A DNA stretch of 64,000 nucleotides from Pikeienuella piscinae (lineage in GTDB: Bacteria; Pseudomonadota; Alphaproteobacteria; Rhodobacterales; Rhodobacteraceae): contig NZ_CP049056.1 in NCBI RefSeq assembly GCF_011044155.1, positions 2,108,001 through 2,172,000 on the forward strand, read 5' to 3'. Positions within the stretch are counted from its first letter, which is position 1. Each line of letters opens with the position of its first letter. The notes beneath the pieces are model-generated. The model was given only the letters and a program-made list of their open reading frames with translations, was not told where the DNA came from and did not search any database. Made by a program: the position numbers and the translations under genes. Positions 1-64,000 of the stretch are shown one piece after another.

Positions 1-51
1 TGATATTAGGGAATAACTTCAAGATCAGGATACTTCTTGGCGGAGACCCCC

Positions 52-507
52 ATGATCGACCAGTTCGACAGGAAGATCGTGCAGGCGCTGCGGCGCGACG
101 GCCGGATGTCGATCCTCGACCTGAGCGAAGCGGTCGGCCTCAGCCCGACGCCGGTTTCGCGCCGGGTGCGCAGGCTGGAGGAAAGCGGCGTCATCACCGG
201 CTACGCCGCCCTGATCAACGAGACCGCGCTCGGCTTCGGCGTCTCCGTGTTCGTCTCGGTGAAACTCGACCGGCAGGTGGACGACGCGCTCGAGTCTTTC
301 GAGTCCGCCGTCGCGACCTTTCCGGAGGTCGTGGATTGCTGGCTGATGACGGGCAATCGGGACTATCTTCTCCGCATCGCCACCGAAGGGCTTCGCGAGT
401 TCGAGCAATTCCTCGTCGGACGCCTCACCAGGGTGCGCGGCGTCGCCTCGATCGAATCCTCGATTCCCCTCCGCAGGGTGAAGTCCGGCCTCTCGCGCAC
501 CGCCTGA
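52..507 (+). CDS. Lrp/AsnC family transcriptional regulator
   Basis: A 151-residue protein, the normal size for this family. Residues about 3-60 form the AsnC-type winged helix-turn-helix (DLSEAVGLSPTPVSRRVRRLE is the recognition region), and about 65-145 form the RAM ligand-binding domain with the conserved VVDCWLMTGNRDYLLRI stretch. I chose the ATG at 52; an in-frame TTG at 37 would add five residues (MAETP) and is less likely. The gene ends convergently, 51 bases from the next gene. Lrp proteins usually bind amino acids or related small ligands and often control a divergent neighbour, which here would lie left of the window. Family certain, ligand unknown. Confidence 0.93.
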   Translation: MIDQFDRKIVQALRRDGRMSILDLSEAVGLSPTPVSRRVRRLEESGVITGYAALINETALGFGVSVFVSVKLDRQVDDALESFESAVATFPEVVDCWLMTGNRDYLLRIATEGLREFEQFLVGRLTRVRGVASIESSIPLRRVKSGLSRTA

Positions 508-558
508 CATTCGCGCGGGCGGATGGGCGGGCGCCTGGCGGGCGCCCGTGCGCGGCGT

Positions 559-2127
559 CTATCCCGGCAGCATCCTCAGAACCTCGTCCACCGTCGTGAT
601 CGTCGCCACATTCGCCATCGCATAGTCGAGCGACGCCCGGTGCCAGTCGGCGTTCATCGAGGAGCAGGCGTCCTCCGGCACCAGCACCCGGAACCCCTTG
701 TCGGCGGCGGTGCGGGCGGTGTGCTCGATGCTCATGTTGGTCCAGGCGCCGGTGTCGATGATCGTCTCGATCCCGCCATGACGAAGATAGGATTCAAGGC
801 GACTGGTCTCCCACGCGCTCATCGACATCTTCTCGCAGACGAGGTCGGCGCCCTGCCGCTCCAGCCCCGGAACCGGCTGGACGCCCCATGTGCCGCGCAC
901 GAGAGCGTCGGCGTCGATCAGGCCCTCGAACAAGGGCGCGTTGCGCCGGATCGCGGGATGGCCCGGCTCGCAGACGAACCAGACATGGATCACCATGATC
1001 CCGGCCCGCCGGCAGGCTTGCGCCAGGCGTTTGGAGTTTTCGATCACGTTCTGCTGGCGGGCGTGGTCGGGCGCGCCGCTATCGGCGAAGGCGCCGCCGT
1101 CCATGATGACGTCGTTCTGCATGTCCTGGATCAGCAGCGCGGTGGTTTTCGGGTCAAGTCCGGATGCGACCGGCCTGGCGGCGGCCGGCGCCGCGGCGGG
1201 CGCGGCCCCTCCGGCCATGAACGGCTCCCGGCGCGGCCGCGCCTTCGTGCGGACGGTGTAGAGCGAGGTCGTCGCGCACATGAAGAGCGTGTCCCACCGC
1301 TCCCCGCCCCAGTGGAAATTCGCGACCTGCTCGGGGCAGGAGATCTCACCCAGCTTCACCCCGTCGAAGGAATAGACCCAGACTCCGCCGGGCGCCGTCA
1401 CCCAGACATTGCCCTCGGTGTCGGAGCGCATGCCGTCTGGCCGTCCGGCGCGGGCGTTCTCGGCGATTCCCGTCGCGAAAAGCCGCCCGCCGGCCAGCCG
1501 CCCGTCATCGGCCACGTCAAAGACGCGGATATTCGCCTGCTCGGTGTCGTTCACCCACATGAACCGCTCGCAGGGGCTGAAGGTCAGCCCGTTCGGCTGC
1601 GAGAACATGTAGCGGTCGGACACCAGGACAGGCTCGTCTCCCGGCCGGTGCTGCGGCGGCAGCATGTAGACGCCCTGGAAGCTCAGCTCCTGTTCGCGCT
1701 TGACGCCGAATCCCTCCATCCGTCCATAGGTCGGGTCGGTGAAATAGATCGCGCCGTCGGATTTCACGCAGATGTCGTTCGGGGAGTTCAGCTCTTTTCC
1801 TTCGAAATGCGAGCAGAGCACCTCGCGCGTCCCGTCGGGCCGGATGCGGACGACGGAACTGGTGGAATGCTCGCAGACGAGGAGGTTCAGCTCCGCGTCA
1901 TAGGTCATCCCGTTGCCCTTGTTGGACGGGCGCTGCACCTCCGCGACCACGCCATCGGGCGTCCAGCGCCGACGCACATCGCCGGGCATGTCGGAAAAGA
2001 GCAGGTTCTGCTCCACCGGGTTCCAGACCGGCCCCTCGGTGAACAGAAAGCCGCGCCCGACCCGGTCGACCGGCGCGAACTCGTCGATCAGGCCATGGAA
2101 GCGTGCGTCGATCACCTTATGCGGCAT
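559..2127 (-). CDS. SMP-30/gluconolactonase domain fused to an isochorismatase-like domain
   Basis: A 522-residue two-domain protein. Residues about 15-295 are an SMP-30/gluconolactonase/LRE beta-propeller; the metal ligands expected in this family are visible as E31 (in EGPVW), N117 (SPND), N179 (QPNG) and D231 (PDGM). After an Ala/Pro-rich linker (about 300-325), residues 325-522 are an isochorismatase/cysteine-hydrolase fold with D335 (IQDMQND) and K433 (CEKMSMSAW). The family's catalytic cysteine is replaced by serine, S466, in TNMSIEHTART. The first domain probably opens a lactone. The second normally cleaves amides or enol ethers through a thiol and is either inactive or changed here. 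It is the last gene of the long minus-strand run, 22 bases after the MBL gene. The fusion is unusual. Confidence 0.88.
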   Translation of the reverse strand: MPHKVIDARFHGLIDEFAPVDRVGRGFLFTEGPVWNPVEQNLLFSDMPGDVRRRWTPDGVVAEVQRPSNKGNGMTYDAELNLLVCEHSTSSVVRIRPDGTREVLCSHFEGKELNSPNDICVKSDGAIYFTDPTYGRMEGFGVKREQELSFQGVYMLPPQHRPGDEPVLVSDRYMFSQPNGLTFSPCERFMWVNDTEQANIRVFDVADDGRLAGGRLFATGIAENARAGRPDGMRSDTEGNVWVTAPGGVWVYSFDGVKLGEISCPEQVANFHWGGERWDTLFMCATTSLYTVRTKARPRREPFMAGGAAPAAAPAAARPVASGLDPKTTALLIQDMQNDVIMDGGAFADSGAPDHARQQNVIENSKRLAQACRRAGIMVIHVWFVCEPGHPAIRRNAPLFEGLIDADALVRGTWGVQPVPGLERQGADLVCEKMSMSAWETSRLESYLRHGGIETIIDTGAWTNMSIEHTARTAADKGFRVLVPEDACSSMNADWHRASLDYAMANVATITTVDEVLRMLPG

Positions 2128-2149
2128 TTTCCCCTCCCCCGTTATTCGA

Positions 2150-2998
2150 TCACGCCGGGAACCAGTCGCGTTTCGGCAACGTCTCGACCATCGGCCCCGG
2201 CACGGTCATGCCGGGCCGGCCGACGACCTGCCCATGCTCCACCCTCGCCGGACGGTCATGGACCGGCAGCAGGAAGGTGTAGTTGTTCAGCAGTTTCTTG
2301 ATCGCCGCCTTCTCGGCCCGCTTGGTCGAGGAATGGTTGCCGGTGACCTGCGGCTCCATCCAGTTGTTGACCCGCACATGGTCGATGATCTGATCGTTGA
2401 TGTCGTAGATCACGTCGCCGCAGATACAGGCGAGACCTTCCGCCGTCTCGACGATCACGTTCATCGAACCCTCTGTATGCGCGCCCGCCGGCTCGCACCA
2501 GACGCCGGGGATGATCTCCTCCGCCCCGGTCAGTTCGAGATCGAGAAAGCGCACCGCCTCCGGCTCGTAGATCCGCTCGACCAGGTGAATGATGTCGGGC
2601 TTGGGGTATTGCGGATACATGATGCCGGAGACGGAGAACTCCATCTCCCTCCGGTTCAGCACCACGGTCGTGTTCATCGGGAACTGGTCGTCCTTCCCGG
2701 CATGGTCGATGTGAAGATGGGTGTGCATGATGTAGCGGATGTCGCCCAGCTTCACCCCGTGCTTCGCCAGCTGGTTCTCGATCATGTTGTCGTGATACTG
2801 GAGCCCGCGCATGTTCAGGCTTTCCATGATCGCGTTGTCGCGATAGCCGGTGTCGACCAGCACCGGATAGGCGCCGCCGAGGATCAGGAAGCCGTAAACC
2901 GGCACCCGGCGCACTCGCCCGCAATTATGGCCGAGGACGAAGAAGCTCGCCTCCAGCTCGATATCGCCGTAGTCCAGCACATGTATCGTGAGGGCCAT
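2150..2998 (-). CDS. MBL-fold metallohydrolase, N-acyl-homoserine-lactonase-like family
   Basis: A 282-residue metallo-beta-lactamase-fold hydrolase. The dinuclear metal motif HxHxDH is complete (H94, H96, D98, H99 in HTHLHIDHAG). Further ligands are the His of GAHTEGS, the Asp of CICGDVIY and the His of LLPVHDR near the C-terminus. This arrangement resembles the AHL-lactonase branch, whose members open lactone rings, but many relatives are general lactonases. The gene follows an amidohydrolase with 28 bases between them and precedes the SMP-30 fusion, so three hydrolases lie in a row. I infer a ring-opening step in a catabolic pathway rather than quorum quenching. No LuxI/LuxR system is seen nearby. 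Confidence 0.9.
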   Translation of the reverse strand: MALTIHVLDYGDIELEASFFVLGHNCGRVRRVPVYGFLILGGAYPVLVDTGYRDNAIMESLNMRGLQYHDNMIENQLAKHGVKLGDIRYIMHTHLHIDHAGKDDQFPMNTTVVLNRREMEFSVSGIMYPQYPKPDIIHLVERIYEPEAVRFLDLELTGAEEIIPGVWCEPAGAHTEGSMNVIVETAEGLACICGDVIYDINDQIIDHVRVNNWMEPQVTGNHSSTKRAEKAAIKKLLNNYTFLLPVHDRPARVEHGQVVGRPGMTVPGPMVETLPKRDWFPA

Positions 2999-3026
2999 CT
3001 GTCTCTCCCTGTTCTGCGGCTTCCGG

Positions 3027-3902
3027 TCAGAGCCGGTAAACGCGCGCCGCCGTATCGTTGAAAATCGCGTCGCACGCCTTCTGGCCGAGGGGTTCCGCCC
3101 CGGCCCGGAACGCGGCGAATAGGTCTTCGTAGCGGCACCAGATCTTCTCGATCGGGAAGTTGGAGCCGAACATGCACCGCTCGGCGCCGAAGATGCCGGC
3201 GGTGGCCTGGATCATCTCGGCGACGAAAGCGGGATCGTTCCGGTGAATGAAGGTCCCGAAGGCGGAGAGCTTCGTCACCACGTTCGGCTCCGCCGCCAGC
3301 CGCTCCATGCCCGCGCGCCAGGCCCGGCGGCCCGCGTCGCTCACATCCTCCAGCATCCCGGCATGCTGCAACACGAAGGTCACGCCCGGACAGGCGGCGG
3401 CGAGGCTGGCTGCGCCCTCCATCTGGTCGGCGAAGACCTGCAGATCGAAGCTCCAGCCGTAATCCGCCAGCGCCGCGACATTGCGCTGGACGCGCGGGTC
3501 GGTCGCCAGATCGGGCCGGCTCGCGAACCGGTAGAGCGCGTTCTCATGCGAGTGAAGCTGCTGGCGGACGCCGCGCATCAGCGGGTATTTCGCCAGCCGG
3601 TCGAGTTGCGGGCGCACATCCTCGCGGGTGAAATCGGCATAGGCGACGATGGCGTGCGGCCAGCCCGCTTCATCGGCGACGGACTGGACCCAGGCGGCCT
3701 CGTCCTCGAACCTGTCGACCGCCCAGTTGGTCTGCACATAGACCGATTTCGTGATGCCGGTTCCCTTGAGGTCGTCGAGATATTCGTCGATCAGATAATC
3801 CCGCCGGATCGAGCCGTAGGGGCCGAAGATGCGCGGCTGCTCCGGCCCCATGAGCCACGGCAGGTCCCTTTGTCGCCAGATATGATGGTGCGCGTCGATC
3901 AT
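3027..3902 (-). CDS. Amidohydrolase family protein (TIM barrel, pyrone-dicarboxylate-lactonase-like)
   Basis: A 291-residue amidohydrolase 2 (COG3618-like) protein. The N-terminal metal or active-site motif is MIDAHHHIW, and the last third carries the family's FGSNFPIEK region. Members include 2-pyrone-4,6-dicarboxylate lactonase and L-fucono-lactonase-type enzymes, so hydrolysis of a lactone or related ring is likely. I chose the ATG at 3902 because it overlaps the stop of the VWA gene as ATGA (3899-3902) and puts the metal motif at the N-terminus; the reading frame stays open upstream but looks non-coding there. The overlap implies translational coupling to the CoxE-like maturation gene. 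Substrate unknown. Confidence 0.9.
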   Translation of the reverse strand: MIDAHHHIWRQRDLPWLMGPEQPRIFGPYGSIRRDYLIDEYLDDLKGTGITKSVYVQTNWAVDRFEDEAAWVQSVADEAGWPHAIVAYADFTREDVRPQLDRLAKYPLMRGVRQQLHSHENALYRFASRPDLATDPRVQRNVAALADYGWSFDLQVFADQMEGAASLAAACPGVTFVLQHAGMLEDVSDAGRRAWRAGMERLAAEPNVVTKLSAFGTFIHRNDPAFVAEMIQATAGIFGAERCMFGSNFPIEKIWCRYEDLFAAFRAGAEPLGQKACDAIFNDTAARVYRL

Positions 3903-5005
3903 GAGGCCCTCGCAATATTCAGAACATGGTCCGCGACCGCCTCCACCCGCCCGCCGGCGCCGAGCTGGTCGAGATAGGGAAGGATCGCGGAAAGCGCGCC
4001 GGTGCGCGGCGCAAAGTCCGCGTCGGCCTTGAGCGGCGTCAGCCAATCGAGCGTCCATGCGGCGCGGGAAAGGCGGCGCACCGCGTCCACCATCTCCGCC
4101 GGGTCGCCGCGCTCCAGCCCGTCGGAGAGCACGATGACGGCGGCGCCGCGGGCGAACCCGGCGTAGCGCGGCACCGCGAGGAACGCCTGAAGCGCGTCGC
4201 CGATCCGCGTGCCGCCGTCGATATCGGCGATCAGGGACGCGGCGCGGGCCAGCGCCTGTTCGCGCCCGGCGGGCGCCAGCGCCGGGGTGATCCGCGTCAG
4301 CCTCGTGCCGAGGGTGAAGATCTCGACGCGATCCGCGGCCTGCGCGAGCGCGTGCGCGAAACGGAGCGCGGCGTCCGTCTCCGCCTTCATCGAGGCGGAA
4401 ACGTCGATCAGCAGAACAATGCGCCGCTGGCGCTCCTTCCGTCGGCGGCGCGGCAGGACCATGATCTCTCCGTCCCGGCGCGCGGCGGCGCGGATGGCGC
4501 GGCGGATGTCCGGCTGATCGCCCTTGCGCGCCCGCGCCCTTCGATAGGACCGACGGCGCGGCAGACGCTCAGGCGCGAGGCGGGCGAAGCGGGCCAGCGC
4601 CTCGTCCTCGGCGCCGACGATCTCGCGGTGCGAAAGACGTTCGACCACGGTCGCCTCCGCGCCCGCCTCCTCTTCGTCCTCCTCGGCCTCGATCTCGATC
4701 TCGCCGCCCGGCTCATGCGCCTCCGTCTCGCCTTCGTCGTCATCCTCGGAGGGCGCTGGCGCCGCAATGGTCTGGCCGAAGAAGATCGCGCGAAAGAGCG
4801 CGTCGAACTCCGCCTCCCGCTCCGGCGGAATGGCGAAGAGGGCGCGGGCGGCGCTTCTCACGTCCTCGATGGAGCGGGGGCCGAGCAGGCCGACGCCCTC
4901 GATGAAATCGATGGTCTGATCGGGCGATACGGCGAAGCGATGCTCGCGCAGCACCGCCGCGAACTGGACGAAGGGCCGGATGGCCGGGGGAAGCGCCCCG
5001 GTCAC
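3899..5005 (-). CDS. CoxE-like VWA domain protein
   Basis: A 368-residue protein with the MIDAS motif DVSAS (D201, S203, S205) of a von Willebrand A domain, in the CoxE-like family. An acidic, Glu-rich stretch lies at about 87-118 and a basic segment at about 148-195. CoxE works with the MoxR ATPase CoxD in finishing the active site of aerobic CO dehydrogenase, and relatives accompany other molybdenum hydroxylases. I chose the GTG at 5005, which overlaps the stop of the ATPase gene as GTGA. The gene sits just after the Mo-hydroxylase subunits, fitting a maturation role. Family confident; exact chemistry inferred. Confidence 0.88.
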   Translation of the reverse strand: MTGALPPAIRPFVQFAAVLREHRFAVSPDQTIDFIEGVGLLGPRSIEDVRSAARALFAIPPEREAEFDALFRAIFFGQTIAAPAPSEDDDEGETEAHEPGGEIEIEAEEDEEEAGAEATVVERLSHREIVGAEDEALARFARLAPERLPRRRSYRRARARKGDQPDIRRAIRAAARRDGEIMVLPRRRRKERQRRIVLLIDVSASMKAETDAALRFAHALAQAADRVEIFTLGTRLTRITPALAPAGREQALARAASLIADIDGGTRIGDALQAFLAVPRYAGFARGAAVIVLSDGLERGDPAEMVDAVRRLSRAAWTLDWLTPLKADADFAPRTGALSAILPYLDQLGAGGRVEAVADHVLNIARAS

Positions 5006-5883
5006 GCCGCTTCGCCCGGCAGAACGGCGTCGAAGCGCTGCGCCATGTAGGTCAGATCGTCCTGATCCTTCAGCGCGACGCCGATGGCGCGGCGAAAGGC
5101 GGCGGGCCAGGCTGCGCCCTGGGAGTTCAGCAGCGTCGCCGCCTCGGCCCATTCGATCGTCTCGGCGACGCCGGGCGGCTTCGCCAGCGGCTCCGCACGC
5201 AAGAGATTGACCGAGGCGACCACCGCATCGGCGGTCGATCGCGCGACCGTGCTGGCGCGGGCCATCACGATCTCCGCCTCCAGCGCGGGATCGGGATAAT
5301 CGATCCAGTGATAGACGCAGCGCCGGCGCAGCGCCTCATGGAGATCCCGCGTGCGGTTCGAGGTCAGCACCACGACCGGCGCGCGGGCGGCGCGGATCGT
5401 GCCCGTCTCCGGGATCGAGATCTGGAAGTCGGAGAGGAACTCCAGCAGGAACGCCTCGAACTCATGGTCCGAGCGGTCGATCTCGTCGATCAACAAGAGG
5501 CAATCGTCGGGCGCGCGCAGCGCCTCCAGCAAGGGCCGCTCCAGAAGGAATTCGTCGGCGTAGAGGTTCAGATGCCCCTCGCCCGCCTGCCGGATCGCGA
5601 GCATCTGGCGCGGGTAGTTCCACTCGTAAAGCGCCGCCGCCGCGTCGATGCCTTCGTAGCACTGAAGCCGCACGATGCGGCGCGAAAGAACGGCGCCGAG
5701 CGCGACGGCCGCCTCGGTCTTGCCGACGCCGGGCGCGCCTTCCAGCAGCAAGGGTTTGCCGAGCGCGAGCGCGAGATACGCCGCCGTCGCCAGCGGCTCG
5801 CTGGCGAGGTATTGCGCGCCGGCGAGCGCCTGGCCGAGCGCATCGGGGCTTCCGACGCCGGATATGACCGGGCGGACCGGCAC
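5002..5883 (-). CDS. MoxR-type AAA+ ATPase (CoxD-like)
   Basis: A 293-residue AAA+ protein of the MoxR group. Walker A is GAPGVGKT (49-56), Walker B is LLLIDEID (D133/E134), and sensor I lies in VVVLTSNRTRDL. In the CO dehydrogenase system CoxD, together with the VWA protein CoxE, helps insert sulfur (and copper) at the molybdenum centre; the VWA partner here overlaps by four bases. The GTG start at 5883 directly abuts the stop of the C-terminal molybdopterin subunit. This order supports a chaperone role for the adjacent hydroxylase. No XdhC/CoxF-type gene is seen within the window. Confidence 0.9.
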   Translation of the reverse strand: MPVRPVISGVGSPDALGQALAGAQYLASEPLATAAYLALALGKPLLLEGAPGVGKTEAAVALGAVLSRRIVRLQCYEGIDAAAALYEWNYPRQMLAIRQAGEGHLNLYADEFLLERPLLEALRAPDDCLLLIDEIDRSDHEFEAFLLEFLSDFQISIPETGTIRAARAPVVVLTSNRTRDLHEALRRRCVYHWIDYPDPALEAEIVMARASTVARSTADAVVASVNLLRAEPLAKPPGVAETIEWAEAATLLNSQGAAWPAAFRRAIGVALKDQDDLTYMAQRFDAVLPGEAA

Positions 5884-6906
5884 CTAGGCCCGTCCCTGCG
5901 GCCGCGCGCCGCCATTGGCGCGGATGCCGCGCAGCACTTTCTCGGGCGTGATCGGCAGCGTGTCGCACTCCACCCCGACCGCGTCGAAGACCGCGTTGGC
6001 CACGGCGGGGAGCAGCGGGTTGGCGCACATCTCCCCGGGCCCCTTGCCGCCATAGGGGCCGTCCTCGGCCGGCCGTTCCAGCACCGCGATATGATGCGGG
6101 GCGACATCGCCCGGCCCCGGCATCAGGTACTGGTTGAAATCGGTCGGGCCATGTTCGCGGTCGGGATAATAGGGCTCCGTCGTCTCGTAGAGCGCGTGGC
6201 TAAGCCCCATCCACGCGCCGCCGATCAACTGCTGCTCCACCAGTTTCGGGTTCAGCGCGCGGCCGAGTTCATAGGCCGAGTTCACCTCCGTCACCGTCAC
6301 CTCGCCGGTCTCGTCGTCGACCTCCAGATCGACGACCAGCGCGGCGTGCGCGAAGCAGGAGACAGGCGTCATTTCCCCGGTCTCCGAATCCACATCGGAA
6401 AGCGGGATCAGGAAAATTCCGCGCCCGGCCAGCGTCCGCCCCTGTTTGAACTGCGCGGCCTGCGATGTCTCCATCACGGTGATCGAGCGGCCCGGCGCGC
6501 CCTTCACATGAATATTGCCGGCCCCGTCCGTCTCCAGATCGGAGGCGTTGACCTCCAGCTCCTCGGCCGCCGCCTCCAGCATCGCCTTTCGCGCCTCGGT
6601 CGCGGCGCGGATCACCGCATTGCCCATCCGGTGCGTCCCACGCGACGCGAAACTGCCCATGTCGTGCGGGCCGGTGTCGCTGTCGGCCGTATCGACATAG
6701 ACATCCGCAATGGGAACGCCGAGCGTCTCCGCCGCGATCTGGCGGGTGACGGATTTCATTCCCTGCCCGAGATCGATAGCGCTCAGCGTCACCATGAACT
6801 TGCCGTCGGGAGTCGCGTGAACGAGCGCTTGAGAGGGGTCGCCGCCGAGATTCATTCCGATCGGATAGTTGATCGAGGCGAAGCCGCGGCCCTTGTGAAC
6901 GGTCAT
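5884..6906 (-). CDS. Mo-hydroxylase molybdopterin-binding subunit, C-terminal half
   Basis: A 340-residue protein matching only the second molybdopterin-binding domain of xanthine-dehydrogenase-family large subunits. It begins where that domain normally begins (GRGFASIN, then the GQG motif in AIDLGQGMKSVTRQ). Near the C-terminus it carries the catalytic-glutamate motif GGKGPGEMCANPLLPA. The ATG at 6906 lies one base after the stop of the gene encoding the other half, so the two are surely co-translated. A normal large subunit of about 750-800 residues is therefore made as two chains. Split large subunits are known for Eubacterium barkeri nicotinate dehydrogenase (NdhL/NdhM). Not CO dehydrogenase. 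Confidence 0.92.
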   Translation of the reverse strand: MTVHKGRGFASINYPIGMNLGGDPSQALVHATPDGKFMVTLSAIDLGQGMKSVTRQIAAETLGVPIADVYVDTADSDTGPHDMGSFASRGTHRMGNAVIRAATEARKAMLEAAAEELEVNASDLETDGAGNIHVKGAPGRSITVMETSQAAQFKQGRTLAGRGIFLIPLSDVDSETGEMTPVSCFAHAALVVDLEVDDETGEVTVTEVNSAYELGRALNPKLVEQQLIGGAWMGLSHALYETTEPYYPDREHGPTDFNQYLMPGPGDVAPHHIAVLERPAEDGPYGGKGPGEMCANPLLPAVANAVFDAVGVECDTLPITPEKVLRGIRANGGARPQGRA

Positions 6907-6907
6907 C

Positions 6908-8842
6908 TCAACGCCTCCTGACGCCGGAGAGGAAGCGCGGCGCGCCGGGGCGGGTTACGCCGCGCTGGAAGGGTTTTTCGGGCTCATACGGCGCCGTCGG
7001 TTGCCCCGCCGGCGGCTGGGTCGACTGCGGCGCAGGCTGACGCGGCTGCGGCTGGGGCGCGGGCGGGGTCTGATAGCTCGGGCGCTGCGGCTGCGGCTGA
7101 TACGCGGGCGGCGCTGCGGCGGCGGGCGGCGCTGCGGCGGGGCGCTGCGCCTGACCCGGCGGCGCGGCCGGCGCCGGTCGGTAGGGTTGCGGCGCGGGCG
7201 CCGCCTGTTGCGGCCTCGGCTGCGAGGAGGACGGCAACACGGTCTGCGCCTCCGAGATCCGATGGCCGATCCGCTCCGCCTCCAGGATCATATCCTCGTC
7301 CTGCGGCGGCGCGGCCTGGATCGCTCGCCCGTGAACCCCGGCCGCGATGCGGCCCTTCGGCCCGCCCGCCGCGCCGGGCGCCGTTGGAAGGTCGCGCTGG
7401 CGTCGCTCGCCGATCCTGCCTTCCTGATCGGTCACCGTCTCCGGTATCTCGGCCCGCCAGCCTTCGCCGCCGCCGGACAGGCTGGACTGGGCGGCGGCCT
7501 CGGCGCTGATCGCGATTCCGGCCTTTTGCGCCGCGACCTGACAGCATTCGATCAGCGCGCAGTTCTTGGCGATGCGCCGGTGCGCCTTCATGTCGCCGTC
7601 GCGATAGGCGTTGAGGATGCGGAACTCGACCGGGTTCATCCCCACCGCGCGGGCGTTCTTGTCCATCTGCCGTTCGATGGCGAAATCGACGGCGGTGACG
7701 CCGAAGCCGCGCATCGCGGTGGCCGGGGTGCGGTTGGTGTAGACGCAGTAGACATTCGCCGCGACGTTCCGGATCGCGTAGGGCCCTGGCATATGCCCGA
7801 CGGCCTTGACGATGGCGTAGCTCGAAAGCCGCGTGTAGGCGCCGGCGTCGAAAAACCCCGTGAACTCCCGCGCCAGAAGCCGCCCGTCGGCGGAAAGCCC
7901 GTCCTTGATGCGCCAGCGCTCGGCCCCGCGCGGGGCCCCCACCTGCATCTCCTCCTCCCGGTCCCAGCAATACTTGACCGGACGCCCGGTCAACATGGCG
8001 CCCAGAACCGCCAGCGGCTCATGCATGCTGTCGACCTTGCCGCCGAAGCCGCCGCCCACCGTGCCGCCGATGAAATGCAGCCGCGAGGACGCCATGTCGA
8101 GCACCTTCGCCGCGGTGCCGAGCGAGAAGAACAGCGCCTGCGTCGAGGTGTGGCAGACATAGCGGTCGTTCGTCTCCGGGGCCGCGATGGCGCCGCAAGT
8201 CTCCGTCGGGGCCTGCTCGATGGGCGACATCTGGTATTCGCCCTCGACGATATGCGTCGCTTCGGCGAAACCCCTGGCGACGTCGCCGAAGCGCATTTTC
8301 TGATGGTCGTAGCGGTCGTAATAATCGAACGTGTTGTTCGGGTACTCCTCGTTCACCACCGGCGCGTTCGGCTTCAGCGCCTCCTCGGGGTCGAGGACGT
8401 GCGGCAGAACCTCCCAGTCCACGCGCACGGCGGCGACCGCGTCACGCGCCTGCCGCTCGGTATCGGCGATGATCGCCAGCACCGGCTCTCCCCTATAGGC
8501 GACCTTCTTCGTCTGGAGCACCATCTCGTCGTCGCGCCCGAAACCGATCAGCGAGAGGAGCGTGTTCATGTTGCGCGGCACATCCTCGCCCCGCACGATC
8601 CGCCTGACGCCGGGCATCCGCTCCGCCGCGCTCGCGTCGATCGACCGGATGCGGGCGTGATGGTGCGGCGAGCGCACGCAGCGCATGTGCAGGAGCCCGT
8701 CGAAGAGGTGATCGTCGAAATAAGCCGAGCGTCCGGTGACATGGCCGAGAATGTCCTGCCGGCGCGTCGGCTTGCCGATCTCCGCGAGATCGTCGTCGCG
8801 CTCGTCCTTGAAATATTCCTTCCGGAATTCGATCGATGACAT
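6908..8842 (-). CDS. Mo-hydroxylase molybdopterin-binding subunit, N-terminal half with Pro/Gln-rich tail
   Basis: A 644-residue protein. Residues about 25-445 cover the aldehyde oxidase/xanthine dehydrogenase a/b hammerhead and the first molybdopterin-binding domain, with GGTVGGGFGGK and the substrate-channel region TPATAMRGFG. The CO dehydrogenase loop AYxCSFR is absent. After the end of that domain (near QVAAQKAGI) come about 190 residues with no counterpart in typical family members, the last 108 (537-644) being Pro/Gln/Ala-rich and ending in a basic tail. I chose the ATG at 8842, which overlaps the 2Fe-2S gene's stop by one base (TGATG); the frame runs open further upstream but that part is a shadow. 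It works with the C-terminal half, the 2Fe-2S and the FAD subunits. Confidence 0.9.
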   Translation of the reverse strand: MSSIEFRKEYFKDERDDDLAEIGKPTRRQDILGHVTGRSAYFDDHLFDGLLHMRCVRSPHHHARIRSIDASAAERMPGVRRIVRGEDVPRNMNTLLSLIGFGRDDEMVLQTKKVAYRGEPVLAIIADTERQARDAVAAVRVDWEVLPHVLDPEEALKPNAPVVNEEYPNNTFDYYDRYDHQKMRFGDVARGFAEATHIVEGEYQMSPIEQAPTETCGAIAAPETNDRYVCHTSTQALFFSLGTAAKVLDMASSRLHFIGGTVGGGFGGKVDSMHEPLAVLGAMLTGRPVKYCWDREEEMQVGAPRGAERWRIKDGLSADGRLLAREFTGFFDAGAYTRLSSYAIVKAVGHMPGPYAIRNVAANVYCVYTNRTPATAMRGFGVTAVDFAIERQMDKNARAVGMNPVEFRILNAYRDGDMKAHRRIAKNCALIECCQVAAQKAGIAISAEAAAQSSLSGGGEGWRAEIPETVTDQEGRIGERRQRDLPTAPGAAGGPKGRIAAGVHGRAIQAAPPQDEDMILEAERIGHRISEAQTVLPSSSQPRPQQAAPAPQPYRPAPAAPPGQAQRPAAAPPAAAAPPAYQPQPQRPSYQTPPAPQPQPRQPAPQSTQPPAGQPTAPYEPEKPFQRGVTRPGAPRFLSGVRRR

Positions 8843-9327
8843 CAGGCGGCCCTCCCGCGCATGCGTTCCGCCGCGGCGAGAATGGCGTCGATGATCGGCT
8901 CGTAGCCGGTGCAGCGGCAGATATTGCCGGCGATCCCCTCGGCGACCTCTTCGCGTGTCGGGGTGGGGTTCTCCGCCAGCAGCGCTTTCGCCGCCATCAG
9001 CATGCCCGGCGTGCAATAGCCGCACTGGGCGGCGAAACCCTCCATGAAGGCGTCCTGCAGGGGGTGAAGGTCCGGCCCCTCCGCGAGGCTGGCGGCCGTC
9101 TCGACGGAGCGGCCCGCGACCGCCTCCGCCAGCGTCAGGCAGCTGAGTTGCGGGCGCCCGTCGATGAGCACCGTGCAGGTCCCGCAGGCCCCCTGTCCGC
9201 AGCCGTATTTCGGCGTGAGATCGCCCAGCCCGCGCCGCAGCGCGTCCAGGAGATTCTCGCCGCCCTCGACGAACAGATCGGCGGTCGAGCCGTTCAATGT
9301 GAAACTGATTGGCGTTCTGGCCATCAC
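8842..9327 (-). CDS. Mo-hydroxylase 2Fe-2S subunit (CoxS/XdhA-type small subunit)
   Basis: A 161-residue ferredoxin-like small subunit of the molybdenum hydroxylase family. The plant-type cluster is bound by CGQGACGTC plus a later Cys (LSCLTL). The second, helical 2Fe-2S domain has AQCGYCTPGM and NICRCTGYEPI. It passes electrons from the molybdopterin subunit to FAD. The start is one of two adjacent ATG codons; the first (9327) overlaps the end of the FAD-subunit gene (9324). Length and motifs are typical. Confidence 0.95.
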   Translation of the reverse strand: MMARTPISFTLNGSTADLFVEGGENLLDALRRGLGDLTPKYGCGQGACGTCTVLIDGRPQLSCLTLAEAVAGRSVETAASLAEGPDLHPLQDAFMEGFAAQCGYCTPGMLMAAKALLAENPTPTREEVAEGIAGNICRCTGYEPIIDAILAAAERMRGRAA

Positions 9328-10124
9328 CGCCTCCCGTCTTCGAGCAACAATCTCCGCAGATGCACCGGCGCGACCTCGCGCCGGTACCAGGCGGAGGCGA
9401 GCGGATCGTCAGGCGGATCCAGCCCCTCCGTCGCCGCGGCCAGCGCCCGCGCGATCCCGCTCTCGTCCAGCGCCGCGCCCTCCAGCGCCCGCTCGACGGC
9501 GCGCGCCCGCGCCGGCGCCGGCCCCATCGCGCCGAACGCGACGCGCGCGCCCGCGATCCGCCCCGGCGCCCCCGGCAGCCACGCGGCGATCGCCATGACC
9601 GAGACACCCTTCGGTTTCACCCGGCTGACTTTCCGGAACCGGAACTCCCCGTCGCGCGGCCGGGCGATGGAGACGGAGGCGACAAGCCCCGCGCCATCGC
9701 GCCGCGCCAGCAATTCCTCCAGCGGCGTCTCGCGCCCGTCCGCCATCCGCGCCTTGCCGTCGAGCGCCAGCAGCGCGGTCGCGAAATCGCCATAGGGATG
9801 CGCCGCGAAAAGATTTCCGCCGACCGTCGCCATCTGTCGCACCGCCGGCCCGCCGATTGCGCGGGCGACCGGCTCCAGAAACGCCAGATCGCGGGACGCC
9901 ATCACATCGGCCATGGTCGCGCCGGCGCCGATCTCGATCCGGTCGCCCGCGGCCGCGATGCGCCGCAGCCCCTGGTCGCGGACCCGGATGATCCGCCGGA
10001 AACTCTGATCGCCGTAATTCGCGGCGCGCATCACCAGCGTCCCGCCGCCGAGATAGCGCCCGTCGCCGCCGATGGCGCGGGCGGCCTCGGCGAGCGTATC
10101 GAAGGTTTCGACAATGATGCTCAT
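9324..10124 (-). CDS. Mo-hydroxylase FAD-binding subunit (CoxM-type medium subunit)
   Basis: A 266-residue FAD_binding_5/CO_deh_flav_C protein. The FAD motifs LGGGTLVM and TVGGNLFAAHPYGDFATALLAL are present and typical of medium subunits. It accepts electrons from the 2Fe-2S subunit. I chose the ATG at 10124 (MSIIVETFDT) because it overlaps the upstream stop as ATGA and puts the FAD motif at the usual distance; in-frame sequence further upstream is out of character. It is slightly shorter than CoxM (about 288 residues) but complete in motifs. Confidence 0.93.
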   Translation of the reverse strand: MSIIVETFDTLAEAARAIGGDGRYLGGGTLVMRAANYGDQSFRRIIRVRDQGLRRIAAAGDRIEIGAGATMADVMASRDLAFLEPVARAIGGPAVRQMATVGGNLFAAHPYGDFATALLALDGKARMADGRETPLEELLARRDGAGLVASVSIARPRDGEFRFRKVSRVKPKGVSVMAIAAWLPGAPGRIAGARVAFGAMGPAPARARAVERALEGAALDESGIARALAAATEGLDPPDDPLASAWYRREVAPVHLRRLLLEDGRR

Positions 10125-10564
10125 GCGGCGGCTCCCAGATGCTCGCGTATGGCTTCGAAACCGGCGCTGTAAATCCCGTCGCCGACCTGCGCCGCCAGTT
10201 CTTCCTCGCGTCCCGCGGGGGTGTCGAAGCGGCTTTCCCATTCCCAGAACGTGGCGTTCCCGTCGGTGACCGGGGTCAGACGGCAATGGGCGACATAGTT
10301 GAAAAGCGGAATCGGCGTATCCAGAAGGCAATAGGAGAACGCCATCTCGAGGTCGGAAAGCGTCAGCAACTGCTCACGCAGGTTCGAGCCGTCCGCCAGC
10401 CTGAAATTTCTGACGCAGCCGATCCTGTCGACGGGCTCTCCGCGCTCGACATGGCTTTCCGCGACAGCGGGGTGCCAGCGGTCATGCCCGTTGAAATCGC
10501 GGATCGCGTCCCAGACCGTCTCGACCGGCGCATCGATCACCGTGCTGCGGACGACCCTGACCAT
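10121..10564 (-). CDS. SRPBCC family protein (MxaD/polyketide-cyclase-like), copy 2
   Basis: A 147-residue START/Bet v 1-like helix-grip protein. The pattern IDAPVETVWDAIRDFNGHDRWHP is the usual SRPBCC start. It is clearly a paralogue of the next gene upstream (shared RDFN, RWHP/KWHP, VGCxRNF, REQLLxLSD and RLTPxTDG blocks). SRPBCC proteins bind hydrophobic ligands in a deep cavity. CoxG, of the same superfamily, attaches CO dehydrogenase to the membrane, but this sequence is nearer to the MxaD-like group. Its position in front of the hydroxylase subunits suggests substrate binding or membrane recruitment; that is inference. Confidence 0.85.
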   Translation of the reverse strand: MVRVVRSTVIDAPVETVWDAIRDFNGHDRWHPAVAESHVERGEPVDRIGCVRNFRLADGSNLREQLLTLSDLEMAFSYCLLDTPIPLFNYVAHCRLTPVTDGNATFWEWESRFDTPAGREEELAAQVGDGIYSAGFEAIREHLGAAA

Positions 10565-10565
10565 T

Positions 10566-11003
10566 TCAGCCTCCGAAATGCCGTTTCAGCGCGTCAAAGC
10601 CGCCCTGAAAGACATTCCCGCCGATTCCGGCGACCAGATCCGACTCGTCGTTCGGGGCGCATGCGAATTCCGCCGACCATTCGGCGAAACAGCGGTCGCC
10701 GTCGGTGATCGGCGTCAGGCGCAGCGTCGCGACGTAATCCGAAAGCGGCATCGGCCCGTCCAGCATCGAGTAGGTGCAGAAGTGATCGTAATCTGAAAGG
10801 CCGAGAAGCTGCTCACGGATATTGTCGCCGTTCTGAAGATTGAAATTGCGGATGCAACCGACCTTGTCGCCGGGCAGGCCGTCCTCGATCCGGCTGTCGC
10901 GGATGCGCGGATGCCATTTCGGCAGGGCGTTGAAGTCGCGGATGCGCTTCCAGACCTCCCCGGCCCCGGCGCCGATCACGCTTGAGACATAGACCCGCGC
11001 CAT
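10566..11003 (-). CDS. SRPBCC family protein (MxaD/polyketide-cyclase-like), copy 1
   Basis: A 145-residue START/Bet v 1-like protein (VIGAGAGEVWKRIRDFNALP, then IGCIRNFNLQNGDNIREQLLGLSD; VGCIRNF as written in the frame). Its ATG at 11003 directly follows the stop of the giant flotillin gene, and its stop is one base before the next SRPBCC gene. Tandem duplication is clear from block-by-block similarity with that neighbour, though the two have diverged throughout. Ligand unknown. Being coupled to a membrane scaffold gene on one side and a molybdenum hydroxylase on the other, it may act as an adaptor between them; I cannot show this. Confidence 0.85.
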   Translation of the reverse strand: MARVYVSSVIGAGAGEVWKRIRDFNALPKWHPRIRDSRIEDGLPGDKVGCIRNFNLQNGDNIREQLLGLSDYDHFCTYSMLDGPMPLSDYVATLRLTPITDGDRCFAEWSAEFACAPNDESDLVAGIGGNVFQGGFDALKRHFGG

Positions 11004-14000
11004 CTATTTCGCCCCTTTCCCGCCATCTCCGCCGGCGCCGGAATCCTCGCCGCCCGCCTTGTCCTTCGCCGCCTTGAGCCGCAACGCCTCGTTCCCGGCG
11101 CGGCCCATGTCGGAGGCGTCGCGCAGGATGCTCGACTTCGCTATATTGGCGCCGTCGACGCCGATATCCTTCAGCAGCGAGTCGACGAAGGGCGCCTGCA
11201 CCCGGTAGCGAAGCGCGGAGTTCATCACATCGTCGGTGGGCGAGCTTCCTCCGCCCCCGCCGCCGCCGGAGCCGCCGCCGCCATTCGACCAGTCGAGCCC
11301 CTGCGTGCCGGAGCCGCCGAGCTGCATGATCTTGATGTCGTTGATCTTCTCCAGCGGCTTGACCGAGGCGGCGACGATGCCCTCGACATGCTCCAGCATC
11401 TTCCGTTTGAAGAGCGACTGGCGCGCGGCGTCGGTGAGGACGTTCTCCGCTTCGTTGATGAGCTTTTGCGCCTCGGCCTCGACGGCGGCGCGGATCTGCT
11501 CCGCCTCGGCGGCGATGCGCTTCTCCTGCGCCGCCTTCTCCGCCATCACCACGTCGATCGAGCGGCGACGGGAGGCTTCCTCGGTCTCCTTCGCGGTGGT
11601 GACCTTCTCGGCCGCCTCCGCCGCGCGGGCGCGGGCGATGTCGGCCTTTTCCGCCGCCGCGCTTTCCTCGAGCGATTTCACGTAGAGCGCGATGGCCTTC
11701 TCCATCGACGCCTCTTCAGTCGCGCGCTCGCGCTCGATCTCCAGCTTGCGCCGCTCGGTCTGGTGGCCGATGCGGGCGTCGTCCAGCCCGCGTTCGGAGG
11801 CGATGCGGGCGCGCTCCACCTCCTCCTGGCTGGCGATCTCGGCCTCGCGGAGCGCCTGCGTCCGGGCGATCTCCAGTCGCTCCAGCGCCTTCTTCCTCTC
11901 GATCTTCTTCGCGTCCAGCTCCTGTTCGGCGAGGATGCGCTCCGCGTCGACCGTCTTCTCCTTGGCGACGCGCGCCGCCTCGATTGCCTCGTCGGCGGCG
12001 ATCTGCGCGGCGTCGAGCGCCTTGTTGCGCGCGATCTCCAGGTTCCGCACCCTCTCGTCGCGGGCGATCTTCTCGGCCGTCGTTTCCTGCTCCTTCTCGA
12101 TGCGCAGCTGCTCGATCAGGCGGCGCGAAGAAATCTCTGCGCTTTCCACGCCCTCCGCCTTCTCGATCTCGCGCGAGCGAATCTCGCCTTCCTTCTGAAT
12201 CTCGGCGGCGCGGGTCCGGAGCTGTTCGCCGATCCGGGCGGCGTTGATCTCCTCCTCGGCTGCGATGGCCGCGTGATCGACCGCCTTGTTGCGCGCAACC
12301 TCGCGCTCGCGAAGGTCCTGCTCATAGGCGATGCGCTCGGCGGCGACCGCCTTCTCCTTGGCGAAGCGGGCGGCCTCCACCGCCTCCTCCTTCGCGATCT
12401 CCGCCGCCTCGATGGCGCGGGCGCGGGCGACGTCGCGCTCGCGGGTCTTCTCCTCGCTCTCGATCCGCCGGACGGAAAGCTTCGCCTCGCGGGCGATGCG
12501 CGCCGCCTCGACCGCTTCGCTCGCCGCGACCTCGGCCTCGTCCACCGCCTGATTGCGGGCGATCTCCAGCTCGCGTGTCGCCTTCTCGAAGGCGATCCGT
12601 TCGGCGGCGACGGCCTTCTCCTTGGCGATCTTCGCCGCGTCGATGGCTTCGGACCGGGCGATCTCCGCGGCTTCGATGGCGCGACCGCGCGCGACCTCGC
12701 GCTCCTCCGTCGCCTCCTGGCTGGCGATGCGCTCGAAGGCCAGTTCCTTGTCCTGCGCGATGCGGGCTTTCTCCACCGCCTCGCGGGCGGCGATCTCGGC
12801 CTCGTCCACCGCCCGGTTGCGGGCGATCTCCAGCGCGCGCACGCGCTCCTCCTGCGCGATACGGGTCGAATCCGTAGCCTCGCGCGCCGCGATCTGCGCC
12901 TCGTCCAGCACCCGCTGGCGCTCGATCTCCAGCCCCCGCGTCGCCTGCTCGGAGGCGATGCGCTCCGCCGCCAGCGCCTTTTCGCGGGCGATGCGCGCCG
13001 CTTCGGTCGCCTGTTCGGAGGCGATCTCCGCCTCCTCCAGCACCTTCTGGCGCTCGATCTCCAACTCCCGCGTCGCGCGGTCGGAGGTGATGCGCTCCGC
13101 GCTCACCGTCCGCTCCTGCGCGATGCGCAGCTTGTCGGCGGCTTCGCGGGCGGCGATCTCCGCCTCCTCGACCGCCAGGTTGCGGGCGATCTCCTTCTCG
13201 CGCGTCGACTGGTCGAGGGCGATCCGCGCCTCGGTGATCTCGCGCTCCTGCGAAATGCGGGCCTTCTCCACCACCTCGCGGGCGGAGATGTCGGCCTCGT
13301 CGACAATGCGCTGGCGCTCGATCTCCTGGCTGCGATTTTCCTGATCCTTGGCGATGCGCGCTTCGGTGACGGCGCGCTCCTGCGCGATGCGCGCCTTCTC
13401 GATGGCTTCCGCGGCCGCGATTTCCGCGGCGTCGGTTTCCTGCCTGGTCTTGATCCGCTCTTCCGAGACGCTCTTCTCCTGCCGGATGCGCGCTTTCTCG
13501 ATCGCCTCGCGGGTGGCGATTTCGGCCTCGTCGATCACCCGCTGGCGCTCGATCTCCCAGCTTCTGACCTCGCGCTCGGATTTGATCCGGGCTTCGGAGA
13601 TCTGGCGATCATTGGCGATCCGCGCCGTTTCGATCGCCTCGCGGCTCAGGAGGCTCGCCTCCTCGCCTTCGCGCTCGCGTTCGGCGCGCTCGCGCACCAG
13701 TTCGGCGCGTTGCTGGGCGCGGCGAAACTCGATCTCGCGCTCCTGCTCCAGCCTTGCATGCTCGCTGTCGCGTTCGATCTCCAGCGACTGGCGCTCGGCC
13801 TCAAGGTTGCGCGCCCGGATACGGATCATCGTCTCCTGCTCGATGTCGTTCCTGAGCTTCCGGCGCTCCTCCACAGCCTGGATGACGGAGGTCAGACCCT
13901 CGGCGTCGAACCGGTTCGAAGGGTTGAAATACTCGATATCGGTCTGATCGATATCGGTGATCGCGACGCTTTCCAGCTCAAGCCCGTTCTTCTCCAGCCC

Positions 14001-14504
14001 CATCTGCGCGGCGTTCAAGACCCGGGCGACATAGTCGTTCCGGTTCTCGTGCAGTTCCTCCAAGGTCATTTCGGAGGCGATGGTGCGCAGACCCGAGATG
14101 AACTTGCCCGACAGGAGCCCGTGCAGCCGCTCCGCCTCGAGCGAGCGGCGGCCCAGCGTCGATGCGGCGAGGCTGACCGCCTCTTTCGAGTTCTTCACCC
14201 GGACGTAGAACTCCGCATCGACGTCGATCCGCATCCGGTCCTTGGTGATCAGCGCCTCCTCCTTCTCGCGCGTCACCGCAAGCTGGAGCGTGTTCATGTT
14301 GACCGGCGTGATGTCGTGGATGATCGGCCAGACGAAGGCGCCGCCGTCGATCACCACCTTCTCGCCGAGGAAACCCGTCCTTACGAACGCGATCTCCTTT
14401 GTCGAACGGCGATAGAGCCATCGCATCACCCAATAGGCGATGAAGATGACGATGACTGCGAAAATCAGCCAGAGGATCAGTTGTCCGATCAGCTCTCCGG
14501 TCAT
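11004..14504 (-). CDS. Giant flotillin/SPFH-domain protein with 58 tandem hendecad repeats
   Basis: A 1,166-residue flotillin-like (YqiK-type) membrane scaffold, about twice the usual size. Residues 6-30 form one N-terminal membrane helix, and about 36-215 an SPFH/PHB domain (LEKNGLELESVAITDID is characteristic). Residues 295-932 are exactly 58 consecutive 11-residue repeats, each starting with E/R/K/Q-I/V and often ending in A, without one inserted or deleted residue; most group into 44-residue super-units (EIERxRVxDEA, EIAxREAxEKA, RIAQExxVxxE, RIAxExATREL). The C-terminal part has the flotillin tail, a Gly-rich loop (about 1063-1087) and a charged Gly/Lys end. Hendecads predict a nearly straight right-handed coiled coil, roughly 95 nm if fully helical. 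The start has a good GAGGGAGG site. It lies 20 bases after the TIM-barrel gene and abuts the SRPBCC gene. Confidence 0.92.
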   Translation of the reverse strand: MTGELIGQLILWLIFAVIVIFIAYWVMRWLYRRSTKEIAFVRTGFLGEKVVIDGGAFVWPIIHDITPVNMNTLQLAVTREKEEALITKDRMRIDVDAEFYVRVKNSKEAVSLAASTLGRRSLEAERLHGLLSGKFISGLRTIASEMTLEELHENRNDYVARVLNAAQMGLEKNGLELESVAITDIDQTDIEYFNPSNRFDAEGLTSVIQAVEERRKLRNDIEQETMIRIRARNLEAERQSLEIERDSEHARLEQEREIEFRRAQQRAELVRERAEREREGEEASLLSREAIETARIANDRQISEARIKSEREVRSWEIERQRVIDEAEIATREAIEKARIRQEKSVSEERIKTRQETDAAEIAAAEAIEKARIAQERAVTEARIAKDQENRSQEIERQRIVDEADISAREVVEKARISQEREITEARIALDQSTREKEIARNLAVEEAEIAAREAADKLRIAQERTVSAERITSDRATRELEIERQKVLEEAEIASEQATEAARIAREKALAAERIASEQATRGLEIERQRVLDEAQIAAREATDSTRIAQEERVRALEIARNRAVDEAEIAAREAVEKARIAQDKELAFERIASQEATEEREVARGRAIEAAEIARSEAIDAAKIAKEKAVAAERIAFEKATRELEIARNQAVDEAEVAASEAVEAARIAREAKLSVRRIESEEKTRERDVARARAIEAAEIAKEEAVEAARFAKEKAVAAERIAYEQDLREREVARNKAVDHAAIAAEEEINAARIGEQLRTRAAEIQKEGEIRSREIEKAEGVESAEISSRRLIEQLRIEKEQETTAEKIARDERVRNLEIARNKALDAAQIAADEAIEAARVAKEKTVDAERILAEQELDAKKIERKKALERLEIARTQALREAEIASQEEVERARIASERGLDDARIGHQTERRKLEIERERATEEASMEKAIALYVKSLEESAAAEKADIARARAAEAAEKVTTAKETEEASRRRSIDVVMAEKAAQEKRIAAEAEQIRAAVEAEAQKLINEAENVLTDAARQSLFKRKMLEHVEGIVAASVKPLEKINDIKIMQLGGSGTQGLDWSNGGGGSGGGGGGGSSPTDDVMNSALRYRVQAPFVDSLLKDIGVDGANIAKSSILRDASDMGRAGNEALRLKAAKDKAGGEDSGAGGDGGKGAK
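11709..13622 (-). repeat. Coding repeat array: 58 x 33-bp units (11-residue hendecads), 132-bp super-period
   Basis: This stretch encodes flotillin residues 295-932. I parsed it by hand into 58 units of 11 residues in perfect register, from RIANDRQISEA to EIERERATEEA. Four-unit blocks (132 bp) recur, with at least one three-unit block (units 22-24). DNA identity between units is moderate, so this is an old, selected protein repeat rather than a fresh tandem duplication. Confidence 0.93.
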
Positions 14505-14523
14505 GGTGGCCTCCCTCTCCGCG

Positions 14524-15348
14524 TCAGGGGCGGATGCTCTTGAATTTCTTGGTCTGTTCGGTCAGCGCGATCTCCGTCGGCAGCCGCTCCATGGAGGAGG
14601 CGCCGTAGAAACCGTGGCAATGCTTCGTGTTCTTCAGAACGAATTCTGCGTCGCCGGGCATGGCGACCGGCCCGCCGTGGACCAGCACGAGCGCATCGGG
14701 GTTCACGGCCAGCGCCGCCGCAGCCCACTTGTCGGTCAGCGCGGGCGCGTCCTCCAGCGCGACGCCGGTCTCCGCGCCGATGGAGCCGCCCGCCGTCAGC
14801 CCCAGATGGGCCACGATGATGTCGGCTCCCGCGCCGGCCATCGCCGCCGCGTCCGCTTCGGAAAAGACATAGGGCGTCGTCAACAGGTCACGCTCGCGCG
14901 CGAGGCGGATCATCTCCACCTCCTGCGCATAGGACATGCCTGTCTCCTCCAGATTGGCGCGGAACGTCCCGTCGATCAGCCCCACGGTGGGAAAGTTCTG
15001 CACCCCGGCGAAGCCCATCGCCTTCAGCTGGTCCAGGAAGTGCGGCATCAAGCGGAAGGGGTCGGTGGCGCAGACCCCGGCCAGCACCGGCGTATGCTTC
15101 ACCACCGGCAGCACCTCCGCCGCCATCTCCGTCACGATGGCGTTGGCGTCGCCATAGGGCATCAGCCCGGCGAGGCTGCCGCGCCCGGCCATCCGGTAGC
15201 GGCCGGAATTGTAGATGACGATGAGATCGATCCCGCCGGCCTCCTCGCATTTTGCGGAAAGCCCGGTGCCTGCCCCGCCGCCGATGATCGGCTCGCCCGT
15301 CGCCGCCATCGCGCGGAATTTCGTCATCAGCTCGCTTCTGCTCTGCAT
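14524..15348 (-). CDS. Phosphoenolpyruvate hydrolase-like TIM-barrel protein (Tm-1 C-terminal-type domain)
   Basis: A 274-residue TIM-barrel protein of the PEP hydrolase-like family (COG5564-like; blocks [60 protein letters not shown]). The same domain forms the C-terminal half of the tomato Tm-1 virus-resistance protein, whose N-terminal half matches the domain fused to the ATPase encoded just upstream. The ATG at 15348 lies two bases after that gene's stop. Bacterial function is not established; related enzymes act on C-C or enol-phosphate bonds. Family confident, reaction unknown. Confidence 0.88.
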
Positions 15349-15349
15349 A

Positions 15350-17509
15350 TTAGGCTCCCGCGGCGCGGCGCGCGCCGCCGCCGTGCAATTCGCGGAACGT
15401 CGCCACGGCAAGCGCGGCGAATTCCGGGTCGTTGATGTTGTGAGGCGTGCGGATCAGACGGCGCTGCATCGTCTGGCTCACGGTTCCCTCCAGCGTAGAG
15501 AATAGCGCCTCATCGGCCTGCGGATCTCGAAAGGGCTGGCCGTCGGCGTCCAGCGCGGAGACTCCGCCCTCGGGCAGAAAGAACCGCACCGGCCCGGTCA
15601 TCCGGTTCAACCGCGCACCGATGAACCGGGCGATCCGCTCGTTCTCCTCCACCGAGGTCCGCATCAGCGTGATCTGCGGGTTATGCTCATAGAGAAGCCG
15701 CCCGCGATACCGCTCCGGCACGGTCTCCGGCGCGTTGAAATTCACCATGTCGAGCGCGCCGCAGGCCCCGATATAGGGAAGGCCCGACCGGATCGCGGCG
15801 CCGAAACGATCCTCCGTCGCCGGAAAGACGCCGCCCGCCACCATGTCGCAGACCTCGGTCGTGGTCAGGTCGATCACTCCGGCCAGCATGCCCGAATCGA
15901 GCAGGTTCTCCATCGCTCTTCCGCCGGTCCCGGTGGCGTGGAAGACGAGGCAGTCGTACTCCCCCTCCAGTTCGGCCGCGACCTGCCGGACGGCGGTGGT
16001 GGTGACGCCGAACATGGTGAGGCCGATCGCCGGCTTTGACGGCGCGGCCGGCGCCGGCGCCCGCCGCGCCTTCGCCATGCCCGCAAGCGCATGCGCGCCG
16101 TTCGCCAGCACCTGCCGGGTGATCGAGTTCAACCCCTGCACGTCGGCGACGGAGTGCAGCATGAAAATGTCGGACGGCCCGACATATTGCTCGGTGTTGC
16201 CGCTGGCGACGGTGGAGACGATCACCTTCGGCACCCCGACCGGCAGGGCGCGAAAAGCCGGCGCGACCAGCGCCGTGCCGCCGGAGCCGCCCGCGCCGAT
16301 CACGCCGGCGACATTGTCCTGCGCCTGCATCCAGCGTTCGAAGGCGACGGTCATTCCGGCGACCGCCGATCCCCGATCGCCGGTGAAGACGCCGCTCGCG
16401 CCGCGCGGATGGAACCCGGCGACGGCGTGCGGCGGCACATCGGCGCCCGAGGGTTTGCCGCTGGTGGAGAGGTCGACCATCCGCACCCTCACCCCCTCGC
16501 CCTTGAGGATGTCGCGGATGAACCGCAGCTCGGCCGACTTGGTGTCCAGCGTTCCCGCCACCAGGACGTCGCCGGGCGCCCCCGACGCGCGCGCGCGCAT
16601 CGGCCGGGCCTTTCGAGCCGACGAAGCCTCGGCCGCCGTCACCGTGCGCGCCGATCCTTCAATCACCCGCACCGGAACCGACTGCGACCAGCGCGTCGGC
16701 GTTTTCGGATTGGAGAGGTAGATCTTCGTCGGCCCCGCCGCGCGCTCTGTCGGCGCATGCGCGACGGCGGTGTCCGGCGTTTCGTCATGCGCGTGGCGCC
16801 CGACGCCCAGCAAAGCCTGCTGCAGGTCGCGATCGGCCGCGAGGCGCGCCGCATCCATCACCCGGTCGATCTTGCCATTGACCATGATCGCGACGTTTTC
16901 GGAGACCGCGCAGGCGACGCCGATATTCTGCTCGATGACAAGAACGTCGATATCGCCCTCGCGCCCGAGCCGGAGCAACATCTCTTCGACCTGGCTGACG
17001 ATCACCGGGGCGAGCCCCTCGGTCGGCTCGTCCATCACCAGAAGCCGCGGATTCAGGAGGAGCGCGCGGCCGATGGCGAGCATCTGCTGCTCGCCGCCCG
17101 AAAGCTGCGCGCCGAGATTGTCGCGCCGCTCCGCGAGACGTGGAAATGTCGAATAGATGCGCTCGACCGACCAGGCGCCGCCCTTCACCGCCACCAGCTT
17201 CAGATGCTCGTCGACGCTGAGCGAACGCCAGAGCCGGCGTCCCTGCGGCACATAGCCGACGCCAAGCCGGGCGATGTCGGAGGGCGTCATGCCGGTCAGC
17301 GCCTGGCCATGAAGCGCGACCGCGCCCGAGGCGGCCCGCTCCAGCCCCATGATCGTCTTGCAGAGCGTGGTCTTGCCCATGCCGTTCCGCCCGACGACGG
17401 ATAGAACGCCTCGATCGAGCGTCAGGTTCACGCCCTGCAGGGCGTGCGACTGGCCGTAGAACACGTTCAGGTCGCGTATCGCGAGAGAGGGGACGCCGCG
17501 TTCAGCCAT
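15350..17509 (-). CDS. LivF-type ABC ATPase fused to a Tm-1-like/UPF0261 domain
   Basis: A 719-residue fusion. Residues 1-240 are a complete LivF ATPase: Walker A GRNGMGKT (40-47), signature LSGGE (136-140), Walker B LLVMDEP with E161, and the switch region VIEQN. A poorly conserved linker (about 240-312) joins it to a Tm-1-like ATP-binding domain (UPF0261, about 313-719; [43 protein letters not shown]). The start at 17509 overlaps the LivG stop by eight bases. One polypeptide would thus tie import energy to an enzyme-like domain whose plant homologue binds ATP and a viral replicase. The separate TIM-barrel gene follows. The function of the second domain in bacteria is unknown. Confidence 0.9.
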
Positions 17510-18308
17510 CCTCGCCCCCGCCGAGATAGAGCGCCTGCACCTCGGGATCGTTCTCGATCTCGGCCGGTTTCCCTTCTTTGAAGATGCGCCCATTATGCAT
17601 CATCGTCACAGATTCCGCGACGCGGAGCGCGACATCCATGTCGTGCTCGATGATGATGAAGCCCATATGGCCCGGAAGGCCGGTCAGGATCTCCACCAGA
17701 TCGCGCCGCTCGGTGGGCGAAAGCCCCGCCGCCGGCTCGTCGAAGAGAATGAAACGCGGCGCGCCCGAAAGCGCCATCGCGATCTCGAGCTGGCGCTGCT
17801 GGCCGTAAGAGAGATTGGCGACGATAGTGTCCTTGGCGTCCTCCATATGGACGACGCGCACCAGGTTCTCCGCGCTCGCCATCAGCGCGTCGTCCCGGCG
17901 CGGGCGGCGAAAGGAGAACCGCCCGCGCGAGACTCCGCAACTGGCGAGATAGACATTGTCGAGCACGCTCAACCCGGAGAAGAGCAGCGAGATCTGGTAG
18001 GTGCGGCGCAGCCCCCGCCTGATCCGCTCATGCGGCGGAAACGCGGTGATGTCCTCGCCGAAGAAACGGATAGAACCGGTGGTCGGCGGAAAATCCCCGG
18101 TCACGCAGTTGAAGAGCGTGGTCTTGCCGGCGCCGTTCGAGCCGAGGACCGCCCGGCGCTCGCCCGGGCGCACGGTCATGTCGATATCGGCGAGCGCAGA
18201 GAGCGCCCCGAACATCTTGCCGACGCCGCGAAGCTCCAGCGCGTTCGCGGTGCCGGTCGAACTCAACCGCTCCGATATCGTCGCCGTCATGTCCACCGGG
18301 GCGTTCAA
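17502..18308 (-). CDS. livG: Branched-chain-type ABC transporter ATP-binding protein LivG
   Basis: A 268-residue ATPase with Walker A GSNGAGKT, signature LSYGQQ, Walker B FILFDEPAAGLSP and the LivG-type H-loop (IIIEHDMD). A TTG at 18308 overlaps the LivM stop as TTGA and gives the coordinates used; an ATG six codons later (18290) is an alternative start. It pairs with the LivF domain of the fusion protein encoded next. Together with LivH and LivM this completes a HAAT-type importer. The substrate need not be an amino acid. Confidence 0.93.
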   Translation of the reverse strand: MNAPVDMTATISERLSSTGTANALELRGVGKMFGALSALADIDMTVRPGERRAVLGSNGAGKTTLFNCVTGDFPPTTGSIRFFGEDITAFPPHERIRRGLRRTYQISLLFSGLSVLDNVYLASCGVSRGRFSFRRPRRDDALMASAENLVRVVHMEDAKDTIVANLSYGQQRQLEIAMALSGAPRFILFDEPAAGLSPTERRDLVEILTGLPGHMGFIIIEHDMDVALRVAESVTMMHNGRIFKEGKPAEIENDPEVQALYLGGGEDG

Positions 18309-19357
18309 AATTTCGCCTCGTCACGGTCCAGAAGCGGGTCGCGCCCCCGGCTCGCCTTCCATTTCTCCCAAAGCCCGAGGATGCCGTCCGGCGACCAGAA
18401 GACGATGGCGAGAAAGCCGATTCCGATCAGAAGCTGGAAGCGTTCCCCGGCGAGGCCGAGGCCGACCAGCGCATCGGTCGCGAAGGTCTTGAGGATGACA
18501 TAGATCAGCGCGCCGATGAACGGCCCGATCGGATGGCGGACGCCGCCGATCACCGCAATGATCAGGATATCGATCACCGGCCCGACGCCGACCGTGCCCG
18601 GGGAGACCTGCGCCGACTGCCAGGTCAGGAGAATCCCGCCGATCCCGGCGATCAGCGCGGCGAAAGCGTAGGCGGCGACGCGGTGTGCGTTGACGTTGTA
18701 GCCGAGCGCCGCCATCCGGCGCGGATTGTCCCGTACGCCCTGCAGCGCCAGCCCGAACGGCGCGCGGGAAAGGTAGAGCACGGCGAAATAGGCGAGGGCG
18801 GCCCAGAACAGCGTCAGGTAATAGAACGCCGTCGGCCCGCGCCAGTCGACGCCGAAAAGCGGCGGCGGCAGGATGCCGTTCAGGCCGTTGAAACCGTTGA
18901 AAACGACATAATTCTGCCTGACGAAATAGAAGAAGGCCGAGGCGATCGCGAGGGTGATCATGATCGTGTAGATCCCCTCCGTCCTGACCGCGAGCCAACC
19001 GGTCAGCGTTCCGAAGACCATCGCGACGATCAGCGCCAGCGGGATCGCCAGATACCAGGGCCAGCCCTGCGAAATGTCGGTGATGGCGCTGGTTCCGAAG
19101 ATCGCGACCATGTAGCCGGCCAGCCCCGCCACCGTCATCTGCACGAGGCTGACCATGCCGCCATAGCCGGCGAGAAACATCAGGCTGAGCGCGATCATGC
19201 CGAGAATGAAGGTCCAGCCGAAAATCTGGTAGAGCGCATAGTCCCCCGCGATCGCCGGCATGACGATCAGGATCGCGCCGACAAGCCAGTAGGCGAGCGG
19301 AATCCGGCTCTCGCGCACCGCCGCGATCTCCGCCGGTCTTTCCTCCGTCAGCGCCAT
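18305..19357 (-). CDS. livM: Branched-chain-type ABC transporter permease LivM
   Basis: A 350-residue inner-membrane permease with about ten predicted hydrophobic segments. It carries the LivM marks LAGYGGMVSLVQMTVAGLAGY and the ATPase-contact region LQGVRDNPRRMAALGYNV. Its ATG (19357) directly abuts the LivH stop and its end overlaps the LivG start. It forms the membrane channel with LivH. Confidence 0.94.
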   Translation of the reverse strand: MALTEERPAEIAAVRESRIPLAYWLVGAILIVMPAIAGDYALYQIFGWTFILGMIALSLMFLAGYGGMVSLVQMTVAGLAGYMVAIFGTSAITDISQGWPWYLAIPLALIVAMVFGTLTGWLAVRTEGIYTIMITLAIASAFFYFVRQNYVVFNGFNGLNGILPPPLFGVDWRGPTAFYYLTLFWAALAYFAVLYLSRAPFGLALQGVRDNPRRMAALGYNVNAHRVAAYAFAALIAGIGGILLTWQSAQVSPGTVGVGPVIDILIIAVIGGVRHPIGPFIGALIYVILKTFATDALVGLGLAGERFQLLIGIGFLAIVFWSPDGILGLWEKWKASRGRDPLLDRDEAKF

Positions 19358-20368
19358 TCAGGCCCTCCCCATAAGGCCCTGCGGCCGGAAGGCCAGCACG
19401 ACGACCATGATCAGGAAGGTGAGAACGACCGCATAGGTCGGGAAATAGACCGAGCCGAACTGCTCCGCGAGGCCGATCAGCAGCGCGCCGAGCGCGGCGC
19501 CGGGAATCGAACCCATCCCGCCGACGATCACCACGACGAGCGAGGCGAGAAGAAAGCGGATGTCCTCGCCCGGCGCGACCGACTGGAAGGTGCCGCCGAC
19601 GACGCCGGCCATGCCGGCGAGCCCGGCGCCGAAAGCGAAGACGCCGACGAAAACGAGCTGGATGCGCGCGCCCGTCGCCGAGAGCATGTCGCGGTCATCG
19701 ACCCCGGCGCGGATCAGCATGCCCACCCGCGTCCGGTTGAGAAGCAGCCACATCGCGACCCCGACCGCCACGGAAGCCAGGAAAATCACGATCCGCACCA
19801 CCGGATATTTCATGTAGACGATGTCGCCCGATCTTTTCTGCGCGGTGGAGAGGAATGTCTCCACCGGCCCGCTCAGCCAGCCCGGCGGCGAGATGTTGTA
19901 ATAGTCGCCCCCCCAGATCCAGAGCATCAGGTCCGCCAGAACGATGGAAATACCGATGGTCACCAACGTCTGGCGCAGATCCTCCCCCTCCATCCGACGG
20001 AAGACGAAGATCTGCAAAAGCACGCCGAGCGCGGCGACGACGACGAAGGCGGCCGGAAATGCGAGCAGCCAGTAGCCGGTCCAGTCCGCCGCCAGAAACC
20101 CGACATAGCCGCCGAGAAGATAGAGCGAGCCATGCGCGAGATTGACGTTGCGCATCAACCCGAAGATCAGCGTGAAGCCCGAGGCGACAAGGAAATACAG
20201 CCCGCCCAGCGTCACCCCGTTGAAGAGCGCGTTGAGGAAGATCTTCTTGCGCCCGATGGCGTCCGTCAGCCAGTCCGGCCAGAGTGCGAAGATCATCCAC
20301 AGAAGGATCGCGACGAGAATCGCGATGATCCCGCTCCAGACCGGGTGACGGCTGTAAAACCCTCTCAC
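19358..20368 (-). CDS. livH: Branched-chain-type ABC transporter permease LivH
   Basis: A 336-residue permease with the LivH signature region FNGVTLGGLYFLVASGFTLIFGLMRNVNLAHGS-type block (positions about 49-80) and the EAA-like loop VGMLIRAGVDDRDMLSA. The GTG start at 20368 is preceded by GGAGG at a suitable distance. It is longer than a typical LivH (about 290-310) because of an extra N-terminal hydrophobic segment (about 10-35). It is the first gene of the LivHMGF set after the AraC gene. Confidence 0.93.
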   Translation of the reverse strand: MRGFYSRHPVWSGIIAILVAILLWMIFALWPDWLTDAIGRKKIFLNALFNGVTLGGLYFLVASGFTLIFGLMRNVNLAHGSLYLLGGYVGFLAADWTGYWLLAFPAAFVVVAALGVLLQIFVFRRMEGEDLRQTLVTIGISIVLADLMLWIWGGDYYNISPPGWLSGPVETFLSTAQKRSGDIVYMKYPVVRIVIFLASVAVGVAMWLLLNRTRVGMLIRAGVDDRDMLSATGARIQLVFVGVFAFGAGLAGMAGVVGGTFQSVAPGEDIRFLLASLVVVIVGGMGSIPGAALGALLIGLAEQFGSVYFPTYAVVLTFLIMVVVLAFRPQGLMGRA

Positions 20369-20540
20369 CGGCGTCCTCCGTCGCTGGCGGGGCGCGCGTG
20401 GCCTCTCGATGCCGGCATGGTCCGGCTTCCTTCCCTTGGTCGCGCGGTCATTCGCATGCCGCTCCGCTCTTTGGTCATACCTATCCGCCCGTCAGCTCCG
20501 GGCGCATACCCGACAGTCTCTCCGGGTCGCCCCTGATCGG

Positions 20541-20565
20541 CAAAACCGGGCGCCCCGGCGGCGCC
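20541..20565 (-). terminator. Possible rho-independent terminator after the AraC gene
   Basis: On the - strand a stem GGCGCC-GCCGG-GGCGCC (20549-20565) starts immediately after the AraC stop and is followed by CCGGTTTTGCC. The T-run is short, so termination may be partial and read-through into livH is possible. Confidence 0.4.
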
Positions 20566-21390
20566 TCAGCTTACATGCGCGACACGTCGATAATCGCTCG
20601 GCGGGATGCCGACATTGGACGAGAAGAACCGCGTGAAGCTGGCCTGGCTGGAGAAACCGAGATCGAAGCTGATCTCCGTCACCGATTTCACCGAGTGCAT
20701 CAGGTCGTCGATCGCCTGTTCGGCCCGGAGCGTGTTGAGGTAGAGATTCGGCGTGATCCCCATCTGCTTGCGAAAGAGCTTGAAGAAATGCGGCCGGCTC
20801 AGCCCGGCTTCGCGCGCCAGCCAGTCCATCTCCATGTCCTCGGTGAAATTCTCCTGCATCAGGCGGAGCGAACGGCGCACGCGATAGTCGGAGAACCGTC
20901 CCTTCCCGATCGAGAGCGCGTCGCGTTCCCCCAGCCCGCGCCAGGACTGCTCGAAACAGAGGCTCGCCATCTCGAAGAGATAGCCGTCGAAAAGGCTCGG
21001 GCTTTCCGCGTCGAGCAGGAGACCGGTCAACCGTTTCACCGCAAGCTCGATCTGCCGGGTGCGGCGGATCGACGGGCGCCCGAAACTCAGCGCGAATTCC
21101 GCCGAGCGGCTCGTCTCCAGGAACCACATCGGCTTGATGTAGAGGACGAGATTGAGACAGGCGCCCGAGCCGACGAGATCGAAGCTGTGCGGCTCCCACG
21201 GGCTGATCGCGGCGCCCGTCGCGTCGTCGCTGATGACGCGCGCGTCGCCGATGGCGAGATCGCCATGCGCGCCGCCGAGATGGAAGATCAGGTGCCCTTC
21301 GCGGTGGGCGTGCATGACCATCGGCTTGTCGATCCGGTAGAGCGCCGCGCGGCCAAAATCCCCGTGAAGGACCGCTAGGGCCTCGCTCAT
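20566..21390 (-). CDS. AraC family transcriptional regulator
   Basis: A 274-residue regulator. An N-terminal cupin-like ligand-binding part (about 10-150; HAHREGHLIFHLGG) is followed by the two AraC helix-turn-helix motifs (about 175-272; WLAREAGLSRPHFFKLFRKQMG and ISFDLGFSSQASFTRFFSSNVG). An ATG at 21405 is possible, but GGGAGGAA lies between it and the ATG at 21390, at ideal spacing for the latter, so I chose 21390. It lies inside the transport/catabolic run, upstream of livH, and probably activates that run in response to the transported compound. Confidence 0.92.
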   Translation of the reverse strand: MSEALAVLHGDFGRAALYRIDKPMVMHAHREGHLIFHLGGAHGDLAIGDARVISDDATGAAISPWEPHSFDLVGSGACLNLVLYIKPMWFLETSRSAEFALSFGRPSIRRTRQIELAVKRLTGLLLDAESPSLFDGYLFEMASLCFEQSWRGLGERDALSIGKGRFSDYRVRRSLRLMQENFTEDMEMDWLAREAGLSRPHFFKLFRKQMGITPNLYLNTLRAEQAIDDLMHSVKSVTEISFDLGFSSQASFTRFFSSNVGIPPSDYRRVAHVS

Positions 21391-21559
21391 GGCTGTTCCT
21401 CCCATACGGCTTGGCCGACGCTTCGATCTCGCCAGCCCGGTTTTCTTTCATTGGAGGCCGCGAATCGGCCGGCATGCAAGAGGAAAGGGGAAAAAAGATG
21501 GGACCGGCCGTTACGTCATGCGCCCCGGACCCGTCGCGCCGGGGCCGCGCAACGCCCGG

Positions 21560-22699
21560 TCAATGCACCGCCCTGAGAAGCGAACGCAGCTCCTCCCCCC
21601 TCGCCGGCGTCGCGTTCCGCGCGGCCGCGAGATCGCGCGCCGCCTCCTCCGCGGCGCGCCCGATCTCGGCCAGGCTGACGCCCATTTCCGACAGGCTCGC
21701 CGGCAGCGGCAGCGGCGCCATGAAGCGCCGCACCCCCTCCGCTAGGTCGGCGCCGGCGTCGAGCCCGAGCAGCGCGCGCACCGTCTCGCCGCGCTGCGCG
21801 CCGGCGCGGTGCTCCGGATCGGCTCCGATCATCCGCAGGACGCCCGGCAGCACCAGCCGGCTGACCGCACCGCTGTCGGGCGCGGCGCTGGAGACGGCGC
21901 AAAGCGCGTTGACCAGCGCATAGGCGAGCCCCGGGCCCTTCTGCTGAGCGAGCGCGCCGTTGAGGCTGGCGGCGGACAACTCGCGCCGGTCGGCGAGCGC
22001 GCCGCTCCTGAGGGCGTTGTGAAGGCTTCTGACCGCGCGGCGCAGCCCGTCGAGCGCGATGCCTTCGGCCGGCGGGTTGTAGCCCCGCGCGAGATAGGCC
22101 TCGACACAGGCCGCGAACGCCTCGGCGCCCGCGCTCGCGCTCTCACCCGCGTCGGCGTCGAGCGTCAGCGTCGGGTCGCAGATCGCCACCGAGGGGATGA
22201 GAAGCCGCGTCGCCAGCAGCGCGCGCCGCTCGTCCAGCGTCACCACCGAAGCGAAGGCGCTGACCGAGGCGCCGTAGCCGCGGATCGTTGGGATCGCGAT
22301 CAGGTCGGGTGCCGCGTCCGCGAGCTTCGGCTCGCCGCCCCGCGCCAGATCGGCGAGCGGCCGCCCGTCCGCCGCCGCCAGCCGCGCGATCTTGGCGAAA
22401 TTGATCGCCGCGCGGTCGCCGAAGGCGATCAGGGAGTCGCGCTCCGTCGCGCTGTATTCCGCCGCCAGCCGCCGCGCGGCGGCCTCGTGCGGGAACCGGG
22501 GGCAGCCGCTGAAGAACGCCGCGTCGGTCTTGATCGGCAGCGCCGCCAGCAACCGCTCCATGGCATCGCACGCGGGGCCCTTGGGGCCGGCGACGATAAG
22601 CGGGCGGCGCCTTCCGCGTTCGCTCATCTCGCCCCAGAGCGCCTCTTCCAGCACACCGTCGGCGAAATGGACGCGCGTCAGGTAATTGATCAGGGTCAT
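21560..22699 (-). CDS. Iron-alcohol-dehydrogenase-fold protein without metal ligands
   Basis: A 379-residue protein with the dehydroquinate synthase/Fe-ADH fold. Family landmarks are recognisable but altered. IAFGDRAAINFAK stands for GGGSxxDxAK, and IPTIRGYGASVSAFASV stands for IPTTAGTGSE. At the four metal ligands (usually Asp, His, His, His) I read E193, A197, Y260 and S276. A normal iron- or zinc-dependent alcohol dehydrogenase or maleylacetate reductase reaction is therefore unlikely. It lies between the substrate-binding protein and AraC genes of the same strand, so it probably belongs to the same system, perhaps as a binding protein or a metal-independent enzyme. The reading frame is intact with good codon use, so it does not look like a decaying pseudogene. 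Confidence 0.8.
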   Translation of the reverse strand: MTLINYLTRVHFADGVLEEALWGEMSERGRRRPLIVAGPKGPACDAMERLLAALPIKTDAAFFSGCPRFPHEAAARRLAAEYSATERDSLIAFGDRAAINFAKIARLAAADGRPLADLARGGEPKLADAAPDLIAIPTIRGYGASVSAFASVVTLDERRALLATRLLIPSVAICDPTLTLDADAGESASAGAEAFAACVEAYLARGYNPPAEGIALDGLRRAVRSLHNALRSGALADRRELSAASLNGALAQQKGPGLAYALVNALCAVSSAAPDSGAVSRLVLPGVLRMIGADPEHRAGAQRGETVRALLGLDAGADLAEGVRRFMAPLPLPASLSEMGVSLAEIGRAAEEAARDLAAARNATPARGEELRSLLRAVH

Positions 22700-22825
22700 G
22701 CCGCTATCCGCACGCCCCGCGCCGGCATGGCGCTGTTCCGCGGGCCTGGAGGTGGAGCCGGGCGGACGAACGCGCCGCCCGGCTCCTTCACAGGGAGAGT
22801 CCCCTCACCCCGATTGCGACCGTCC

Positions 22826-24091
22826 TCAGTAGGACTGCTTGCACGGCGGGTTGTCGCGGCTCGGCAGCCCGATCTCGGCGAACTTCTCCGCCGAGAAGCC
22901 GAGCAGCTGATCGACATTCTCGATCACCTTGACGACCTGGGTCGCGAGCGTCCCGTCGTCCTTCTCGATCACCTCGTAGATGAAGTTGGTGCCGATCGCC
23001 TGGCGGTTGTCGTCGAGCGTGATATGGCCGTTCGGCGCGTCAAGCTCGATATCCTTCAGACACTGCCGGAGCGCGGCCTGGTTCTCGTCGCCGGCGATCT
23101 CCGCATTCAGCTCATCAAGGCAGGTCAGCGCAGCCGTGGTTGCGTTGTAATAATTGGTGGCGAGCAGCGACGGCGAAGGGAACCGCTCCTCCGGCGGGAA
23201 GGTGTCCTGATAATCCTTCACGAATTTCTGCCAGCCCTCATCCTCCCAGGTGTCGGCCATGCCGCCCGCGGCGGGCACGCCGATCAGCGCGTCCTTGGCG
23301 GAGCCCTTGGAGTTAAGCACCGTGCCGTCGATCATGATCGTGCCGCCGACCAGGTTCGCGTCGCCGCCAGCCTGCTGGTACTGGTTGAGGAAGTTGACCG
23401 CGTCGCCGCCGCCAAGCCCGAGGTAGATCGCGTCGACATCATCCGGCAGCGCCGCGATGATCGAACCGAAATCCTTGGTGCCGAGCGGGACCCAGAGCCG
23501 CTCGGTGATCTCGCCGCCGGCCTGGCAGTAGTCGAGCGCGAGGCCCATGACCTGCGTGTAGACGAAGGAGTAATCCTCGCCGACCGTCGCGATCGTCTCG
23601 TAGCCCTTCTCATTGTAGATGTAGTCGCCAAGGCCCTGATGCCACTGGGCGCCGTTCATGTTGTAGCGGAAGTAGTTTTCCGACGGCGTGATATAGGTCG
23701 TCTCCAGCGCGCCGGAGGCGGCGTCGATGAACGTCGTCTGCGGCTGGGTCTTGGAATAGTCGCGGATCGCGATGCCCTCGGAACCCGAGAGCGGGCCGAT
23801 CACCAGACTGACGCCCTCCTGCTCCACCAACTTGCGGGCCCCGCGCACGGCGCTGTCGGGCGAGGCGTCGGTCGGCTGGATGATCAGGTTGATCTTCTTG
23901 CCGCCGGCCATGCCGTCATGCAGGCGCAGCGCGGTCTTGAGGCCGCGCACGCCATCCTCGCCGAGCACGGTGTAGGTGCCTTCGAGCGGCGCGAGCACGC
24001 CGACATCGAGCGTGTCCTGCGCCGCCGCGCCGCCTGCGGCGCCGGCGACGAGGGCGGCCACGGCCGCGGTCGTGAAATCTCTGAGTTTCAT
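22826..24091 (-). CDS. Branched-chain-type ABC transporter substrate-binding protein
   Basis: A 421-residue periplasmic binding protein (Peripla_BP_6 type) with a clear Sec signal peptide (MKLRDFTTAAVAALVAGAAG, cleavage after about AAA-28). Mature blocks DTLDVGVLAPLEGTYTVLGEDG and VSLVIGPLSGSEGIAIRDYS fit the family. The ATG at 24091 has GGAGGAAAGC in front. It is the first gene of the minus-strand run and presumably delivers the ligand to LivHMGF. The ligand is unknown; such proteins bind amino acids, amides, aromatic acids or urea. Confidence 0.93.
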   Translation of the reverse strand: MKLRDFTTAAVAALVAGAAGGAAAQDTLDVGVLAPLEGTYTVLGEDGVRGLKTALRLHDGMAGGKKINLIIQPTDASPDSAVRGARKLVEQEGVSLVIGPLSGSEGIAIRDYSKTQPQTTFIDAASGALETTYITPSENYFRYNMNGAQWHQGLGDYIYNEKGYETIATVGEDYSFVYTQVMGLALDYCQAGGEITERLWVPLGTKDFGSIIAALPDDVDAIYLGLGGGDAVNFLNQYQQAGGDANLVGGTIMIDGTVLNSKGSAKDALIGVPAAGGMADTWEDEGWQKFVKDYQDTFPPEERFPSPSLLATNYYNATTAALTCLDELNAEIAGDENQAALRQCLKDIELDAPNGHITLDDNRQAIGTNFIYEVIEKDDGTLATQVVKVIENVDQLLGFSAEKFAEIGLPSRDNPPCKQSY

Positions 24092-24344
24092 GCTTTCCTC
24101 CCGGGTTCTTTGTCTCGCCCCCGAAGCGAAACGCGCCGCAGGGTCGCCTGCATAGTGCGGCGGCCAGCGACCGGGGCCGATGTCGGATCGTATCGGCCCC
24201 GTAACGCTCAGTATCTTTTTTGCGCGCTCGCCGGCGCCGGCCGCGCGCATCGCTCGATTGACGCCGGGGCGCTCGCGCTGTCTAGATGCCGCCCGTCAAC
24301 AGGAAGCGGGCCCGGGCGGGCGCCGAAAATCGAGAGGAAAGACC
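24092..24344. promoter_or_regulatory. Divergent intergenic region between the binding-protein gene and the SDR gene
   Basis: These 253 bases must hold the promoters for both the leftward transport/catabolic run and the rightward SDR gene. It includes an A/T-richer patch near 24208-24222 (cagtatctttttt). I could not identify clear -35/-10 boxes or an AraC operator by eye. Confidence 0.5.
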
Positions 24345-25049
24345 ATGGATGTATCAGGCAAGACGGCGCTCGTCTTCGGCGGAACCTCGGGCATTGGGCT
24401 CGCCGCCGCCAAGCGGCTGGCCGCTGGCGGCGCGAAGGTGGTCGCGATCAGCCGCAACCCGGATCGCGCCGGCGAGGTTCCGGCGGGCGTGACGCTCGCC
24501 CAGTGCGACGTTCGCGACCCGGAGGCGCTTCGGGCGCTTTTCGCCGAGTATGCGCCGTTCGACATCCTGATCAGCGCCGCGACCGGCGGCGACCGCGCGA
24601 TCGGCCCGTTCCTCAAGATGGATATGGACGGCTTCAAATCCTCCTTCGACAAGCTCTGGGGCTACGCCAATGTCGTCCGCTTCGGCGCCGAACACATGAG
24701 CGAAACGGGGTCCATCGTGCTCGTCAGCGGCGCGCCGGCGCGCAAGACGAAACCCGGCCAGGTCGCGATCGGCTCCGTTGGCGGCGCGGTGGAGGCGCTG
24801 GTTCGCGCCGTCGCGCCCGAGATCGCGCCCCGGCGCCTCAATGTGGTTTCGCCTGGCCAGATCGACACGCCGATGGTGGCGCTCTCCGGCGAGGAGCGCG
24901 TGGCGCATTACAAGAAGACCACCGCCGGACATGTCATCCCGCGGGCCGGCACGGCCGACGAAGTGGCGCACGCCATCCTCTTCATGGTCGAGAACGATTT
25001 TGTCACCGGCACGACGATCGACGTGGATGGCGGCTGGCTGCTTTCCTGA
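24345..25049 (+). CDS. Atypical short-chain dehydrogenase/reductase without the YxxxK pair
   Basis: A 234-residue Rossmann-fold SDR. The cofactor loop GGTSGIG and the late motif VSPGQIDTPM and C-terminal VTGTTIDVDGGW are normal. The NNAG-like motif is replaced by ISAATGG. The catalytic Tyr and Lys are missing: aligning by the following AVEAL helix puts Ile and Gly at those positions (VAIGSVGGAVEAL). GAGAGGAAAG precedes the ATG at 24345. It is divergent from the transport operon. It may bind NAD(P)H without classical SDR catalysis, or use other residues. Confidence 0.85.
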   Translation: MDVSGKTALVFGGTSGIGLAAAKRLAAGGAKVVAISRNPDRAGEVPAGVTLAQCDVRDPEALRALFAEYAPFDILISAATGGDRAIGPFLKMDMDGFKSSFDKLWGYANVVRFGAEHMSETGSIVLVSGAPARKTKPGQVAIGSVGGAVEALVRAVAPEIAPRRLNVVSPGQIDTPMVALSGEERVAHYKKTTAGHVIPRAGTADEVAHAILFMVENDFVTGTTIDVDGGWLLS

Positions 25050-25067
25050 CGCCAACCCATCGCCTGT

Positions 25068-25093
25068 TTCGCCCCGCGTCATCGCGGGGCGAA
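25068..25093. terminator. Bidirectional hairpin between convergent genes
   Basis: A perfect 11-bp stem TTCGCCCCGCG/CGCGGGGCGAA with a TCAT loop lies between two convergent stop codons (25049 and 25110). There is no long T-run on either side, so efficiency is uncertain. Confidence 0.65.
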
Positions 25094-25109
25094 TGCGGGG
25101 CGTCTCCGC

Positions 25110-25487
25110 TCAGCCCTTGACCGTGATATCGTGCGGCACGCCGTCCTCGAGCGTGATCCGCGAGGGAAGGATCCGGCGGATCGAGCGGTCGACCGGCCGC
25201 ACGCCCTCGACGATGACATTGTCGCGCATCTTGAACTCCTTGCCGGAGCTGCTGAATCCGGCTCGCTCCAGCGTGTACTGGTCGCCGATATCGACCTCCC
25301 AGTCCTCACCGTCGACGCGCATCCAGAACTCCCAATGCGGAAACCCGTCCATCTCCTTCGAGATCCAGCCTTCGAGGACGATCGGGTTCTCGGTGTCCCA
25401 GGCCATGTAGCCATGATGCGCGACGGCGGGCCGGATGAGCGCGGCGGCGCCGAGAAGGCCGAGAAAGCCGCGTCGGTGAAAGTACAT
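25110..25487 (-). CDS. Tat-exported DUF6152-like protein
   Basis: A 125-residue protein with a Tat-like signal (HRRGFLGLLGAAALIRPAVA) and a small beta-rich mature domain beginning AHHGYMAWDTENP. Size, signal and the HHxxxxWD start match what I remember of DUF6152, a family without a known function. I chose the ATG at 25487, which directly gives the Tat signal; the frame extends upstream into an unrelated reading. It is 17 bases after the neighbouring membrane-protein gene, with which it is probably co-expressed. The His pair right after cleavage could bind a metal (inference). Confidence 0.72.
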   Translation of the reverse strand: MYFHRRGFLGLLGAAALIRPAVAHHGYMAWDTENPIVLEGWISKEMDGFPHWEFWMRVDGEDWEVDIGDQYTLERAGFSSSGKEFKMRDNVIVEGVRPVDRSIRRILPSRITLEDGVPHDITVKG

Positions 25488-25504
25488 TGTCGTCTCCAGT
25501 CTCA

Positions 25505-25990
25505 CTATGGCCAGTTGGGAAAATAGGCGATCATCCGCCCGGCGACCAGCGCGCCGAGCCAGCAGCAAAGCGACGCGGCCCCATGCAGCGCCGCCTGACG
25601 GTCCGTCGCGCTCTCCAGCCAGAGCCCGGCGCGCACATGAAAGAGCAGCGCCAGCACCGTCCCCAGCGTGATCAGGCAGAGCTTCCAGTAAAAGATCGTG
25701 ACGCCGACATAATGCCCGGCCCGCACGGAAAAGAGCACCAGCCCGGCGGAGACCGCCAACAGGAGCCCGAAAGCGGCGATCGGAACCAGCACCCGCGCCA
25801 GTTCTTCGCGCCCGACGCCGCGCCAGAGCCCGAGAAGCCGCAGATCCATCGGCAGGATCGCCCCGACGAGCAGCGCGACGCCGAGCACATGCGCGGTGTT
25901 CGCGAGCGAATACCAGAGCGGCGAGAATTTCATCGCATGCACGAAACCCGTCGCCTCGATGGCGGCGGCGAAACTGGCGAGCGTGTCCAT
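25505..25990 (-). CDS. Small four- or five-helix membrane protein (DUF6644-like)
   Basis: A 161-residue integral membrane protein with hydrophobic segments near residues 28-50, 62-85, 90-110, 115-128 and 137-155. Conserved-looking polar spots are HAMKFSPLWYSLANTAHVLG and FHVRAGLW, His-rich positions that could hold haem or a metal. The ATG at 25990 is followed by a normal cytoplasmic start. It is the upstream partner of the Tat-exported protein. I recall the pair as DUF6644 with DUF6152, but cannot check this here. Confidence 0.68.
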   Translation of the reverse strand: MDTLASFAAAIEATGFVHAMKFSPLWYSLANTAHVLGVALLVGAILPMDLRLLGLWRGVGREELARVLVPIAAFGLLLAVSAGLVLFSVRAGHYVGVTIFYWKLCLITLGTVLALLFHVRAGLWLESATDRQAALHGAASLCCWLGALVAGRMIAYFPNWP

Positions 25991-26131
25991 GGGCGGCGTT
26001 CCTTGCGTTTGCTCGCCCGTTGATAGCCGGGCGGAAACGCCCCCGCCAGTGCGCCGAATCGCCGGCGCGCGTCGCCAATTGCGCGCCGGAGCCCGCGAAA
26101 GCGTCGATCGCATCGACGAGGGGGACTATCG

Positions 26132-27541
26132 GTGGGCTGGCTGACCGATCTCATTGGCGCCCTGTTCGGGTGGGGCGCGGTGTTCGGAGCCGCGGTCGCG
26201 TGGTTCAGCTATTCGCTCGCCAACATCTGGAAGAAGGATAACACGGCCCGCGAACGCTGGATCAGGCGCCTTCGCAATACCGACTGGTCCGAATCCTACG
26301 GCCGGATAGTCAACGCGGCGCTCGACTGGCTGGACCGGCGCTTCAGCCCGGAAATCGCCGAAGACCCGCCGCCATTCGCGCCGGGCTCGCCCCGCGCTGC
26401 GTGGAGCGCGCCGCTCCTTTCCTTCCTCCTCGCGGTCGCGCTGGCCTATCCGCTGCTCGGGCTGATCGCGCAATGGGCGGCGACCGGCGGCGATGCGGCG
26501 GTCGGCGGGTTGGTGATCGTCCCGGCGGAACCTGTGGTGGGAATCAGGATCGCGACGCTATGCGGGATTGCCCTTGTGGCGTTCGCCATGTGGGAATGTC
26601 GAACAGCAACCAGAACCGGCTACGCAGTGTTCTGGTTGCTGTTCGCAGGCGCAGTCGCATTCGCAGTCGCATTCGCAGTCGCAGGCGCAGTCGCAGTCGC
26701 AGTCGCATTCGCAGTCGCATTCGCAGTCGCAGGCGCAGTCGCAGTCGCATTCGCAGTCGCAGTCGCATTCGCAGTCGCATTCGCAGTCGCAGGCGCAGTC
26801 GCAATCGCAGTCGAAATTCTCGGCCGAAGAACCGGCCGTCCGGCGCTGATGCTTTTTCTCTGGACGCTGCTCGCCAGCGGGCTGATCCACATTGCGGTGA
26901 GCGCGACGCCGAGAATCCCCGAAGGAAATCGCGGCGTCATCCTCTTCGTCAGCATCCTGCCGCTTCTGAACGGCCTTACCGATTTTCTCTCGGTCGGCGC
27001 CTCGCGCTGGCTTTTGCGAACCGCCGCACCCACCGACGCGCAGCGCCGCCCGCGCCTGCTGCACTGGCGCTGGGACGCGGCGGCGGCGCTGGCGACTCTC
27101 GCTTTGCTCGCCGTCGGGTTCATAGCCTTCGTCACCTTCTCGGTTCCGCAGGACGGCGTGCCGCTGATCGACCTGATGGCGACTTTCACGGATATCCGCG
27201 TGCACCCGGAAAACTACTGGTGGCTCGGCTTCATGGTCTTCACCACGCTGCTGCCGTCGCTCCTCCACCTCCTCCTCGCCGCCTACAGCGCCTTCCTGCT
27301 CGTCCCGACCGGGCTTCGCCGTTGGATCGCGGACAGGCTGGAGGCCGGCGCTTCGGGCGACGAGGAGCGCGGCAAATACGCCGCCGCCGCGCTGATCCTC
27401 CTCTGCGCCTCCTCGCTCTCCCTTCCATTGATCGTGATGGCGGAGGGCGCGCTCCAGCTCTGGTCGGGCCGCGCCGATCTGCGCGACGGGACGCTTCGGC
27501 TTTGCGAATGGTTCACGCTCTGGCTCGGCCAATTCGCCTGA
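26132..27541 (+). CDS. Polytopic membrane protein with an Ala-Val/Phe repeat segment
   Basis: A 469-residue membrane protein of unknown function starting at a GTG (26132) behind GAGGGGGAC. It has an N-terminal hydrophobic segment, a soluble stretch (about 33-90) and many membrane helices after that. Residues about 172-227 are an unbroken alternation of Ala with Val, Phe, Gly or Ile, encoded by a hexanucleotide repeat. A further six or so helices and an acidic loop follow. No transport or enzyme motif is recognisable. Repeat length is likely to vary between strains in steps of two residues, keeping the frame open. Confidence 0.75.
   Translation: MGWLTDLIGALFGWGAVFGAAVAWFSYSLANIWKKDNTARERWIRRLRNTDWSESYGRIVNAALDWLDRRFSPEIAEDPPPFAPGSPRAAWSAPLLSFLLAVALAYPLLGLIAQWAATGGDAAVGGLVIVPAEPVVGIRIATLCGIALVAFAMWECRTATRTGYAVFWLLFAGAVAFAVAFAVAGAVAVAVAFAVAFAVAGAVAVAFAVAVAFAVAFAVAGAVAIAVEILGRRTGRPALMLFLWTLLASGLIHIAVSATPRIPEGNRGVILFVSILPLLNGLTDFLSVGASRWLLRTAAPTDAQRRPRLLHWRWDAAAALATLALLAVGFIAFVTFSVPQDGVPLIDLMATFTDIRVHPENYWWLGFMVFTTLLPSLLHLLLAAYSAFLLVPTGLRRWIADRLEAGASGDEERGKYAAAALILLCASSLSLPLIVMAEGALQLWSGRADLRDGTLRLCEWFTLWLGQFA
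26645..26812 (+). repeat. 28-unit hexanucleotide tandem repeat, GCA-NNC
   Basis: I count 28 consecutive six-base units GCA followed by GTC, TTC, GGC or ATC, with longer blocks (GTC-TTC-GTC-TTC-GTC-GGC) repeated three times. Every alanine uses GCA although neighbouring sequence prefers GCG/GCC. That points to expansion by slippage rather than codon selection. None of the six frames meets a stop inside the tract. Confidence 0.95.
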
Positions 27542-27650
27542 ATCGGGCCGCCCGAACCGTGCGCCGGGTGGACGCTGAAAATGCCGGATTCGCCCTTGAG
27601 GCCGCGTCGCGCGCGCATTAACCCCCGCGAAAGGAAACGGGAGCCGCGCC

Positions 27651-27875
27651 ATGACAGCCGCCAACATTCTCATCGGGATCGGCCTCGTCGCCGCGATCGC
27701 CGGACTCGCCGGCGTCGTCTGGTGCATCCGCCTCGCCCGCCGGGTGCAGGCCGGAAAAGTGCCCGAGGACCAGCTTCAGTCCGCCTTCGCGCGCCTCTCC
27801 GCCGTCAACATGGCCGCCATCGGCGGCGCGATGATGGGGCTGGCGATGCTGCTCGTCGGGCTGCTGATCCGCTAG
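27651..27875 (+). CDS. Small two-helix membrane protein
   Basis: A 74-residue protein with two hydrophobic helices (about 5-26 and 52-73) joined by a basic/polar loop (RLARRVQAGKVPEDQLQ). An upstream GGGAG and consistent codon use support it being real. It stands alone 109 bases after the repeat-containing membrane-protein gene on the same strand and may be co-transcribed with it. Family and function not recognised. Confidence 0.7.
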   Translation: MTAANILIGIGLVAAIAGLAGVVWCIRLARRVQAGKVPEDQLQSAFARLSAVNMAAIGGAMMGLAMLLVGLLIR

Positions 27876-27876
27876 A

Positions 27877-27961
27877 GCGTTTTCGGATCAATCCGGATCA
27901 AAACCAATCGCCATTCGGCCGCCCTTCAGGCGAATGGCGATTCAATCCGATCCGAAAACGC
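27877..27961. repeat. Nested inverted repeat (palindromic element), possibly interspersed
   Basis: Outer arms GCGTTTTCGGATC (27877-27889) and GATCCGAAAACGC (27949-27961) are perfectly complementary. Inner arms AATCGCCATTCG (27906-27917) and CGAATGGCGATT (27931-27942) are too, around a 13-base loop. It begins just after one stop codon and covers the last codons of the convergent glycosyltransferase gene. GCGTTTTC-type palindromes recur in many alphaproteobacterial genomes; here it may also end transcription from both sides. Confidence 0.8.
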
Positions 27962-28949
27962 CCTGGGCGCCGTCGTCGATCTCCAGCAATTCGGCCCAGA
28001 GCCGGCGCTGCGCCTCGGCGTCGTTCAGCCGCGCTGCGAGCGCGGCGCCGGCCTTCGCCATTTCCCGCGTTTCCAACGGGTTGGCCGCCAGCCGGTCCAG
28101 CGCTGCGCGCCATTCGGCCGGATCTGGGCCAAGCGCGAGACCCGCCCCCGCCTCCACCGCCAGCGCCGCGCCGGGCCAGGCGCGCGCGTATAGCCCGGCC
28201 GCCCCGGCGACCGCGTGCTCGATCAGCTTGTTCAGCGAACGCGCGGCGTTGAACGGCGTCTCCGCCAGCGGATAGAGCGCGACATGCGGCTGGAGCGCGG
28301 GAAGCGCCGCCCGCCAGTCGCGCCAGCCCATCGCGCCGAGATCGCGCGCCCGCGCGTGCCCCACCTGCCCGCCATGCCCACCGCCGACGATCAGTTCGGC
28401 TTCGGGCCAGTCGTCCAGAAACCCGCGCAGCATCGTCGCGAGCGGCGCGAAATCCGGCCCGTGCACCTGGCTGCCGAGAAAGGCCACCCGGAACGGCCCA
28501 TCGGCGCGGTGATGCGACAAGCTCGAAAATTCCGTTTTCCAATAAGGATTTAATACCCTCACATCGAGCCCCGACGCCCGCGCCCGGATCATCCCTTCCA
28601 GCGCGGGGGAGCTGACCACCGCCGCCGCCGCGCCGGGCAGGAAGCGCGCCGCCGCCGCGCGCTCCACATTGTCGAGCTTGAACCGCCAGTAGCGCGAGAG
28701 CGCCGCGTCCGCGCCGTCGAGATCAATGGCGTCGTCGATCAGATAGACATGCCGGGGCCGCAGACTGGCCCGCCCGGCCCGCCCGTCATGGCGAATGACC
28801 AGCCGCACGGTCGCGGAGGCGAAGACCGTCGGCGCGTAGCGCGTGACCAGCCCGCGCCGAAGCCAGTCGGCGCAGGAATCGGCGAAATAAAGATCGGCCG
28901 TGGGAGAGTTCAGCGTCGTCAGCGCGCGGGTGAAGACGCGGCGCAGCAT
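27942..28949 (-). CDS. Glycosyltransferase-like protein (capsule locus)
   Basis: A 335-residue protein that looks like a GT-B fold glycosyltransferase: the nucleotide-sugar half includes FRVAFLGSQVHGPDF, a middle VIGGGH-like strand and the LNKLIEHAVAGAAGLYA region typical of the donor site in GT4-like enzymes. It has no strong family-defining motif, so the call rests on overall pattern and on the capsule-export genes that follow upstream on the same strand (six bases from the KpsE-like gene). Its last five residues are encoded within the palindromic element. Confidence 0.7.
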   Translation of the reverse strand: MLRRVFTRALTTLNSPTADLYFADSCADWLRRGLVTRYAPTVFASATVRLVIRHDGRAGRASLRPRHVYLIDDAIDLDGADAALSRYWRFKLDNVERAAAARFLPGAAAAVVSSPALEGMIRARASGLDVRVLNPYWKTEFSSLSHHRADGPFRVAFLGSQVHGPDFAPLATMLRGFLDDWPEAELIVGGGHGGQVGHARARDLGAMGWRDWRAALPALQPHVALYPLAETPFNAARSLNKLIEHAVAGAAGLYARAWPGAALAVEAGAGLALGPDPAEWRAALDRLAANPLETREMAKAGAALAARLNDAEAQRRLWAELLEIDDGAQGVFGSD

Positions 28950-28955
28950 CCCCGC

Positions 28956-30290
28956 TCAGCGCCGGTCCTTGATGTTATAGGCGATCATCACGAGGACGAC
29001 CCACCCCATAAAGAGGAAGACGAAGCTCAGACCGCCGAGCATGTACCGCTCCGGGTACTCCGCCGTCTGGGCCAAAGTGGGCGCGACATGGGCTGAAAGA
29101 TACCGCTGCTGGCGACGCGCCTCCCCCTTCGCGTTTTCGAAGGACGCGAGCGCGACGGCATAGGCCTGTTCGGCGAGTTCGCGGTCGACGGTCAGCTCCT
29201 CGAACTTGCCGACGGCCTCGGAAAGCGTCTCGCCGGCGCCGTTCGAAGCGAGCTTGGCGCGCTCCTCGGAGATCGCCGCCTCCAGCGAACGGATCCGGCG
29301 CTCGGCGGAAACCACGCGCGAATCGCTCTCGTCGGCGAACTGCCTGAGCTGGTCGAACTTCAGTTGCTCGGTCGTGAGTTTCGCCTCCAGTTCGCCGATG
29401 CGCTGCATCAGCGCCTGCACGTCGAGCGACGGATCGACACGCTGTTCGCTCGCGCGAAGCTCCGTGAGGCGGAGCCGCACGTCGCGCAGATGGTCGACCG
29501 CCTCCTCGAGATAGACACGCGCGTCGCGCAGCGCATCCTCGCGCGCTTCCGCCGAAAGCCGATTGATCAGCAGCGTGCTCTCCTTCAGCACAGCCTTTGC
29601 GATGGTCTGCGCATCCTGCGGATCGAACGCGCGCACCTCCACCTCGACGATGCCAGCGTCGAACGAAACGAGAACCATGCTCTTCCAATACTCGGTCAGC
29701 GCCTCGATCGAGGGATCGTCGCCGAGCGAATACCACCAGTCGGTCGCCTGCGGCCGGTTGTAGATGGTCCTGAGGTCGAGCTCATCCTGCAGCTTCTCAA
29801 CCAGGTTCTGACTCTGGATGTAGCCGTAAAGCACCTCTGCGTCGTCGGCGACAGCACCGCTGGAGCCGCCGAATATCGCCCCGAGCGTGCTGAGCGTCGG
29901 GCCATCGTCGGACTGGATGGTGAACGCAAGCTGCGAGGCGTACTGGTCCACCGCCCGGAAATGTAGATACCAGTTCACGAAAGCGGACGGCGCGACGACG
30001 AAAAGGACGAAACTAACGACCAGCAGCCAGTGGCGGAACCTGAACCGCGCCCGCGTCTGGCCAAGGGGTCGGCGCGGCGGGCCGGGGCGCCGGGCGACGA
30101 TGCGGCCCGGCCCGTTCCCACCACCTTGCCCGGCGAGCGGCTGCGGCTTCGGGTCCGACTTCACGGCGCCGCCCGCCCTGCGCGCCGGCGCTGCGACGGC
30201 GGATTTCGTCTGCCCCTTCAGCGGCGGCGCCGTGAACACAGCGTCGCCCACCGATCGAAGCGGAGCGGATTCGGCTTTCTTGTCAGTCAT
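28956..30290 (-). CDS. kpsE: Capsule polysaccharide export inner-membrane protein, KpsE/RkpU-like
   Basis: A 444-residue polysaccharide co-polymerase-type protein (PCP-3, Wzz-like fold). A Pro/Arg-rich cytoplasmic N-terminus (1-84) is followed by TM1 (about 87-108), a periplasmic part with a long coiled coil (about 240-390) and TM2 near 415-437. Such proteins bridge the KpsMT transporter to the outer-membrane channel in ABC-dependent capsule export. I chose the ATG at 30290 (MTDKKAESAP); the open frame upstream is arginine-rich and unlikely. Divergent from kpsM. No outer-membrane channel gene is seen in the window. Confidence 0.88.
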   Translation of the reverse strand: MTDKKAESAPLRSVGDAVFTAPPLKGQTKSAVAAPARRAGGAVKSDPKPQPLAGQGGGNGPGRIVARRPGPPRRPLGQTRARFRFRHWLLVVSFVLFVVAPSAFVNWYLHFRAVDQYASQLAFTIQSDDGPTLSTLGAIFGGSSGAVADDAEVLYGYIQSQNLVEKLQDELDLRTIYNRPQATDWWYSLGDDPSIEALTEYWKSMVLVSFDAGIVEVEVRAFDPQDAQTIAKAVLKESTLLINRLSAEAREDALRDARVYLEEAVDHLRDVRLRLTELRASEQRVDPSLDVQALMQRIGELEAKLTTEQLKFDQLRQFADESDSRVVSAERRIRSLEAAISEERAKLASNGAGETLSEAVGKFEELTVDRELAEQAYAVALASFENAKGEARRQQRYLSAHVAPTLAQTAEYPERYMLGGLSFVFLFMGWVVLVMIAYNIKDRR

Positions 30291-30498
30291 TGGCCCACCC
30301 GGGATCCATCTGGCCGCGCGCTCACGGTCCGCCGCGGCGCCGGCGAGATATGCGCGTATCCGCCGAATTTTGCAACGCGGCGAGGCGAACTCCCAACGCC
30401 GGCGCCGCACGGCGATGATCCGCCGCTTTGACAATGGCCCGCGCGCTGGCTAGCCGTTGCGGCGGAAGCGGCGCCCGGTGGCGCGGCCGGAGGCGAAT

Positions 30499-31299
30499 AT
30501 GGCGCGAAAGCAGGCGGTCACGAAACCCCTCCCGAGCTTCGCGAACATCCGCGTCATTGTTGCGCTGATGATGCGCGAGATGTCGACCCGTTACGGCCGC
30601 TCGGCCGGCGGCTACATGTGGGCGTTGCTCGAACCGGTTGGCATGATCGCGATCATGTCGGTGGTTTTCGGCATGGCGATGCGCTCGCCTTCGATCGGCA
30701 GCAGCTTCCCGCTGTTCTTCGCCACCGGCTTCCTCACTTTTCAGTTCTATACGGAGCTTTCGTCGTTCTCGTCGAGCGCGATCAACATGAACAAGCCCCT
30801 GCTGACCTATCCGCGGGTGACGCCGATCGATGCGATCCTGGCGCGGTTCCTCCTGCAGTTCTTCACGCTGGCCACTTCGGCGATCGTCATTTTCTCCGGC
30901 ATCATCTATTTCGAGGAAATCCGCACGATCTACGATTTCACCGCGATGCTGAAAGCGGTGGGCTACGCCAGCCTGCTCGGGCTCGGCGTCGGCGCGACGA
31001 ACACGGTGATTTTCACCTTCGTGCCGACCTATCAGAACGTCTGGAAGATCATCAACCGGCCGATGTTCCTGATTTCCGGCGTTTTCTTCACCTATGAGGA
31101 CATGCCGCGCACGGTGCAGGATATCCTCTGGTTCAACCCGGTGATGCACGTCATCGGGTTGATGCGGCGGGGCTTCTACCCCAGTTATCACGCAACCTAT
31201 GTCTCCGAGTTCTATGTCGGCGGCATGGCGATCGGATTTCTGACGATCGGGTTCTTTCTGGTATACTCCAACAAGACCGCCCTGATCGAAACGCGGTGA
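30499..31299 (+). CDS. kpsM: Capsule polysaccharide ABC transporter permease, KpsM-like
   Basis: A 266-residue ABC-2 type permease with six hydrophobic segments and the family's N-terminal amphipathic part (MMREMSTRYGRSAGGYMWALLEP). The ATG at 30499 has GGAGG at proper spacing; a TTG further upstream (30457) is unlikely. It forms the membrane channel for the lipid-linked capsule chain with the ATPase encoded 10 bases downstream. Confidence 0.93.
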   Translation: MARKQAVTKPLPSFANIRVIVALMMREMSTRYGRSAGGYMWALLEPVGMIAIMSVVFGMAMRSPSIGSSFPLFFATGFLTFQFYTELSSFSSSAINMNKPLLTYPRVTPIDAILARFLLQFFTLATSAIVIFSGIIYFEEIRTIYDFTAMLKAVGYASLLGLGVGATNTVIFTFVPTYQNVWKIINRPMFLISGVFFTYEDMPRTVQDILWFNPVMHVIGLMRRGFYPSYHATYVSEFYVGGMAIGFLTIGFFLVYSNKTALIETR

Positions 31300-31309
31300 G
31301 CCGACGACG

Positions 31310-31969
31310 ATGATCGAACTGATCGACCTCTCGAAAGAATATCGTTCCGGGTCTATCCGGCGAACGATCGCGGAGAACATCAACCTGACGATCCCGCGCG
31401 GGCGGAGCCTCGGGCTGCTGGGGCGGAACGGTGCGGGAAAATCGACGCTGCTGCGCATGATCGCCGGCACGGTGGAGCCGGATTCGGGGCGCATCATTCG
31501 CCACGCGACGGTCTCCTGGCCGCTCGGATTCGCCGGCAGCTTTCACGGCATGATGACCGGGGCGCAGAACGTCCGGTTCGTCGCCCGCATCTACGGGCGC
31601 GACCCGGACATGCTGATCGCCTATGTCGCCGATTTTTCCGAACTCGGCGAAGCGCTTTACATGCCGGTCAACGCCTATTCCTCCGGCATGCGCGCCCGGC
31701 TCGCCTTCGGCGTCTCGATGGGAATCGATTTCGACTACTATCTGGTGGACGAGACGACGGCGGTCGGCGACGTCAATTTCAAGAAGAAATGCCGCAAGGT
31801 CTTCGCGGAAAGACTGGCCGCCTCTGACGTGATCATGGTCTCGCACGCGACCGCGACGCTTATCGATTATTGCAAGGCCGGCGTGGTGCTGGAGGATGGA
31901 AGGGTCACCTATTACGAGAATATCGCGGATGCGGTCGAAGCGCATGAAGCCAATATGGCGATGCGCTGA
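31310..31969 (+). CDS. kpsT: Capsule polysaccharide ABC transporter ATPase, KpsT-like
   Basis: A 219-residue ATPase with Walker A GRNGAGKST, signature YSSGMRARLAFG and Walker B YYLVDETTAVGD. The degenerate signature and the short length without a carbohydrate-binding C-terminal domain are typical of KpsT/BexA rather than Wzt. It is co-transcribed with kpsM. It ends five bases from the convergent capsule gene. Confidence 0.94.
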   Translation: MIELIDLSKEYRSGSIRRTIAENINLTIPRGRSLGLLGRNGAGKSTLLRMIAGTVEPDSGRIIRHATVSWPLGFAGSFHGMMTGAQNVRFVARIYGRDPDMLIAYVADFSELGEALYMPVNAYSSGMRARLAFGVSMGIDFDYYLVDETTAVGDVNFKKKCRKVFAERLAASDVIMVSHATATLIDYCKAGVVLEDGRVTYYENIADAVEAHEANMAMR

Positions 31970-31974
31970 ACGCG

Positions 31975-33207
31975 TCAGCGCGCCCAGTCGGGGAACGGCC
32001 GGCGGGTAAGCCGCTCAACGGCCTCGGCCACGGCGCGCTTCCGGCCCTCCGGATGAAAGAACGAACCCTTGATCTGGATCTCGCGGGCGAGCGCGCGCAC
32101 CAGCGCCGCCTCGAGCGTGTGATCCACCGGCTCCGGCGCCGTCCAGAAGCTATCCAGAGACCCCTGATGCGTAAGACCGGGCATGTCGTAGACCGCGCTC
32201 CCCAGCACCTTCACCGGCGTCCCGGCCCGTATGCTGTGCAGCCCGACCGTAGAGTTGGCCATCACCGCGCCCTTGGCGTGACGGATGAGGAGGCCGAGAT
32301 CGCCGCCCCGAATCAGATCGACGCGGCCGCCCAGCCCACGCCGCCGGGCCATTTCCGGCACGCGGCGGCGCCAGTTCAGATAATCGCTGTCCAGGGGGTG
32401 CATCTTGACCACCAGCCGCCGCGTCGCCGGCGCCGCGCGCGCCATCGAGTCGAGCACCTCCTCGATCATCTCCGCGTAATCGCCATAGGGCGAGGAGGCC
32501 CGGATCTGATAGTCCTGCGCAAGTTGCATGGCGAAGAGCGTGTAGTCGGAATCCGCCGTCGCGCAGCGCGCCTGAACGGCCCGCGCCGCCCGCTCGTCCC
32601 GGCGTTCGCTCAGGAGCGTCGCGATCCAGTGATAGTAATGGGTGAAGATCGAAAACGGCAGATCCAACCGGTAGTGCGGATAGAATCCGAAACCGGCGAT
32701 GGTGGACGCATACATACCGATATCCGCCATCGCCTCAGCGATAAAACCGCTGGGATAGAGCGCCGCGTCATCGTGCGGATCATCCGGCCCGGGCGCGCCA
32801 AGCCGGCGAATGACGTCCGGATCCTTCGGAAAGCGCGAGAACGCTCCCATCGCTTCAGGCTCCAGCGTCAGCCAGTTCGGCCGGAGATACCCGAACTCGA
32901 TCGTCCAGGCGCGGACGCCGGCGGCTTTCGCCGCATCCAGCGCGTCGATATTCCAGGGATGCCGGTCGGCGTAGTAAATGACGTCCGTGATTCCCTCGTC
33001 CGCCAGATAGGCGTCGAGCCAGGGTCGCCAGCCCGCCTTCGGCCCGCGGTAGGAGCGCGCCCCGAGTCGCGGCCAGTAGAGCCAGTCCTGTCCGGAAAGC
33101 CGCACCTTGGCGACGGCGTGTCCTTCGGCCTTCAGCGCGTCCGCGAGCTGCAGCCAGAACTTCGAGTGATGCCCTTGCAGGAACAGGAAGCTCTTCCGTT
33201 CAGTCAC
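31975..33207 (-). CDS. Capsule polysaccharide synthesis protein (KpsS/KpsC superfamily), copy A
   Basis: A 410-residue member of the Capsule_synth family, whose E. coli members KpsS and KpsC add the Kdo linker to the lipid anchor. Landmarks are FLFLQGHHSKFWLQLADAL at the start, TIEFGYLRPNWLTLEPEAMGA, QLAQDYQIRASSPYGDY, VVKMHPLDSDYLNW and the end GAVMANSTVGLHSIRAGTPVKVLG. The GTG at 33207 is chosen because it starts right before the first beta strand and has GGAG upstream. It is divergent from a clear paralogue across 138 bases. Confidence 0.85.
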   Translation of the reverse strand: MTERKSFLFLQGHHSKFWLQLADALKAEGHAVAKVRLSGQDWLYWPRLGARSYRGPKAGWRPWLDAYLADEGITDVIYYADRHPWNIDALDAAKAAGVRAWTIEFGYLRPNWLTLEPEAMGAFSRFPKDPDVIRRLGAPGPDDPHDDAALYPSGFIAEAMADIGMYASTIAGFGFYPHYRLDLPFSIFTHYYHWIATLLSERRDERAARAVQARCATADSDYTLFAMQLAQDYQIRASSPYGDYAEMIEEVLDSMARAAPATRRLVVKMHPLDSDYLNWRRRVPEMARRRGLGGRVDLIRGGDLGLLIRHAKGAVMANSTVGLHSIRAGTPVKVLGSAVYDMPGLTHQGSLDSFWTAPEPVDHTLEAALVRALAREIQIKGSFFHPEGRKRAVAEAVERLTRRPFPDWAR

Positions 33208-33345
33208 GCGCCGCGCTCCACGATGTTCTCTGGCCCCCGCCACGTCTTGGCCTCTCGCATGGAAGCGGGGGGTGAGGCAAGGCGCGCCCGGCTTGGCGCG
33301 GGGCATCGCCTGTGCTTTTGTCCGCCGCGCATGACAGGAGAGACG

Positions 33346-34596
33346 ATGAGAGATGACCGGGGCCCTGACGAAGAGCGCGTCTTCCTGCTGTTGCAGGGGC
33401 CGATGTCGTTCTTCTTCACCTATCTCGCCACCGCGCTCCGGGCGCGGGGCGCCTCCGTCCGGCGGGTCCTCCTCTGCCCCGGCGACCGGCTCTTCTGGCG
33501 CGGTCCAGGCGCCGTCTCCTATCGCGGACGGCCCGAGGGATGGGCGCCGTGGCTGCGCGCGCTGATCCAGGCGGAGCATGTGACCGATATCGCCTGCCTC
33601 GGCGACGGCCGGCGCTGGCATGAAGAAGCCGTGCGCATCGCGGAAGATCTCGGGCTCCGCGTGCATGTCGTCGAGCAGGGATATCTGCGGCCCGGCTGGC
33701 TGACGGTGGAGCCAAGCGGAACCGGTGGGCGGAGCCGCTTTCCCCGCGACTGGACCGCGATCGAGGCGCTCGCCGGCCCGGCGAAGGCGCCCCCCCGTTT
33801 CAGGACCAGCTTCTTCGGCTACGCGGCGATGGACGTCGCGTTCAACCTGGCGAACATTTTCACGTCATGGGCGCTCTATCCGCATTTCCGGCTGCATACG
33901 CTGGACCATCCAGCGCGCGAATGGGCCGGGTGGATATTTAACAAGGCGCTACCCTTCCGGCGGCGCCGGCGTGAGCGCAGGGCGATGGAGGCGCGGATCG
34001 CGGAACACCGGGGCCCGCTCTTCGTTCTTCCCCTGCAACTCGACACCGACTACCAGATCCGCCTTCACGCCCCGCCGGGCGGCGTTGCGGCGCTGCTGCG
34101 GCGAACGGTGCTCTCTTTTGCGGATCACGCGCCCGCCGACGCGCTGCTCGTGGTGAAAATCCACCCGCTCGACCATGGCGAGGCCGACTGGCGCGCGGTC
34201 ATGGGCCGCGCCGCCGAGGCGGCCGGGGTCGCGGACCGTTGCGTCTTTCTCGATGGCGGCGACCTCGACGCTCTTCTCGGGCGCGCTGCGGGCGTCATCG
34301 TAGCCAACTCCACCGTGGGATTGACGGCGCTCGGCGCGGGCGCACCGGTCGTCGCCCTCGGGACGGCGATCTATGATCTTCCCGGCCTGACCTTTCAGGG
34401 CGGGTTGGACCGGTTCTGGACCGACGCCGCGCCGCCCGACTCGGCGCGGCTCGATTCACTGATCCGCGCCCTTACCGCGACAATCCAGGTGCCGGGCGGA
34501 TTTGACGGGTCCGGCGCGCGGCCGGGCGCCGCCGCGATGGCGGAGCGGATGCTGGCGCCGCCTCCGTGGAACCCTGCGGAGGCGCCAGCGCGATGA
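33346..34596 (+). CDS. Capsule polysaccharide synthesis protein (KpsS/KpsC superfamily), copy B
   Basis: A 416-residue paralogue of the divergent neighbour, sharing FLLLQGPMSFFFTYLATAL, VEQGYLRPGWLTVEP, LQLDTDYQIRLHAPPGG, VVKIHPLDHGEADW and the closing VIVANSTVGLTALGAGAPVV. It probably transfers Kdo or another sugar to the lipid or linker. AGGAGAG lies between a possible ATG at 33331 and the chosen ATG at 33346. Its stop overlaps the start of the SDR gene (ATGA), so lipid-modifying and glycosyl transfer steps are coupled. Confidence 0.87.
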   Translation: MRDDRGPDEERVFLLLQGPMSFFFTYLATALRARGASVRRVLLCPGDRLFWRGPGAVSYRGRPEGWAPWLRALIQAEHVTDIACLGDGRRWHEEAVRIAEDLGLRVHVVEQGYLRPGWLTVEPSGTGGRSRFPRDWTAIEALAGPAKAPPRFRTSFFGYAAMDVAFNLANIFTSWALYPHFRLHTLDHPAREWAGWIFNKALPFRRRRRERRAMEARIAEHRGPLFVLPLQLDTDYQIRLHAPPGGVAALLRRTVLSFADHAPADALLVVKIHPLDHGEADWRAVMGRAAEAAGVADRCVFLDGGDLDALLGRAAGVIVANSTVGLTALGAGAPVVALGTAIYDLPGLTFQGGLDRFWTDAAPPDSARLDSLIRALTATIQVPGGFDGSGARPGAAAMAERMLAPPPWNPAEAPAR

Positions 34597-35348
34597 TCCG
34601 CTCCATGGTCCTCACCGGCGCCTCCAGCGGCATCGGAGCCGCTCTCGCCGCCGCCTACGCCGCGCCCGGTATCTCCATGCTGCTGATCGCGAGAGATAAA
34701 TCCCGACTCGAGGCGACCGCCGACGCGGCGCGTGCCGCTGGCGCCGATGTGGAGACCGCGACGGTCGACGTGACCGACGCGGAAGCGCTCGCGGCGGCGA
34801 TCCTCGACTTCGACGACCGTCGCGGCGTCGATCTCGTGATCGCTAACGCTGGCGTGGCCCTCGGCGGGTTGCCCGAGCCGGCGGGGCAATCGCGCCGGCT
34901 GATCGAGATCAACCTGCAGGGAACGCTCAATACGCTAGAGCCGCTGATACCGCGAATGATCGCCCGCGGCGCCGGCCAAATCGGCGTGATCAGCTCGATC
35001 TCGGCGATCCGGCCTTCCGCCGATCTGCCAACCTACAGCGCGGCGAAAGCCGGCGTCAGGGCCTATGGCCAAGCGATCCGGTCGGGCCTGCGGCGCCACG
35101 GGATCGCGGTGACGGTGATTTGCCCCGGCTTCGTCACGTCGCCGATGTCGAGCCGTCATCACGGGCCGAAACCATTCGAGATAACGGCAGAAAAGGCGGC
35201 GCGGATCATTCGGCGCGGCATCGGGAAGCGGCGCGGCGCGCTGACCTTCCCCTGGCCGTTCTCGGTCATGGTTTTCCTCGGCAATCGTCTGCCGCCATTC
35301 CTCTCGGACTGGTTCGAGCGCCGTTACGCGGCGCGGATCGGAGATTGA
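34593..35348 (+). CDS. rkpH: Short-chain dehydrogenase, RkpH-like (3-ketosphinganine-reductase-like)
   Basis: A 251-residue SDR with GASSGIG, NAG (VIANAG), catalytic Ser (ISSISAI) and YSAAK. A hydrophobic C-terminal stretch (FPWPFSVMVFLGNRLPPFL) resembles membrane-associated SDRs such as 3-ketodihydrosphingosine reductase. The start at 34593 overlaps the preceding stop as ATGA. Rhizobial K-antigen loci (rkp-1 region of Sinorhizobium meliloti) contain an SDR, RkpH, beside an AONS-like RkpG and the synthase RkpA, the same set as here. Likely step: reduction of the ketone made by the AONS enzyme; inference. Confidence 0.83.
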   Translation: MIRSMVLTGASSGIGAALAAAYAAPGISMLLIARDKSRLEATADAARAAGADVETATVDVTDAEALAAAILDFDDRRGVDLVIANAGVALGGLPEPAGQSRRLIEINLQGTLNTLEPLIPRMIARGAGQIGVISSISAIRPSADLPTYSAAKAGVRAYGQAIRSGLRRHGIAVTVICPGFVTSPMSSRHHGPKPFEITAEKAARIIRRGIGKRRGALTFPWPFSVMVFLGNRLPPFLSDWFERRYAARIGD

Positions 35349-35354
35349 GAAACG

Positions 35355-35375
35355 GCGCGGCAGACCCCGCCGCGC
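35355..35375. terminator. Hairpin between convergent rkpH-like and rkpG-like genes
   Basis: A perfect 7-bp GC stem GCGCGGC/GCCGCGC with a 7-base loop fills the 27-base gap between the two stop codons. No T-run follows, so it may be a weak or rho-assisted bidirectional stop. Confidence 0.5.
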
Positions 35376-36728
35376 TCAGCCTCTGAGGCTGGCGAACAGG
35401 TCGACATCCTCCAGTTCGCGCACCACTTCGGCGGTCACGTCCACGGCGCGGTCGATCTGTTCTTCAGTATGGTCCGCGGTCAGGAAGAACCGGATGCGCG
35501 CCTGCTGCTCCGGCACCGCCGGGAAAATGATCGGCAGAGCATTCACGCCACGCTGGAATATCCTGTCCGCCGCAACCACAGCGCGCGGGCTGTCGCCGAT
35601 GATCACCGGCGTCACGGCGTAACCTTCGGTCAGGCCGATATCGAGCCCGGCCGCCTTCGCCCGATCGCGGAATCTCAGCCCGTTGGCGCGCAGACGCGCC
35701 ACGCGCTCCGGCTCCGCCAGCATCGCCTTCACCGCCGCCGTCGCGGTCGCCGCGACCGGCGCGGGAATGCCGACGGAAAATACGAAACCGGGCGCCTTGT
35801 GCTTCAGATAGGCGATCAGCGCCTCTGATCCGCAGATATAGCCGCCGCAAGAGACCAGGGTCTTGGAGAGCGTGCCCATCCAGATCTCGATCGTCTTCGG
35901 GTCGACCCCTTGAAGTTCCGCGATGCCGCGCCCGGTCTCGCCGAGCACGCCGAAGGCGTGCGCCTCGTCGACCATCAGCCAAGCGTCATGGCGCGCCTTG
36001 ACCTCGACAAAGCGGGCGAGATCAGGAAGGTCGCCATCCATCGAATAGAGCCCCTCGACCACCACCAGCACCCGCTCGTAGCGGCCGCGGACGCGGGAGA
36101 GCGTTTCGTCCACCCATTCGAAATCGTTATGTGGAAAGGTCAGTCGTGCGGCGCCGGAAAGGCGCGCGCCCTCTGAGATCGAATTGTGAATGAGCTGATC
36201 CATCAGGATCAGGTCTTTCGGCCCCAGCATCGCGCCGATGGTCGTCACATTGGTGGCGTGCCCGGACACCATCGCAACCGCCGCTTCAACGCCGTACGCC
36301 TCCGCCAGCGCCCGCTCCAATTCGCCATGATAGGGCCGCTCGCCGCCGACGAGCCGGGAGGCGTTCGCCGAGACGCCCCATTTCTCCGCCGCCTTGACCG
36401 CGGCGCGGCGCACGTCCGGATGGCCGCCAAGGCCGAGATAGTCATAGGAGGCGAAGTTGATCCGCTCCTCGCCGTCGATCACGCAGAGAGCGCCGGCGCG
36501 ATCCTCGATCTCGCGGAAAAACGGCGTACCAATACCCAGCGTCTGGCCAACCGCCTCCTGAAATCTCATCTGTTCGAAAATCGGCAAGGTCGAGAAGTCG
36601 AACGCCTTGGTCGGTTTGCCGCCGACTGGCTTTGGCGGCGCCGCGACGCGCGCGCCGCGCGCGCGGGCTTCGCGCACCTTGCGAAGCCGGTCGACCAGCG
36701 CGCTTCTATCCTTCTCCGCGGCCCCCAT
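35376..36728 (-). CDS. rkpG: Alpha-oxoamine synthase (PLP), RkpG-like
   Basis: A 450-residue PLP enzyme of the AONS/serine palmitoyltransferase group. The Schiff-base lysine is K289 (GTLSKTLVSCGGY), and the cofactor aspartate and stacking region are DEAHAFG (254-260) and H182/S184-type residues in LIHNSISEGARLSG. It condenses an acyl thioester with an amino acid, losing CO2 to give an aminoketone. An extra N-terminal basic segment (about 1-50) is absent from BioF. A GTG at 36746 overlaps the stop of the synthase gene (GTGA) and is an alternative start; I prefer the ATG at 36728 after GGGG. Its coupling to a PKS carrying an ACP suggests the ACP-bound chain is its substrate. Confidence 0.88.
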   Translation of the reverse strand: MGAAEKDRSALVDRLRKVREARARGARVAAPPKPVGGKPTKAFDFSTLPIFEQMRFQEAVGQTLGIGTPFFREIEDRAGALCVIDGEERINFASYDYLGLGGHPDVRRAAVKAAEKWGVSANASRLVGGERPYHGELERALAEAYGVEAAVAMVSGHATNVTTIGAMLGPKDLILMDQLIHNSISEGARLSGAARLTFPHNDFEWVDETLSRVRGRYERVLVVVEGLYSMDGDLPDLARFVEVKARHDAWLMVDEAHAFGVLGETGRGIAELQGVDPKTIEIWMGTLSKTLVSCGGYICGSEALIAYLKHKAPGFVFSVGIPAPVAATATAAVKAMLAEPERVARLRANGLRFRDRAKAAGLDIGLTEGYAVTPVIIGDSPRAVVAADRIFQRGVNALPIIFPAVPEQQARIRFFLTADHTEEQIDRAVDVTAEVVRELEDVDLFASLRG

Positions 36729-36742
36729 GCTCAAAACCCCTT

Positions 36743-39700
36743 TCACTCCGCCTTCATGCCTTCCGCCTTCTTCGCGAGTTTCTCCACCACCTGGCGGTCC
36801 TTTTCGTCGATCCGGCCGGAAACGTGCTGCGAGACGACGGCGCTCACCGCCGCGGTCTCCGCCCCCGCCGCGCGCCCTCTCGCTTCGTCAAGCAGTTTCT
36901 TGGCCAGATCGGCGAGCCCGACCCCGTCCGAGAGCGACATCAGCGGCAGCGAGGCGCCGATCCGCTCCTCCACGGCCATCTTCAGGTCGACCGCCATGAG
37001 GCTGTCGAAGCCCATTTCGGTCAGCGGCCGGCGCGGGTCAAGCTCGCCCGGCGGCTGGCGAAGGATGCGGCCGGTTTCCGCAGCCAGAAATTCGATGATC
37101 GCCTTCAGCGCCGAAACATCGTCGAGGCCTTCGATCATCGCCTGGATGTCGAGCGCGCCCTCGGCCCCGCCGGCGGCGTCGCGCGCCGTCTCGACCCGTT
37201 CGAACAACGGCGTGGCGAGCAGCGGAAGATCGGCCGCCAGCAATCCCCAACGCACCGGCGCGAAGGTGACGGCGACATCCGGCGCGCCGGCGGCGAGGAT
37301 CACGTCGAGGCCCTGCAGCGCCTCGGTCGCCGTCAGGAGCGCGCCGCCCATCCGCTTCGCCAGTTGCTCGCGGGTTTTCTCCTCGCGCGCCAGATAGCCG
37401 ATATCGCCGATCGGCCCCCAGCCAACGGCGAGCCCCGGGCGGCCCGCCGCCCTCCGCGCCGCCATCAGGCTCTCCAGGTAGGCGTTGGCGGCGACATAGG
37501 CCGCCTGGCCGGGATTGCCGAACAGCGTGGCGACGGAGGAATAAACGATGAAATGATCCAGCCCCACATCCCGCGTCGCCGCATCGATCAGCGCCGCGCC
37601 GGCGATCTTCGGGCGCATCACCGCCTCCAGCCGCTTTGGATCGAGACTCTCGAACAGCGCGTCGTCAAGCACCATGGCGGAATGAATGACGCCCTTCAGC
37701 GGCGTGCCTTCGGTCTTGATCTCTGCCATCAACGCCGCGACGGCCTCCGGATCGGCGGCGTCGGCGGCGACGCAGTTGACCGTCGCGCCGGCCTTCCTCA
37801 TCGCCGCGACCGTGCTTCGCCCCTCTTTGCCCACGACGCCGGAGCGCGAAGCGAGCCAAAGCGTACGCACCCCCTTGCCGACGAGCCAGGCGGCCGTCTC
37901 AAGCCCGAAACCGCCGGTTCCGCCGACGATCAGCCATGCCCCTTCGCCAATCGGCCGGGTAGCGACGGGCTCCGCCGCCGGAGCGCTCGGCGGGCGGATC
38001 ACGATCTTGCCGACATGGCCGGACTTCTGCATCAGCCGGAAGGCGTCGACCGCCTCGTCGGATTCGAACACCTGCGCCGGCGGCGGCGTGAACGCACCCG
38101 AGGCGAACCCGTCCGCGAGATCCCGGAACAGCCGATCCGCGAGATCGGGACGAGCGGAAAGGAGTTGATCGGCATCCACCCCGAAATAGGTCAGGTTACG
38201 CCGGAACGGGCGCAGGCCGATCGGCGAATTGGCGTAGTAATCGCGTTTTCCAAGCTCGACGAAACGACCGAAAGGCCGGAGACAGCCGAGCGAGCGCTCC
38301 ATCGCTTCGCCGAAGAGCGAGTTCAGGACCACATCGACGCCCTCGCCGCCAGTCGCCGCCATCACCTGATCGGCGAAAGCGAGCGAGCGGCTGTCAAACA
38401 CAGCATCGGCGCCGAGCGCCCTCAGCAGGCGACGCTTCGCCGGCGATCCCGCCGTCGCGATGATCCGCGCGCCGATCCGCCGAGCGATCTGTATCGCCGC
38501 GAGACCGACGCCGCCGGCCCCGCCATGGATCAGCACGGTCTCGTCGGAGCGGAGATTCGCCAACTCCACCAACCCGTATTGCGCGGTTATGAAAATCGTT
38601 GGCACCGCGGCGGCGGTGTCGAAGGACGTGCCCGCCGGCAAGGGCGCCACGGCGCGCGCCGGGATCGTCGCATGGGTGGCGAAGCAGGCCGGGCCGAAAG
38701 CGATCACCTCCTCGCCCGCCTTGCGCCCCGAGGCGGCGCCGGCGCGGCAGACGACGCCCGCGCACTCCATCCCGAGCGTGGCCCCGGCGAACCCGTCCTC
38801 CAGCGCTTCTTCGGGCAAGAGGCCCTGAGCCCACATGACGTCGCGGAAATTCAGGCCGGCGGCGCGGATCTCTATCTCGACCTCGTCCGGGTCCGGCGCC
38901 CGGCGGATGCTCGGCGCCCATTTCAGACTATCGAAGGAGCCTTGCTGGCCAATCTCCAGCACGCGCGCCGCTTCGACGCCGGCGGCGCCGTCCTTCGCGG
39001 CGTCGAAAAGACCCGGCACGGCCTCGACGCGCGGCGCGGCGCGGCCGGCGTCGTCCCAGATGATCTCGCGCTCGGCGGACGGCGCGGCCAGTTCGGCCGC
39101 CAGAAGCTCCACCAACCGTTCTGTATCCATCGCCGGATCGAAATCCGCGAGGCGGATCTCGGGCTGACCGGGCTCGTTCGCCAGCACTCGACCGAGCCCC
39201 CAGAGCGCGGCGTCCGGCGGGCGGCGCGCACCCGCGGCGCCCCCTGCGGCCGGCCGGCCGCCACGGGTGACAAGCCAGAGCCGGGCGGGGCTCTGTGCGG
39301 CGAGCCAATCATGCGCGCGCCCGACGCGGGAAGCGGCCCGGCTCAAATCATCGCCGTCATCGGCGAAGAGACCCGGCAGGAACACGCACTCCCATCCCGG
39401 CTCCAGCCCTTCCGGCGTGTCGCCGACCGCGGCGATGCGCACTTCGCGGCCGATCGCCGCCATCGCGGCTTCGATCTCGCCGGCGGCGGCGATCTCTTTC
39501 GCAGCGCCGTCATGCAGGATGAGGACCGCACCCCGCCGCTCCTCCGTCGTCTCCGCCCCGGAAAGCCGACGCCGGGCGCGGGCGAACAGCGCCACAGCCT
39601 CCGCCGTCTCGACCTTCAGCGGCAGCGCCGCGACGTCGACGAGCCGCGCCTCCGCGAGCGCCGCGCACCAGTCTTCGGCCGGCTGGCGTCGTCCGACCGG

Positions 39701-42700
39701 CGCCTCCGGCGTCAGCGAGCCGGACCACCAATCCCCAGCAACGCCCATCAGCAGGTCGGACATCAGGTCCGGCGCGCGCTCGACGGCGCCGAACAGACCG
39801 CCGGAAAGCATCCCGGAGGCGAGCCGCGAAAGCCCGTCGCGGCCAAGCCGGGAAAGACTGTCGCCACAAATCACCACGTCATACCCGGCCGTAGCCGCTT
39901 CATCGAAGGGCGCGATGCGCAGTTTCGGCCGGCGCGCCGCGATCTGCGAAAGCGTCTCGACCACGCGCGCATCGGGGTCGGTGACCGTCAGCCTCGTCAA
40001 TCCCTCCAGCGCCGCCAGCCGGCGGATCGCCCCGACCGGGGTGGCGCCGACGACCAACGCCTCCAGGCGTCTTTCGGCCGACCAGCCCGCGGCGATATCC
40101 GTCAGGACAATCTCAACCGCGGACCAGACCGCGCGCGCGCCGGGCGTGATATCGGCGGCCGAAGGCGCCGGCGCCGCGTCGAGCAGCCCCGACTGCAGAC
40201 GCGCGGGCAGGTCCGCCTCGAATTTCAGCAGCGCCATCAGGTCGCCGCCGCGCGTCGGCGCTTCCTCCGCCAGCGCCTGCGCAAGCTCCTCCACCGTCGG
40301 ATAGGGACACTCGGCCGCGAGCCGGCCGACGCCCAGCGCCTCGGCGGTGAACGCGCCGTCCTCCTCCAGCGCCAGAAGCGCGCGCGCCAGAAGCGGACGC
40401 GCCGAAGGGTCGAGATCGATCGCCGATGCGATATCGATCCGCATGTCGACATCGGCGAAGCGGCGCGCCATGTCCCAGGCCAGCCGCCGACTCAGCGCAT
40501 CAACGAGCAAGGAGCCGACATCCGGCTCCGGCGCCCGTTCGGCGGCGACCCCGAGGGCCGCGGCCCGCGCCGCAGGATCGGCCCAGCCGGCCGGCACCGC
40601 CGCATCCTCGTCCACGACCGCGAGCCGCGCCAGATCCTGCCGCCAGACCCGGCCGATATCGCGCGCGCCCCGATTGAGCACCACGGATTTGAGGCGCAGC
40701 CCGGTCACCGCGGCGACCAGCGCGCCGTCTTCGGCCAGAAGGTCGATCTCCGCCTCCGCCCCGCGCGGGCTGAGCTTCGCCAGCCGCACCACGGCGCGGG
40801 CGGCGGGCGTCTCCACCGCGTAGAGCCTGATCCGCCCGACCCGGACGGGAAGGAACGCGACCCCGGCGCGCAGCGCCTGGTCGCCGGCCTGCCGCCGGAT
40901 CAGCGGGAAAATGGCATGCATCGCGCCGTCGAGCACGGTCGGGTCGAGCGCCATTCCGTTGACCGGCGCCGGCGCTTCCGTCAGCCGCGCTTCGGCCGCG
41001 ACGCCATTGATCCGCGCCGCCTTGATCCGTTGGAAGGCCGGCCCGTAATTCAGTCCGTACCCATCAAGCGACTGGTAGAGTTGGCGACCGTTCAGTTTCG
41101 ACGCGCCCTTCAGTTCCAGCGCCGCGGGCGCGGGAGCCGAAACCGGCGTCTTTCTGAGGATACCGAATGCGTTCAGTCCCCAGTCCGCGCCAGTCAGCCG
41201 GCGCCGGCTTTCGATCCGGATCTGCCCGTCGCTCTGATCGAAACTGACCCGCGTCTCCACCGCCGCGCCGTCATCGAGCACCATTGGTCTAAGAATCTCG
41301 AACTCAGAAAGCTCGGCGGCGCCGAACACCTCGCGCCCGGCAGCGAGCGCCATTTCGACATAACCGGCGGCTGGATACACCACCGCGCCGTCAATCATGT
41401 GGTCCGCGAGCCAGGGTTGAAGGCCGGTGTCGATCACGTTGCTCCAGACACCCTCGCCCGCCTTCAAGCGCCAGCCGAGAAGCGGATGCACCCCTCCGAA
41501 CCCGAAAAAGTCGACGCTCTCCGGCCCCGGCGTCATCCGGTACGTCGTCGCGCGCCAGGCGTACCCCGGCAATCCGCCGCGATAGGGGATCGGCGCGCCG
41601 AAAAAGCGCGCGTCGTCTATCTTCGCGCCATGCGCCAACGCCCGCGCCGTGATCGAGCGGGCGGTCGGCGCGATGCGCGGATTCTGCTCCAGCGTGGTCA
41701 CAACCGAGGCGCCCCAGCCGAGCGTCTCCAGCGTATCGGAGACGTAGGACTGCAACACCGGGCGCGGCGCGATCTCGACGAAGACACCGCAGCCGAGCTT
41801 GGCCAGCGCGCCCACCGCCTCGCGAAAGCGAACCGGTTGACGAGCGTTACGCCACCAGTATTCGGTGTCGAGCGCGACGCCCGGCGCCTCCCGGCCGCTG
41901 GTCGACGAGACGTAGATCGCATCGCCCTCATGCGGCTCGATATCGGAGAGATCGGCGATCAGCTTGGCGCGGATCGGGTCGATCGCCGGGCTGTGATAAG
42001 GGTAGTCAATATCGAGGAGTTTCGCCGCAATGCGGCGCTTCCGGGCGAATTTCGCGAACCCTTTCAACGAATCCACCGGTCCGGCGATGGTCGAGGAACG
42101 GGGCGAATTGTCACCCGCGACGGTGATGGAGGCGTCGCCGAAATCGGCCAGCGCGGCCTCGACTGCCTCCTCTCCGGCGAGGACGGCGGCCATGCCGCCC
42201 ATGCCTTTCATGAATTCGAGCGCGGTCGAGCGCGTACGGATAAGATGCACCGCATCCGCGAGGCTGAGAACGCCCGCCGCCCAAGCCGCCGCGACCTCGC
42301 CCACCGAATGGCCGGCGACCGCGTCGGGCTTCAGTCCCTCCGCCGCCAGCATTCGGACGACACCGACCTGCACGGCGAAGAGTATCGGCTGCGCGATGCG
42401 GCTTTCGGCCAGCAGATCGCCGAGTTCATCCGAAGCCAGAAGCGCGGAAAGGTCGATGTCCGATTTCGCCGAAAAAAGAGCGGAAACCTCGTCAAACCCC
42501 GCGCGGAAGGTTTCGTTCTCCTCATAAAGGTCGAGACCCATGCCGGCCCATTGCGAGCCGTTCCCGCCAAAGACAAACGCGGTCTTCTCTCCACGTCCGA
42601 CACGCTGGCCGGTGACGCAGGCCGCGGGCACCTGCGGCTCGACGCCTTCCTGATGCGCGGTCAACGCCGCATGAATACCGGTCGCGTCGTCACCGAGCGC

Positions 42701-44191
42701 CACCAGCCGATGCGCCGCGCGCTGACGCCGATGCGCCGCGGCGTTGACCAGGCGGTTCGCTTCGGCGGGCTCGGCCGCGTCGAGCGCCTCGCGCCAGCGC
42801 GCCACCATGTCTTCAAGGCTCTCGCGGCTCGCGGCGCTGATCGTCAGCGCGCGGGCGGGCGGCGCCGCCGGCTGGACCGGGATCTCCGCCGCTTCCGGCT
42901 GACGAAGGACGACGTGGGCGTTGGCGCCCCCGAACCCGAACGAGTTCACCCCCGCGAGCCAGGGCCGCTCCCGCGCCTCGATCGCCACCGATTCGCCGGC
43001 GACTTCGAGGTTGAGATCGTCGAAGGCGATGTTGGGATTCAGTTCGTTGAGATGCAACGAGGCGGGAAACACGCCCTTCTCCAGCGCCATTTGCGCCTTC
43101 AGAAGGCCGACAAGCCCCGAAGCGGGCTCCAGATGACCAAAGTTCGTCTTGGCCGAGCCGATGGCGAGCGGGGTCGCCCGGCGCCGGCCGAACACCTCGC
43201 CGATCGCATGGGCCTCCATCGGATCGCCGACCGGGGTGCCGGTGCCATGGCATTCGAGAAACGCGAGGTCGTCGGGATCGAACTGCAGCTCGCGCCGGAT
43301 CTGGCGCAGAAGATCGGCCTGCCGCTCCGCCGAGGGCATCGCCATGCCGACCGTGCGGCCGTCGGAATTGACGCCCGAGCCGACGATCACGCCGCGCACC
43401 GGATCGCCTGATGCGGCCGCCGCATCCATGCGGCGAAGAACGAAAACCACCGCCCCTTCGGAGCGCACATACCCGTCCGCGGAAGCGTCGAACGCCTTGC
43501 AGCGCCCCTCCGGCGACAGCATCGTCGCGCGCGAGAAGCCGATGAAGGAGAAAGGCGAAAGCAGCGCGTTGACGCCGCCGACGATGGCGGTGTCGATCTC
43601 GCCCGATTTCAACGCCTGCACCGCCTGATGCATGGCGTAGAAGGACGAGGAGCAGGCCGTGTCCACCGTGTAGCTCGGCCCCTTCAGGTCGAGCAGATAG
43701 GAAATCCGGTTCGAGACGATGGAAAGCGTGTTCCCGGTCATGAACTGCGCGTCTACCGAGGCGGGATCGCCGAGAAAGGTGAATGAATGGTCCGAAGCCG
43801 ACGCGCCGACATAGACGCCCGTGCGACCCTCGGAGAGGGTCTCGGGCGTCAGCCCGGCATGCTCGACAGCCTCCCAGACCGTCATCAGCAGGAGCCGCTG
43901 CTGGGGGTCCATCTGCACCGCTTCGCGCGGCGAAACGCCGAAGAAACCCGGATCGAAGTCCCAGATCCCCTCCACCTGCCCCGCCGCGAAAGTGTATGAG
44001 CGGCCAAGCGCAGTCTTGTCGCGGTGATGGAAGCGCGCCTTCGACCAGCGGTCGTCTCCGACTTCGGTTATGACGCAGCGTTTCTGCTCAAGAATGTCCC
44101 AGAAATCAGTTGGCGTCGCCGCCTGCGGGAGGCGGCAGGCATAGCCCGAAATCGCGACGTCATACGTCGTCTTATTGGCTTGCGCGTTCAT
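36743..44191 (-). CDS. rkpA: Highly reducing type I polyketide/fatty acid synthase, RkpA-like
   Basis: A 2,482-residue single-module synthase. KS (about 8-430) has Cys180 (DTACSSS), His315 (HGTGTP) and His353 (KTNFGHLE). AT (about 535-840) has S629 in GHSVGE, with YPYHS near 730 instead of the usual HAFH or YASH. DH (about 900-1180) has H931 (HMIDGAVVYP) and a later LDGAMH. A central region resembles a methyltransferase without a clear SAM glycine motif. ER (about 1744-2065) has HGGAGGVG (1890-1897), KR (2084-2300) has GGTGGFG, Ser and Tyr2232, and ACP has S2397 (GFDSL). There is no thioesterase, so the AONS encoded next probably releases the chain. The S. meliloti K-antigen synthase RkpA has the same layout and size. 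A start at 44191 (MNAQANK) fits. Confidence 0.92.
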   Translation of the reverse strand: MNAQANKTTYDVAISGYACRLPQAATPTDFWDILEQKRCVITEVGDDRWSKARFHHRDKTALGRSYTFAAGQVEGIWDFDPGFFGVSPREAVQMDPQQRLLLMTVWEAVEHAGLTPETLSEGRTGVYVGASASDHSFTFLGDPASVDAQFMTGNTLSIVSNRISYLLDLKGPSYTVDTACSSSFYAMHQAVQALKSGEIDTAIVGGVNALLSPFSFIGFSRATMLSPEGRCKAFDASADGYVRSEGAVVFVLRRMDAAAASGDPVRGVIVGSGVNSDGRTVGMAMPSAERQADLLRQIRRELQFDPDDLAFLECHGTGTPVGDPMEAHAIGEVFGRRRATPLAIGSAKTNFGHLEPASGLVGLLKAQMALEKGVFPASLHLNELNPNIAFDDLNLEVAGESVAIEARERPWLAGVNSFGFGGANAHVVLRQPEAAEIPVQPAAPPARALTISAASRESLEDMVARWREALDAAEPAEANRLVNAAAHRRQRAAHRLVALGDDATGIHAALTAHQEGVEPQVPAACVTGQRVGRGEKTAFVFGGNGSQWAGMGLDLYEENETFRAGFDEVSALFSAKSDIDLSALLASDELGDLLAESRIAQPILFAVQVGVVRMLAAEGLKPDAVAGHSVGEVAAAWAAGVLSLADAVHLIRTRSTALEFMKGMGGMAAVLAGEEAVEAALADFGDASITVAGDNSPRSSTIAGPVDSLKGFAKFARKRRIAAKLLDIDYPYHSPAIDPIRAKLIADLSDIEPHEGDAIYVSSTSGREAPGVALDTEYWWRNARQPVRFREAVGALAKLGCGVFVEIAPRPVLQSYVSDTLETLGWGASVVTTLEQNPRIAPTARSITARALAHGAKIDDARFFGAPIPYRGGLPGYAWRATTYRMTPGPESVDFFGFGGVHPLLGWRLKAGEGVWSNVIDTGLQPWLADHMIDGAVVYPAAGYVEMALAAGREVFGAAELSEFEILRPMVLDDGAAVETRVSFDQSDGQIRIESRRRLTGADWGLNAFGILRKTPVSAPAPAALELKGASKLNGRQLYQSLDGYGLNYGPAFQRIKAARINGVAAEARLTEAPAPVNGMALDPTVLDGAMHAIFPLIRRQAGDQALRAGVAFLPVRVGRIRLYAVETPAARAVVRLAKLSPRGAEAEIDLLAEDGALVAAVTGLRLKSVVLNRGARDIGRVWRQDLARLAVVDEDAAVPAGWADPAARAAALGVAAERAPEPDVGSLLVDALSRRLAWDMARRFADVDMRIDIASAIDLDPSARPLLARALLALEEDGAFTAEALGVGRLAAECPYPTVEELAQALAEEAPTRGGDLMALLKFEADLPARLQSGLLDAAPAPSAADITPGARAVWSAVEIVLTDIAAGWSAERRLEALVVGATPVGAIRRLAALEGLTRLTVTDPDARVVETLSQIAARRPKLRIAPFDEAATAGYDVVICGDSLSRLGRDGLSRLASGMLSGGLFGAVERAPDLMSDLLMGVAGDWWSGSLTPEAPVGRRQPAEDWCAALAEARLVDVAALPLKVETAEAVALFARARRRLSGAETTEERRGAVLILHDGAAKEIAAAGEIEAAMAAIGREVRIAAVGDTPEGLEPGWECVFLPGLFADDGDDLSRAASRVGRAHDWLAAQSPARLWLVTRGGRPAAGGAAGARRPPDAALWGLGRVLANEPGQPEIRLADFDPAMDTERLVELLAAELAAPSAEREIIWDDAGRAAPRVEAVPGLFDAAKDGAAGVEAARVLEIGQQGSFDSLKWAPSIRRAPDPDEVEIEIRAAGLNFRDVMWAQGLLPEEALEDGFAGATLGMECAGVVCRAGAASGRKAGEEVIAFGPACFATHATIPARAVAPLPAGTSFDTAAAVPTIFITAQYGLVELANLRSDETVLIHGGAGGVGLAAIQIARRIGARIIATAGSPAKRRLLRALGADAVFDSRSLAFADQVMAATGGEGVDVVLNSLFGEAMERSLGCLRPFGRFVELGKRDYYANSPIGLRPFRRNLTYFGVDADQLLSARPDLADRLFRDLADGFASGAFTPPPAQVFESDEAVDAFRLMQKSGHVGKIVIRPPSAPAAEPVATRPIGEGAWLIVGGTGGFGLETAAWLVGKGVRTLWLASRSGVVGKEGRSTVAAMRKAGATVNCVAADAADPEAVAALMAEIKTEGTPLKGVIHSAMVLDDALFESLDPKRLEAVMRPKIAGAALIDAATRDVGLDHFIVYSSVATLFGNPGQAAYVAANAYLESLMAARRAAGRPGLAVGWGPIGDIGYLAREEKTREQLAKRMGGALLTATEALQGLDVILAAGAPDVAVTFAPVRWGLLAADLPLLATPLFERVETARDAAGGAEGALDIQAMIEGLDDVSALKAIIEFLAAETGRILRQPPGELDPRRPLTEMGFDSLMAVDLKMAVEERIGASLPLMSLSDGVGLADLAKKLLDEARGRAAGAETAAVSAVVSQHVSGRIDEKDRQVVEKLAKKAEGMKAE

Positions 44192-44408
44192 TTTTGCGTC
44201 CTAACCCCTCGACACTAAAGTAACAACAGGCCCAGCGCAGCAAACGCCAATCAATAACTGCTGCACTCTGAAATCAAATGTCATGTCTCGCCATGTCGAG
44301 TCGCCTGTCCTGACATCGATGGGGCGACGCGTTGAAACCCACGCCTTGCATCCCATCCTCGTTCCACGCCAAGAATCGGTCATATACCGGGAATTCACAA
44401 GGGTGAAG
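44192..44408. promoter_or_regulatory. Divergent intergenic region between rkpA-like and GT2 genes
   Basis: These 217 bases are A/T-richer than the surroundings (especially 44205-44285) and must carry promoters for the leftward lipid operon and the rightward glycosyltransferase. A loose inverted pair ATGTCA (44278) and TGACAT (about 44313) is visible. No confident boxes. Confidence 0.45.
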
Positions 44409-45758
44409 ATGAACGCGCCGGAGAATGACGCATCGCGGTGTTGCGGCGCGGCGCCAGTTTGCGGCGCCGGGCTGCCCGAAGCCGAGAGAATCTGGCGGCT
44501 CGGCCCGGGCGGATCGGCGGCGCCGGCGGGATGGTCCTTCGCGCTCGGTCCTGACGATGCGCTCGCGCCCGGCGCCGGACCGCTGATCGAAGGCGCACCA
44601 GACGACGTTGATGTCGTGATCGCGGACGATCTGACCCGGGGAAGAGCCGACGCGCTGCGCCTGAAACCGTGCCATGACCCGCTCCTCCTGGAGCGAATCG
44701 ATTACGCTGGGCGCGCGGTGTTCTTCCGCGCCAGCGCGCTCGGCGCCGAGGCGCGGTCGGCGCTGGAGGGGGGCGCCGCGCCCTCCGGGCTGATCCGCCC
44801 CGATCACCGCGTCGCTCATCTCCCATACCCCGCCGCGATCCTCGCCCCGACAGACGCCGCCCCGGCCCCGCCGCCGCTTCGCAGCGCGCTCGGCCCGGTC
44901 GCCGCGATCATCCCGAACCGCGATAGCCCGCGCCTGATCCGCGCCGCGCTTCAAGCCGTTCTGGACGAGACGGAGGAGCCGGCGCCAGTCGCGGTGGTCA
45001 TCGACAACGGGAGCACGGACCCGGAGACCCTGACGCTCTATGAATCCATTAGAGCCAATCCCCGCATCCGCATCGAGATGAACCCCGCCCCGTTCAATTT
45101 CGCCGCCATGGTCAATCGCGGCGCGGCGCTGGCGCGCGCCGAGTTTTCCGAAGTCGCCGCGTTTCTTCTTCTCAACAACGACATTGAAGCTCCCGCTCCG
45201 GACTGGCTTCGGCCAATGGCGGAGACGCTGGCGGCGCCCGGTGTCGGCGTGGTCGGCGCGAAACTGCTCTTTGCCGATCGGACAATCCAGCATGCGGGGG
45301 TGATCGTCGGTCATGGCGGCGTCGCCGGTCACGACCTGAAGAGCGCGCCCGAAGACGCGCCCGGCCTTTGCGGCCGGATGGCGGCGCCGCATCTGCGCGA
45401 GGCGGTGACGGCGGCGGCGATGCTGATCCGGACGGAGGTGTGGGACACGCTCGGCGGCTTCGACGCTTCGGCCTTTCCCGTCGCGTTCAACGATGTCGAT
45501 TTCTGTCTTCGCGCCGGAGCCGCCGGCTGGCGCGTGGCGCTCGAGCCGCGCGCCGCCCTCATCCACCATGAGGGGGTGTCCCGGCGCCGCCCGTTCTCGC
45601 TCACTCGGTTCGTGAAACATCAGCGCGAGCGGACGATGCTCCGGTTCCGCCATCACACCATCGGCCGGATCGACCGGTTCGAGAGCCCGTGGCGCGACCC
45701 GGAGCGCCTGACGCCCGTATTCCGGATGCTCAAGAACCTGCCGCCGATGCGCTTCTAG
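44409..45758 (+). CDS. Family 2 glycosyltransferase
   Basis: A 449-residue protein. The C-terminal two thirds are a GT2 catalytic domain: VAAIIPNRDSPRLIRAAL (nucleotide-sugar strand), VVIDNGSTDPET, LLLNNDIEAPAPDWL (metal-binding NND), and AFNDVDFCLRAGAAGWRV (acceptor-side ND/DxD motif). The first 150 residues are variable. The ATG at 44409 is preceded by AAGGGTGAAG; the frame is open from 44283 but that part looks non-coding. Next to the capsule lipid genes it most likely adds a capsule sugar. Confidence 0.86.
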   Translation: MNAPENDASRCCGAAPVCGAGLPEAERIWRLGPGGSAAPAGWSFALGPDDALAPGAGPLIEGAPDDVDVVIADDLTRGRADALRLKPCHDPLLLERIDYAGRAVFFRASALGAEARSALEGGAAPSGLIRPDHRVAHLPYPAAILAPTDAAPAPPPLRSALGPVAAIIPNRDSPRLIRAALQAVLDETEEPAPVAVVIDNGSTDPETLTLYESIRANPRIRIEMNPAPFNFAAMVNRGAALARAEFSEVAAFLLLNNDIEAPAPDWLRPMAETLAAPGVGVVGAKLLFADRTIQHAGVIVGHGGVAGHDLKSAPEDAPGLCGRMAAPHLREAVTAAAMLIRTEVWDTLGGFDASAFPVAFNDVDFCLRAGAAGWRVALEPRAALIHHEGVSRRRPFSLTRFVKHQRERTMLRFRHHTIGRIDRFESPWRDPERLTPVFRMLKNLPPMRF

Positions 45759-45786
45759 CCGCGTTTCCAGTCGACCCGAACGCCCT

Positions 45787-46599
45787 CTAGCCGCGCCAAC
45801 CCAGCAGCCGCCGCTCCGCCAGCCCGACCAGGAACCCGACCGTGAGCCCCATCGCCGACAGGATCAGAACTCCGGCGAATAGCCTGTCGAGATCGTAGAG
45901 CGCGCCGGCCTCCAGTATATAGGCCCCGACGCCGTATTCCGCGCCCAGCATCTCCGCCGCGACCAGCAGGATGATGGCGATCGCGAGACTGACGCGCAGA
46001 CCGGAGAGAATCCCCGGCAGCGCCCCCGGAAACACGATCTTGGCGACGATCGCGCCCCAGGGCATCCCGAAGCTCTGGCCCATGCGGATCAGCGTTCGGT
46101 CCACATTGTCCACCGCGCCCCAGGTCGACACCACGGTCGGGGTGAAGGCGCCGAACGCGATCAGCGCGTATTTCGACGGCTCGCCGATCCCGAACCAGAT
46201 TACGAACAAGGGCAGGAGCGCGATCTTCGGGATCGGGAAAATCGCCGCGATCAGCGGCGCGAGCCCGGCCCGCACCAGCGTGAACAGCCCAATGGCGAAG
46301 CCGACAGCGACGCCGGCGCCGACGCCAATCACGGCGCCGACGATAAGCCGGGTGATCGACGGGACGAGGTGCTTGAAGAGGAGCCCGGACTCCCAGAGTT
46401 GCGCGAATGTGGCTGCGACGCCGCTGGGACGCGGCAGGGTGAGCGCGGAAATGACGCCGGTCCGGGTTCCCGCCTCCCACACGCCGAGGATCAGCAGAAA
46501 GACGACGGGCGCGACCCAGCGCGCCCGCCCCGGCTGAAATCCGCCGCCGCGAAAGGCGACCGGGCGGCGCGCGGACTCTCGCGGCGCGGCTTCAACCAT
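45787..46599 (-). CDS. ABC transporter permease, Tau/Ssu/nitrate type
   Basis: A 270-residue BPD_transp_1 permease with about six hydrophobic segments and the EAA loop in GMPWGAIVAKIVFPGALPGILSGLRV. The best relatives by pattern are TauC/SsuC, which import sulfonates, nitrate, pyrimidine precursors or aromatic acids. It overlaps the ATPase gene by eight bases. Convergent with the GT2 gene; nothing notable in the 28 bases between. Confidence 0.9.
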   Translation of the reverse strand: MVEAAPRESARRPVAFRGGGFQPGRARWVAPVVFLLILGVWEAGTRTGVISALTLPRPSGVAATFAQLWESGLLFKHLVPSITRLIVGAVIGVGAGVAVGFAIGLFTLVRAGLAPLIAAIFPIPKIALLPLFVIWFGIGEPSKYALIAFGAFTPTVVSTWGAVDNVDRTLIRMGQSFGMPWGAIVAKIVFPGALPGILSGLRVSLAIAIILLVAAEMLGAEYGVGAYILEAGALYDLDRLFAGVLILSAMGLTVGFLVGLAERRLLGWRG

Positions 46600-47359
46600 C
46601 GACGATCTCCCTGTCGGCCTCCATCGCCTCCTCCCGCATCAGCGTCCAGAGCCGGGCCTGCACCGCCTCCAGCGCGCCGTCGCCCGGGCCGCGGGCGTCC
46701 AGAGGCGCGTCGATCTCGACCACTTCGCGCACGCGTCCGGGTCGGCGCGAAAGGACGACGATGCGGTGGCCGAGCCGGACCGCCTCGGCGAGGTTGTGCG
46801 TCACGTAGACAGCGGTGAAGGGCTGGCGCGTCCAGAGCGCGACGAGATCGTCCATCAGCAATTCGCGGGTCTGACTGTCCAGCGCGGAAAGCGGTTCGTC
46901 CATCAGCATCACCGCCGGGTTCACCGCCAGCGCCCGCGCGATGGCGACGCGCTGCTTCATGCCGCCCGATATCTGCCGCGGCAGCGCCCCGGCGAACTCC
47001 GTCAGCCGCGTCCGCTCCAGCACGCCGGCCACGATCCCGGCGCGCCGCGCGCGCGTCATGCCGTGATGCTCCAGCGCCAATTCGACGTTTCCCTCGACCG
47101 TCCGCCACGGCAGCAAGGCGAAATCCTGAAAGATGTATGTGAGCGGATTCAGACAATTCTCCGGCGGGGCGCCGATCAGGCTGATCTCTCCGGCTTCGGG
47201 TCGCTCCAGCCCGCCGATCAGGCGCAAAAGCGTGGACTTGCCGCAGCCCGACGGACCGACCACGCAAAGGATCTCTCCCGCCGGAATGGCGAGAGAGATG
47301 TCGCTCAGCGCTTCGGTCGCGCCGTAGCGATGGCTAACCCGTTCGAGAGCGATCTCCAT
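46592..47359 (-). CDS. ABC transporter ATPase, Tau/Ssu/nitrate type
   Basis: A 255-residue ATPase with Walker A GPSGCGKST, signature ISGGMKQR and Walker B VMLMDEPLSALD, plus YVTHNLAEAV H-loop; a standard SsuB/TauB protein. It works with the permease encoded downstream and the periplasmic protein encoded upstream (33 bases away). Confidence 0.93.
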   Translation of the reverse strand: MEIALERVSHRYGATEALSDISLAIPAGEILCVVGPSGCGKSTLLRLIGGLERPEAGEISLIGAPPENCLNPLTYIFQDFALLPWRTVEGNVELALEHHGMTRARRAGIVAGVLERTRLTEFAGALPRQISGGMKQRVAIARALAVNPAVMLMDEPLSALDSQTRELLMDDLVALWTRQPFTAVYVTHNLAEAVRLGHRIVVLSRRPGRVREVVEIDAPLDARGPGDGALEAVQARLWTLMREEAMEADREIVDG

Positions 47360-47392
47360 ATCGGCGCCGTCGCTTTGCGGCGGCGATCCAGT

Positions 47393-48412
47393 TCAGATCG
47401 CGGGAACGTAGCTGCTGTCGACCAGCGTCTCCATCGTCACGTCGGCGGAGACCAGAGCCTCCGCCTTGAACCAGGCGAGTTGATCCTCGATCGAGGCGAT
47501 GTTGAGCGCGGCGCCCTCGTTCATCCGCATCGCGCCATTCACGATCTTCGGCGCCGCCTTCGCGTAATCATCATCCGCGTAAACATATTTGTGGATCAGC
47601 TTCGTCATTTCCTCCGCCGCCTCGTCGCCCGCCGTCCTGTCGACCAGCGCAGCGTTGAAATCGGCGGCGCCTTTCGCGAAGGCGGCGATGAAGGCTTCGG
47701 TTTTCGCCCGCTCGTTGGCCGCGGTTTCGGCCGAAGTGAAAACCGTCGTCACCTGGTAGTTCGGCAAATAATCCGCGACCCAGCCAATCTGTTTCGCCGC
47801 CTCGCCGCCGACCAGCGCCTTGCCGATATGCGGCACGATGGCCCAAGCGTCGATCTGGCCCGATTTCAGCGCCCCGATCACCGCGCCGACCTTCTGGAGC
47901 GGCGTCATCTTAAGTTCGCCCGCGAACCCCTCCGCCGCCGCAATCTTCGAGCCCATGTAGTGAAAGGAGGACCCCGCCGTGGTCATCCCGAAACTTTTCC
48001 CCCGCAGCCCGGCGGGCGTGGTCAGCCCGTCTTCATGCGCGGCGTTGGAGGCGAGGATCATCTGCCCGTCTATCCCCTTTTCCTCCTGCAGACCGCCGCC
48101 GATCACCTTCACCGCGCCCTTGTCCGCCAGGCTGATCAACCCGCCGGAGATCGCGGTGACGCCGAAACCGACATCGCCCGAGGCGATGGCCACCGCCATC
48201 GGCTGTGCGGCCTGGAAGAAGCTGAACTCGACGTCGAGTCCGGCCTCCTTGAAATAGCCGCGCTCCAGCGCGACGAAGCTCGGCGCGTGGCTGGTGAAAC
48301 GGAGCGCGCCGACGACGAGCTTGTCTGCGGCGAGCGCCGGCAAGCCGAAACCGGCGGCGCCGGCGGCGCCGGCAAGCCCCTTGAGGGCGCCGCGGCGGGT
48401 GAGCATGGTCAT
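47393..48412 (-). CDS. ABC transporter substrate-binding protein, NMT1/TauA-like
   Basis: A 339-residue periplasmic protein with a Tat-type signal peptide (TRRGALKGLAGAAGAAGFG) and an SsuA/THI5-like fold (VGALRFTSHAPSFVALERGYFKEAGLDVEF). The export of the folded protein through Tat is unusual for this family but seen. The ATG at 48412 follows GGGAGACCCAAG. The ligand cannot be told; sulfonates, thiamine pyrimidines and aromatic acids are possible. Confidence 0.9.
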   Translation of the reverse strand: MTMLTRRGALKGLAGAAGAAGFGLPALAADKLVVGALRFTSHAPSFVALERGYFKEAGLDVEFSFFQAAQPMAVAIASGDVGFGVTAISGGLISLADKGAVKVIGGGLQEEKGIDGQMILASNAAHEDGLTTPAGLRGKSFGMTTAGSSFHYMGSKIAAAEGFAGELKMTPLQKVGAVIGALKSGQIDAWAIVPHIGKALVGGEAAKQIGWVADYLPNYQVTTVFTSAETAANERAKTEAFIAAFAKGAADFNAALVDRTAGDEAAEEMTKLIHKYVYADDDYAKAAPKIVNGAMRMNEGAALNIASIEDQLAWFKAEALVSADVTMETLVDSSYVPAI

Positions 48413-48674
48413 CTTGGGTCTCCCTTGAAGGTCAGGCGTTTTCCGGCCCCGCTCTTAGCAGAGCGCCGACGGCGCGGCAAAGCGCGTTCAAGCGTCCCGC
48501 AAGGATTGCGCGCGCCCCACGACACACAGACGAAAGCCTTACATTTACAAAGTTTCATCAATTTTGAGCCTTGATTTCGCCAAGGTTTACCTTTACGTCA
48601 CCCTTCAGCGCTCAAGGGAGAGCGCGACATTGTTTCAGGTGAATCGGCGCATAGCGCCTTGTGGGGACGTCAGG
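48413..48674. promoter_or_regulatory. Divergent, partly AT-rich intergenic region
   Basis: These 262 bases separate the leftward ABC operon from the rightward sorted protein. From about 48536 to 48602 the sequence is markedly A/T-rich for this genome (ttacatttacaaagtttcat and following), as expected for a promoter. I cannot assign boxes confidently. Confidence 0.5.
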
Positions 48675-49619
48675 ATGAACAAGATACTCGCCATGTCGGC
48701 TTGCGCGGCCGCCATCTCTCTCTCGGGTCACGCGTACGCGGCGGCGGTGAATCCCATCGAACTGCTTCAGGGATTCAACGTGATCACGCTGGGCGACTTC
48801 GACAACGGCGTCCACGTTCATGGCCGCACCTTCGTCGGCGGCGATTATACCTCGCCCCAACTCTCCGAGTTGACCAAGGATCCGGTTTCGAACTTCACCT
48901 TTGACGGTGGCCCCTCGGGCACGGTCTTCATCGGTGGAAACGTCAGCGGAAGCGGCATCCGCTCCTTTAATGGCGGCGATGTGGTGATCGGCGGAACCGT
49001 GGCGCCCGGCGTGAATGTCGAGGCGCAGGGCGGCGGAACCGTGACGCAGGGCGTCGCCGGCATCCCCGTCGCGGAGGTGAGCGACGCTCTCTTCGGTCTT
49101 TCTGATTACCTCAAGGAACTCGGCGTCACTCTCGGCGACACGGGCGTGCTCGAAGGCGATTCGAACAATTCCAGGTTCGCCGCCGGCGCGACCGCAGACG
49201 CGATCGAGATCTTCAATTTCGATGCGTCGGATTTCACCAACCAGAACACAAACTTCGGCGCAACGACGTCCGTCCCGACGATCGTCAACGTCTCGGGTGA
49301 AATCATCAACTTCGCCGGAAAGATCAGCAACGCCACGCCGAACCTGATCTTCAACTTCTACGAGGCGACATCGCTCTCGATCAACCAGACCTTCAGCGCG
49401 CATATCATCGCGCCGAAAGCGGAGGTCAGCGTCGCGGCTAATTTCTATGGCATGATCGCGGCGAATTCCCTTTCGCTGCGGAACGGCGAGATTCACCCGA
49501 TCGCGTTTCCGGACCTGCCCTATGATGACGTGACTGTCGCGCCGCTGCCGGCGCCGGGTCTGCTGCTTCTCGGCGCGCTCGGCCTTCTCGGCTACCGCGC
49601 CCGGCGCAAGGCGGCCTAA
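48675..49619 (+). CDS. Choice-of-anchor A family protein with VPLPA-CTERM-type sorting signal
   Basis: A 314-residue exported protein. A Sec signal peptide (MNKILAMSACAAAISLSGHAYA) is followed by a choice-of-anchor A domain (GFNVITLGDFDNGVHVHGRTFVGGD at the start, HIIAPKAEVSVAANFYGMI later). At the C-terminus, APLPAPG, a hydrophobic helix and an Arg-rich tail form a VPLPA/PEP-CTERM-like tripartite signal. Such proteins are processed by an exosortase-type enzyme and are linked with extracellular polysaccharide production; no exosortase is in the window. Its stop overlaps the convergent pgi stop (CTAA). Confidence 0.88.
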   Translation: MNKILAMSACAAAISLSGHAYAAAVNPIELLQGFNVITLGDFDNGVHVHGRTFVGGDYTSPQLSELTKDPVSNFTFDGGPSGTVFIGGNVSGSGIRSFNGGDVVIGGTVAPGVNVEAQGGGTVTQGVAGIPVAEVSDALFGLSDYLKELGVTLGDTGVLEGDSNNSRFAAGATADAIEIFNFDASDFTNQNTNFGATTSVPTIVNVSGEIINFAGKISNATPNLIFNFYEATSLSINQTFSAHIIAPKAEVSVAANFYGMIAANSLSLRNGEIHPIAFPDLPYDDVTVAPLPAPGLLLLGALGLLGYRARRKAA

Positions 49620-51202
49620 GCGCCCCTGATGGCCTGCAATAGCCCGGCGGTGGAGCTGTCCAGCTTCTCCGCCGGCGCGCCTTTCAGCATCGGAATCAGT
49701 TCGCTCGCCAGCACCTTGCCGAGTTCGACCCCCCATTGGTCGAAACTGTCGATTCCCCAGATCGCCCCCTGAACGAAGACCTTGTGTTCGTAGAGCGCGA
49801 TCAGCCGACCGAGGCTGTGCGCGTCGAGCCGGCGATGAAGGATCGTCGTAGACGGACGGTCGCCAGGAAAGGTCCGGTGCGCCGCCAGCCGGTCGATTTC
49901 CCGCGCGGACTGCCCCGCCCTCGCCATTTCCGCCCGCGCCTCCGCCTCCGTCCGCCCGAAAGCCAGCGCGCGACCCTGCGCCAGGCAATTCGCGAGGAGA
50001 AGCGCGTGATGGTCGCCGAGCGCCTCGCGTGGCTCGACGGCGGCGATGAACTCCACGGGGATCACGTCGGCGCCCTGATGCAGAAGCTGGAAAAAGGAAT
50101 GCTGGGCGTTGGTTCCCGGTTCGCCCCAGATCACCGGCCCGGTCGCCCGGCCGACCGGCTCGCCTGCCAGCGTCACGCGCTTGCCGTTCGATTCCATGTC
50201 GAGTTGCTGAACATAGGCCGGGAACCGCTCCAGCCGCTGATCGTAGGGGATGAGCGCGACGGTGGGCCAGCCCATGCAGCTCCGCCTGAAGAGCCCGACC
50301 AACCCCAGAAGCAGGGGCAGATTGCGCTCCGCCGGCGCGGTCAGGAAATGCCGGTCCATCGCCGCCGCGCCCTTGAGGAAAGACCGGAACCCCTCCGCCC
50401 CGATGGCGATGGCCAGCGGCAGGCCGATCGCCGACCAGATCGAATAGCGTCCGCCGACCCAGTCCCAGAAGCCGAAGACGCGGCGCTCATCGACGCCAAA
50501 CTCCGCGGTCCCTTCCAAATTGGTGGAGACCGCCGCCAGATGCGCCCCATGCTCGACCCCGCTGGCGGCGAGCCATTCGCGCATCGAGCGCGCGTTGGTC
50601 ATCGTCTCCTGCGTCGTGAAGGTCTTGGAGGCGATCACCGCCATCGTCGTCTTCGGGTCGAGCCAGGCCAGCACGTCGGTCAGGTGCGCGCCATCGACAT
50701 TGGAGACGAAATGCATACGCGGCCCGTCATGATCCGGCCGGAGCGCCCTGACGGCCATGACCGGGCCGAGGTCGGAGCCGCCGATGCCGATATTGACGAC
50801 ATCGGTAAACCGCCCGCCCGCCGCCGGCGCAAAGCGGCCGGCGCGCACGTCCTCCGCGAAGGTCAGGAATCGCTCCCGCACCTCGTTCACCTCGGCCGGG
50901 GCGTCGTCGACGGAGCCGCGGAGCGCCATGTGCCAGACGGCGCGGCCCTCGGTCTCGTTGATCGGCTCACCCCGAACCATCGCATCCCGCCGCGCCGCGA
51001 CGCCGCGCGCTTTGGCCAGCGCCAGCAGCGCCCGAAGCGCGCCCGCGTCGATCTTCTCCTTCGAGAAATCGATCAGCAAGTCGTCGAGCCGGAAGGATAA
51101 CCGCTCGAACCGTTTCTCATCGGCTTCGAAGAGCGCGCGCAGCGAAGTCGCCTTCAGCCGCGCGGCGTCGGCGTCGAGCGCCGCCCATGCCGCTTCACTC
51201 AT
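49616..51202 (-). CDS. pgi: Glucose-6-phosphate isomerase
   Basis: A 528-residue enzyme converting glucose-6-phosphate and fructose-6-phosphate. PGI signatures are IGIGGSDLGPVMAVRAL, FVSNVDGAHLTDVL, SKTFTTQETMTNA and the active-site GEPGTNAQHSFFQLLHQG. The E. coli enzyme has 549 residues; the active-site parts are complete. I chose the ATG at 51202, which overlaps the eda stop as ATGA. Co-expression with eda ties glucose and fructose phosphate balance to the Entner-Doudoroff pathway. Confidence 0.95.
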   Translation of the reverse strand: MSEAAWAALDADAARLKATSLRALFEADEKRFERLSFRLDDLLIDFSKEKIDAGALRALLALAKARGVAARRDAMVRGEPINETEGRAVWHMALRGSVDDAPAEVNEVRERFLTFAEDVRAGRFAPAAGGRFTDVVNIGIGGSDLGPVMAVRALRPDHDGPRMHFVSNVDGAHLTDVLAWLDPKTTMAVIASKTFTTQETMTNARSMREWLAASGVEHGAHLAAVSTNLEGTAEFGVDERRVFGFWDWVGGRYSIWSAIGLPLAIAIGAEGFRSFLKGAAAMDRHFLTAPAERNLPLLLGLVGLFRRSCMGWPTVALIPYDQRLERFPAYVQQLDMESNGKRVTLAGEPVGRATGPVIWGEPGTNAQHSFFQLLHQGADVIPVEFIAAVEPREALGDHHALLLANCLAQGRALAFGRTEAEARAEMARAGQSAREIDRLAAHRTFPGDRPSTTILHRRLDAHSLGRLIALYEHKVFVQGAIWGIDSFDQWGVELGKVLASELIPMLKGAPAEKLDSSTAGLLQAIRGA

Positions 51203-51852
51203 CGCCGCGTCCCGAGCGCCGCCGCCTCGCGCGCCAGCGCCGTGATCCCGTCCCAGTCGGCGGCCGCGACCAACTTCGCCGGGGCGACCCACGAGCCGCC
51301 GGCGCAAAGCACGTTCGGTAAAGAGAGATATTCCGCCGCGTTGGCGACGCTGACGCCGCCCGTCGGGCAGAAGGAGACCGCCGAGAGGGGCGACGCGAGC
51401 GCCTTCAGCGCCGCCACGCCGCCGGACGCTTCGGCCGGAAAGAACTTCATGAGATCGTAGCCGCGCTCCAGCAGCCGCATCGCCTCGGTCGCAGTCGCCG
51501 CGCCGGGCAACAACGGCAGGCCCTCGGCCTCTGCGGCGTCGAGAATCGCATCCGTCGAGCCGGGTGAGACGCCGAAACGCGCGCCCGCCGCCTTCGCCGC
51601 TCTCACATCGGCGGGACTCATCAGCGTGCCGGCGCCGACGACGCCGCCGGCCACCCCCGCCATCGCCCGGATCGCATCCAGCGCAGCCGGGGTTCTAAGC
51701 GTCACCTCCAGCGCCGGCAACCCGCCAGCGACCAGCGCGGCGGCCAACCCCTCCGCGCGCGCCGCATCCTCGATCACCAGAACCGGAACGATCGGCGCGA
51801 GCGCCGCGATCTCGCGCGTTCGCGCGCAGGCTTCTTTCGCCGTCATCGCCAT
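51199..51852 (-). CDS. eda: 2-dehydro-3-deoxy-phosphogluconate aldolase
   Basis: A 217-residue KDPG aldolase, splitting KDPG to pyruvate and glyceraldehyde-3-phosphate. Class I aldolase residues are visible: the Schiff-base Lys in DLMKFFPAEA, the catalytic Glu in ALEVTLRTP, and the phosphate-binding FCPTGGVS. Size is standard (E. coli 213). Upstream edd is not adjacent here. Its stop overlaps pgi. Confidence 0.94.
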   Translation of the reverse strand: MAMTAKEACARTREIAALAPIVPVLVIEDAARAEGLAAALVAGGLPALEVTLRTPAALDAIRAMAGVAGGVVGAGTLMSPADVRAAKAAGARFGVSPGSTDAILDAAEAEGLPLLPGAATATEAMRLLERGYDLMKFFPAEASGGVAALKALASPLSAVSFCPTGGVSVANAAEYLSLPNVLCAGGSWVAPAKLVAAADWDGITALAREAAALGTRR

Positions 51853-52189
51853 TCTTGTTCCCTCGAGTCGCCAGTACCGCCGGCCGCGTCCGCGCGCCCG
51901 GTTCGGGAACCGTCCAGCGCGCCGGCCGCCGCGTCAACCCTGCACGCGCCCCCGCGGCGCCCGCTCCGATCACTCCCACGCCGTGCGGCGTATCGGCGCC
52001 GCGACGCGCGCGACCGGTTTCGACCTACATCTTTGGTCGCGGGGCGGGCGGCGGCGCCTTGCGACGGCGTCGGCCTTCATGGTGAAATAACGCAGTTTTT
52101 GCGTTCTATCCGATAATGGCTCCAACCGGAGCCGCAGGAAAGGCGGAATCTCCATGCGGGCGCAAGGGACCGAAGGGAAACCGAACGCG
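51853..52189. promoter_or_regulatory. Divergent intergenic region with two short hairpins
   Basis: About 337 bases between eda (leftward) and the response regulator (rightward). Near the right end are two perfect hairpins: AACGCA-GTTTT-TGCGTT (52089-52105) and GGCTCC-AACC-GGAGCC (52118-52133). Their position just before the regulator start suggests an operator or a 5' leader structure. The rest is very GC-rich with no gene that I accept. Confidence 0.5.
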
Positions 52190-52861
52190 ATGAAATCGGC
52201 GCTGATCGTGGACGATCATCCGCTTTTTTGCGAAGCGCTTTCGATGACGTTGAAAGCCTGCGTCGGTGTCACCGATATCCGCACAGCGGCGAGCCTCGCG
52301 ACTGCGCTCGACATCCTCCGCGCGGGACCGGCGCCCGATGTCGTGCTCCTCGATCTCAACCTTCCCGATGTCGATGGTCTCGACGGGTTGATCTGGCTGA
52401 AGAGGGCGGCGCCGGTCACGCCGGTTCTGGTCGTCTCTTCGATGGCGGAGGACAAGATCGTCTCTCTGACGATCCGCGCCGGGGCGTCGGGTTTCGTGCC
52501 CAAGCACAGTCAGGTCGACCGATTTCGCACCGCGTTCGACGCCGTTGCGAGGGGCGAGGTCTACGTCCCCGACGACTACGCCGCCGCGGCTAGGATCGAC
52601 GGCGCGAACGAACCCGGCGTCGACACGGTCGAACGCCTTTCGCAACTGACGCTGCAACAGGCGCGGATACTGGAGTTGGTCTGCGAGGGCCGGCTCAACA
52701 AGCAGATCGCGCATGAACTCTCCATCGCCGAGACGACCGTGAAGGCGCACATGACTGCGATTCTCAGAAAACTCGGCGTTCAGAGCCGAACCCAGGCTGT
52801 GCTGATCGCCAGTCGGGCGAATTTCTCGGAGCTGTTGCGCCAGAATGGCTCCGGCGCCTAA
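52190..52861 (+). CDS. LuxR/NarL-type response regulator (ErdR-like)
   Basis: A 223-residue two-domain regulator. The receiver has D8/D9, phospho-acceptor D55 (LLDLNLPD) and K105 (FVPKHS). The C-terminal part is a LuxR HTH (LTLQQARILELVCEGRLNKQIAHELSIAETTVKAHMTAILRKLG, residues about 158-201). I prefer the ATG at 52190 (MKSALIVDDHP); an in-frame ATG at 52154 would add 12 residues. It heads a sensory group with a FIST protein and a hybrid kinase, as do ErdR/ErbR-type regulators near NosP/NahK in Pseudomonas. Confidence 0.92.
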   Translation: MKSALIVDDHPLFCEALSMTLKACVGVTDIRTAASLATALDILRAGPAPDVVLLDLNLPDVDGLDGLIWLKRAAPVTPVLVVSSMAEDKIVSLTIRAGASGFVPKHSQVDRFRTAFDAVARGEVYVPDDYAAAARIDGANEPGVDTVERLSQLTLQQARILELVCEGRLNKQIAHELSIAETTVKAHMTAILRKLGVQSRTQAVLIASRANFSELLRQNGSGA

Positions 52862-52913
52862 TGTCTCCGACAAGATCGGGGTGGTCGCATAGCCCCGAAA
52901 CCGGGGGTGAGAG

Positions 52914-54077
52914 ATGGACGGAACCCGCGCGCCGGCTAGCGGGGCGGCGGCAGCGGCGGTTCGGAAGGCGCATGCGCGCTCGGCCGATCCGGACGCCGCG
53001 GTCGCGGCTATCCGCGCCGGCCTCGGCGTCGGACAATTCGCGCTGATCGCGCTCTTCGTGTCGCACGAGGGCGATTTCGCGCGCATTTCGGCAGGTGTTC
53101 GCGCGGCCTGTCCCGAGGCTGCGCTGATCGGATGCACCACGGCGGGCGAGATCTCCCCGGCTGGTTACGCCAGCGGCGAGGTTGTGGCGCTCGGCTTCCC
53201 CGCCAGCGCGTTCGCCGCGGAGTTGCTGACAATCGACGACGTGAATTCGATCGACCAACAGGCCGTCGGAATGAGCGCGATACGCGCGCGCGCGGCGCTG
53301 GCCGACGCTCGGCCCGACTGGCGGCGCGATTGCGCCTTCCTGCTGGTCGACGGGCTTTCGATGAAGGAGGAAGACGTCGCCGCCGCTCTTTCCACCGCCC
53401 TCGGCCCGACGCCGCTTTTCGGCGGTTCGGCAGGCGACGGTCTCGCCTTTCGCGAGACCCGCGTGATGGCGAACGGAGACGTCCGGTGCAACGCAGCCGT
53501 CGTGGCGCTGATCCGTACGCGCTGCCCGATCCATACGTTCCGGCTCGACCATCACCGCCCGACCGTGATCCGCATGGTGGTGACCGCCGCCGACCCCGCG
53601 CGCCGCCTGGTGCGAGAGATCAACGCCGAGCCGGCGGCGCGCGAATACGCGCGCATACTCGGGCAGGACCCCGAACAGCTTTCCCCGTTCATCTTCGCGG
53701 CGAACCCCGTCCTGGTCCGGATCGGCGGCCAGCACCATGTCCGGGCGATCCGCGAAGTCGCGCCGAACGGCGATCTCGTCTTCTTCTCGGCGATCGACGA
53801 GGGGCTGGTGCTGACGCTGGCGGACCCGGACGACATCGCGCTTCATCTCGAACGCGAGATGAAGGCGCTCGCGGAGCCGGCCGCGCCGAGCCTCGTCCTT
53901 GCCTGCGACTGCCTCTTGCGCCGGGTCGAGGCGGAACAGAAGCAGGCGACCGCTGCGGTCTCGCGCTTACTGGCCGCACACAACGTGATCGGCTTCAACA
54001 CCTATGGCGAACAGTTCAACGGCGCGCATGTGAACCAGACGATGACCGGCCTCGCGATCTATCCGCCAGAGGACTGA
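52914..54077 (+). CDS. FIST-domain signal-transduction protein (NosP-like)
   Basis: A 387-residue soluble protein with FIST_N (about 40-235; ALIGCTTAGEISPAGY, PLFGGSAGDGLAF) and FIST_C (about 240-375; FNTYGEQFNGAHVNQTMTGLAI). In Pseudomonas aeruginosa the FIST protein NosP is a haem-binding nitric-oxide sensor that controls the hybrid kinase NahK encoded next to it. Here the gene lies between a response regulator and a hybrid kinase (5 bases to the next start). Whether this protein binds haem cannot be read from sequence alone. Confidence 0.9.
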   Translation: MDGTRAPASGAAAAAVRKAHARSADPDAAVAAIRAGLGVGQFALIALFVSHEGDFARISAGVRAACPEAALIGCTTAGEISPAGYASGEVVALGFPASAFAAELLTIDDVNSIDQQAVGMSAIRARAALADARPDWRRDCAFLLVDGLSMKEEDVAAALSTALGPTPLFGGSAGDGLAFRETRVMANGDVRCNAAVVALIRTRCPIHTFRLDHHRPTVIRMVVTAADPARRLVREINAEPAAREYARILGQDPEQLSPFIFAANPVLVRIGGQHHVRAIREVAPNGDLVFFSAIDEGLVLTLADPDDIALHLEREMKALAEPAAPSLVLACDCLLRRVEAEQKQATAAVSRLLAAHNVIGFNTYGEQFNGAHVNQTMTGLAIYPPED

Positions 54078-54082
54078 AAACG

Positions 54083-56281
54083 GTGACGCCGACGCTGCTC
54101 AACCCCGAGGACGACGCCGAGCGGAACGTCGCCAAGCTGCTGAAGATCAGCGAGGCGCTGATGCGCCGGGTCGAGCAGACGACCGACGAGTCCGGCGCCG
54201 GCTATGCGCATTTCCAGCGCGCGGTGATGCTGGAGGAGGAGATCCGCCAGCGCACCCGCGATCTGGAGAAAACGCTGGAGCTTCTGAACGATTCGAACGC
54301 CCGCCTCGCCGCCGCGAACGAAGCCGAACAGCGCGCCCGCGCCAACCTCGGCAACGCGCTGGAGGCGGTGGAGGAAGGGTTCGCGCTGTTCGGCCCGGAC
54401 GGCCGGATGGTGATGTTCAATTCGCGCTTCTGCCGGGGGCTGCCGGATGTGCGGGGCCGGCTTTCGGTCGGCATGCGTTTCGACGAGTATATCGACCTCG
54501 TCAGCCGGACAGCCGCGCTAGATCCGACTCAGGAAGGGCTCGCGCTCACCTGGGCGGACCGTCTGCGGCGGTTGCACGAAAGCGAACACGAGATATTCAA
54601 TGTGCCGCTCAAGCGCGGGGTGTGGCTCCAGGTCAGTGAGCACCTCACGTCGGACGGCGGCGTGGCGATCCTGCAGACCGATATAACCGACATGATCCGG
54701 CAGGAACGGGCGGAGCGCACCAAGCTCCTCGACGACCAGGCGCGGATGAGTCGCGCAACGCTCGACCATATCAATCAGGGCGTCTGCATCTTCGACGGCG
54801 AAGGGCGGCTCGCCGACTGGAACCGGCGGCTCGGCGCGCTCCTGACGCCGCCGATCAAGCTGGTGAGGCGCGGCGCGCCGTTCGACGCCCTGTGCGACCA
54901 CATCGTCCGCGGCGCAGTCTTCACCGACGGGATGTCGGCCGAAGGCATACGCGCCTGGGTCGCCGAATCCGCCCCGCGCGCGCCGGTCAAGTTCGACATG
55001 GAGCGCGCCGATGGCGTAATTCTGAGCGTCTTCGCGACAGAGATGCCGGATCATGGCTTCGTGATATCCTTCACCGACGTCACCTCGGAGCGCCGGGCGG
55101 TCGAAGCGCTCTCCACCGCGAACGAATCGCTTGAGATGAGGGTCCGGGAGCGGACGCTGGACCTTGAGCAGGCGGTCAGCGTCGCCGAGAGCGCGAACGC
55201 GACAAAATCGCGCTTCGTCGCCGCCGCGAGCCACGATCTCCTGCAACCGCTCTCCGCGGCGAAGCTTTTCATCTCCTCCCTGGAATCGATGGACCTCGAC
55301 ACGCGGACGAATGAAATCGTGCGACGGGCGGAAAATGCGCTTGGCAGCGTCGAGAGCATTCTCGGCGCGCTTCTCGACATCTCGCGACTCGATTCCGGAA
55401 ACGCCGACCTGAAGCGCGAACCGATCGCGCTGCGCCCGATGCTTGAGCGCCTGCACGAGGAGTTCGCGCCCGCCGCCCGCGCGAAAGGGTTGGCGCTCCG
55501 CCTCGCTCCGACATGCGCGGTCGTCGAAAGCGACCAGTCCTACCTCAGGCGCATCCTTCAGAACCTGATCTCGAACGCGATCCGCTACACCGGGACCGGC
55601 GGGGTGCTGATCGGTGTCAGGCGCGCGGGAAATGACGAAGCGCGTATCGGGATATGGGACACGGGGCCCGGCGTGCCGGAGGACCGGCGCGCCGATATCT
55701 TCAAGGAGTTTCATCGACTAGACGCTCATGGCAACGCGACCGAAGGGATGGGGCTCGGCCTCACCATCGTCGAGCGGGCCTGCGCGCAGCTCGGGCATCG
55801 GCTTCAGCTCCGCTCCACCGTCGGGCGCGGCTCCTGCTTCTCGGTCACGGCGCGACGGGCGACGGCCGCCGCGACCGCCCGCGCGGCCGTCGCAAAGCGC
55901 GGCGCGAACGCGATCGGCGACGATCTTCTGGTGCTGATCGTCGAGGATGACGAGGAAGTCGCCGCGGCTTTGGCCATGCAGCTTGAAGCCTGGGGGATCT
56001 CGGCGTTCGAAGCGAGGAGCGGCGCGCTGGCGCTACGGTTGCTGGAAGAGACGGGCGTCTCGCCCGACATCGTGCTGGCGGATTACGCGCTCGAGAACGG
56101 CGAGACCGGCCCCGAGGCGATCGCCGCCATCAGGGCGCAGCACGGCCCGATCCCCGCCGGGATCGTAACGGCGAGCCAGGCGCCCGCCGTGCGCTCGGAG
56201 TGTTTTCGCCTGGGATTGCGGATGATCCCGAAGCCGATCAGCGAAACCCGGCTCTTCAGTTTCATCGCCGAGGCTTCATAG
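54083..56281 (+). CDS. Hybrid sensor histidine kinase with receiver domain (NahK-like)
   Basis: A 732-residue soluble kinase. An N-terminal coiled coil (about 40-95) and two PAS-like units (about 95-205 and 222-335) are followed by a second coiled coil, HisKA with H384 (AAASHDLLQPLSAAKLF), HATPase (N box LQNLISNAIRY, G boxes DTGPGVP and GMGLGLTIV) and a C-terminal receiver with D667 (LADYALE) and K715 region (MIPKPIS). The GTG start at 54083 lies five bases after the FIST stop. No membrane segment, so it senses inside the cell, probably through the FIST partner. The SHDLLQPL H-box is shared with NahK-type kinases. Confidence 0.9.
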   Translation: MTPTLLNPEDDAERNVAKLLKISEALMRRVEQTTDESGAGYAHFQRAVMLEEEIRQRTRDLEKTLELLNDSNARLAAANEAEQRARANLGNALEAVEEGFALFGPDGRMVMFNSRFCRGLPDVRGRLSVGMRFDEYIDLVSRTAALDPTQEGLALTWADRLRRLHESEHEIFNVPLKRGVWLQVSEHLTSDGGVAILQTDITDMIRQERAERTKLLDDQARMSRATLDHINQGVCIFDGEGRLADWNRRLGALLTPPIKLVRRGAPFDALCDHIVRGAVFTDGMSAEGIRAWVAESAPRAPVKFDMERADGVILSVFATEMPDHGFVISFTDVTSERRAVEALSTANESLEMRVRERTLDLEQAVSVAESANATKSRFVAAASHDLLQPLSAAKLFISSLESMDLDTRTNEIVRRAENALGSVESILGALLDISRLDSGNADLKREPIALRPMLERLHEEFAPAARAKGLALRLAPTCAVVESDQSYLRRILQNLISNAIRYTGTGGVLIGVRRAGNDEARIGIWDTGPGVPEDRRADIFKEFHRLDAHGNATEGMGLGLTIVERACAQLGHRLQLRSTVGRGSCFSVTARRATAAATARAAVAKRGANAIGDDLLVLIVEDDEEVAAALAMQLEAWGISAFEARSGALALRLLEETGVSPDIVLADYALENGETGPEAIAAIRAQHGPIPAGIVTASQAPAVRSECFRLGLRMIPKPISETRLFSFIAEAS

Positions 56282-56296
56282 GGAGCAAGGCGATGT

Positions 56297-57652
56297 TCAG
56301 CCGGCCCGAAACACCAACCGCGCGGCGAACCCCTCGCCGGGCGCGGTCCTGATCTGCAGCCGCGCCCCGATCGCAGCGGCGAGCGCCTTCGCATTGGAAA
56401 GCCCGAGCCCGCCCGTGCGTCCGCCCGCACCGGCTTCGCGTCCATAGGGCCGGAGCGCGGCGGCGAGCGCTTCCGCGCTCATTCCCGGCCCGTCATCAGC
56501 GACTTCAATCGCATTCGCGCCGCGATCGAGACTCACCCGCACCGCGCCGCCCGGACGGCGACCATGCTCCAGCGCGTTGGAGACGAGATTGCCGAGAATG
56601 CGTTGGAGCGACGCCGCGTCGCATTCTGGCTCCACATGCGAATCCCCCTCGACGCTCAAAGTCACGCCCGCCGCCGCCGCTTCAGGCGCGTGGAGCCGGG
56701 CGATCTCTTCCGCCAGGGCGCGCAGATCGACCGGCCCGCACCCTGACCCGCGCAGCGCGGCCGGGTCCGTTCCGGGCGCGCCAAGCGCGACGATCTCCTC
56801 CACCAGCGCCAGCATCCGCCGGCTCGCGGTGCGGATATCATCCAGATAGCCTGCGCGCCGTTCGGCGCTCATCTCGTCGCCCGCCATCGCGATGAATTCG
56901 GCGAAGCCCTCGATCGCGGTCAGCGGTGAGCGCAGATCATGCGCCAGCTTCGCGATATCGGACGCCGTGGAAGTCGCCTCCGCGCGCGTCGGCGCCGGAC
57001 GGTCGGAAAGATCCTGAAACTCGGCGATCACCGCCAGCGCGCCGGTCGACGGATCGCTCATCCGGCGCAGGGACACCCGGTGTCGGGACGGCCCGCCGGC
57101 GCCCATCGTCTCCGACTTGCGGCTATACGCGCCGCCGCTCAGCGTCGCCGCCAGCGCGTTTCGTCCCTCCGCCGGGTCGACATAGCGTTCGACGAACCCG
57201 CCCGGCCCGGCGGCGAAGCCGCGCCGGTCGGCCTCGTTCCGCGCCAGAAGCGCGCCAGTTTCTGAAAAGATGGCCAGCGGCTGGGGCGCGGCGTCGAACC
57301 CGGCCCGCATCAGCGCCAGCAGCCGGTCATCCGGCGGTTCGACTTCGGATAGCGCGACGCGCAGCCGCAACCGCCCGTCCGCGCCCCGCTCCAGCGTCGT
57401 GGCGGCCCGCGCCCAGACCGGCGCGCCGCGAGGATTGAGCGCAAGCCGCCCGGCCCCGTCGCCGCCTTCGCCGATCTCCGCGATCCGCGCCGCCAGCGCC
57501 CGCGCCGTTTCGTCGCCCGGCGCGAAGACCCGTTCGGTAAGGTCGATCAGGCTCTCTTCACCCCAGAACGCCAGCCCATCGGAATTCGCCCAGACCAGCC
57601 GCAGCCGCTCCGGATCCCAGATGAATTCCGGCTGCGCGCCGGCGGCGTTCAT
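56297..57652 (-). CDS. PAS-domain sensor histidine kinase
   Basis: A 451-residue soluble histidine kinase. Two weak PAS-like regions (about 5-100 and 115-215) precede HisKA with H238 (KLAHDLRSPLTAIEGF), then N box (LGNLVSNALEHGRR), G1 (EVADDGPGMS) and G2 (GGLGLSNAKAL). There is no receiver domain and no adjacent own response regulator, so its partner may be the LuxR protein or one elsewhere. Its ATG overlaps the stop of the small DUF6324-like gene. Convergent with the hybrid kinase, 15 bases apart. Confidence 0.9.
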   Translation of the reverse strand: MNAAGAQPEFIWDPERLRLVWANSDGLAFWGEESLIDLTERVFAPGDETARALAARIAEIGEGGDGAGRLALNPRGAPVWARAATTLERGADGRLRLRVALSEVEPPDDRLLALMRAGFDAAPQPLAIFSETGALLARNEADRRGFAAGPGGFVERYVDPAEGRNALAATLSGGAYSRKSETMGAGGPSRHRVSLRRMSDPSTGALAVIAEFQDLSDRPAPTRAEATSTASDIAKLAHDLRSPLTAIEGFAEFIAMAGDEMSAERRAGYLDDIRTASRRMLALVEEIVALGAPGTDPAALRGSGCGPVDLRALAEEIARLHAPEAAAAGVTLSVEGDSHVEPECDAASLQRILGNLVSNALEHGRRPGGAVRVSLDRGANAIEVADDGPGMSAEALAAALRPYGREAGAGGRTGGLGLSNAKALAAAIGARLQIRTAPGEGFAARLVFRAG

Positions 57653-57900
57653 TTCCCGGCTTTGCCGCCGCCCCCGCCACCCGATTTTCCGCGCGACCTG
57701 CCCGCCGCCTTGCCGCTAGCCTGTCGGCGCGCCTGAGCTGCGGACGCCCGCAATTCCTCGGCGATCTCCTCGGCTTCCTCGGGTTCGAAATCCATCGGGA
57801 TCTCATGCCCGCCGCTTTCGACATAGATCCGCACCATGCCGAGCGTGGTCGGGCCGATCTGCAGGTTCGCGTCCGCAGCGGATTCCTTGTCGATGCCCAT
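57649..57900 (-). CDS. DUF6324-like small protein
   Basis: An 83-residue protein with a conserved-looking core (ANLQIGPTTLGMVRIYVESG, then PMDFEPEEAEEIAEELRA) and a low-complexity Gly/Lys/Arg tail (about 62-83). From memory it matches DUF6324, found in Rhodobacteraceae, of unknown role. It is translationally coupled (ATGA) to the histidine kinase, so it may be part of that signalling unit. Confidence 0.72.
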   Translation of the reverse strand: MGIDKESAADANLQIGPTTLGMVRIYVESGGHEIPMDFEPEEAEEIAEELRASAAQARRQASGKAAGRSRGKSGGGGGGKAGK

Positions 57901-58026
57901 GCTTCGCCCTCCCTGACCCTTGATGGCTCAGGCGTAGGGCGGCTGGCAAGCGCAGAGCGCCCCGATCTTGCAAAATACCGTCGCCAATTGTAGACGAAGC
58001 CGGTTCCGGGCGCGCGCCCGGTCAGC

Positions 58027-58103
58027 GCCGACGTAGCTCAGTTGGTTAGAGCACTAGATTGTGGATCTAGGGGTCCCCCGTTCGAGCCGGGGCGTCGGTA
58101 CCA
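58027..58103 (+). tRNA. tRNA-His (anticodon GTG)
   Basis: A 77-base cloverleaf: acceptor arms GCCGACG and CGTCGGT, D arm with AGCTCAGTTGGTTAGAGC, anticodon stem CTAGA/TCTAG around TTGTGGA (anticodon GTG), T arm CCCCG-TTCGAGC-CGGGG, discriminator A73 and encoded CCA. The first pair is G1-U72. The base before is C, so there is no G-1:C73 identity pair, which is the alphaproteobacterial form of tRNA-His. A perfect 16-base palindrome (CCGGGCGCGCGCCCGG, 58006-58021) lies just upstream. Confidence 0.95.
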
Positions 58104-58417
58104 TACGCCAGGGGAGGAGCGAGAGCTTCCTCCCCCGACGCGCGGGCGCGCCATCGCGAAAAGGCGTCGCCATCGTTCCTGAACACGGGCTCCCCTGAAC
58201 CGCCAGCGCAAGCCGCGAGCGCCGCCAACGCGACGAGCGAAGGGGAGAGAAGCGCGATCAAAGTGGCCGGGCCGTCCCCAGCTTCAACATCCCCGATCAG
58301 CCGGAAGAGGCCGCAAATCAACAGCCCCGTGGACGAGACCGCAAACGCTAGAACGGCGGCGAGCCGCGCCCTTCTCAGAGCCTGGCCATCGTCGATTTTC
58401 GGACCACTCGCCGCCAT
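58067..58417 (-). CDS. Possible small two-helix membrane protein, 3' end antisense to tRNA-His
   Basis: A 116-residue frame with two convincing hydrophobic helices (about 18-41 and 52-75) and family-less sequence. The last 12 codons lie antisense to the tRNA gene. The helices and the start codon look real, but the tRNA overlap is awkward and no strong ribosome site is visible. Either a genuine gene with an accidental C-terminus or a spurious frame; if spurious, 58104-58492 holds no gene I can name. Confidence 0.45.
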   Translation of the reverse strand: MAASGPKIDDGQALRRARLAAVLAFAVSSTGLLICGLFRLIGDVEAGDGPATLIALLSPSLVALAALAACAGGSGEPVFRNDGDAFSRWRARASGEEALAPPLAYGTDAPARTGDP

Positions 58418-58492
58418 CGCCCGTTCCCGCCGCCGGATTGGTGCGGTCAGTCAAGGCGGACCGGGTTAAGAAACCGCTAACAATCGCCAACT

Positions 58493-59293
58493 TCAGGGCG
58501 TCATTTCCGTCGCGAGGCCGTAGCCAAGCAGTTCCTCCTCGACGAGGAGATAGATATCTTCGGGCGGCGTCTTCAACCCGTGCGCCAGCATCACCGGATC
58601 GATCCCCATCTCCTCGAGATAGAGCAGCGTGTCCCCCTGACCGGCCTGAATCGCCTCGACCGCCATGAACGCCGGCAGGATCGCGGACTGATCGTAGTAG
58701 TGCTGATGCAGCCCGACCCAGGCCGAACCGGAGACCAGCCGCCTGACGCCGCCGGCCAGAATGTAGGGGCAGGCCGAAACGCAGGCCGCGTCGGGGGTGA
58801 GCATCGTCGCGAAACCCGCCTCGCGGATCGCCCGGCCCAGCTTGAGCGCCTCGGCGACCGAGCCCCCGGGGCTGTGGAGCGCGATGAAGTCCGGCGGCGC
58901 CTCCAGCCCTTCGACGAAGGTGAGAAAGCGGCCCGCCGCCCTCGCGTCGATCTGGCCGGCGGCGAGCAGGACGACGCCGCGCGCGGCCGTCTCCCGGATC
59001 GAGAACGCCATCCGCGTCGGCAGCGTCTCCGGAATGACGATCGGAGCGTCGCGCCGCCGCTCGCGGTCCGGTTGCGCCGGAACGGTGGCCGGTGAGTATG
59101 GGCGACGCTGATCGCCGGGGCTGACCGGCGCGGTCGGCACTGTCCGAACCTCGTCGCGGCCGCGAAACTCGATCACGCGCCAGATATCCTCGGAAAAGAC
59201 CGCCAGCGCCACAAGAACCTGCGCCGCCAGCGCGCCGATCAGCACCGCGCGGATCGAAGGCAAACGGTCGCGAAGAGCGCTGTCGCCGGTCAT
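58493..59293 (-). CDS. ClpP-fold membrane-anchored protein (COG3904-like)
   Basis: A 266-residue protein with one N-terminal membrane helix (about 14-34), a proline-rich linker (about 45-90) and a ClpP/crotonase-type domain. HSPGGSVAEALKLGRAIREAGF is the oxyanion/substrate strand and DAACVSACPYILAGG the region with the nucleophilic-type serine (S in VSACPY). It is likely a periplasmic serine-protease-like protein whose substrate is unknown. It follows the coiled-coil membrane-protein gene by five bases and is probably co-translated. Confidence 0.82.
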   Translation of the reverse strand: MTGDSALRDRLPSIRAVLIGALAAQVLVALAVFSEDIWRVIEFRGRDEVRTVPTAPVSPGDQRRPYSPATVPAQPDRERRRDAPIVIPETLPTRMAFSIRETAARGVVLLAAGQIDARAAGRFLTFVEGLEAPPDFIALHSPGGSVAEALKLGRAIREAGFATMLTPDAACVSACPYILAGGVRRLVSGSAWVGLHQHYYDQSAILPAFMAVEAIQAGQGDTLLYLEEMGIDPVMLAHGLKTPPEDIYLLVEEELLGYGLATEMTP

Positions 59294-59298
59294 GCTCG

Positions 59299-60597
59299 CT
59301 ATTCCGCCGCGCTCGCCGGTCCGCGCGCGCGGGGGCTTCGCAAACCCATCGGTGCGACCGCCGCCTCATCGGTCGATCCGGTCGAAATTTCGATATCCTG
59401 CACGGCGCGCAGCGCGGCGCGAAGATCGGCGAGGGTGAGCGTGTCCTCGACGCCCGCGCCGTCCCGCCCGCGTCGGATCGCGGCCTGCGTGATGGCCAGG
59501 ATGAAAACCAGAACGCCCGGCAGGAGATCGATGGCGATGGCGCCGGCCCAGGAGGGAATGAAATTGCCGGCGTAGCGGATCACCGCGTCGGCGCCGGTGA
59601 TCGGTGTGTAGGTCGTCTCCACTGGCGGCGGCGTCGCCAGCACCGATTCGGCCGCATCCTTCAGCGTCCGCGCCCGGCTGTCCAACGCTTCGAGGACCGA
59701 GCCGATCGTCGCCTCCTGATCGCTCCTGATCCGCGCGTTGCGCCCATCGAGTTCAGGCAGAACTACGGAGGCGCGCAGGTCCTCGGCCGCGCGCGCGACA
59801 AGCTGCGCGACCTGCAATTGCCGCATCGTGGTGATGACCCCGGCGAGGCGGACCGATTCCTCAGAAAAAGTCACGGAGCGCTGCTTGACCGATCCCTGCT
59901 CGACGATCAGCGTGCGCATCCGGCTCAGGATTTCATTGCCTTCCTCGAAGGCGCGGCGGATCGGCTCGTCTTGCTCGGCGATTTGCCGCTCCAGCGCCCC
60001 CAGTTCGGCCGCCTTCTGATTGAGCAGGCGAAACACCGCGCCCCGCCCCGCCGTGCCGGAAAGATTGCCGCTCTGCTCCTGCTCGGACAGGTCCTCGAAG
60101 CTCTGGCGCACCCGCGCGACATCGCGCGCGAGGCCCTGCGCGCTCACCGCGATCTCGTTCGCCCGCTCCAGACTGGACTGGTAATCCTGCACCGTCCGCG
60201 CCAGATGCCGCTCGACCGCGGCGCCGCCGGCGAGCGCGGCGGCGTTCAGCCAGCTCGACATCGCGATGATCGCGGCGGAGCCGACCAGCATCGCCACGGT
60301 GAGGCCGATGAAGCTCGACGCGCTCCGCATCGCCGGCATGAGTCTGAGCATGTAGCTCCAGAAGACGAAGATGCCGACCGAAACCGCGATGGAATAGGCG
60401 ACCGCCGCGAAGAAGGTCATCGCGCCCGAACCGTTCAAGAGCGACGAGACCCCGAGATAGGTGTAGATGCCCGAAGCGATCGCCAGCACGCCGAGCGCCG
60501 CCGGGGTGAAGCTGTCGAGCCAGAGGAGATGGGCCTCCAGCTCGCGCGCCGATCTGAGGCCCTTCATATCATTGCGGGAGCGATCTGCGCTGTCCAT
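59299..60597 (-). CDS. Membrane protein with long central coiled coil
   Basis: A 432-residue protein of no family that I recognise. Hydrophobic segments lie near 33-54, 58-82, 96-123 and 350-374; between the third and the fourth is a Glu/Arg-rich region (about 126-325) with heptad-like spacing, predicted to form a coiled coil. AGGAAAGCAC precedes the ATG at 60597; the open frame that runs further upstream overlaps amt and is a shadow. It is the first gene of a pair with the ClpP-like protein, suggesting a membrane complex. Confidence 0.75.
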   Translation of the reverse strand: MDSADRSRNDMKGLRSARELEAHLLWLDSFTPAALGVLAIASGIYTYLGVSSLLNGSGAMTFFAAVAYSIAVSVGIFVFWSYMLRLMPAMRSASSFIGLTVAMLVGSAAIIAMSSWLNAAALAGGAAVERHLARTVQDYQSSLERANEIAVSAQGLARDVARVRQSFEDLSEQEQSGNLSGTAGRGAVFRLLNQKAAELGALERQIAEQDEPIRRAFEEGNEILSRMRTLIVEQGSVKQRSVTFSEESVRLAGVITTMRQLQVAQLVARAAEDLRASVVLPELDGRNARIRSDQEATIGSVLEALDSRARTLKDAAESVLATPPPVETTYTPITGADAVIRYAGNFIPSWAGAIAIDLLPGVLVFILAITQAAIRRGRDGAGVEDTLTLADLRAALRAVQDIEISTGSTDEAAVAPMGLRSPRARGPASAAE

Positions 60598-60710
60598 GTG
60601 CTTTCCTCGCTGTTGCCCCCCAATGGCCACATGATCGCGGGGCGGAGTCAATCGCGGAGCGTCGAGGGGGGCGTCGCCAAGGGCCCGTCGGCGCGCGAGG
60701 GTCGGCCCCC

Positions 60711-60741
60711 CCAAAGAAAAACCCGGGCCGAAGCCCGGGTT
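60711..60741 (-). terminator. Rho-independent terminator of glnK-amt
   Basis: On the - strand: stem AACCCGGGC, TTCG tetraloop, GCCCGGGTT, then TTTCTTTGG. This is a textbook terminator 47 bases after the amt stop. A second perfect hairpin (GACGGCGC/GCGCCGTC, 60749-60770) stands between amt and it. Confidence 0.93.
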
Positions 60742-60788
60742 GAGTGAGGACGGCGCGCCATGGCGCCGTCCCGAGGATCGAATGACGA

Positions 60789-62144
60789 TCAGCTGATCTG
60801 CGAGCCTTGGCCGAACTCGGGATAGGCCTCCATGCCGAGCTCGGACATGTCGAGCCCGTTGACCTCGTCCTCCTCGCTGACGCGGATGCCCATAGACAGC
60901 TTCAGGATGTACCAGACCACGCCGGAAACGCCGAAGACAAAGACGCCGACGACGATGATCGAAATCAGCTGCGTCACGATCGAGGCGTCGGAATTGGTCA
61001 GCACGACCGCGACGGTGCCCCAGATCCCGGCGCAGAGATGCACCGGGATGGCGCCGACGACATCGTCGATCTTCAGCTTGTCGAGGAAAGGCACCGCGAT
61101 GACCACGATCACCCCGCCGACGGCGCCGATCAGCGTCGCCGCGCCAAGGCTCGGCGTCAGCGGCTCCGCCGTGATCGAGACAAGCCCGGCGAGGGCGCCG
61201 TTCAGCAACATCGTGAGGTCGACCTTCTTGTACACCACCTGCGTCAGGATCAGCGCCGCAATCGCACCGCCGGCCGCCGCCGTGTTGGTGTTGGCGAAAA
61301 TCCGGCTGATATCGGCGACGTTGCCGGCCGAGTTCATGTAGAGTTGCGAGCCGCCGTTGAAGCCGAACCAGCCGAGCCAGAGGATGAATGTGCCGAGCGT
61401 CGCCAGGGTGAGATTCGAGCCCGGCATCGGATTGACCCGGCCGTCCTTGTACTTGCCGAGTCTCGGCCCGAGGATCAGCGCGCCGGCGAGAGCGGCCCAG
61501 CCGCCGACCGAATGCACGACCGTGGAGCCGGCGAAATCCAGGAAACCCATTGAGTCGAGGAAACCGCCACCCCATTTCCACGACGCCTGTATCGGGTAGA
61601 TCAGGGCGGTGAGAACGATGATGAAGGCGAGGAAGGGCCAGAGCTTGATGCGCTCCGCCAGCGCTCCGGAGACGATCGACGCGGTGGTGGCGCAGAACAT
61701 CAGCTGGAAGAAGAAATCCGAACCGACCGACGCGTAACTCAGATCGGTTTCGGTCCCGGCGAGACCGACCGGCTCCAATGCCGCCATCGAGAACGCGCCG
61801 AGATAACCGGCGATGCTCCATCCCTCGCCCGGATACATCAGGTGATAACCGATCACATAATAAGCGATCGCAGCGAAGGCGAAGAGCGCAATGTTCTTGG
61901 TGAGCTGCATCGTGACGTTCTTGGTGCGCACCAGCCCGGCTTCGAGCATCGAGAACCCGGCGGCCATGAACATGACCAGAAAACCGGCCACCAGGAACAT
62001 GAACGTGGTGAAGATATAGCCGATCTCGCCGGCGACGGGTGGATTGGCCGCGACATCGGAGGCCTCGTGCGCAAGCGCCGGCGCGGTGAACGCCGCGAGA
62101 CCGAGCGCGGCGCCGAGGCCGGCGCGATTGAGAGTTCTGGTCAT
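60789..62144 (-). CDS. amtB: Ammonium transporter
   Basis: A 451-residue Amt/Mep/Rh channel protein with an N-terminal signal peptide (cleaved near AHEAS) and eleven hydrophobic segments. The family blocks AGFSMLEAGLVRTKN, FDFAGSTVVHSVGGWAAL-type DFAGSTVVHSVGG (with the pore His) and GIWGTVAVVLTNSD are present. It conducts ammonium and is shut by uridylyl-free GlnK. I chose the ATG at 62144 for the signal peptide. It lies 32 bases after glnK, the common alphaproteobacterial arrangement. Confidence 0.95.
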   Translation of the reverse strand: MTRTLNRAGLGAALGLAAFTAPALAHEASDVAANPPVAGEIGYIFTTFMFLVAGFLVMFMAAGFSMLEAGLVRTKNVTMQLTKNIALFAFAAIAYYVIGYHLMYPGEGWSIAGYLGAFSMAALEPVGLAGTETDLSYASVGSDFFFQLMFCATTASIVSGALAERIKLWPFLAFIIVLTALIYPIQASWKWGGGFLDSMGFLDFAGSTVVHSVGGWAALAGALILGPRLGKYKDGRVNPMPGSNLTLATLGTFILWLGWFGFNGGSQLYMNSAGNVADISRIFANTNTAAAGGAIAALILTQVVYKKVDLTMLLNGALAGLVSITAEPLTPSLGAATLIGAVGGVIVVIAVPFLDKLKIDDVVGAIPVHLCAGIWGTVAVVLTNSDASIVTQLISIIVVGVFVFGVSGVVWYILKLSMGIRVSEEDEVNGLDMSELGMEAYPEFGQGSQIS

Positions 62145-62176
62145 ATGTCTCTTGTTCCCTGCATGTTTGTCGCGCA

Positions 62177-62515
62177 TCAGAGCGCTTCCTCGCCCTGCTC
62201 ACCCGTCCGGACGCGCAAGGCCTGTTCGATATCCCAGACGAAGATCTTGCCGTCGCCGATCTTGCCGGTGCGGGCGGTCCGGCTGATCGCGTCGACGATC
62301 TTCTCGACTTCGCCATCGGGCGCGGCGACCTCAAGCCGGATCTTCGGCACGAAATTCACCACGTACTCGGCGCCGCGATAGATCTCAGTATGACCGCTCT
62401 GACGGCCATATCCTTTCACCTCGGAGACCATGAGTCCCTGAACGCCGATGGCGGTCAGAGCTTCTCTCACCTCTTCGAGCTTGAATGGTTTCAGAACTGC
62501 TGTGACGAGCTTCAT
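62177..62515 (-). CDS. glnK: Nitrogen regulatory protein P-II (GlnK)
   Basis: A 112-residue PII trimer protein. The T-loop contains Y51, the uridylylation site, in GHTEIYRGAEYVVNFVPK, and the C-terminal signature TGKIGDGKIFVWDIEQALRVRTGE is complete. It senses 2-oxoglutarate and ATP/ADP and blocks AmtB when nitrogen is plentiful. The ATG at 62515 begins the canonical MKLVTAVLKPFKLEEV. A sigma-54 promoter lies 53 bases upstream. Confidence 0.97.
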   Translation of the reverse strand: MKLVTAVLKPFKLEEVREALTAIGVQGLMVSEVKGYGRQSGHTEIYRGAEYVVNFVPKIRLEVAAPDGEVEKIVDAISRTARTGKIGDGKIFVWDIEQALRVRTGEQGEEAL

Positions 62516-62567
62516 GTCATCCCTCTCATCCGCGCGCCCACGAGGGGCGCGCTCCCGGCAAGAGCGA

Positions 62568-62583
62568 TGCAAATGACGTGCCA
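62568..62583 (-). promoter_or_regulatory. Sigma-54 promoter of glnK-amtB
   Basis: The - strand reads TGGCACGTCATTTGCA, i.e. the -24 TGGCAC and -12 TTGCA elements of RpoN promoters with the correct five-base spacer. Transcription would start near 62556, giving a leader of about 40 bases. It implies NtrC-dependent activation under nitrogen limitation; I did not find an unambiguous NtrC site in the A/T-rich stretch 62590-62720. Confidence 0.92.
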
Positions 62584-62720
62584 AATTTTCGTGCGTCAGG
62601 CGGAAATAAAATTATTAAGCGATTTCAACAATATGATTGGGTCGGATCGCAACAGCCGCAGGATGAACCTCGGCGGACCCGTGAACGATGATTAAAATTT
62701 GGGCTAAATATTCATTTCGA

Positions 62721-63458
62721 TTAATTTTTGTGCAGCTTCAGAAAATCGAAGAACCAGCGCGCCGCCCAGTCTCCGTCGAGCGCCGGCGGCGCATCAGGCG
62801 AAAGCCGCGCGAGCGCGGCGTCCGAAAGCTCGTCAGGGAAGCCTCCGCCGCGCCGCGACGCGATGAGGTCGCGCATGAAATCGACGGTGAACTCCGGGTG
62901 CGGCTGTATCGAGATGGCGTAGGGGCGCTCGGGGTCACCATAGAGGAGGGCGGCGTTCGCGCAGAACTCCGACGTTGCGGCGCGGGTCGCATCCGGCGGC
63001 GCCATCGTCACCTGATCCTGATGCACCGCGGGGATCAGAAGACGCGCCGGCGCGTCGCGCATCCAGCCCGGCCGCGCGACGACATCATACTCTTTTGGGC
63101 CAAGACTCCATCCTCCGGCGAACTTTTCCGCCCGTCCGCCCAGCGCCTCGGCCATGATCTGATGGCCGAAGCAGACGCCGATCATTGGCGCGCCGCCGGC
63201 GGCGGCTTCACGGATGAAATCCTTCAGGCGCGGAATCCAGGGATGGTCTTCGTAGACGCCATGCTTCGAGCCTGAGATGATCCAACCGTCGACGACATCG
63301 ACGCCGGGCGGAAATCCGCCATCTACGACCCGCCAGCCCTCGATCTCGATCGCCGGATCGGCGCGGCGCATCAGCGCGCCGAATACCCGGTCGTACTCGC
63401 CGTAAGTCGCCGTCAGATCTTCGGGCAGGAGCCCGGTCTGCAATACACCGATCTTCAT
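62721..63458 (-). CDS. Class I glutamine amidotransferase domain protein
   Basis: A 245-residue GATase-1 protein with the catalytic cysteine in MIGVCFGHQIMAEAL, the catalytic His in SIQPHPEF and a following Glu. It resembles stand-alone GMP-synthase-like amidotransferases (COG0518), often acting on gamma-glutamyl compounds. I chose the ATG at 63458 (MKIGVLQTG) with GGGAG eight bases before; one at 63473 is less likely. Its place beside glnK-amt suggests a nitrogen-related role, but this is only context. Confidence 0.88.
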   Translation of the reverse strand: MKIGVLQTGLLPEDLTATYGEYDRVFGALMRRADPAIEIEGWRVVDGGFPPGVDVVDGWIISGSKHGVYEDHPWIPRLKDFIREAAAGGAPMIGVCFGHQIMAEALGGRAEKFAGGWSLGPKEYDVVARPGWMRDAPARLLIPAVHQDQVTMAPPDATRAATSEFCANAALLYGDPERPYAISIQPHPEFTVDFMRDLIASRRGGGFPDELSDAALARLSPDAPPALDGDWAARWFFDFLKLHKN

Positions 63459-63525
63459 GCTGTCCACTCCCATCCGTCAGCGCCAGAGGTAATCCGGAGA
63501 GCGCAGCGGGGGAAGAGCGAAGAGA

Positions 63526-64000
63526 TCAGTCTATCCGCACGATACGCATGCCTTCGCCCGGCGCGCTTTCGTCGGACAACTCGTCGCGGAGCCAGTCCAG
63601 CAGCGCGACGTATTCGGGTCGCGTCTCCATGCCTGCAGGACAGACAAAGTTAAAATGCGCGCCGGTGTCGATGGCGATATCGAAGGGCGCGACAAGCCGA
63701 CCGGAGCGCAGGTCCGTCGTCGCCAGGCTCAGCCGGCCAAGCGCGACGCCGCCACCCGCCGCCGCCGCTTCCAGCGCCTGGTCAGCGTTGGAGAATTTCG
63801 GGCCGCGGCGCCAATCCATCTCGACGCCAGCCACCTTCAGCCAGTCGCCCCAGTTCGGCGGCTTCTGCATCAGCGCGAGGCTCTCGTCATGGACCAGCGG
63901 CGCGCCAATCAGGTCGGACGGATTCTTGAGCCGCGCCGCCAGCGCCGGCGCGCAAACCGGACTCATCAGTTCGTGCACCATTGTTTCGACGTAGCAGCCA
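63526..64000 (-). CDS. LysR-type regulator (GcvA-like), partial: C-terminal part only
   Basis: The reading frame is open to the right window edge, so only the last 158 or so residues are seen. They match the substrate-binding domain of GcvA-type LysR proteins (MSPVCAPALAARLKNPSDL, WLKVAGVEMDWRRGPKFSN, AAAAGGGVALGRLSLA, VCPAGMETRPEYVALLDWL). The helix-turn-helix lies outside the window. The target is unknown. Confidence 0.88.
   Translation of the reverse strand, partial: GCYVETMVHELMSPVCAPALAARLKNPSDLIGAPLVHDESLALMQKPPNWGDWLKVAGVEMDWRRGPKFSNADQALEAAAAGGGVALGRLSLATTDLRSGRLVAPFDIAIDTGAHFNFVCPAGMETRPEYVALLDWLRDELSDESAPGEGMRIVRID

What the first reader, a model, noticed from the sequence alone, without database searches (positions are those of the whole stretch)
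11709..13622. Flotillin with 58 uninterrupted hendecad repeats
Residues 295-932 divide without a single slip into 58 11-residue units with Ile/Val at position 2 and often Ala at 11, most falling in 44-residue super-units. Eleven residues are three turns of a helix at 3.67 per turn, so this predicts a near-straight, right-handed coiled-coil rod of about 95 nm if fully helical. Typical flotillins or YqiK have a coiled coil of about 200 residues and about 500 in total. The absence of insertions suggests that rod length and register are selected.
Basis: seen in the sequence. Interest (0 to 1): 0.88.

Follow-up and report, generated by a model that had tools for sequence, protein, structure and literature searches.

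The report
Giant flotillin with 11-residue-quantised wall helix
This bacterial membrane-scaffold protein (a flotillin) carries a proline-free helix of 58 perfect 11-residue repeats, about four times longer than the wall helices described for its family; about 100 relatives vary hugely in length but almost only in whole 11-residue steps, and they sit in one conserved nutrient-import operon, which suggests an unusually tall protein cage on the inner face of the membrane.

Summary
The ORF at 11004-14504(-) encodes 1166 aa: a TM helix, an SPFH domain, 58 gap-free hendecads (residues 295-932) and a Flot C-terminal domain. Position 2 is I/V in 57 of 58 units, and the periodicity is 3.667, not 3.5.
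Homologues make it stronger. In 98 distinct long relatives with 36 different sizes (17-64 units), the SPFH-to-Flot distance is always a constant plus 11n, apart from one conserved 3-residue skip, usually 176 residues before the C-domain anchor. Sister-pair indels are whole units (1, 4, 7, 8, 19). Pooled arrays (44,462 residues) contain no proline, and dN/dS is as low as in SPFH. Register is therefore selected; length is labile (at least 43 changes) and not a multiple of 44.
'Straight coiled-coil rod' is less well supported. The one-sided hydrophobic moment is nearly zero (0.05); there are three stripes about 120 degrees apart. Nearest relatives are flotillin cages, whose walls are single-layer right-handed helical barrels. 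Best reading: a giant SPFH-cage wall.
New: 93-97 of 98 loci place it in one operon (Liv-type importer, LivF-UPF0261 fusion, PEP_hydrolase, flotillin, two SRPBCC, often a Mo-hydroxylase). No assembly was observed.

The parts
11004..14504 (-). Giant flotillin gene, 1166 aa
   Evidence: ORF; Pfam Flot 118 bits and Band_7 62.5 bits, both above cut-off; dN/dS well below 1
14403..14498 (-). N-terminal transmembrane helix, residues 3-34; positive residues after it suggest the rest is cytoplasmic
   Evidence: sequence; helix 3-34 in the AF2 model; topology inferred from the positive-inside rule
13920..14384 (-). SPFH / Band_7 domain, residues 41-195
   Evidence: Pfam PF01145; Foldseek hits to flotillin, stomatin and prohibitin SPFH domains
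13623..13904 (-). Pre-array helix, residues 201-294, gap-free across homologues
11709..13622 (-). 58 hendecad repeats, residues 295-932
   Evidence: gap-free alignment with ten 58-unit homologues up to the Gly-rich linker
11448..11708 (-). Post-array helical segment, residues 933-1019, conserved motif xMEKAIALYxKSLEESAA
11157..11543 (-). Flot C-terminal domain, residues 988-1116 (equivalent of the cage cap)
   Evidence: Pfam PF15975, E 2.9e-34
11241..11318 (-). Gly-rich linker, residues 1063-1088, the first place where 58-unit homologues show gaps
14524..15411 (-). PEP_hydrolase (PF09370) TIM-barrel protein, operon partner
   Evidence: 97 of 98 loci
15350..17593 (-). LivF-type ABC ATPase fused to UPF0261 (Tm-1-like) domain
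   Evidence: 94 of 98 loci for UPF0261
17502..20368 (-). LivG ATPase, LivM and LivH permeases of the importer
10566..11003 (-). SRPBCC (Polyketide_cyc2) protein 1
   Evidence: 93 of 98 loci
10121..10564 (-). SRPBCC (Polyketide_cyc2) protein 2
   Evidence: 93 of 98 loci
5884..10331 (-). Mo-hydroxylase genes: CutM, CutS and a large subunit in two ORFs
   Evidence: 66-82 of 98 loci; flank length limits the count
3899..5883 (-). MoxR-like AAA ATPase and CoxE-like VWA protein

Best explanation
A giant flotillin of the SPFH cage family. The N-terminal TM helix anchors it; the SPFH domain lines the membrane (known for relatives, inferred here); residues about 201-1019 form one continuous stave (helix predicted, continuity inferred); many copies pack side by side into a single-layer helical barrel closed by the Flot domain (inferred from flotillin 9bq2/9l3g). 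In a wall, each helix touches two neighbours all along its length, so any insertion that is not a whole 11-residue repeat rotates the remaining stave out of contact and is purged, while whole units can be added or lost freely (pattern shown; cause inferred). The wall helix would be about four times longer than human flotillin's, giving a basket up to about 0.1 micrometre tall in the cytoplasm. The operon suggests that it surrounds or scaffolds a Liv-type importer and its SRPBCC, PEP_hydrolase and, often, Mo-hydroxylase partners (genetic association shown; physical enclosure is a hypothesis).
For: SPFH and Flot domains. Best sequence relatives in the PDB are flotillin-1 chains, and the top Foldseek hits are flotillin, prohibitin, stomatin, HflK/C and vault cages. 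SPFH wall helices are 44-189 aa; flotillin's wall is a right-handed single-layer barrel without heptads (PMC11260169), and subunit number rises with helix length (PMC12624060). Length is constant + 11n in all 98 relatives apart from one skip at a conserved place. No proline in 44,462 pooled residues. Near-zero first-harmonic moment with three stripes. dN/dS like the SPFH domain and no indels at dS above 1. Operon conservation.
Against: No assembly was observed or modelled. Both AF2 models are weak (mean pLDDT 57 and 61) and break the helix at differing low-confidence places, with 589-599 low in both. Human FLOT1's wall segment shows no 11-periodicity, so hendecads are not needed to build a flotillin wall. 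A lateral salt-bridge pattern between positions 4 and 6 was not found. A cage several times taller than human flotillin has no precedent known to me.
Confidence: 0.55

Rival explanations
1. Discrete right-handed coiled-coil rod: a few parallel helices form a stalk of about 95 nm that holds the C-terminal domain away from the membrane.
For: Strict hendecad periodicity at 3.667; no proline; hendecads are known to give straight or right-handed coiled coils (general knowledge).
Against: The hydrophobic moment is near zero (0.05 against 0.73 for an ideal one-core hendecad). Ile and Val seams lie 131 degrees apart with charges between. Solved SPFH relatives form cages, not stalks (PMC12624060).
Confidence: 0.22
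2. The array only lengthens by neutral repeat recombination; the 11-residue rule reflects the 33-bp mutational unit, and length has no function.
For: Sizes change often (at least 43 times). Indels are whole units, often 1, 4, 7 or 8. DNA of the array contains 33/66/132-bp repeats.
Against: Explains the size steps but not the absence of small indels over 638 codons at dS above 1, the absence of proline, dN/dS near that of the SPFH domain, or constant length in some clades (58 units in six Roseibium/Labrenzia loci; 40 in five genomes of one genus). It can be true of length while register is selected.
Confidence: 0.15
3. Lipid-surface helix: an 11/3 amphipathic helix lying on a membrane or lipid body, as in perilipins, synuclein or apolipoproteins.
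For: Same 11/3 periodicity as those families (general knowledge); membrane-anchored protein.
Against: No single apolar face: first-harmonic moment 0.05 against about 0.58 for an ideal amphipathic helix; charged positions between the aliphatic stripes.
Confidence: 0.03
4. Single stable alpha-helix spacer (ER/K type) that does not self-associate.
For: Strong intrahelical i to i+4 charge complementarity: positions 1-5 at -0.76 and 6-10 at -0.82.
Against: Nearly invariant Ile at position 2, 74% aliphatic at position 8 and an Ala stripe would be exposed; strict 11-register is not required for a lone helix.
Confidence: 0.05

Closest known systems
Human flotillin-1/2 cage (PDB 9bq2, 9l3g; PMC11260169)
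   Same: SPFH domain, long helical wall region, Flot-type C-terminal region; best sequence and fold match in the PDB
   Different: Human wall helix is 186 aa, not 11-periodic, and the protein has no TM helix; here about 820 aa, strictly hendecad over 638, with an N-terminal TM helix
Ordinary bacterial flotillins of YqiK/FloT size (about 540-606 aa)
   Same: Same domain order; occur in the same families of bacteria
   Different: Coil of about 180-228 aa without an 11/3 peak and with irregular lengths; nearly all sampled ones lack the operon neighbours
Flotillin-associated rhodopsin clusters (PMC10308929)
   Same: A bacterial flotillin (1,977 bp) locked by synteny to a dedicated membrane partner
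   Different: Partner is a rhodopsin; flotillin about 658 aa; different operon
HflK/C, prohibitin, stomatin cages and the vault
   Same: SPFH-type assemblies with ring or cage walls; some enclose membrane partners (HflK/C with FtsH; stomatin with aquaporin-1, PMC12407830 abstract)
   Different: Much shorter wall helices; HflK/C extends into the periplasm

Membership tests
SPFH / flotillin family | SPFH (Band_7) domain above curated cut-off | tested here: met
   PF01145, 62.5 bits against 23.6
SPFH / flotillin family | Flotillin C-terminal domain (PF15975) | tested here: met
   118.3 bits against 27, residues 988-1116
SPFH / flotillin family | Assembly into a membrane-attached ring or cage | not testable with these tools
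   no oligomer modelling; needs EM
FloT equivalog (NCBIfam NF058507) | Score over the curated equivalog cut-off | tested here: not met
   54.2 bits against 700
Ordinary-length bacterial flotillins | Total of about 500-600 aa with a coil of about 200 aa | tested here: not met
   1166 aa, about 786 residues between SPFH end and the C-domain anchor
Hendecad coiled coil | 11-residue periodicity with 3.67 residues per turn | tested here: met
Hendecad coiled coil | One buried core (a/d/e/h) giving a strong one-sided hydrophobic moment | tested here: not met
   first-harmonic moment 0.05 against 0.73 ideal; third harmonic largest at 0.33
11/3 amphipathic lipid-binding helices | Contiguous apolar face | tested here: not met

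The most novel reading that the evidence does not exclude
A dedicated, membrane-anchored protein compartment: a giant SPFH basket about 0.1 micrometre tall, possibly with well over 44 subunits, that surrounds a Liv-type importer on the cytoplasmic side and receives the imported compound for oxidation by co-encoded enzymes, with basket height changed in evolution in steps of 11 residues (1.65 nm).
Probability: 0.2. Interest if true: 0.93.

Novelty: new variant of a known kind. Interest (0 to 1): 0.74.

Why it matters
SPFH cages are a young structural topic, and described wall helices span 44-189 residues. This lineage reaches about 820 and varies in clean 11-residue steps across roughly 100 relatives, including named strains (Roseibium album, Labrenzia sp. 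THAF82, Ruegeria sp. 2205SS24-7). It is a natural length series to test how wall length sets the height and copy number of SPFH cages and whether they act as rulers or compartments. The conserved operon links a flotillin to a specific import and oxidation pathway.

Tried and rejected
44-residue quantisation: rejected, sizes are multiples of 11 but not of 44. Heptad periodicity: rejected. Lipid-binding amphipathic helix: rejected on the moment. Position 4-6 lateral salt bridges: tested, same-sign at zero offset, so no interface is claimed. AF2 full-length with 11 and with 57 sequences: low confidence; helix breaks mostly differ between runs and are not interpreted. Human FLOT1 wall as a hendecad precedent: no 11/3 peak. 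FloT equivalog: far below cut-off. The idea that the +3 offset lay in the C-terminal flank: rejected, it is one skip inside the array 176 residues before the C-domain anchor in 40 of 44 carriers. Strict requirement for PEP_hydrolase: rejected, one genome (L184) lacks it but keeps the importer, flotillin and SRPBCC genes; PEP_hydrolase also occurs elsewhere without a flotillin. Literature on this gene cluster: none found in the library.

Full report
Observation. The gene at 11004-14504 (minus strand) encodes 1166 aa. Pfam finds Band_7 at residues 41-195 and Flot at 988-1116, both over their cut-offs. Residues 295-932 form 58 units of 11 without a slip. Position 2 is I/V in 57 of 58; I/V occupancy at period 11 is 0.983 against at most 0.31 in shuffles; power peaks at 3.665-3.67 and is negligible at 3.5. 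The 44-residue super-unit is real (self-identity 0.41 at lag 44) and reflects a four-unit charge wave, mainly E,E,R,R at position 1.

Homologues. A scan of named genomes gave 80 loci, and whole-genome searches added more. In the 76 named-set proteins that could be anchored at both ends (the window included), the distance from the N-terminus to the Flot domain differs from the window's by a multiple of 11 (51 proteins) or by a multiple of 11 plus 3 (25 proteins), while the C-terminal tail length is spread over all residues modulo 11. With the further genomes there are 98 distinct proteins, 55 with residual 0 and 43 with residual 3, no other value, and 36 different distances (19 at residual 0, 17 at residual 3; nominally 17-64 units). 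The residual 3 is a single skip inside the array. In 40 of 44 carriers it lies 176 residues before the C-domain anchor whatever the array length; in the four carriers of a short clade the fit puts it at 187. On the tree the residual itself needs at least 5 changes. The window and ten homologues from several genera, all with 58 units, align without a gap until the Gly-rich linker at about residue 1065.

How the array changes. On a maximum-likelihood tree of the first 284 residues (93 tips, quick search, many weakly supported forks), unit number needs at least 43 changes; ten printed random shuffles of the labels gave 69-76. Sister pairs differ by whole units, most often 1, 4, 7 or 8, once 19. 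Some clades are constant: 58 in six Roseibium/Labrenzia loci, 41 in the Silicimonas/Boseongicola group, 40 in five genomes of one genus. Length is therefore heritable but labile, and not quantised by 44. Register is nearly inviolate. Repeat recombination can produce whole-unit steps by itself (33/66/132-bp DNA repeats), but it does not explain why no small indels occur over 638 codons at dS above 1, why dN/dS of the array (0.02-0.22) is close to that of the SPFH domain, or why the pooled arrays of 93 proteins (44,462 residues) hold no proline. Selection on register is inferred from these.

What the helix looks like. Pooled over 3,609 units that were chosen by an aliphatic residue at position 2 (90% Ile), position 8 is 74% aliphatic, positions 3, 7 and 11 are Ala-rich, and 1, 5 and 9 are charged. 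Placed on an 11/3 wheel, these form three stripes about 120 degrees apart. The first-harmonic hydrophobic moment is 0.05; an ideal one-core hendecad would give 0.73 and an ideal amphipathic helix about 0.58. This argues against a conventional few-stranded rod and against a lipid-surface helix, and is compatible with a helix that has neighbours on more than one side. It does not by itself prove a barrel.

Relation to known structures. The nearest PDB sequences are flotillin-1 chains. Foldseek of the second AF2 model ranks flotillin first, then other SPFH assemblies including prohibitin, stomatin, HflK/C and the vault. The model is weak overall (mean pLDDT 61), but residues about 71-190 have block means of 62-86, mostly above 70, so only the SPFH match should be relied on. 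In the human flotillin cage, 44 subunits form a right-handed single-layer helical barrel wall of 186 aa without heptads; SPFH wall helices were listed at 44-189 aa (PMC11260169). Subunit number was fitted as 0.1782 x length + 10.22 (PMC12624060). Extrapolating to about 820 residues gives about 156 subunits, far outside the fitted range and stated only as a testable number. At 0.15 nm per residue the array is about 95 nm and the whole helix about 123 nm. The N-terminal TM helix is followed by RWLYRRSTK, so by the positive-inside rule the rest is probably cytoplasmic (inference).

Operon. All listed genes are on the minus strand of the window: Liv-type importer (LivH, LivM, LivG; a LivF ATPase fused to UPF0261), PEP_hydrolase, flotillin, two SRPBCC proteins, a Mo-hydroxylase (CutM, CutS, large subunit in two ORFs), MoxR, CoxE. 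PEP_hydrolase is present in 97 of 98 long-flotillin loci examined, UPF0261 in 94, each SRPBCC in 93; Mo-hydroxylase genes in 66-82, with flank length limiting the count. Of 20 ordinary-length loci (L158-L177: flotillins from the phylum survey, plus the window genome's own roughly 500-aa Band_7 gene), 19 have none of these neighbours and one has only an ABC-ATPase hit. Two short flotillins (L138, 543 aa; L181, open frame 535 aa) do sit in the same operon, so the array appears to have grown or shrunk within one operon lineage. One genome (L184) lacks PEP_hydrolase but keeps importer, flotillin and SRPBCC genes, with a diverged domain after LivF. PEP_hydrolase homologues also occur without a flotillin. 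The library holds no paper on this cluster. Flotillins tied to one partner have a precedent in flotillin-associated rhodopsins (PMC10308929).

Interpretation. Best supported: the array is the wall stave of an SPFH assembly, much enlarged, serving the importer operon. Shown: sequence, quantisation, conservation, operon. Inferred: continuous helix, lateral packing, cage, cytoplasmic side, enclosure of partners.

Noticed in passing
window 15350-17593 (-): LivF-type ABC ATPase fused to a UPF0261 (Tm-1-like) domain; the cluster built around the 747-aa fusion has members in 65 loci. In plants UPF0261 is fused instead to the TIM-barrel domain (PMC5028733 abstract).
   Followed up: partly
window 5884-9607 (-): The Mo-hydroxylase large subunit is split over two ORFs, the first ending in a Pro/Gln-rich tail; a separate second-half ORF seems to recur in other loci.
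   Followed up: partly
window 11388-14543 (+): A 1051-aa open frame runs antisense to the flotillin gene; probably a by-product of the repeats and high G+C.
   Followed up: no
window 26132-27541 (+): Predicted membrane protein with a run of AFAVAFAV/GAVAVA repeats.
   Followed up: no
window 559-2127 (-): SMP-30/gluconolactonase domain fused to an isochorismatase domain.
   Followed up: no
L184 7644-9701: LivF followed by a strongly diverged UPF0261-like region, with PEP_hydrolase missing next to a long flotillin.
   Followed up: partly
L138 and L181: Ordinary-length flotillins (543 and about 535 aa) in the same operon position as the giant ones.
   Followed up: partly

Follow-up and report, generated by a model that had tools for sequence, protein, structure and literature searches.

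We found that the window (the whole stretch of 64,000 nucleotides of Pikeienuella piscinae DNA that was analysed) contains a capsule locus in which a PKS, an alpha-oxoamine synthase (AONS) and an SDR lie together with a divergent pair of KpsS-type genes and with genes resembling those for KpsE, KpsM and KpsT (Table 1). The reading that we favour, at a probability of roughly 0.55, is that the PKS, AONS and SDR make a sphingoid lipid that serves as acceptor and anchor of the capsule. The gene content, domains, motifs, repeated linkage and KpsS subfamily on which it draws are established here.

Table 1. Features of the capsule locus, in positions of the window
Feature	Position	Strand	Basis and remarks
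GT27, glycosyltransferase-like, KpsE end of locus	27942..28949	-	PF13524 21.1 bits, below cut-off
KpsE/BexC/CtrB-like export protein	28956..30434	-	TIGR01010 214.9 bits, under the 437.5 cut-off
KpsM-like ABC transporter permease	30457..31299	+	PF01061; NCBIfam KpsM model 90.8 bits, below cut-off
KpsT-like ABC transporter ATPase	31310..31969	+	PF00005; 48% to ABC ATPase of E. coli BL21 capsule region
KpsS1, KpsS-type glycosyltransferase 1, RkpJ subfamily	31975..33207	-	PF05159 203.1 bits; GTG start assumed
KpsS2, KpsS-type glycosyltransferase 2, RkpJ subfamily	33346..34596	+	PF05159 222.8 bits, KpsS trees
SDR, classical; proposed 3-keto-sphinganine-type reductase	34593..35348	+	Sequence, relatives' gene order
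AONS, RkpG type	35376..36728	-	RkpG-type clade; GTG start at 36746 possible
PKS, RkpA/SgaA type: iterative-type, fully reducing, mono-modular type I	36743..44191	-	Pfam domains, catalytic motifs
GT44, GT2-family glycosyltransferase, divergent from PKS	44283..45758	+	Profile matches; counterpart in L014

The PKS, oxoamine synthase and SDR of the capsule locus

The preliminary description had called for a search for linked KpsMTE genes, and KpsE-, KpsM- and KpsT-like genes were found at 28956-31969, forming with the KpsS-type genes an ABC-transporter (group 2-like) capsule set whose matches to the KpsM, KpsE and KpsS models fall below the curated cut-offs. A two-domain KpsC (poly-Kdo linker enzyme) gave no match within the window, and two proteins with partial PF05159 matches are encoded elsewhere in the host genome. 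GT27 has counterparts of 76% identity in L153 and of 31-40% in G780, G803 and G907. As PKS and AONS are convergent to the SDR-KpsS2 pair, these genes make up two transcription units.

The PKS had been described as a fully reducing single-module synthase without a thioesterase, which Pfam domains and catalytic motifs bore out. Its 2482 residues carry the domains KS-AT-DH-ER-KR-ACP in that order, with the KS motifs DTACSS, HGTGT and KTNFGH, the AT motif GHSVG, the DH motifs HxxxGxxxxP and DxxxH, the NADPH motifs of ER and KR and the ACP motif MGFDSL all present, and the Pfam domain search of the protein gave no thioesterase match. It is 77% identical to its counterpart in L014 and 39% to the protein at the rkpA position of S. 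meliloti (we take the rkp names there from gene position, the record itself using none).

The AONS may start at a GTG at 36746, overlapping the PKS stop by 4 nt, or at an ATG at 36728, 14 bp behind that stop, the ATG being the likelier; the claimed coupling by overlap or very short spacing holds with either. Motif inspection found the PLP lysine in SKT, the DEAH motif and the stacking His, which presumably have their usual AONS roles. The protein is 51% identical to the product of the S. meliloti rkpG-position gene and 50% to the AONS of a Pseudomonas PKS cluster, and it was placed in an RkpG-type clade with support of 99/99. It is most improbable that this enzyme is the host's BioF, serving the biotin pathway, or an ordinary SPT that has a PKS beside it by chance. 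Its top NCBIfam match is indeed bioF (TIGR00858, 348.2 bits), and no BioF-type enzyme was found among the genome's other three AONS-family matches, but that score falls short of the bioF cut-off of 426.45 and no BioB over its cut-off was found in the host genome. The AONS likewise scores below the cut-offs of the SPT, ALAS and KBL models (290.5, 268.9 and 206.4 for the NCBIfam SPT equivalogs, with cut-offs of 640, 500 and 670), while separate SPT, ALAS and KBL proteins, each over its cut-off, are encoded elsewhere in the genome, the SPT in a canonical locus (644.6, cut-off 500) with an AcpR-like neighbour. The RkpG-type placement and the constant PKS neighbour described below also speak against a BioF or plain SPT.

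The SDR had been called 3-ketosphinganine-reductase-like and coupled to a KpsS/KpsC-like enzyme. The coupling stood: its ATG at 34593 overlaps the KpsS2 stop by 4 nt (ATGA), and the partner is KpsS-type. As to identity, it is by sequence a classical SDR with the Ser-Tyr-Lys set, 31% identical to the rkp-1 SDR of S. meliloti, and no 3-ketosphinganine reductase was found among its best 25 of 204 NCBIfam matches or its best 60 of 141 solved structures.

Linkage of the PKS-AONS pair to capsule genes

In all 38 close loci the PKS adjoins the AONS, and capsule genes were found nearby in 27; the other 11 had no capsule gene in the stretch examined, some of these stretches being incomplete. Among 385 genomes sampled from the host's class, a strong KpsS-type match (E<1e-45) was present in 7 of the 13 with a close PKS-linked AONS as against 12 of the 372 others (Fisher 3e-7, a test that ignores kinship), and in each of these seven KpsS lay within 8 kb of the AONS. 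The remaining six of the 13 gave no PF05159 match; these genomes and the 11 loci lacking a capsule gene indicate that the lipid genes can occur without a KpsS capsule. In the host's own family the AONS is patchy (14 of 198 genomes at E<=1e-90), with KpsS nearby in 5/9 close loci and 0/4 weaker ones (Fisher 0.10, on few loci). An SDR lay within 9 kb of KpsS in 14 of the 20 KpsS-bearing close loci, which include the window's own, compared with none of 12 control capsule loci (Fisher 1e-4, again ignoring kinship), and was missing at this distance from 6/20 KpsS loci and from 3/5 in the own family.

One genome (G744/G745) carries the PKS-AONS block and an SDR-KpsS2-KpsS1-KpsT block on different contigs, the SDR still lying beside KpsS2. 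This separation, with the patchy spread in the family, would suit a conventional lyso-PG anchor near which PKS and AONS sit only through shared horizontal transfer. We consider this improbable, since the linkage recurs in many branches, both blocks were retained when separated, and few control capsule loci have SDR or LTA-like genes. Somewhat less improbable, though still unlikely, is a product that decorates the polysaccharide as a lipid or amide, or is secreted as an amino-lipid metabolite, and has nothing to do with the anchor. Such a product would fit a PKS-AONS block that can stand apart from the capsule block, and GT44, whose counterpart in L014 (67% identity) also adjoins PKS-AONS; it fits poorly with the lasting adjacency of SDR and KpsS2 and with the recurrence of the locus type in alpha-, beta- and gammaproteobacterial capsule loci, where the scanned variable slots hold glycosyltransferases.

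A KpsS subfamily and an RkpI-type neighbour

KpsS2 has a full-length PF05159 match, scores 190.7 bits with the NCBIfam KpsS model (cut-off 600 bits) and is 42% identical to RkpJ and 30% to E. coli KpsS; KpsS1 is 40% identical to the S. meliloti rkpJ-position protein. All three S. meliloti and window proteins fell in one KpsS clade (21 rows, 100/100), in which KpsS1 and four relatives form a lineage of their own (5 rows, 100/99). A branch with support of 99/96 has on one side 33 of the 33 rows from PKS-AONS loci and 1 of the 14 controls, and the labels change twice over the tree compared with 12.2 times when shuffled (0 of 500 shuffles as low). A separate KpsS subfamily of this kind is what a changed lipid acceptor predicts. 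The control capsule of G256 has a KpsS inside the subfamily and an LTA-like gene, its best AONS matches reaching only E 5e-61 and 4e-53.

An LTA-synthase-like gene, as at the rkpI position, lay within 9 kb of KpsS in 13/20 KpsS-bearing close loci and 1/12 control capsule loci (Fisher 0.003, ignoring kinship). The window gave no match to such a gene, nor did the five capsule loci of the own family within 9 kb of KpsS, and LTA-like queries against the host genome's four PF00884 proteins gave nothing convincing (best E 0.005; sulfatase-type motifs instead). Because it is absent from 7/20 KpsS loci and 5/5 own-family loci, we treat the rkpI-like gene as a frequent, non-defining member. For the LTA-synthase-like enzymes, two to five TM helices are predicted; their active site faces outward, while KpsS works inside. 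This topology, like the window's want of an rkpI-like gene, counts against the favoured reading.

Comparison with known systems and proposed pathway

Sinorhizobium rkp-1 (rkpA, rkpG, rkpH, rkpI, rkpJ) shares PKS, AONS, SDR and KpsS-type genes with the window, and the likeness proposed earlier was upheld by the identities given above. The window differs in having two KpsS paralogues and linked KpsE/M/T-like genes and in lacking an rkpI-like gene; the S. meliloti stretch (L081) has the last, and no KpsM/T/E over thresholds within about 18 kb. According to excerpts of PMC4881576, rkp-1 is needed for both the KR5 antigen and poly-Kdo secretion, two different polymers, as expected of a shared lipid and not of a polymer-specific step. 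Its product has already been proposed as lipid carrier or anchor, in the available parts of PMC3557214 and PMC4881576 without sphingoid chemistry. New here are the invariable PKS-AONS adjacency with capsule linkage in 27/38 loci, the KpsS subfamily, the LTA-like enrichment and the host's separate canonical SPT.

The chemistry of such a gene set is known from Pseudomonas fluorescens MYb115, where a cluster of PKS, oxoamine synthase and SDR makes C24-C28 sphinganines that sgaA and sgaB mutants lose, SgaB has in vitro SPT activity almost exclusive for L-serine, and phosphoglycerol-sphingolipids, probably phosphoglycerol-sphinganines, were proposed from mass (PMC12134224, 2025). Its SgaA, SgaB and SgaC resemble the window in gene set: an iterative PKS adjoins the AONS, and an SDR is in the cluster. 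That cluster was described as secondary metabolism, and "capsule" and "CPS" are absent from the main text of the paper (PMC12134224). The amino-alcohol, sphingoid-type lipid predicted in the preliminary description is thus well if indirectly supported, by the MYb115 sphinganines, by the AONS identities to the rkpG-position and Pseudomonas enzymes, and by YghO-like (ceramide-synthase type) genes, found beside the AONS in G159 and G464 (2/38 close loci) and within 10 kb of it in 5/12 more distant loci.

We therefore envisage a pathway in which the PKS would build a presumably long, saturated acyl chain that stays on the PKS ACP because there is no thioesterase. The AONS would free this chain in a decarboxylative condensation for which L-serine is the likeliest amino acid, giving a 3-keto-sphinganine-type base that the SDR may reduce to a sphinganine-like amino-alcohol. 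In many relatives an LTA-synthase-like (RkpI-type) enzyme probably adds phosphoglycerol; with one chain and a glycerol-phosphate head, such a lipid would mimic the lyso-phosphatidylglycerol end of E. coli capsules. RkpJ-type KpsS enzymes would use the sphinganine-like lipid as their acceptor in the membrane and begin the capsule there, other glycosyltransferases extending it and KpsM/T/E exporting it, in the window organism presumably as in its relatives.

Of the earlier suggestion of an anchor in place of lyso-PG, the repeated linkage, the KpsS subfamily, the relatives' LTA-like genes and the reported need for rkp-1 are favourable, and covalent anchoring itself is what we infer from them. A less probable but serious alternative is that the sphingoid lipid stays free in the membrane, or forms part of rafts, and aids capsule assembly or export non-covalently, the capsule sitting on a conventional phospholipid. 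The sphinganines of MYb115 are free lipids, as are the probable phosphoglycerol-sphinganines made with them (PMC12134224); the six class genomes that have the pair and no PF05159 match point the same way, as does a P. gingivalis SPT mutant with reduced, not null, K-antigen (PMC5126122, in excerpt). A KpsS subfamily typical of PKS-AONS loci, the overlap of KpsS2 stop and SDR start, and the reported necessity of rkp-1 for secretion of two polymers argue instead for the anchor.

More tentatively, Proteobacteria may have capsule anchors of two classes, the second being a sphingoid base of very long chain that a PKS makes; in many species it would be phosphoglycerol-sphinganine, completed by RkpI-type LTA-synthase-like enzymes. 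Such an anchor would imitate lyso-phosphatidylglycerol and be recognised by a KpsS subfamily of its own, and the MYb115 sphingolipids would then be intermediates of capsule synthesis or its overflow. Once the sphinganine chemistry of 2025 is connected with capsule genes, the anchor can be tested directly in S. meliloti and P. fluorescens MYb115, both non-pathogenic laboratory strains, and rkpI gains a proposed function; if true, a sphingoid anchor would explain why such capsules have their own KpsS subfamily.

Other systems share parts of this set. The wcb-type clusters of Burkholderiaceae (a name taken from the available part of PMC3908369) in Caballeronia (L083) and Paraburkholderia (L086) share PKS, AONS, SDR and KpsM/T/E-like genes with the window, and L086 also KpsS; unlike the window, both hold an LTA-synthase-like gene and an LpxC-family deacetylase between PKS and AONS. 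ABC-exported capsules have phosphatidylglycerol with Kdo as their lipid end, in the portions of PMC12220298 and PMC11041684 at hand. The E. coli group 2-type capsule (KpsS/KpsC/KpsMTED on lyso-PG or PG) shares KpsS-type and KpsMTE-type genes with the window, but in BL21 it has no linked PKS/AONS and its KpsS is outside the subfamily; 40 kb separate kpsC/kpsS there from the canonical spt. Fungal fumonisin and sphingofungin clusters also hold an AONS. Their PKS-derived sphingolipid-like products, made with KDSR homologues (cited in PMC12134224, section 8), are fungal metabolites and, unlike the window's locus, involve no capsule. In Planktothrix the AONS match lies inside a type I PKS CDS, so that PKS and AONS are one polypeptide, and in Streptomyces the CDS with the AONS match also contains a PKS-like stretch.

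A probable lipid-synthesis trio within the capsule locus

The window, part of a 4.37-Mb genome in a single contig, carries among its capsule export genes a mono-modular reducing synthase (PKS), an RkpG-type alpha-oxoamine synthase (AONS) and a short-chain reductase (SDR), in which the catalytic motifs sought were all there, and it is quite likely that this trio makes a sphingoid-type base. As the preliminary description had claimed, the synthase is without a thioesterase (no match in the PKS by Pfam domain search) and is tightly coupled to the AONS, with a 4-nt overlap for a GTG start of the AONS or a 14 bp gap for the ATG start. The predicted coupling of the SDR to a capsule enzyme also held, the partner being KpsS2, one of two KpsS-type glycosyltransferases, and the linked KpsMTE genes proposed for checking were found as KpsE-, KpsM- and KpsT-like genes (28956-31969). 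For the SDR, described there as 3-ketosphinganine-reductase-like, a specific KDSR was not singled out among the best 25 of 204 NCBIfam matches and the best 60 of 141 structure matches. KpsS2 gave no match to solved structures at E<=0.01. KpsS1 and KpsS2 represent two lineages, paired and divergent in four related genomes also (G745, G780, G803 and G907), and the 138-bp space between their starts (33208-33345) is a likely site of shared promoters.

Genes of the capsule locus and its probable lipid-synthesis trio
Gene	Position	Strand	Remark
GT27	27942-28949	-	left end of capsule locus
KpsE-like	28956-30434	-	
KpsM-like	30457-31299	+	
KpsT-like	31310-31969	+	
KpsS1	31975-33207	-	
KpsS2	33346-34596	+	ATGA overlap with SDR
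SDR	34593-35348	+	
AONS	35376-36728	-	ATG start at 36728; GTG start alternative
PKS	36743-44191	-	KS-AT-DH-ER-KR-ACP
GT44	44283-45758	+	right end of capsule locus

The AONS belongs to a separate RkpG-type group

Three further proteins of the genome match the window AONS; the genome's SPT scored 644.6 bits (cut-off 500), its ALAS 591.3 bits (cut-off 338.55) and its KBL 592.9 bits (cut-off 460). The window AONS itself exceeded the cut-off of no NCBIfam model; the S. meliloti protein at the rkpG position and the enzyme of the Pseudomonas plasmid likewise stayed below every cut-off. The 49 RkpG-type rows of a 54-protein AONS tree, window included, split with 99/99 support from those of SPT, ALAS and KBL. 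A reading of the AONS as BioF was rejected on its sub-cut-off bioF score and on a profile search of the genome, in which no BioB exceeded its cut-off. The canonical SPT lies elsewhere (G000:C1:3490813-3491967; stretches L025 and L076), adjoined by an AcpR-like gene and with a YghO-like (ceramide-synthase type) gene ~8 kb off, so Pikeienuella piscinae probably makes ordinary ceramides as well.

Linkage of lipid and capsule genes in relatives

Matches to the AONS were present in 17 of 385 genomes of the class sample (E<=1e-70), 13 of them close (E<1e-130) and carrying 14 loci. Counted by genome, a strong KpsS-type match (E<1e-45) occurs in 7 of these 13 against 12 of the 372 others (Fisher 3e-7, phylogeny-uncorrected). 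At E<=1e-90 matches to the AONS were present in 23 of 398 genomes of the phylum sample and, own genome counted, 14 of 198 of the family sample. Named plasmid records with a match include Sinorhizobium, Shinella, Methylobacterium, Pseudomonas, Caballeronia and Paraburkholderia. The 38 close loci examined, window included, in stretches of up to ~20 kb per side and often shorter, combine loci of the class and phylum samples with matches on plasmids and contigs, the class, phylum and family samples alone being unselected. They held PKS in 38 (in G835 a weak match of 71 bits, cut by the contig end), SDR in 25, KpsS in 20, LTA-synthase-like genes in 16, KpsC in 13 and YghO-like genes in 2, counts that are not independent because G283 nearly duplicates the M. 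bullatum plasmid locus. Any capsule gene, KpsD counted, was found in 27/38, and some genomes carry the lipid genes without KpsS. Twelve more distant AONS loci, kept apart, held SDR in 6, YghO-like genes in 5, PKS in 3 and KpsS in 1; one of them, G007, groups in the AONS tree with the KBL of the window's genome.

Within the window's own family, PKS adjoined AONS in 9/9 close loci (E up to 1.6e-120; two on short contigs), and KpsS lay in the fetched stretch of five (G780, G803, G907, G757 and G844), with KpsM/T/E in four of those. Near four weaker matches (E 1e-116 to 1e-108) neither PKS nor KpsS was found, and the KpsS contrast of 5/9 against 0/4 is alone not significant (Fisher 0.10). PKS and AONS form a single polypeptide in Planktothrix (L087 11599-19197), and a Streptomyces CDS (L088 11371-16194) combines AONS with a PKS-like stretch. 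On the capsule plasmids of Caballeronia (L083 16898-17824) and Paraburkholderia (L086 16890-17804) an LpxC-family deacetylase gene lies between PKS and AONS, and its product may act on the amino-lipid.

In the closest relatives (G744/G745; stretches L013/L014), with PKS 76-77% and AONS 85% identical to the window's, the PKS-AONS block (plus GT44 in L014) is on a separate contig from an SDR-KpsS2-KpsS1-KpsT block, which in G745 extends through KpsM, KpsE and GT27 (64-79%). No capsule gene was found in the 40 of 42 kb read of the L014 contig (G841 is the same contig). Both genomes retain both blocks despite the separation, with the SDR still beside KpsS2, and both have an extra, control-type KpsS (rows L155 and L156).

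Comparison with control capsule loci

Controls were 13 PF05159 loci of the class without PKS-linked RkpG-type AONS (12 at E<1e-45, plus G218); one of their genomes, G022, carries a more distant AONS at another site. A KpsS-type match was present in 12/13, L172 having none and so being dropped from the 9-kb counts, and five stretches (L162, L164, L165, L170 and L171) extended <4 kb in one direction. An SDR (>=110 bits) lay within 9 kb of KpsS in 14/20 KpsS-bearing close loci versus 0/12 controls (Fisher 1e-4) and an LTA-like gene in 13/20 versus 1/12 (Fisher 0.003), both phylogeny-uncorrected; YghO-like genes were found in 1/20 versus 0/12. The five own-family KpsS loci gave SDR 2/5 and LTA-like 0/5 within this distance. 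Wider stretches around AONS gave SDR 16/20 and LTA-like 14/20 (controls ~10 kb per side), so that the matched contrasts are slightly lower, leaving our judgement odds unaffected.

A KpsS tree of 47 proteins, excluding matches with <330 aligned residues or nearest to KpsC and taking rows from 14 of 16 control records, placed 33/33 rows of the PKS/AONS group and 1/14 controls on one side of a 99/96 branch (2 label changes versus 12.2 in shuffles; 0/500 shuffles as low), and a smaller tree of 39 rows left the pattern unchanged. Counted in the group are L153, whose genome carries its PKS on a different contig, and Acidisoma L089, with AONS and SDR and no PKS match in 31 kb. The lone control inside the subfamily, G256, has an LTA-like gene in its locus and best AONS matches at E 5e-61 and 4e-53. 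Members of the group come from alpha-, beta- and gammaproteobacteria and the controls from alphaproteobacteria and E. coli, so that KpsS sorts by locus type and not by taxonomy. E. coli was rejected as independent support, spt/acpR/aasR of BL21 lying 40 kb from kpsC/kpsS without linkage; there, spt adjoins a gene pair annotated lptG/lptF (L027 43714-44886, 44921-47067).

A candidate headgroup enzyme and the proposed capsule anchor

The gene at the rkpI position in Rhizobium sullae and relatives encodes a PF00884 protein for which TM helices are predicted and which carries QSESF-, TLRTEF- and GDH-type motifs. Such proteins, annotated "LTA synthase family protein" on four records, we take to be LTA-synthase/phosphoglycerol-transferase-like. 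This fits the +154 Da lipids of MYb115, the strain with a published sphinganine cluster, which a passage of that paper considers most likely to be phosphoglycerol sphingolipids (PMC12134224). The MYb115 locus tags RS19800 (AONS) to RS19775 (SDR) leave space for four genes, like the Pseudomonas plasmid L082, where PhyH, KpsC-like, GNAT and LTA-like genes lie between AONS and SDR, and we infer that the MYb115 cluster may itself be a capsule cluster. In the S. meliloti Ak57 record (L081 ~20200-21820) the rkpI-position gene is unannotated, matched as two separate pieces and possibly broken.

No LTA-like enzyme was found in the window, and none convincing among the four PF00884 proteins of the genome. 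Ten variable-slot genes of four related loci were scanned as a replacement headgroup enzyme and rejected (five glycosyltransferases, one methyltransferase and four without a Pfam match). Nor was a two-domain KpsC found in the genome, which has two more partial PF05159 proteins (G000:C1:1632557 and 1423606), the first, of 531 aa, resembling the KpsC N-terminal module.

In excerpts of the literature, rkp-1 is reported to take part in KPS export via a lipid carrier, and poly-Kdo secretion to depend on it in S. meliloti 1021 at least (PMC4881576); ABC-exported capsules are described as anchored by Kdo-extended phosphatidylglycerol (PMC11041684, PMC12220298). P. gingivalis authors have already speculated that surface polysaccharide may be anchored by sphingolipids (PMC5126122). 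In titles, abstract openings and passages of open-licence papers we found none that links capsule anchoring to a sphingoid base made by a PKS, a scope too narrow to prove absence. We lean towards the sphingoid-type base being the capsule acceptor or anchor, and put the joint reading of base, anchor role and mechanism at roughly 0.55, its weak points being the headgroup enzyme and two-domain KpsC missing from the searches of this organism, the opposite membrane faces on which LTA-like enzymes and KpsS are probably active, and the lipid genes without KpsS.

Other features of the window

A 1166-aa ORF at 11004-14504 (-) has flotillin and Band 7/SPFH domains and is long for a flotillin. A single ORF at 15350-17593 (-), adjoined by branched-chain-amino-acid-type permeases, encodes an ABC transporter ATPase domain fused to both the N-terminal and the C-terminal domain of UPF0261. 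The protein encoded at 48564-49619 (+) has a short hydrophobic stretch at its C-terminus followed by RARRKAA, resembling a PEP-CTERM-type sorting end.
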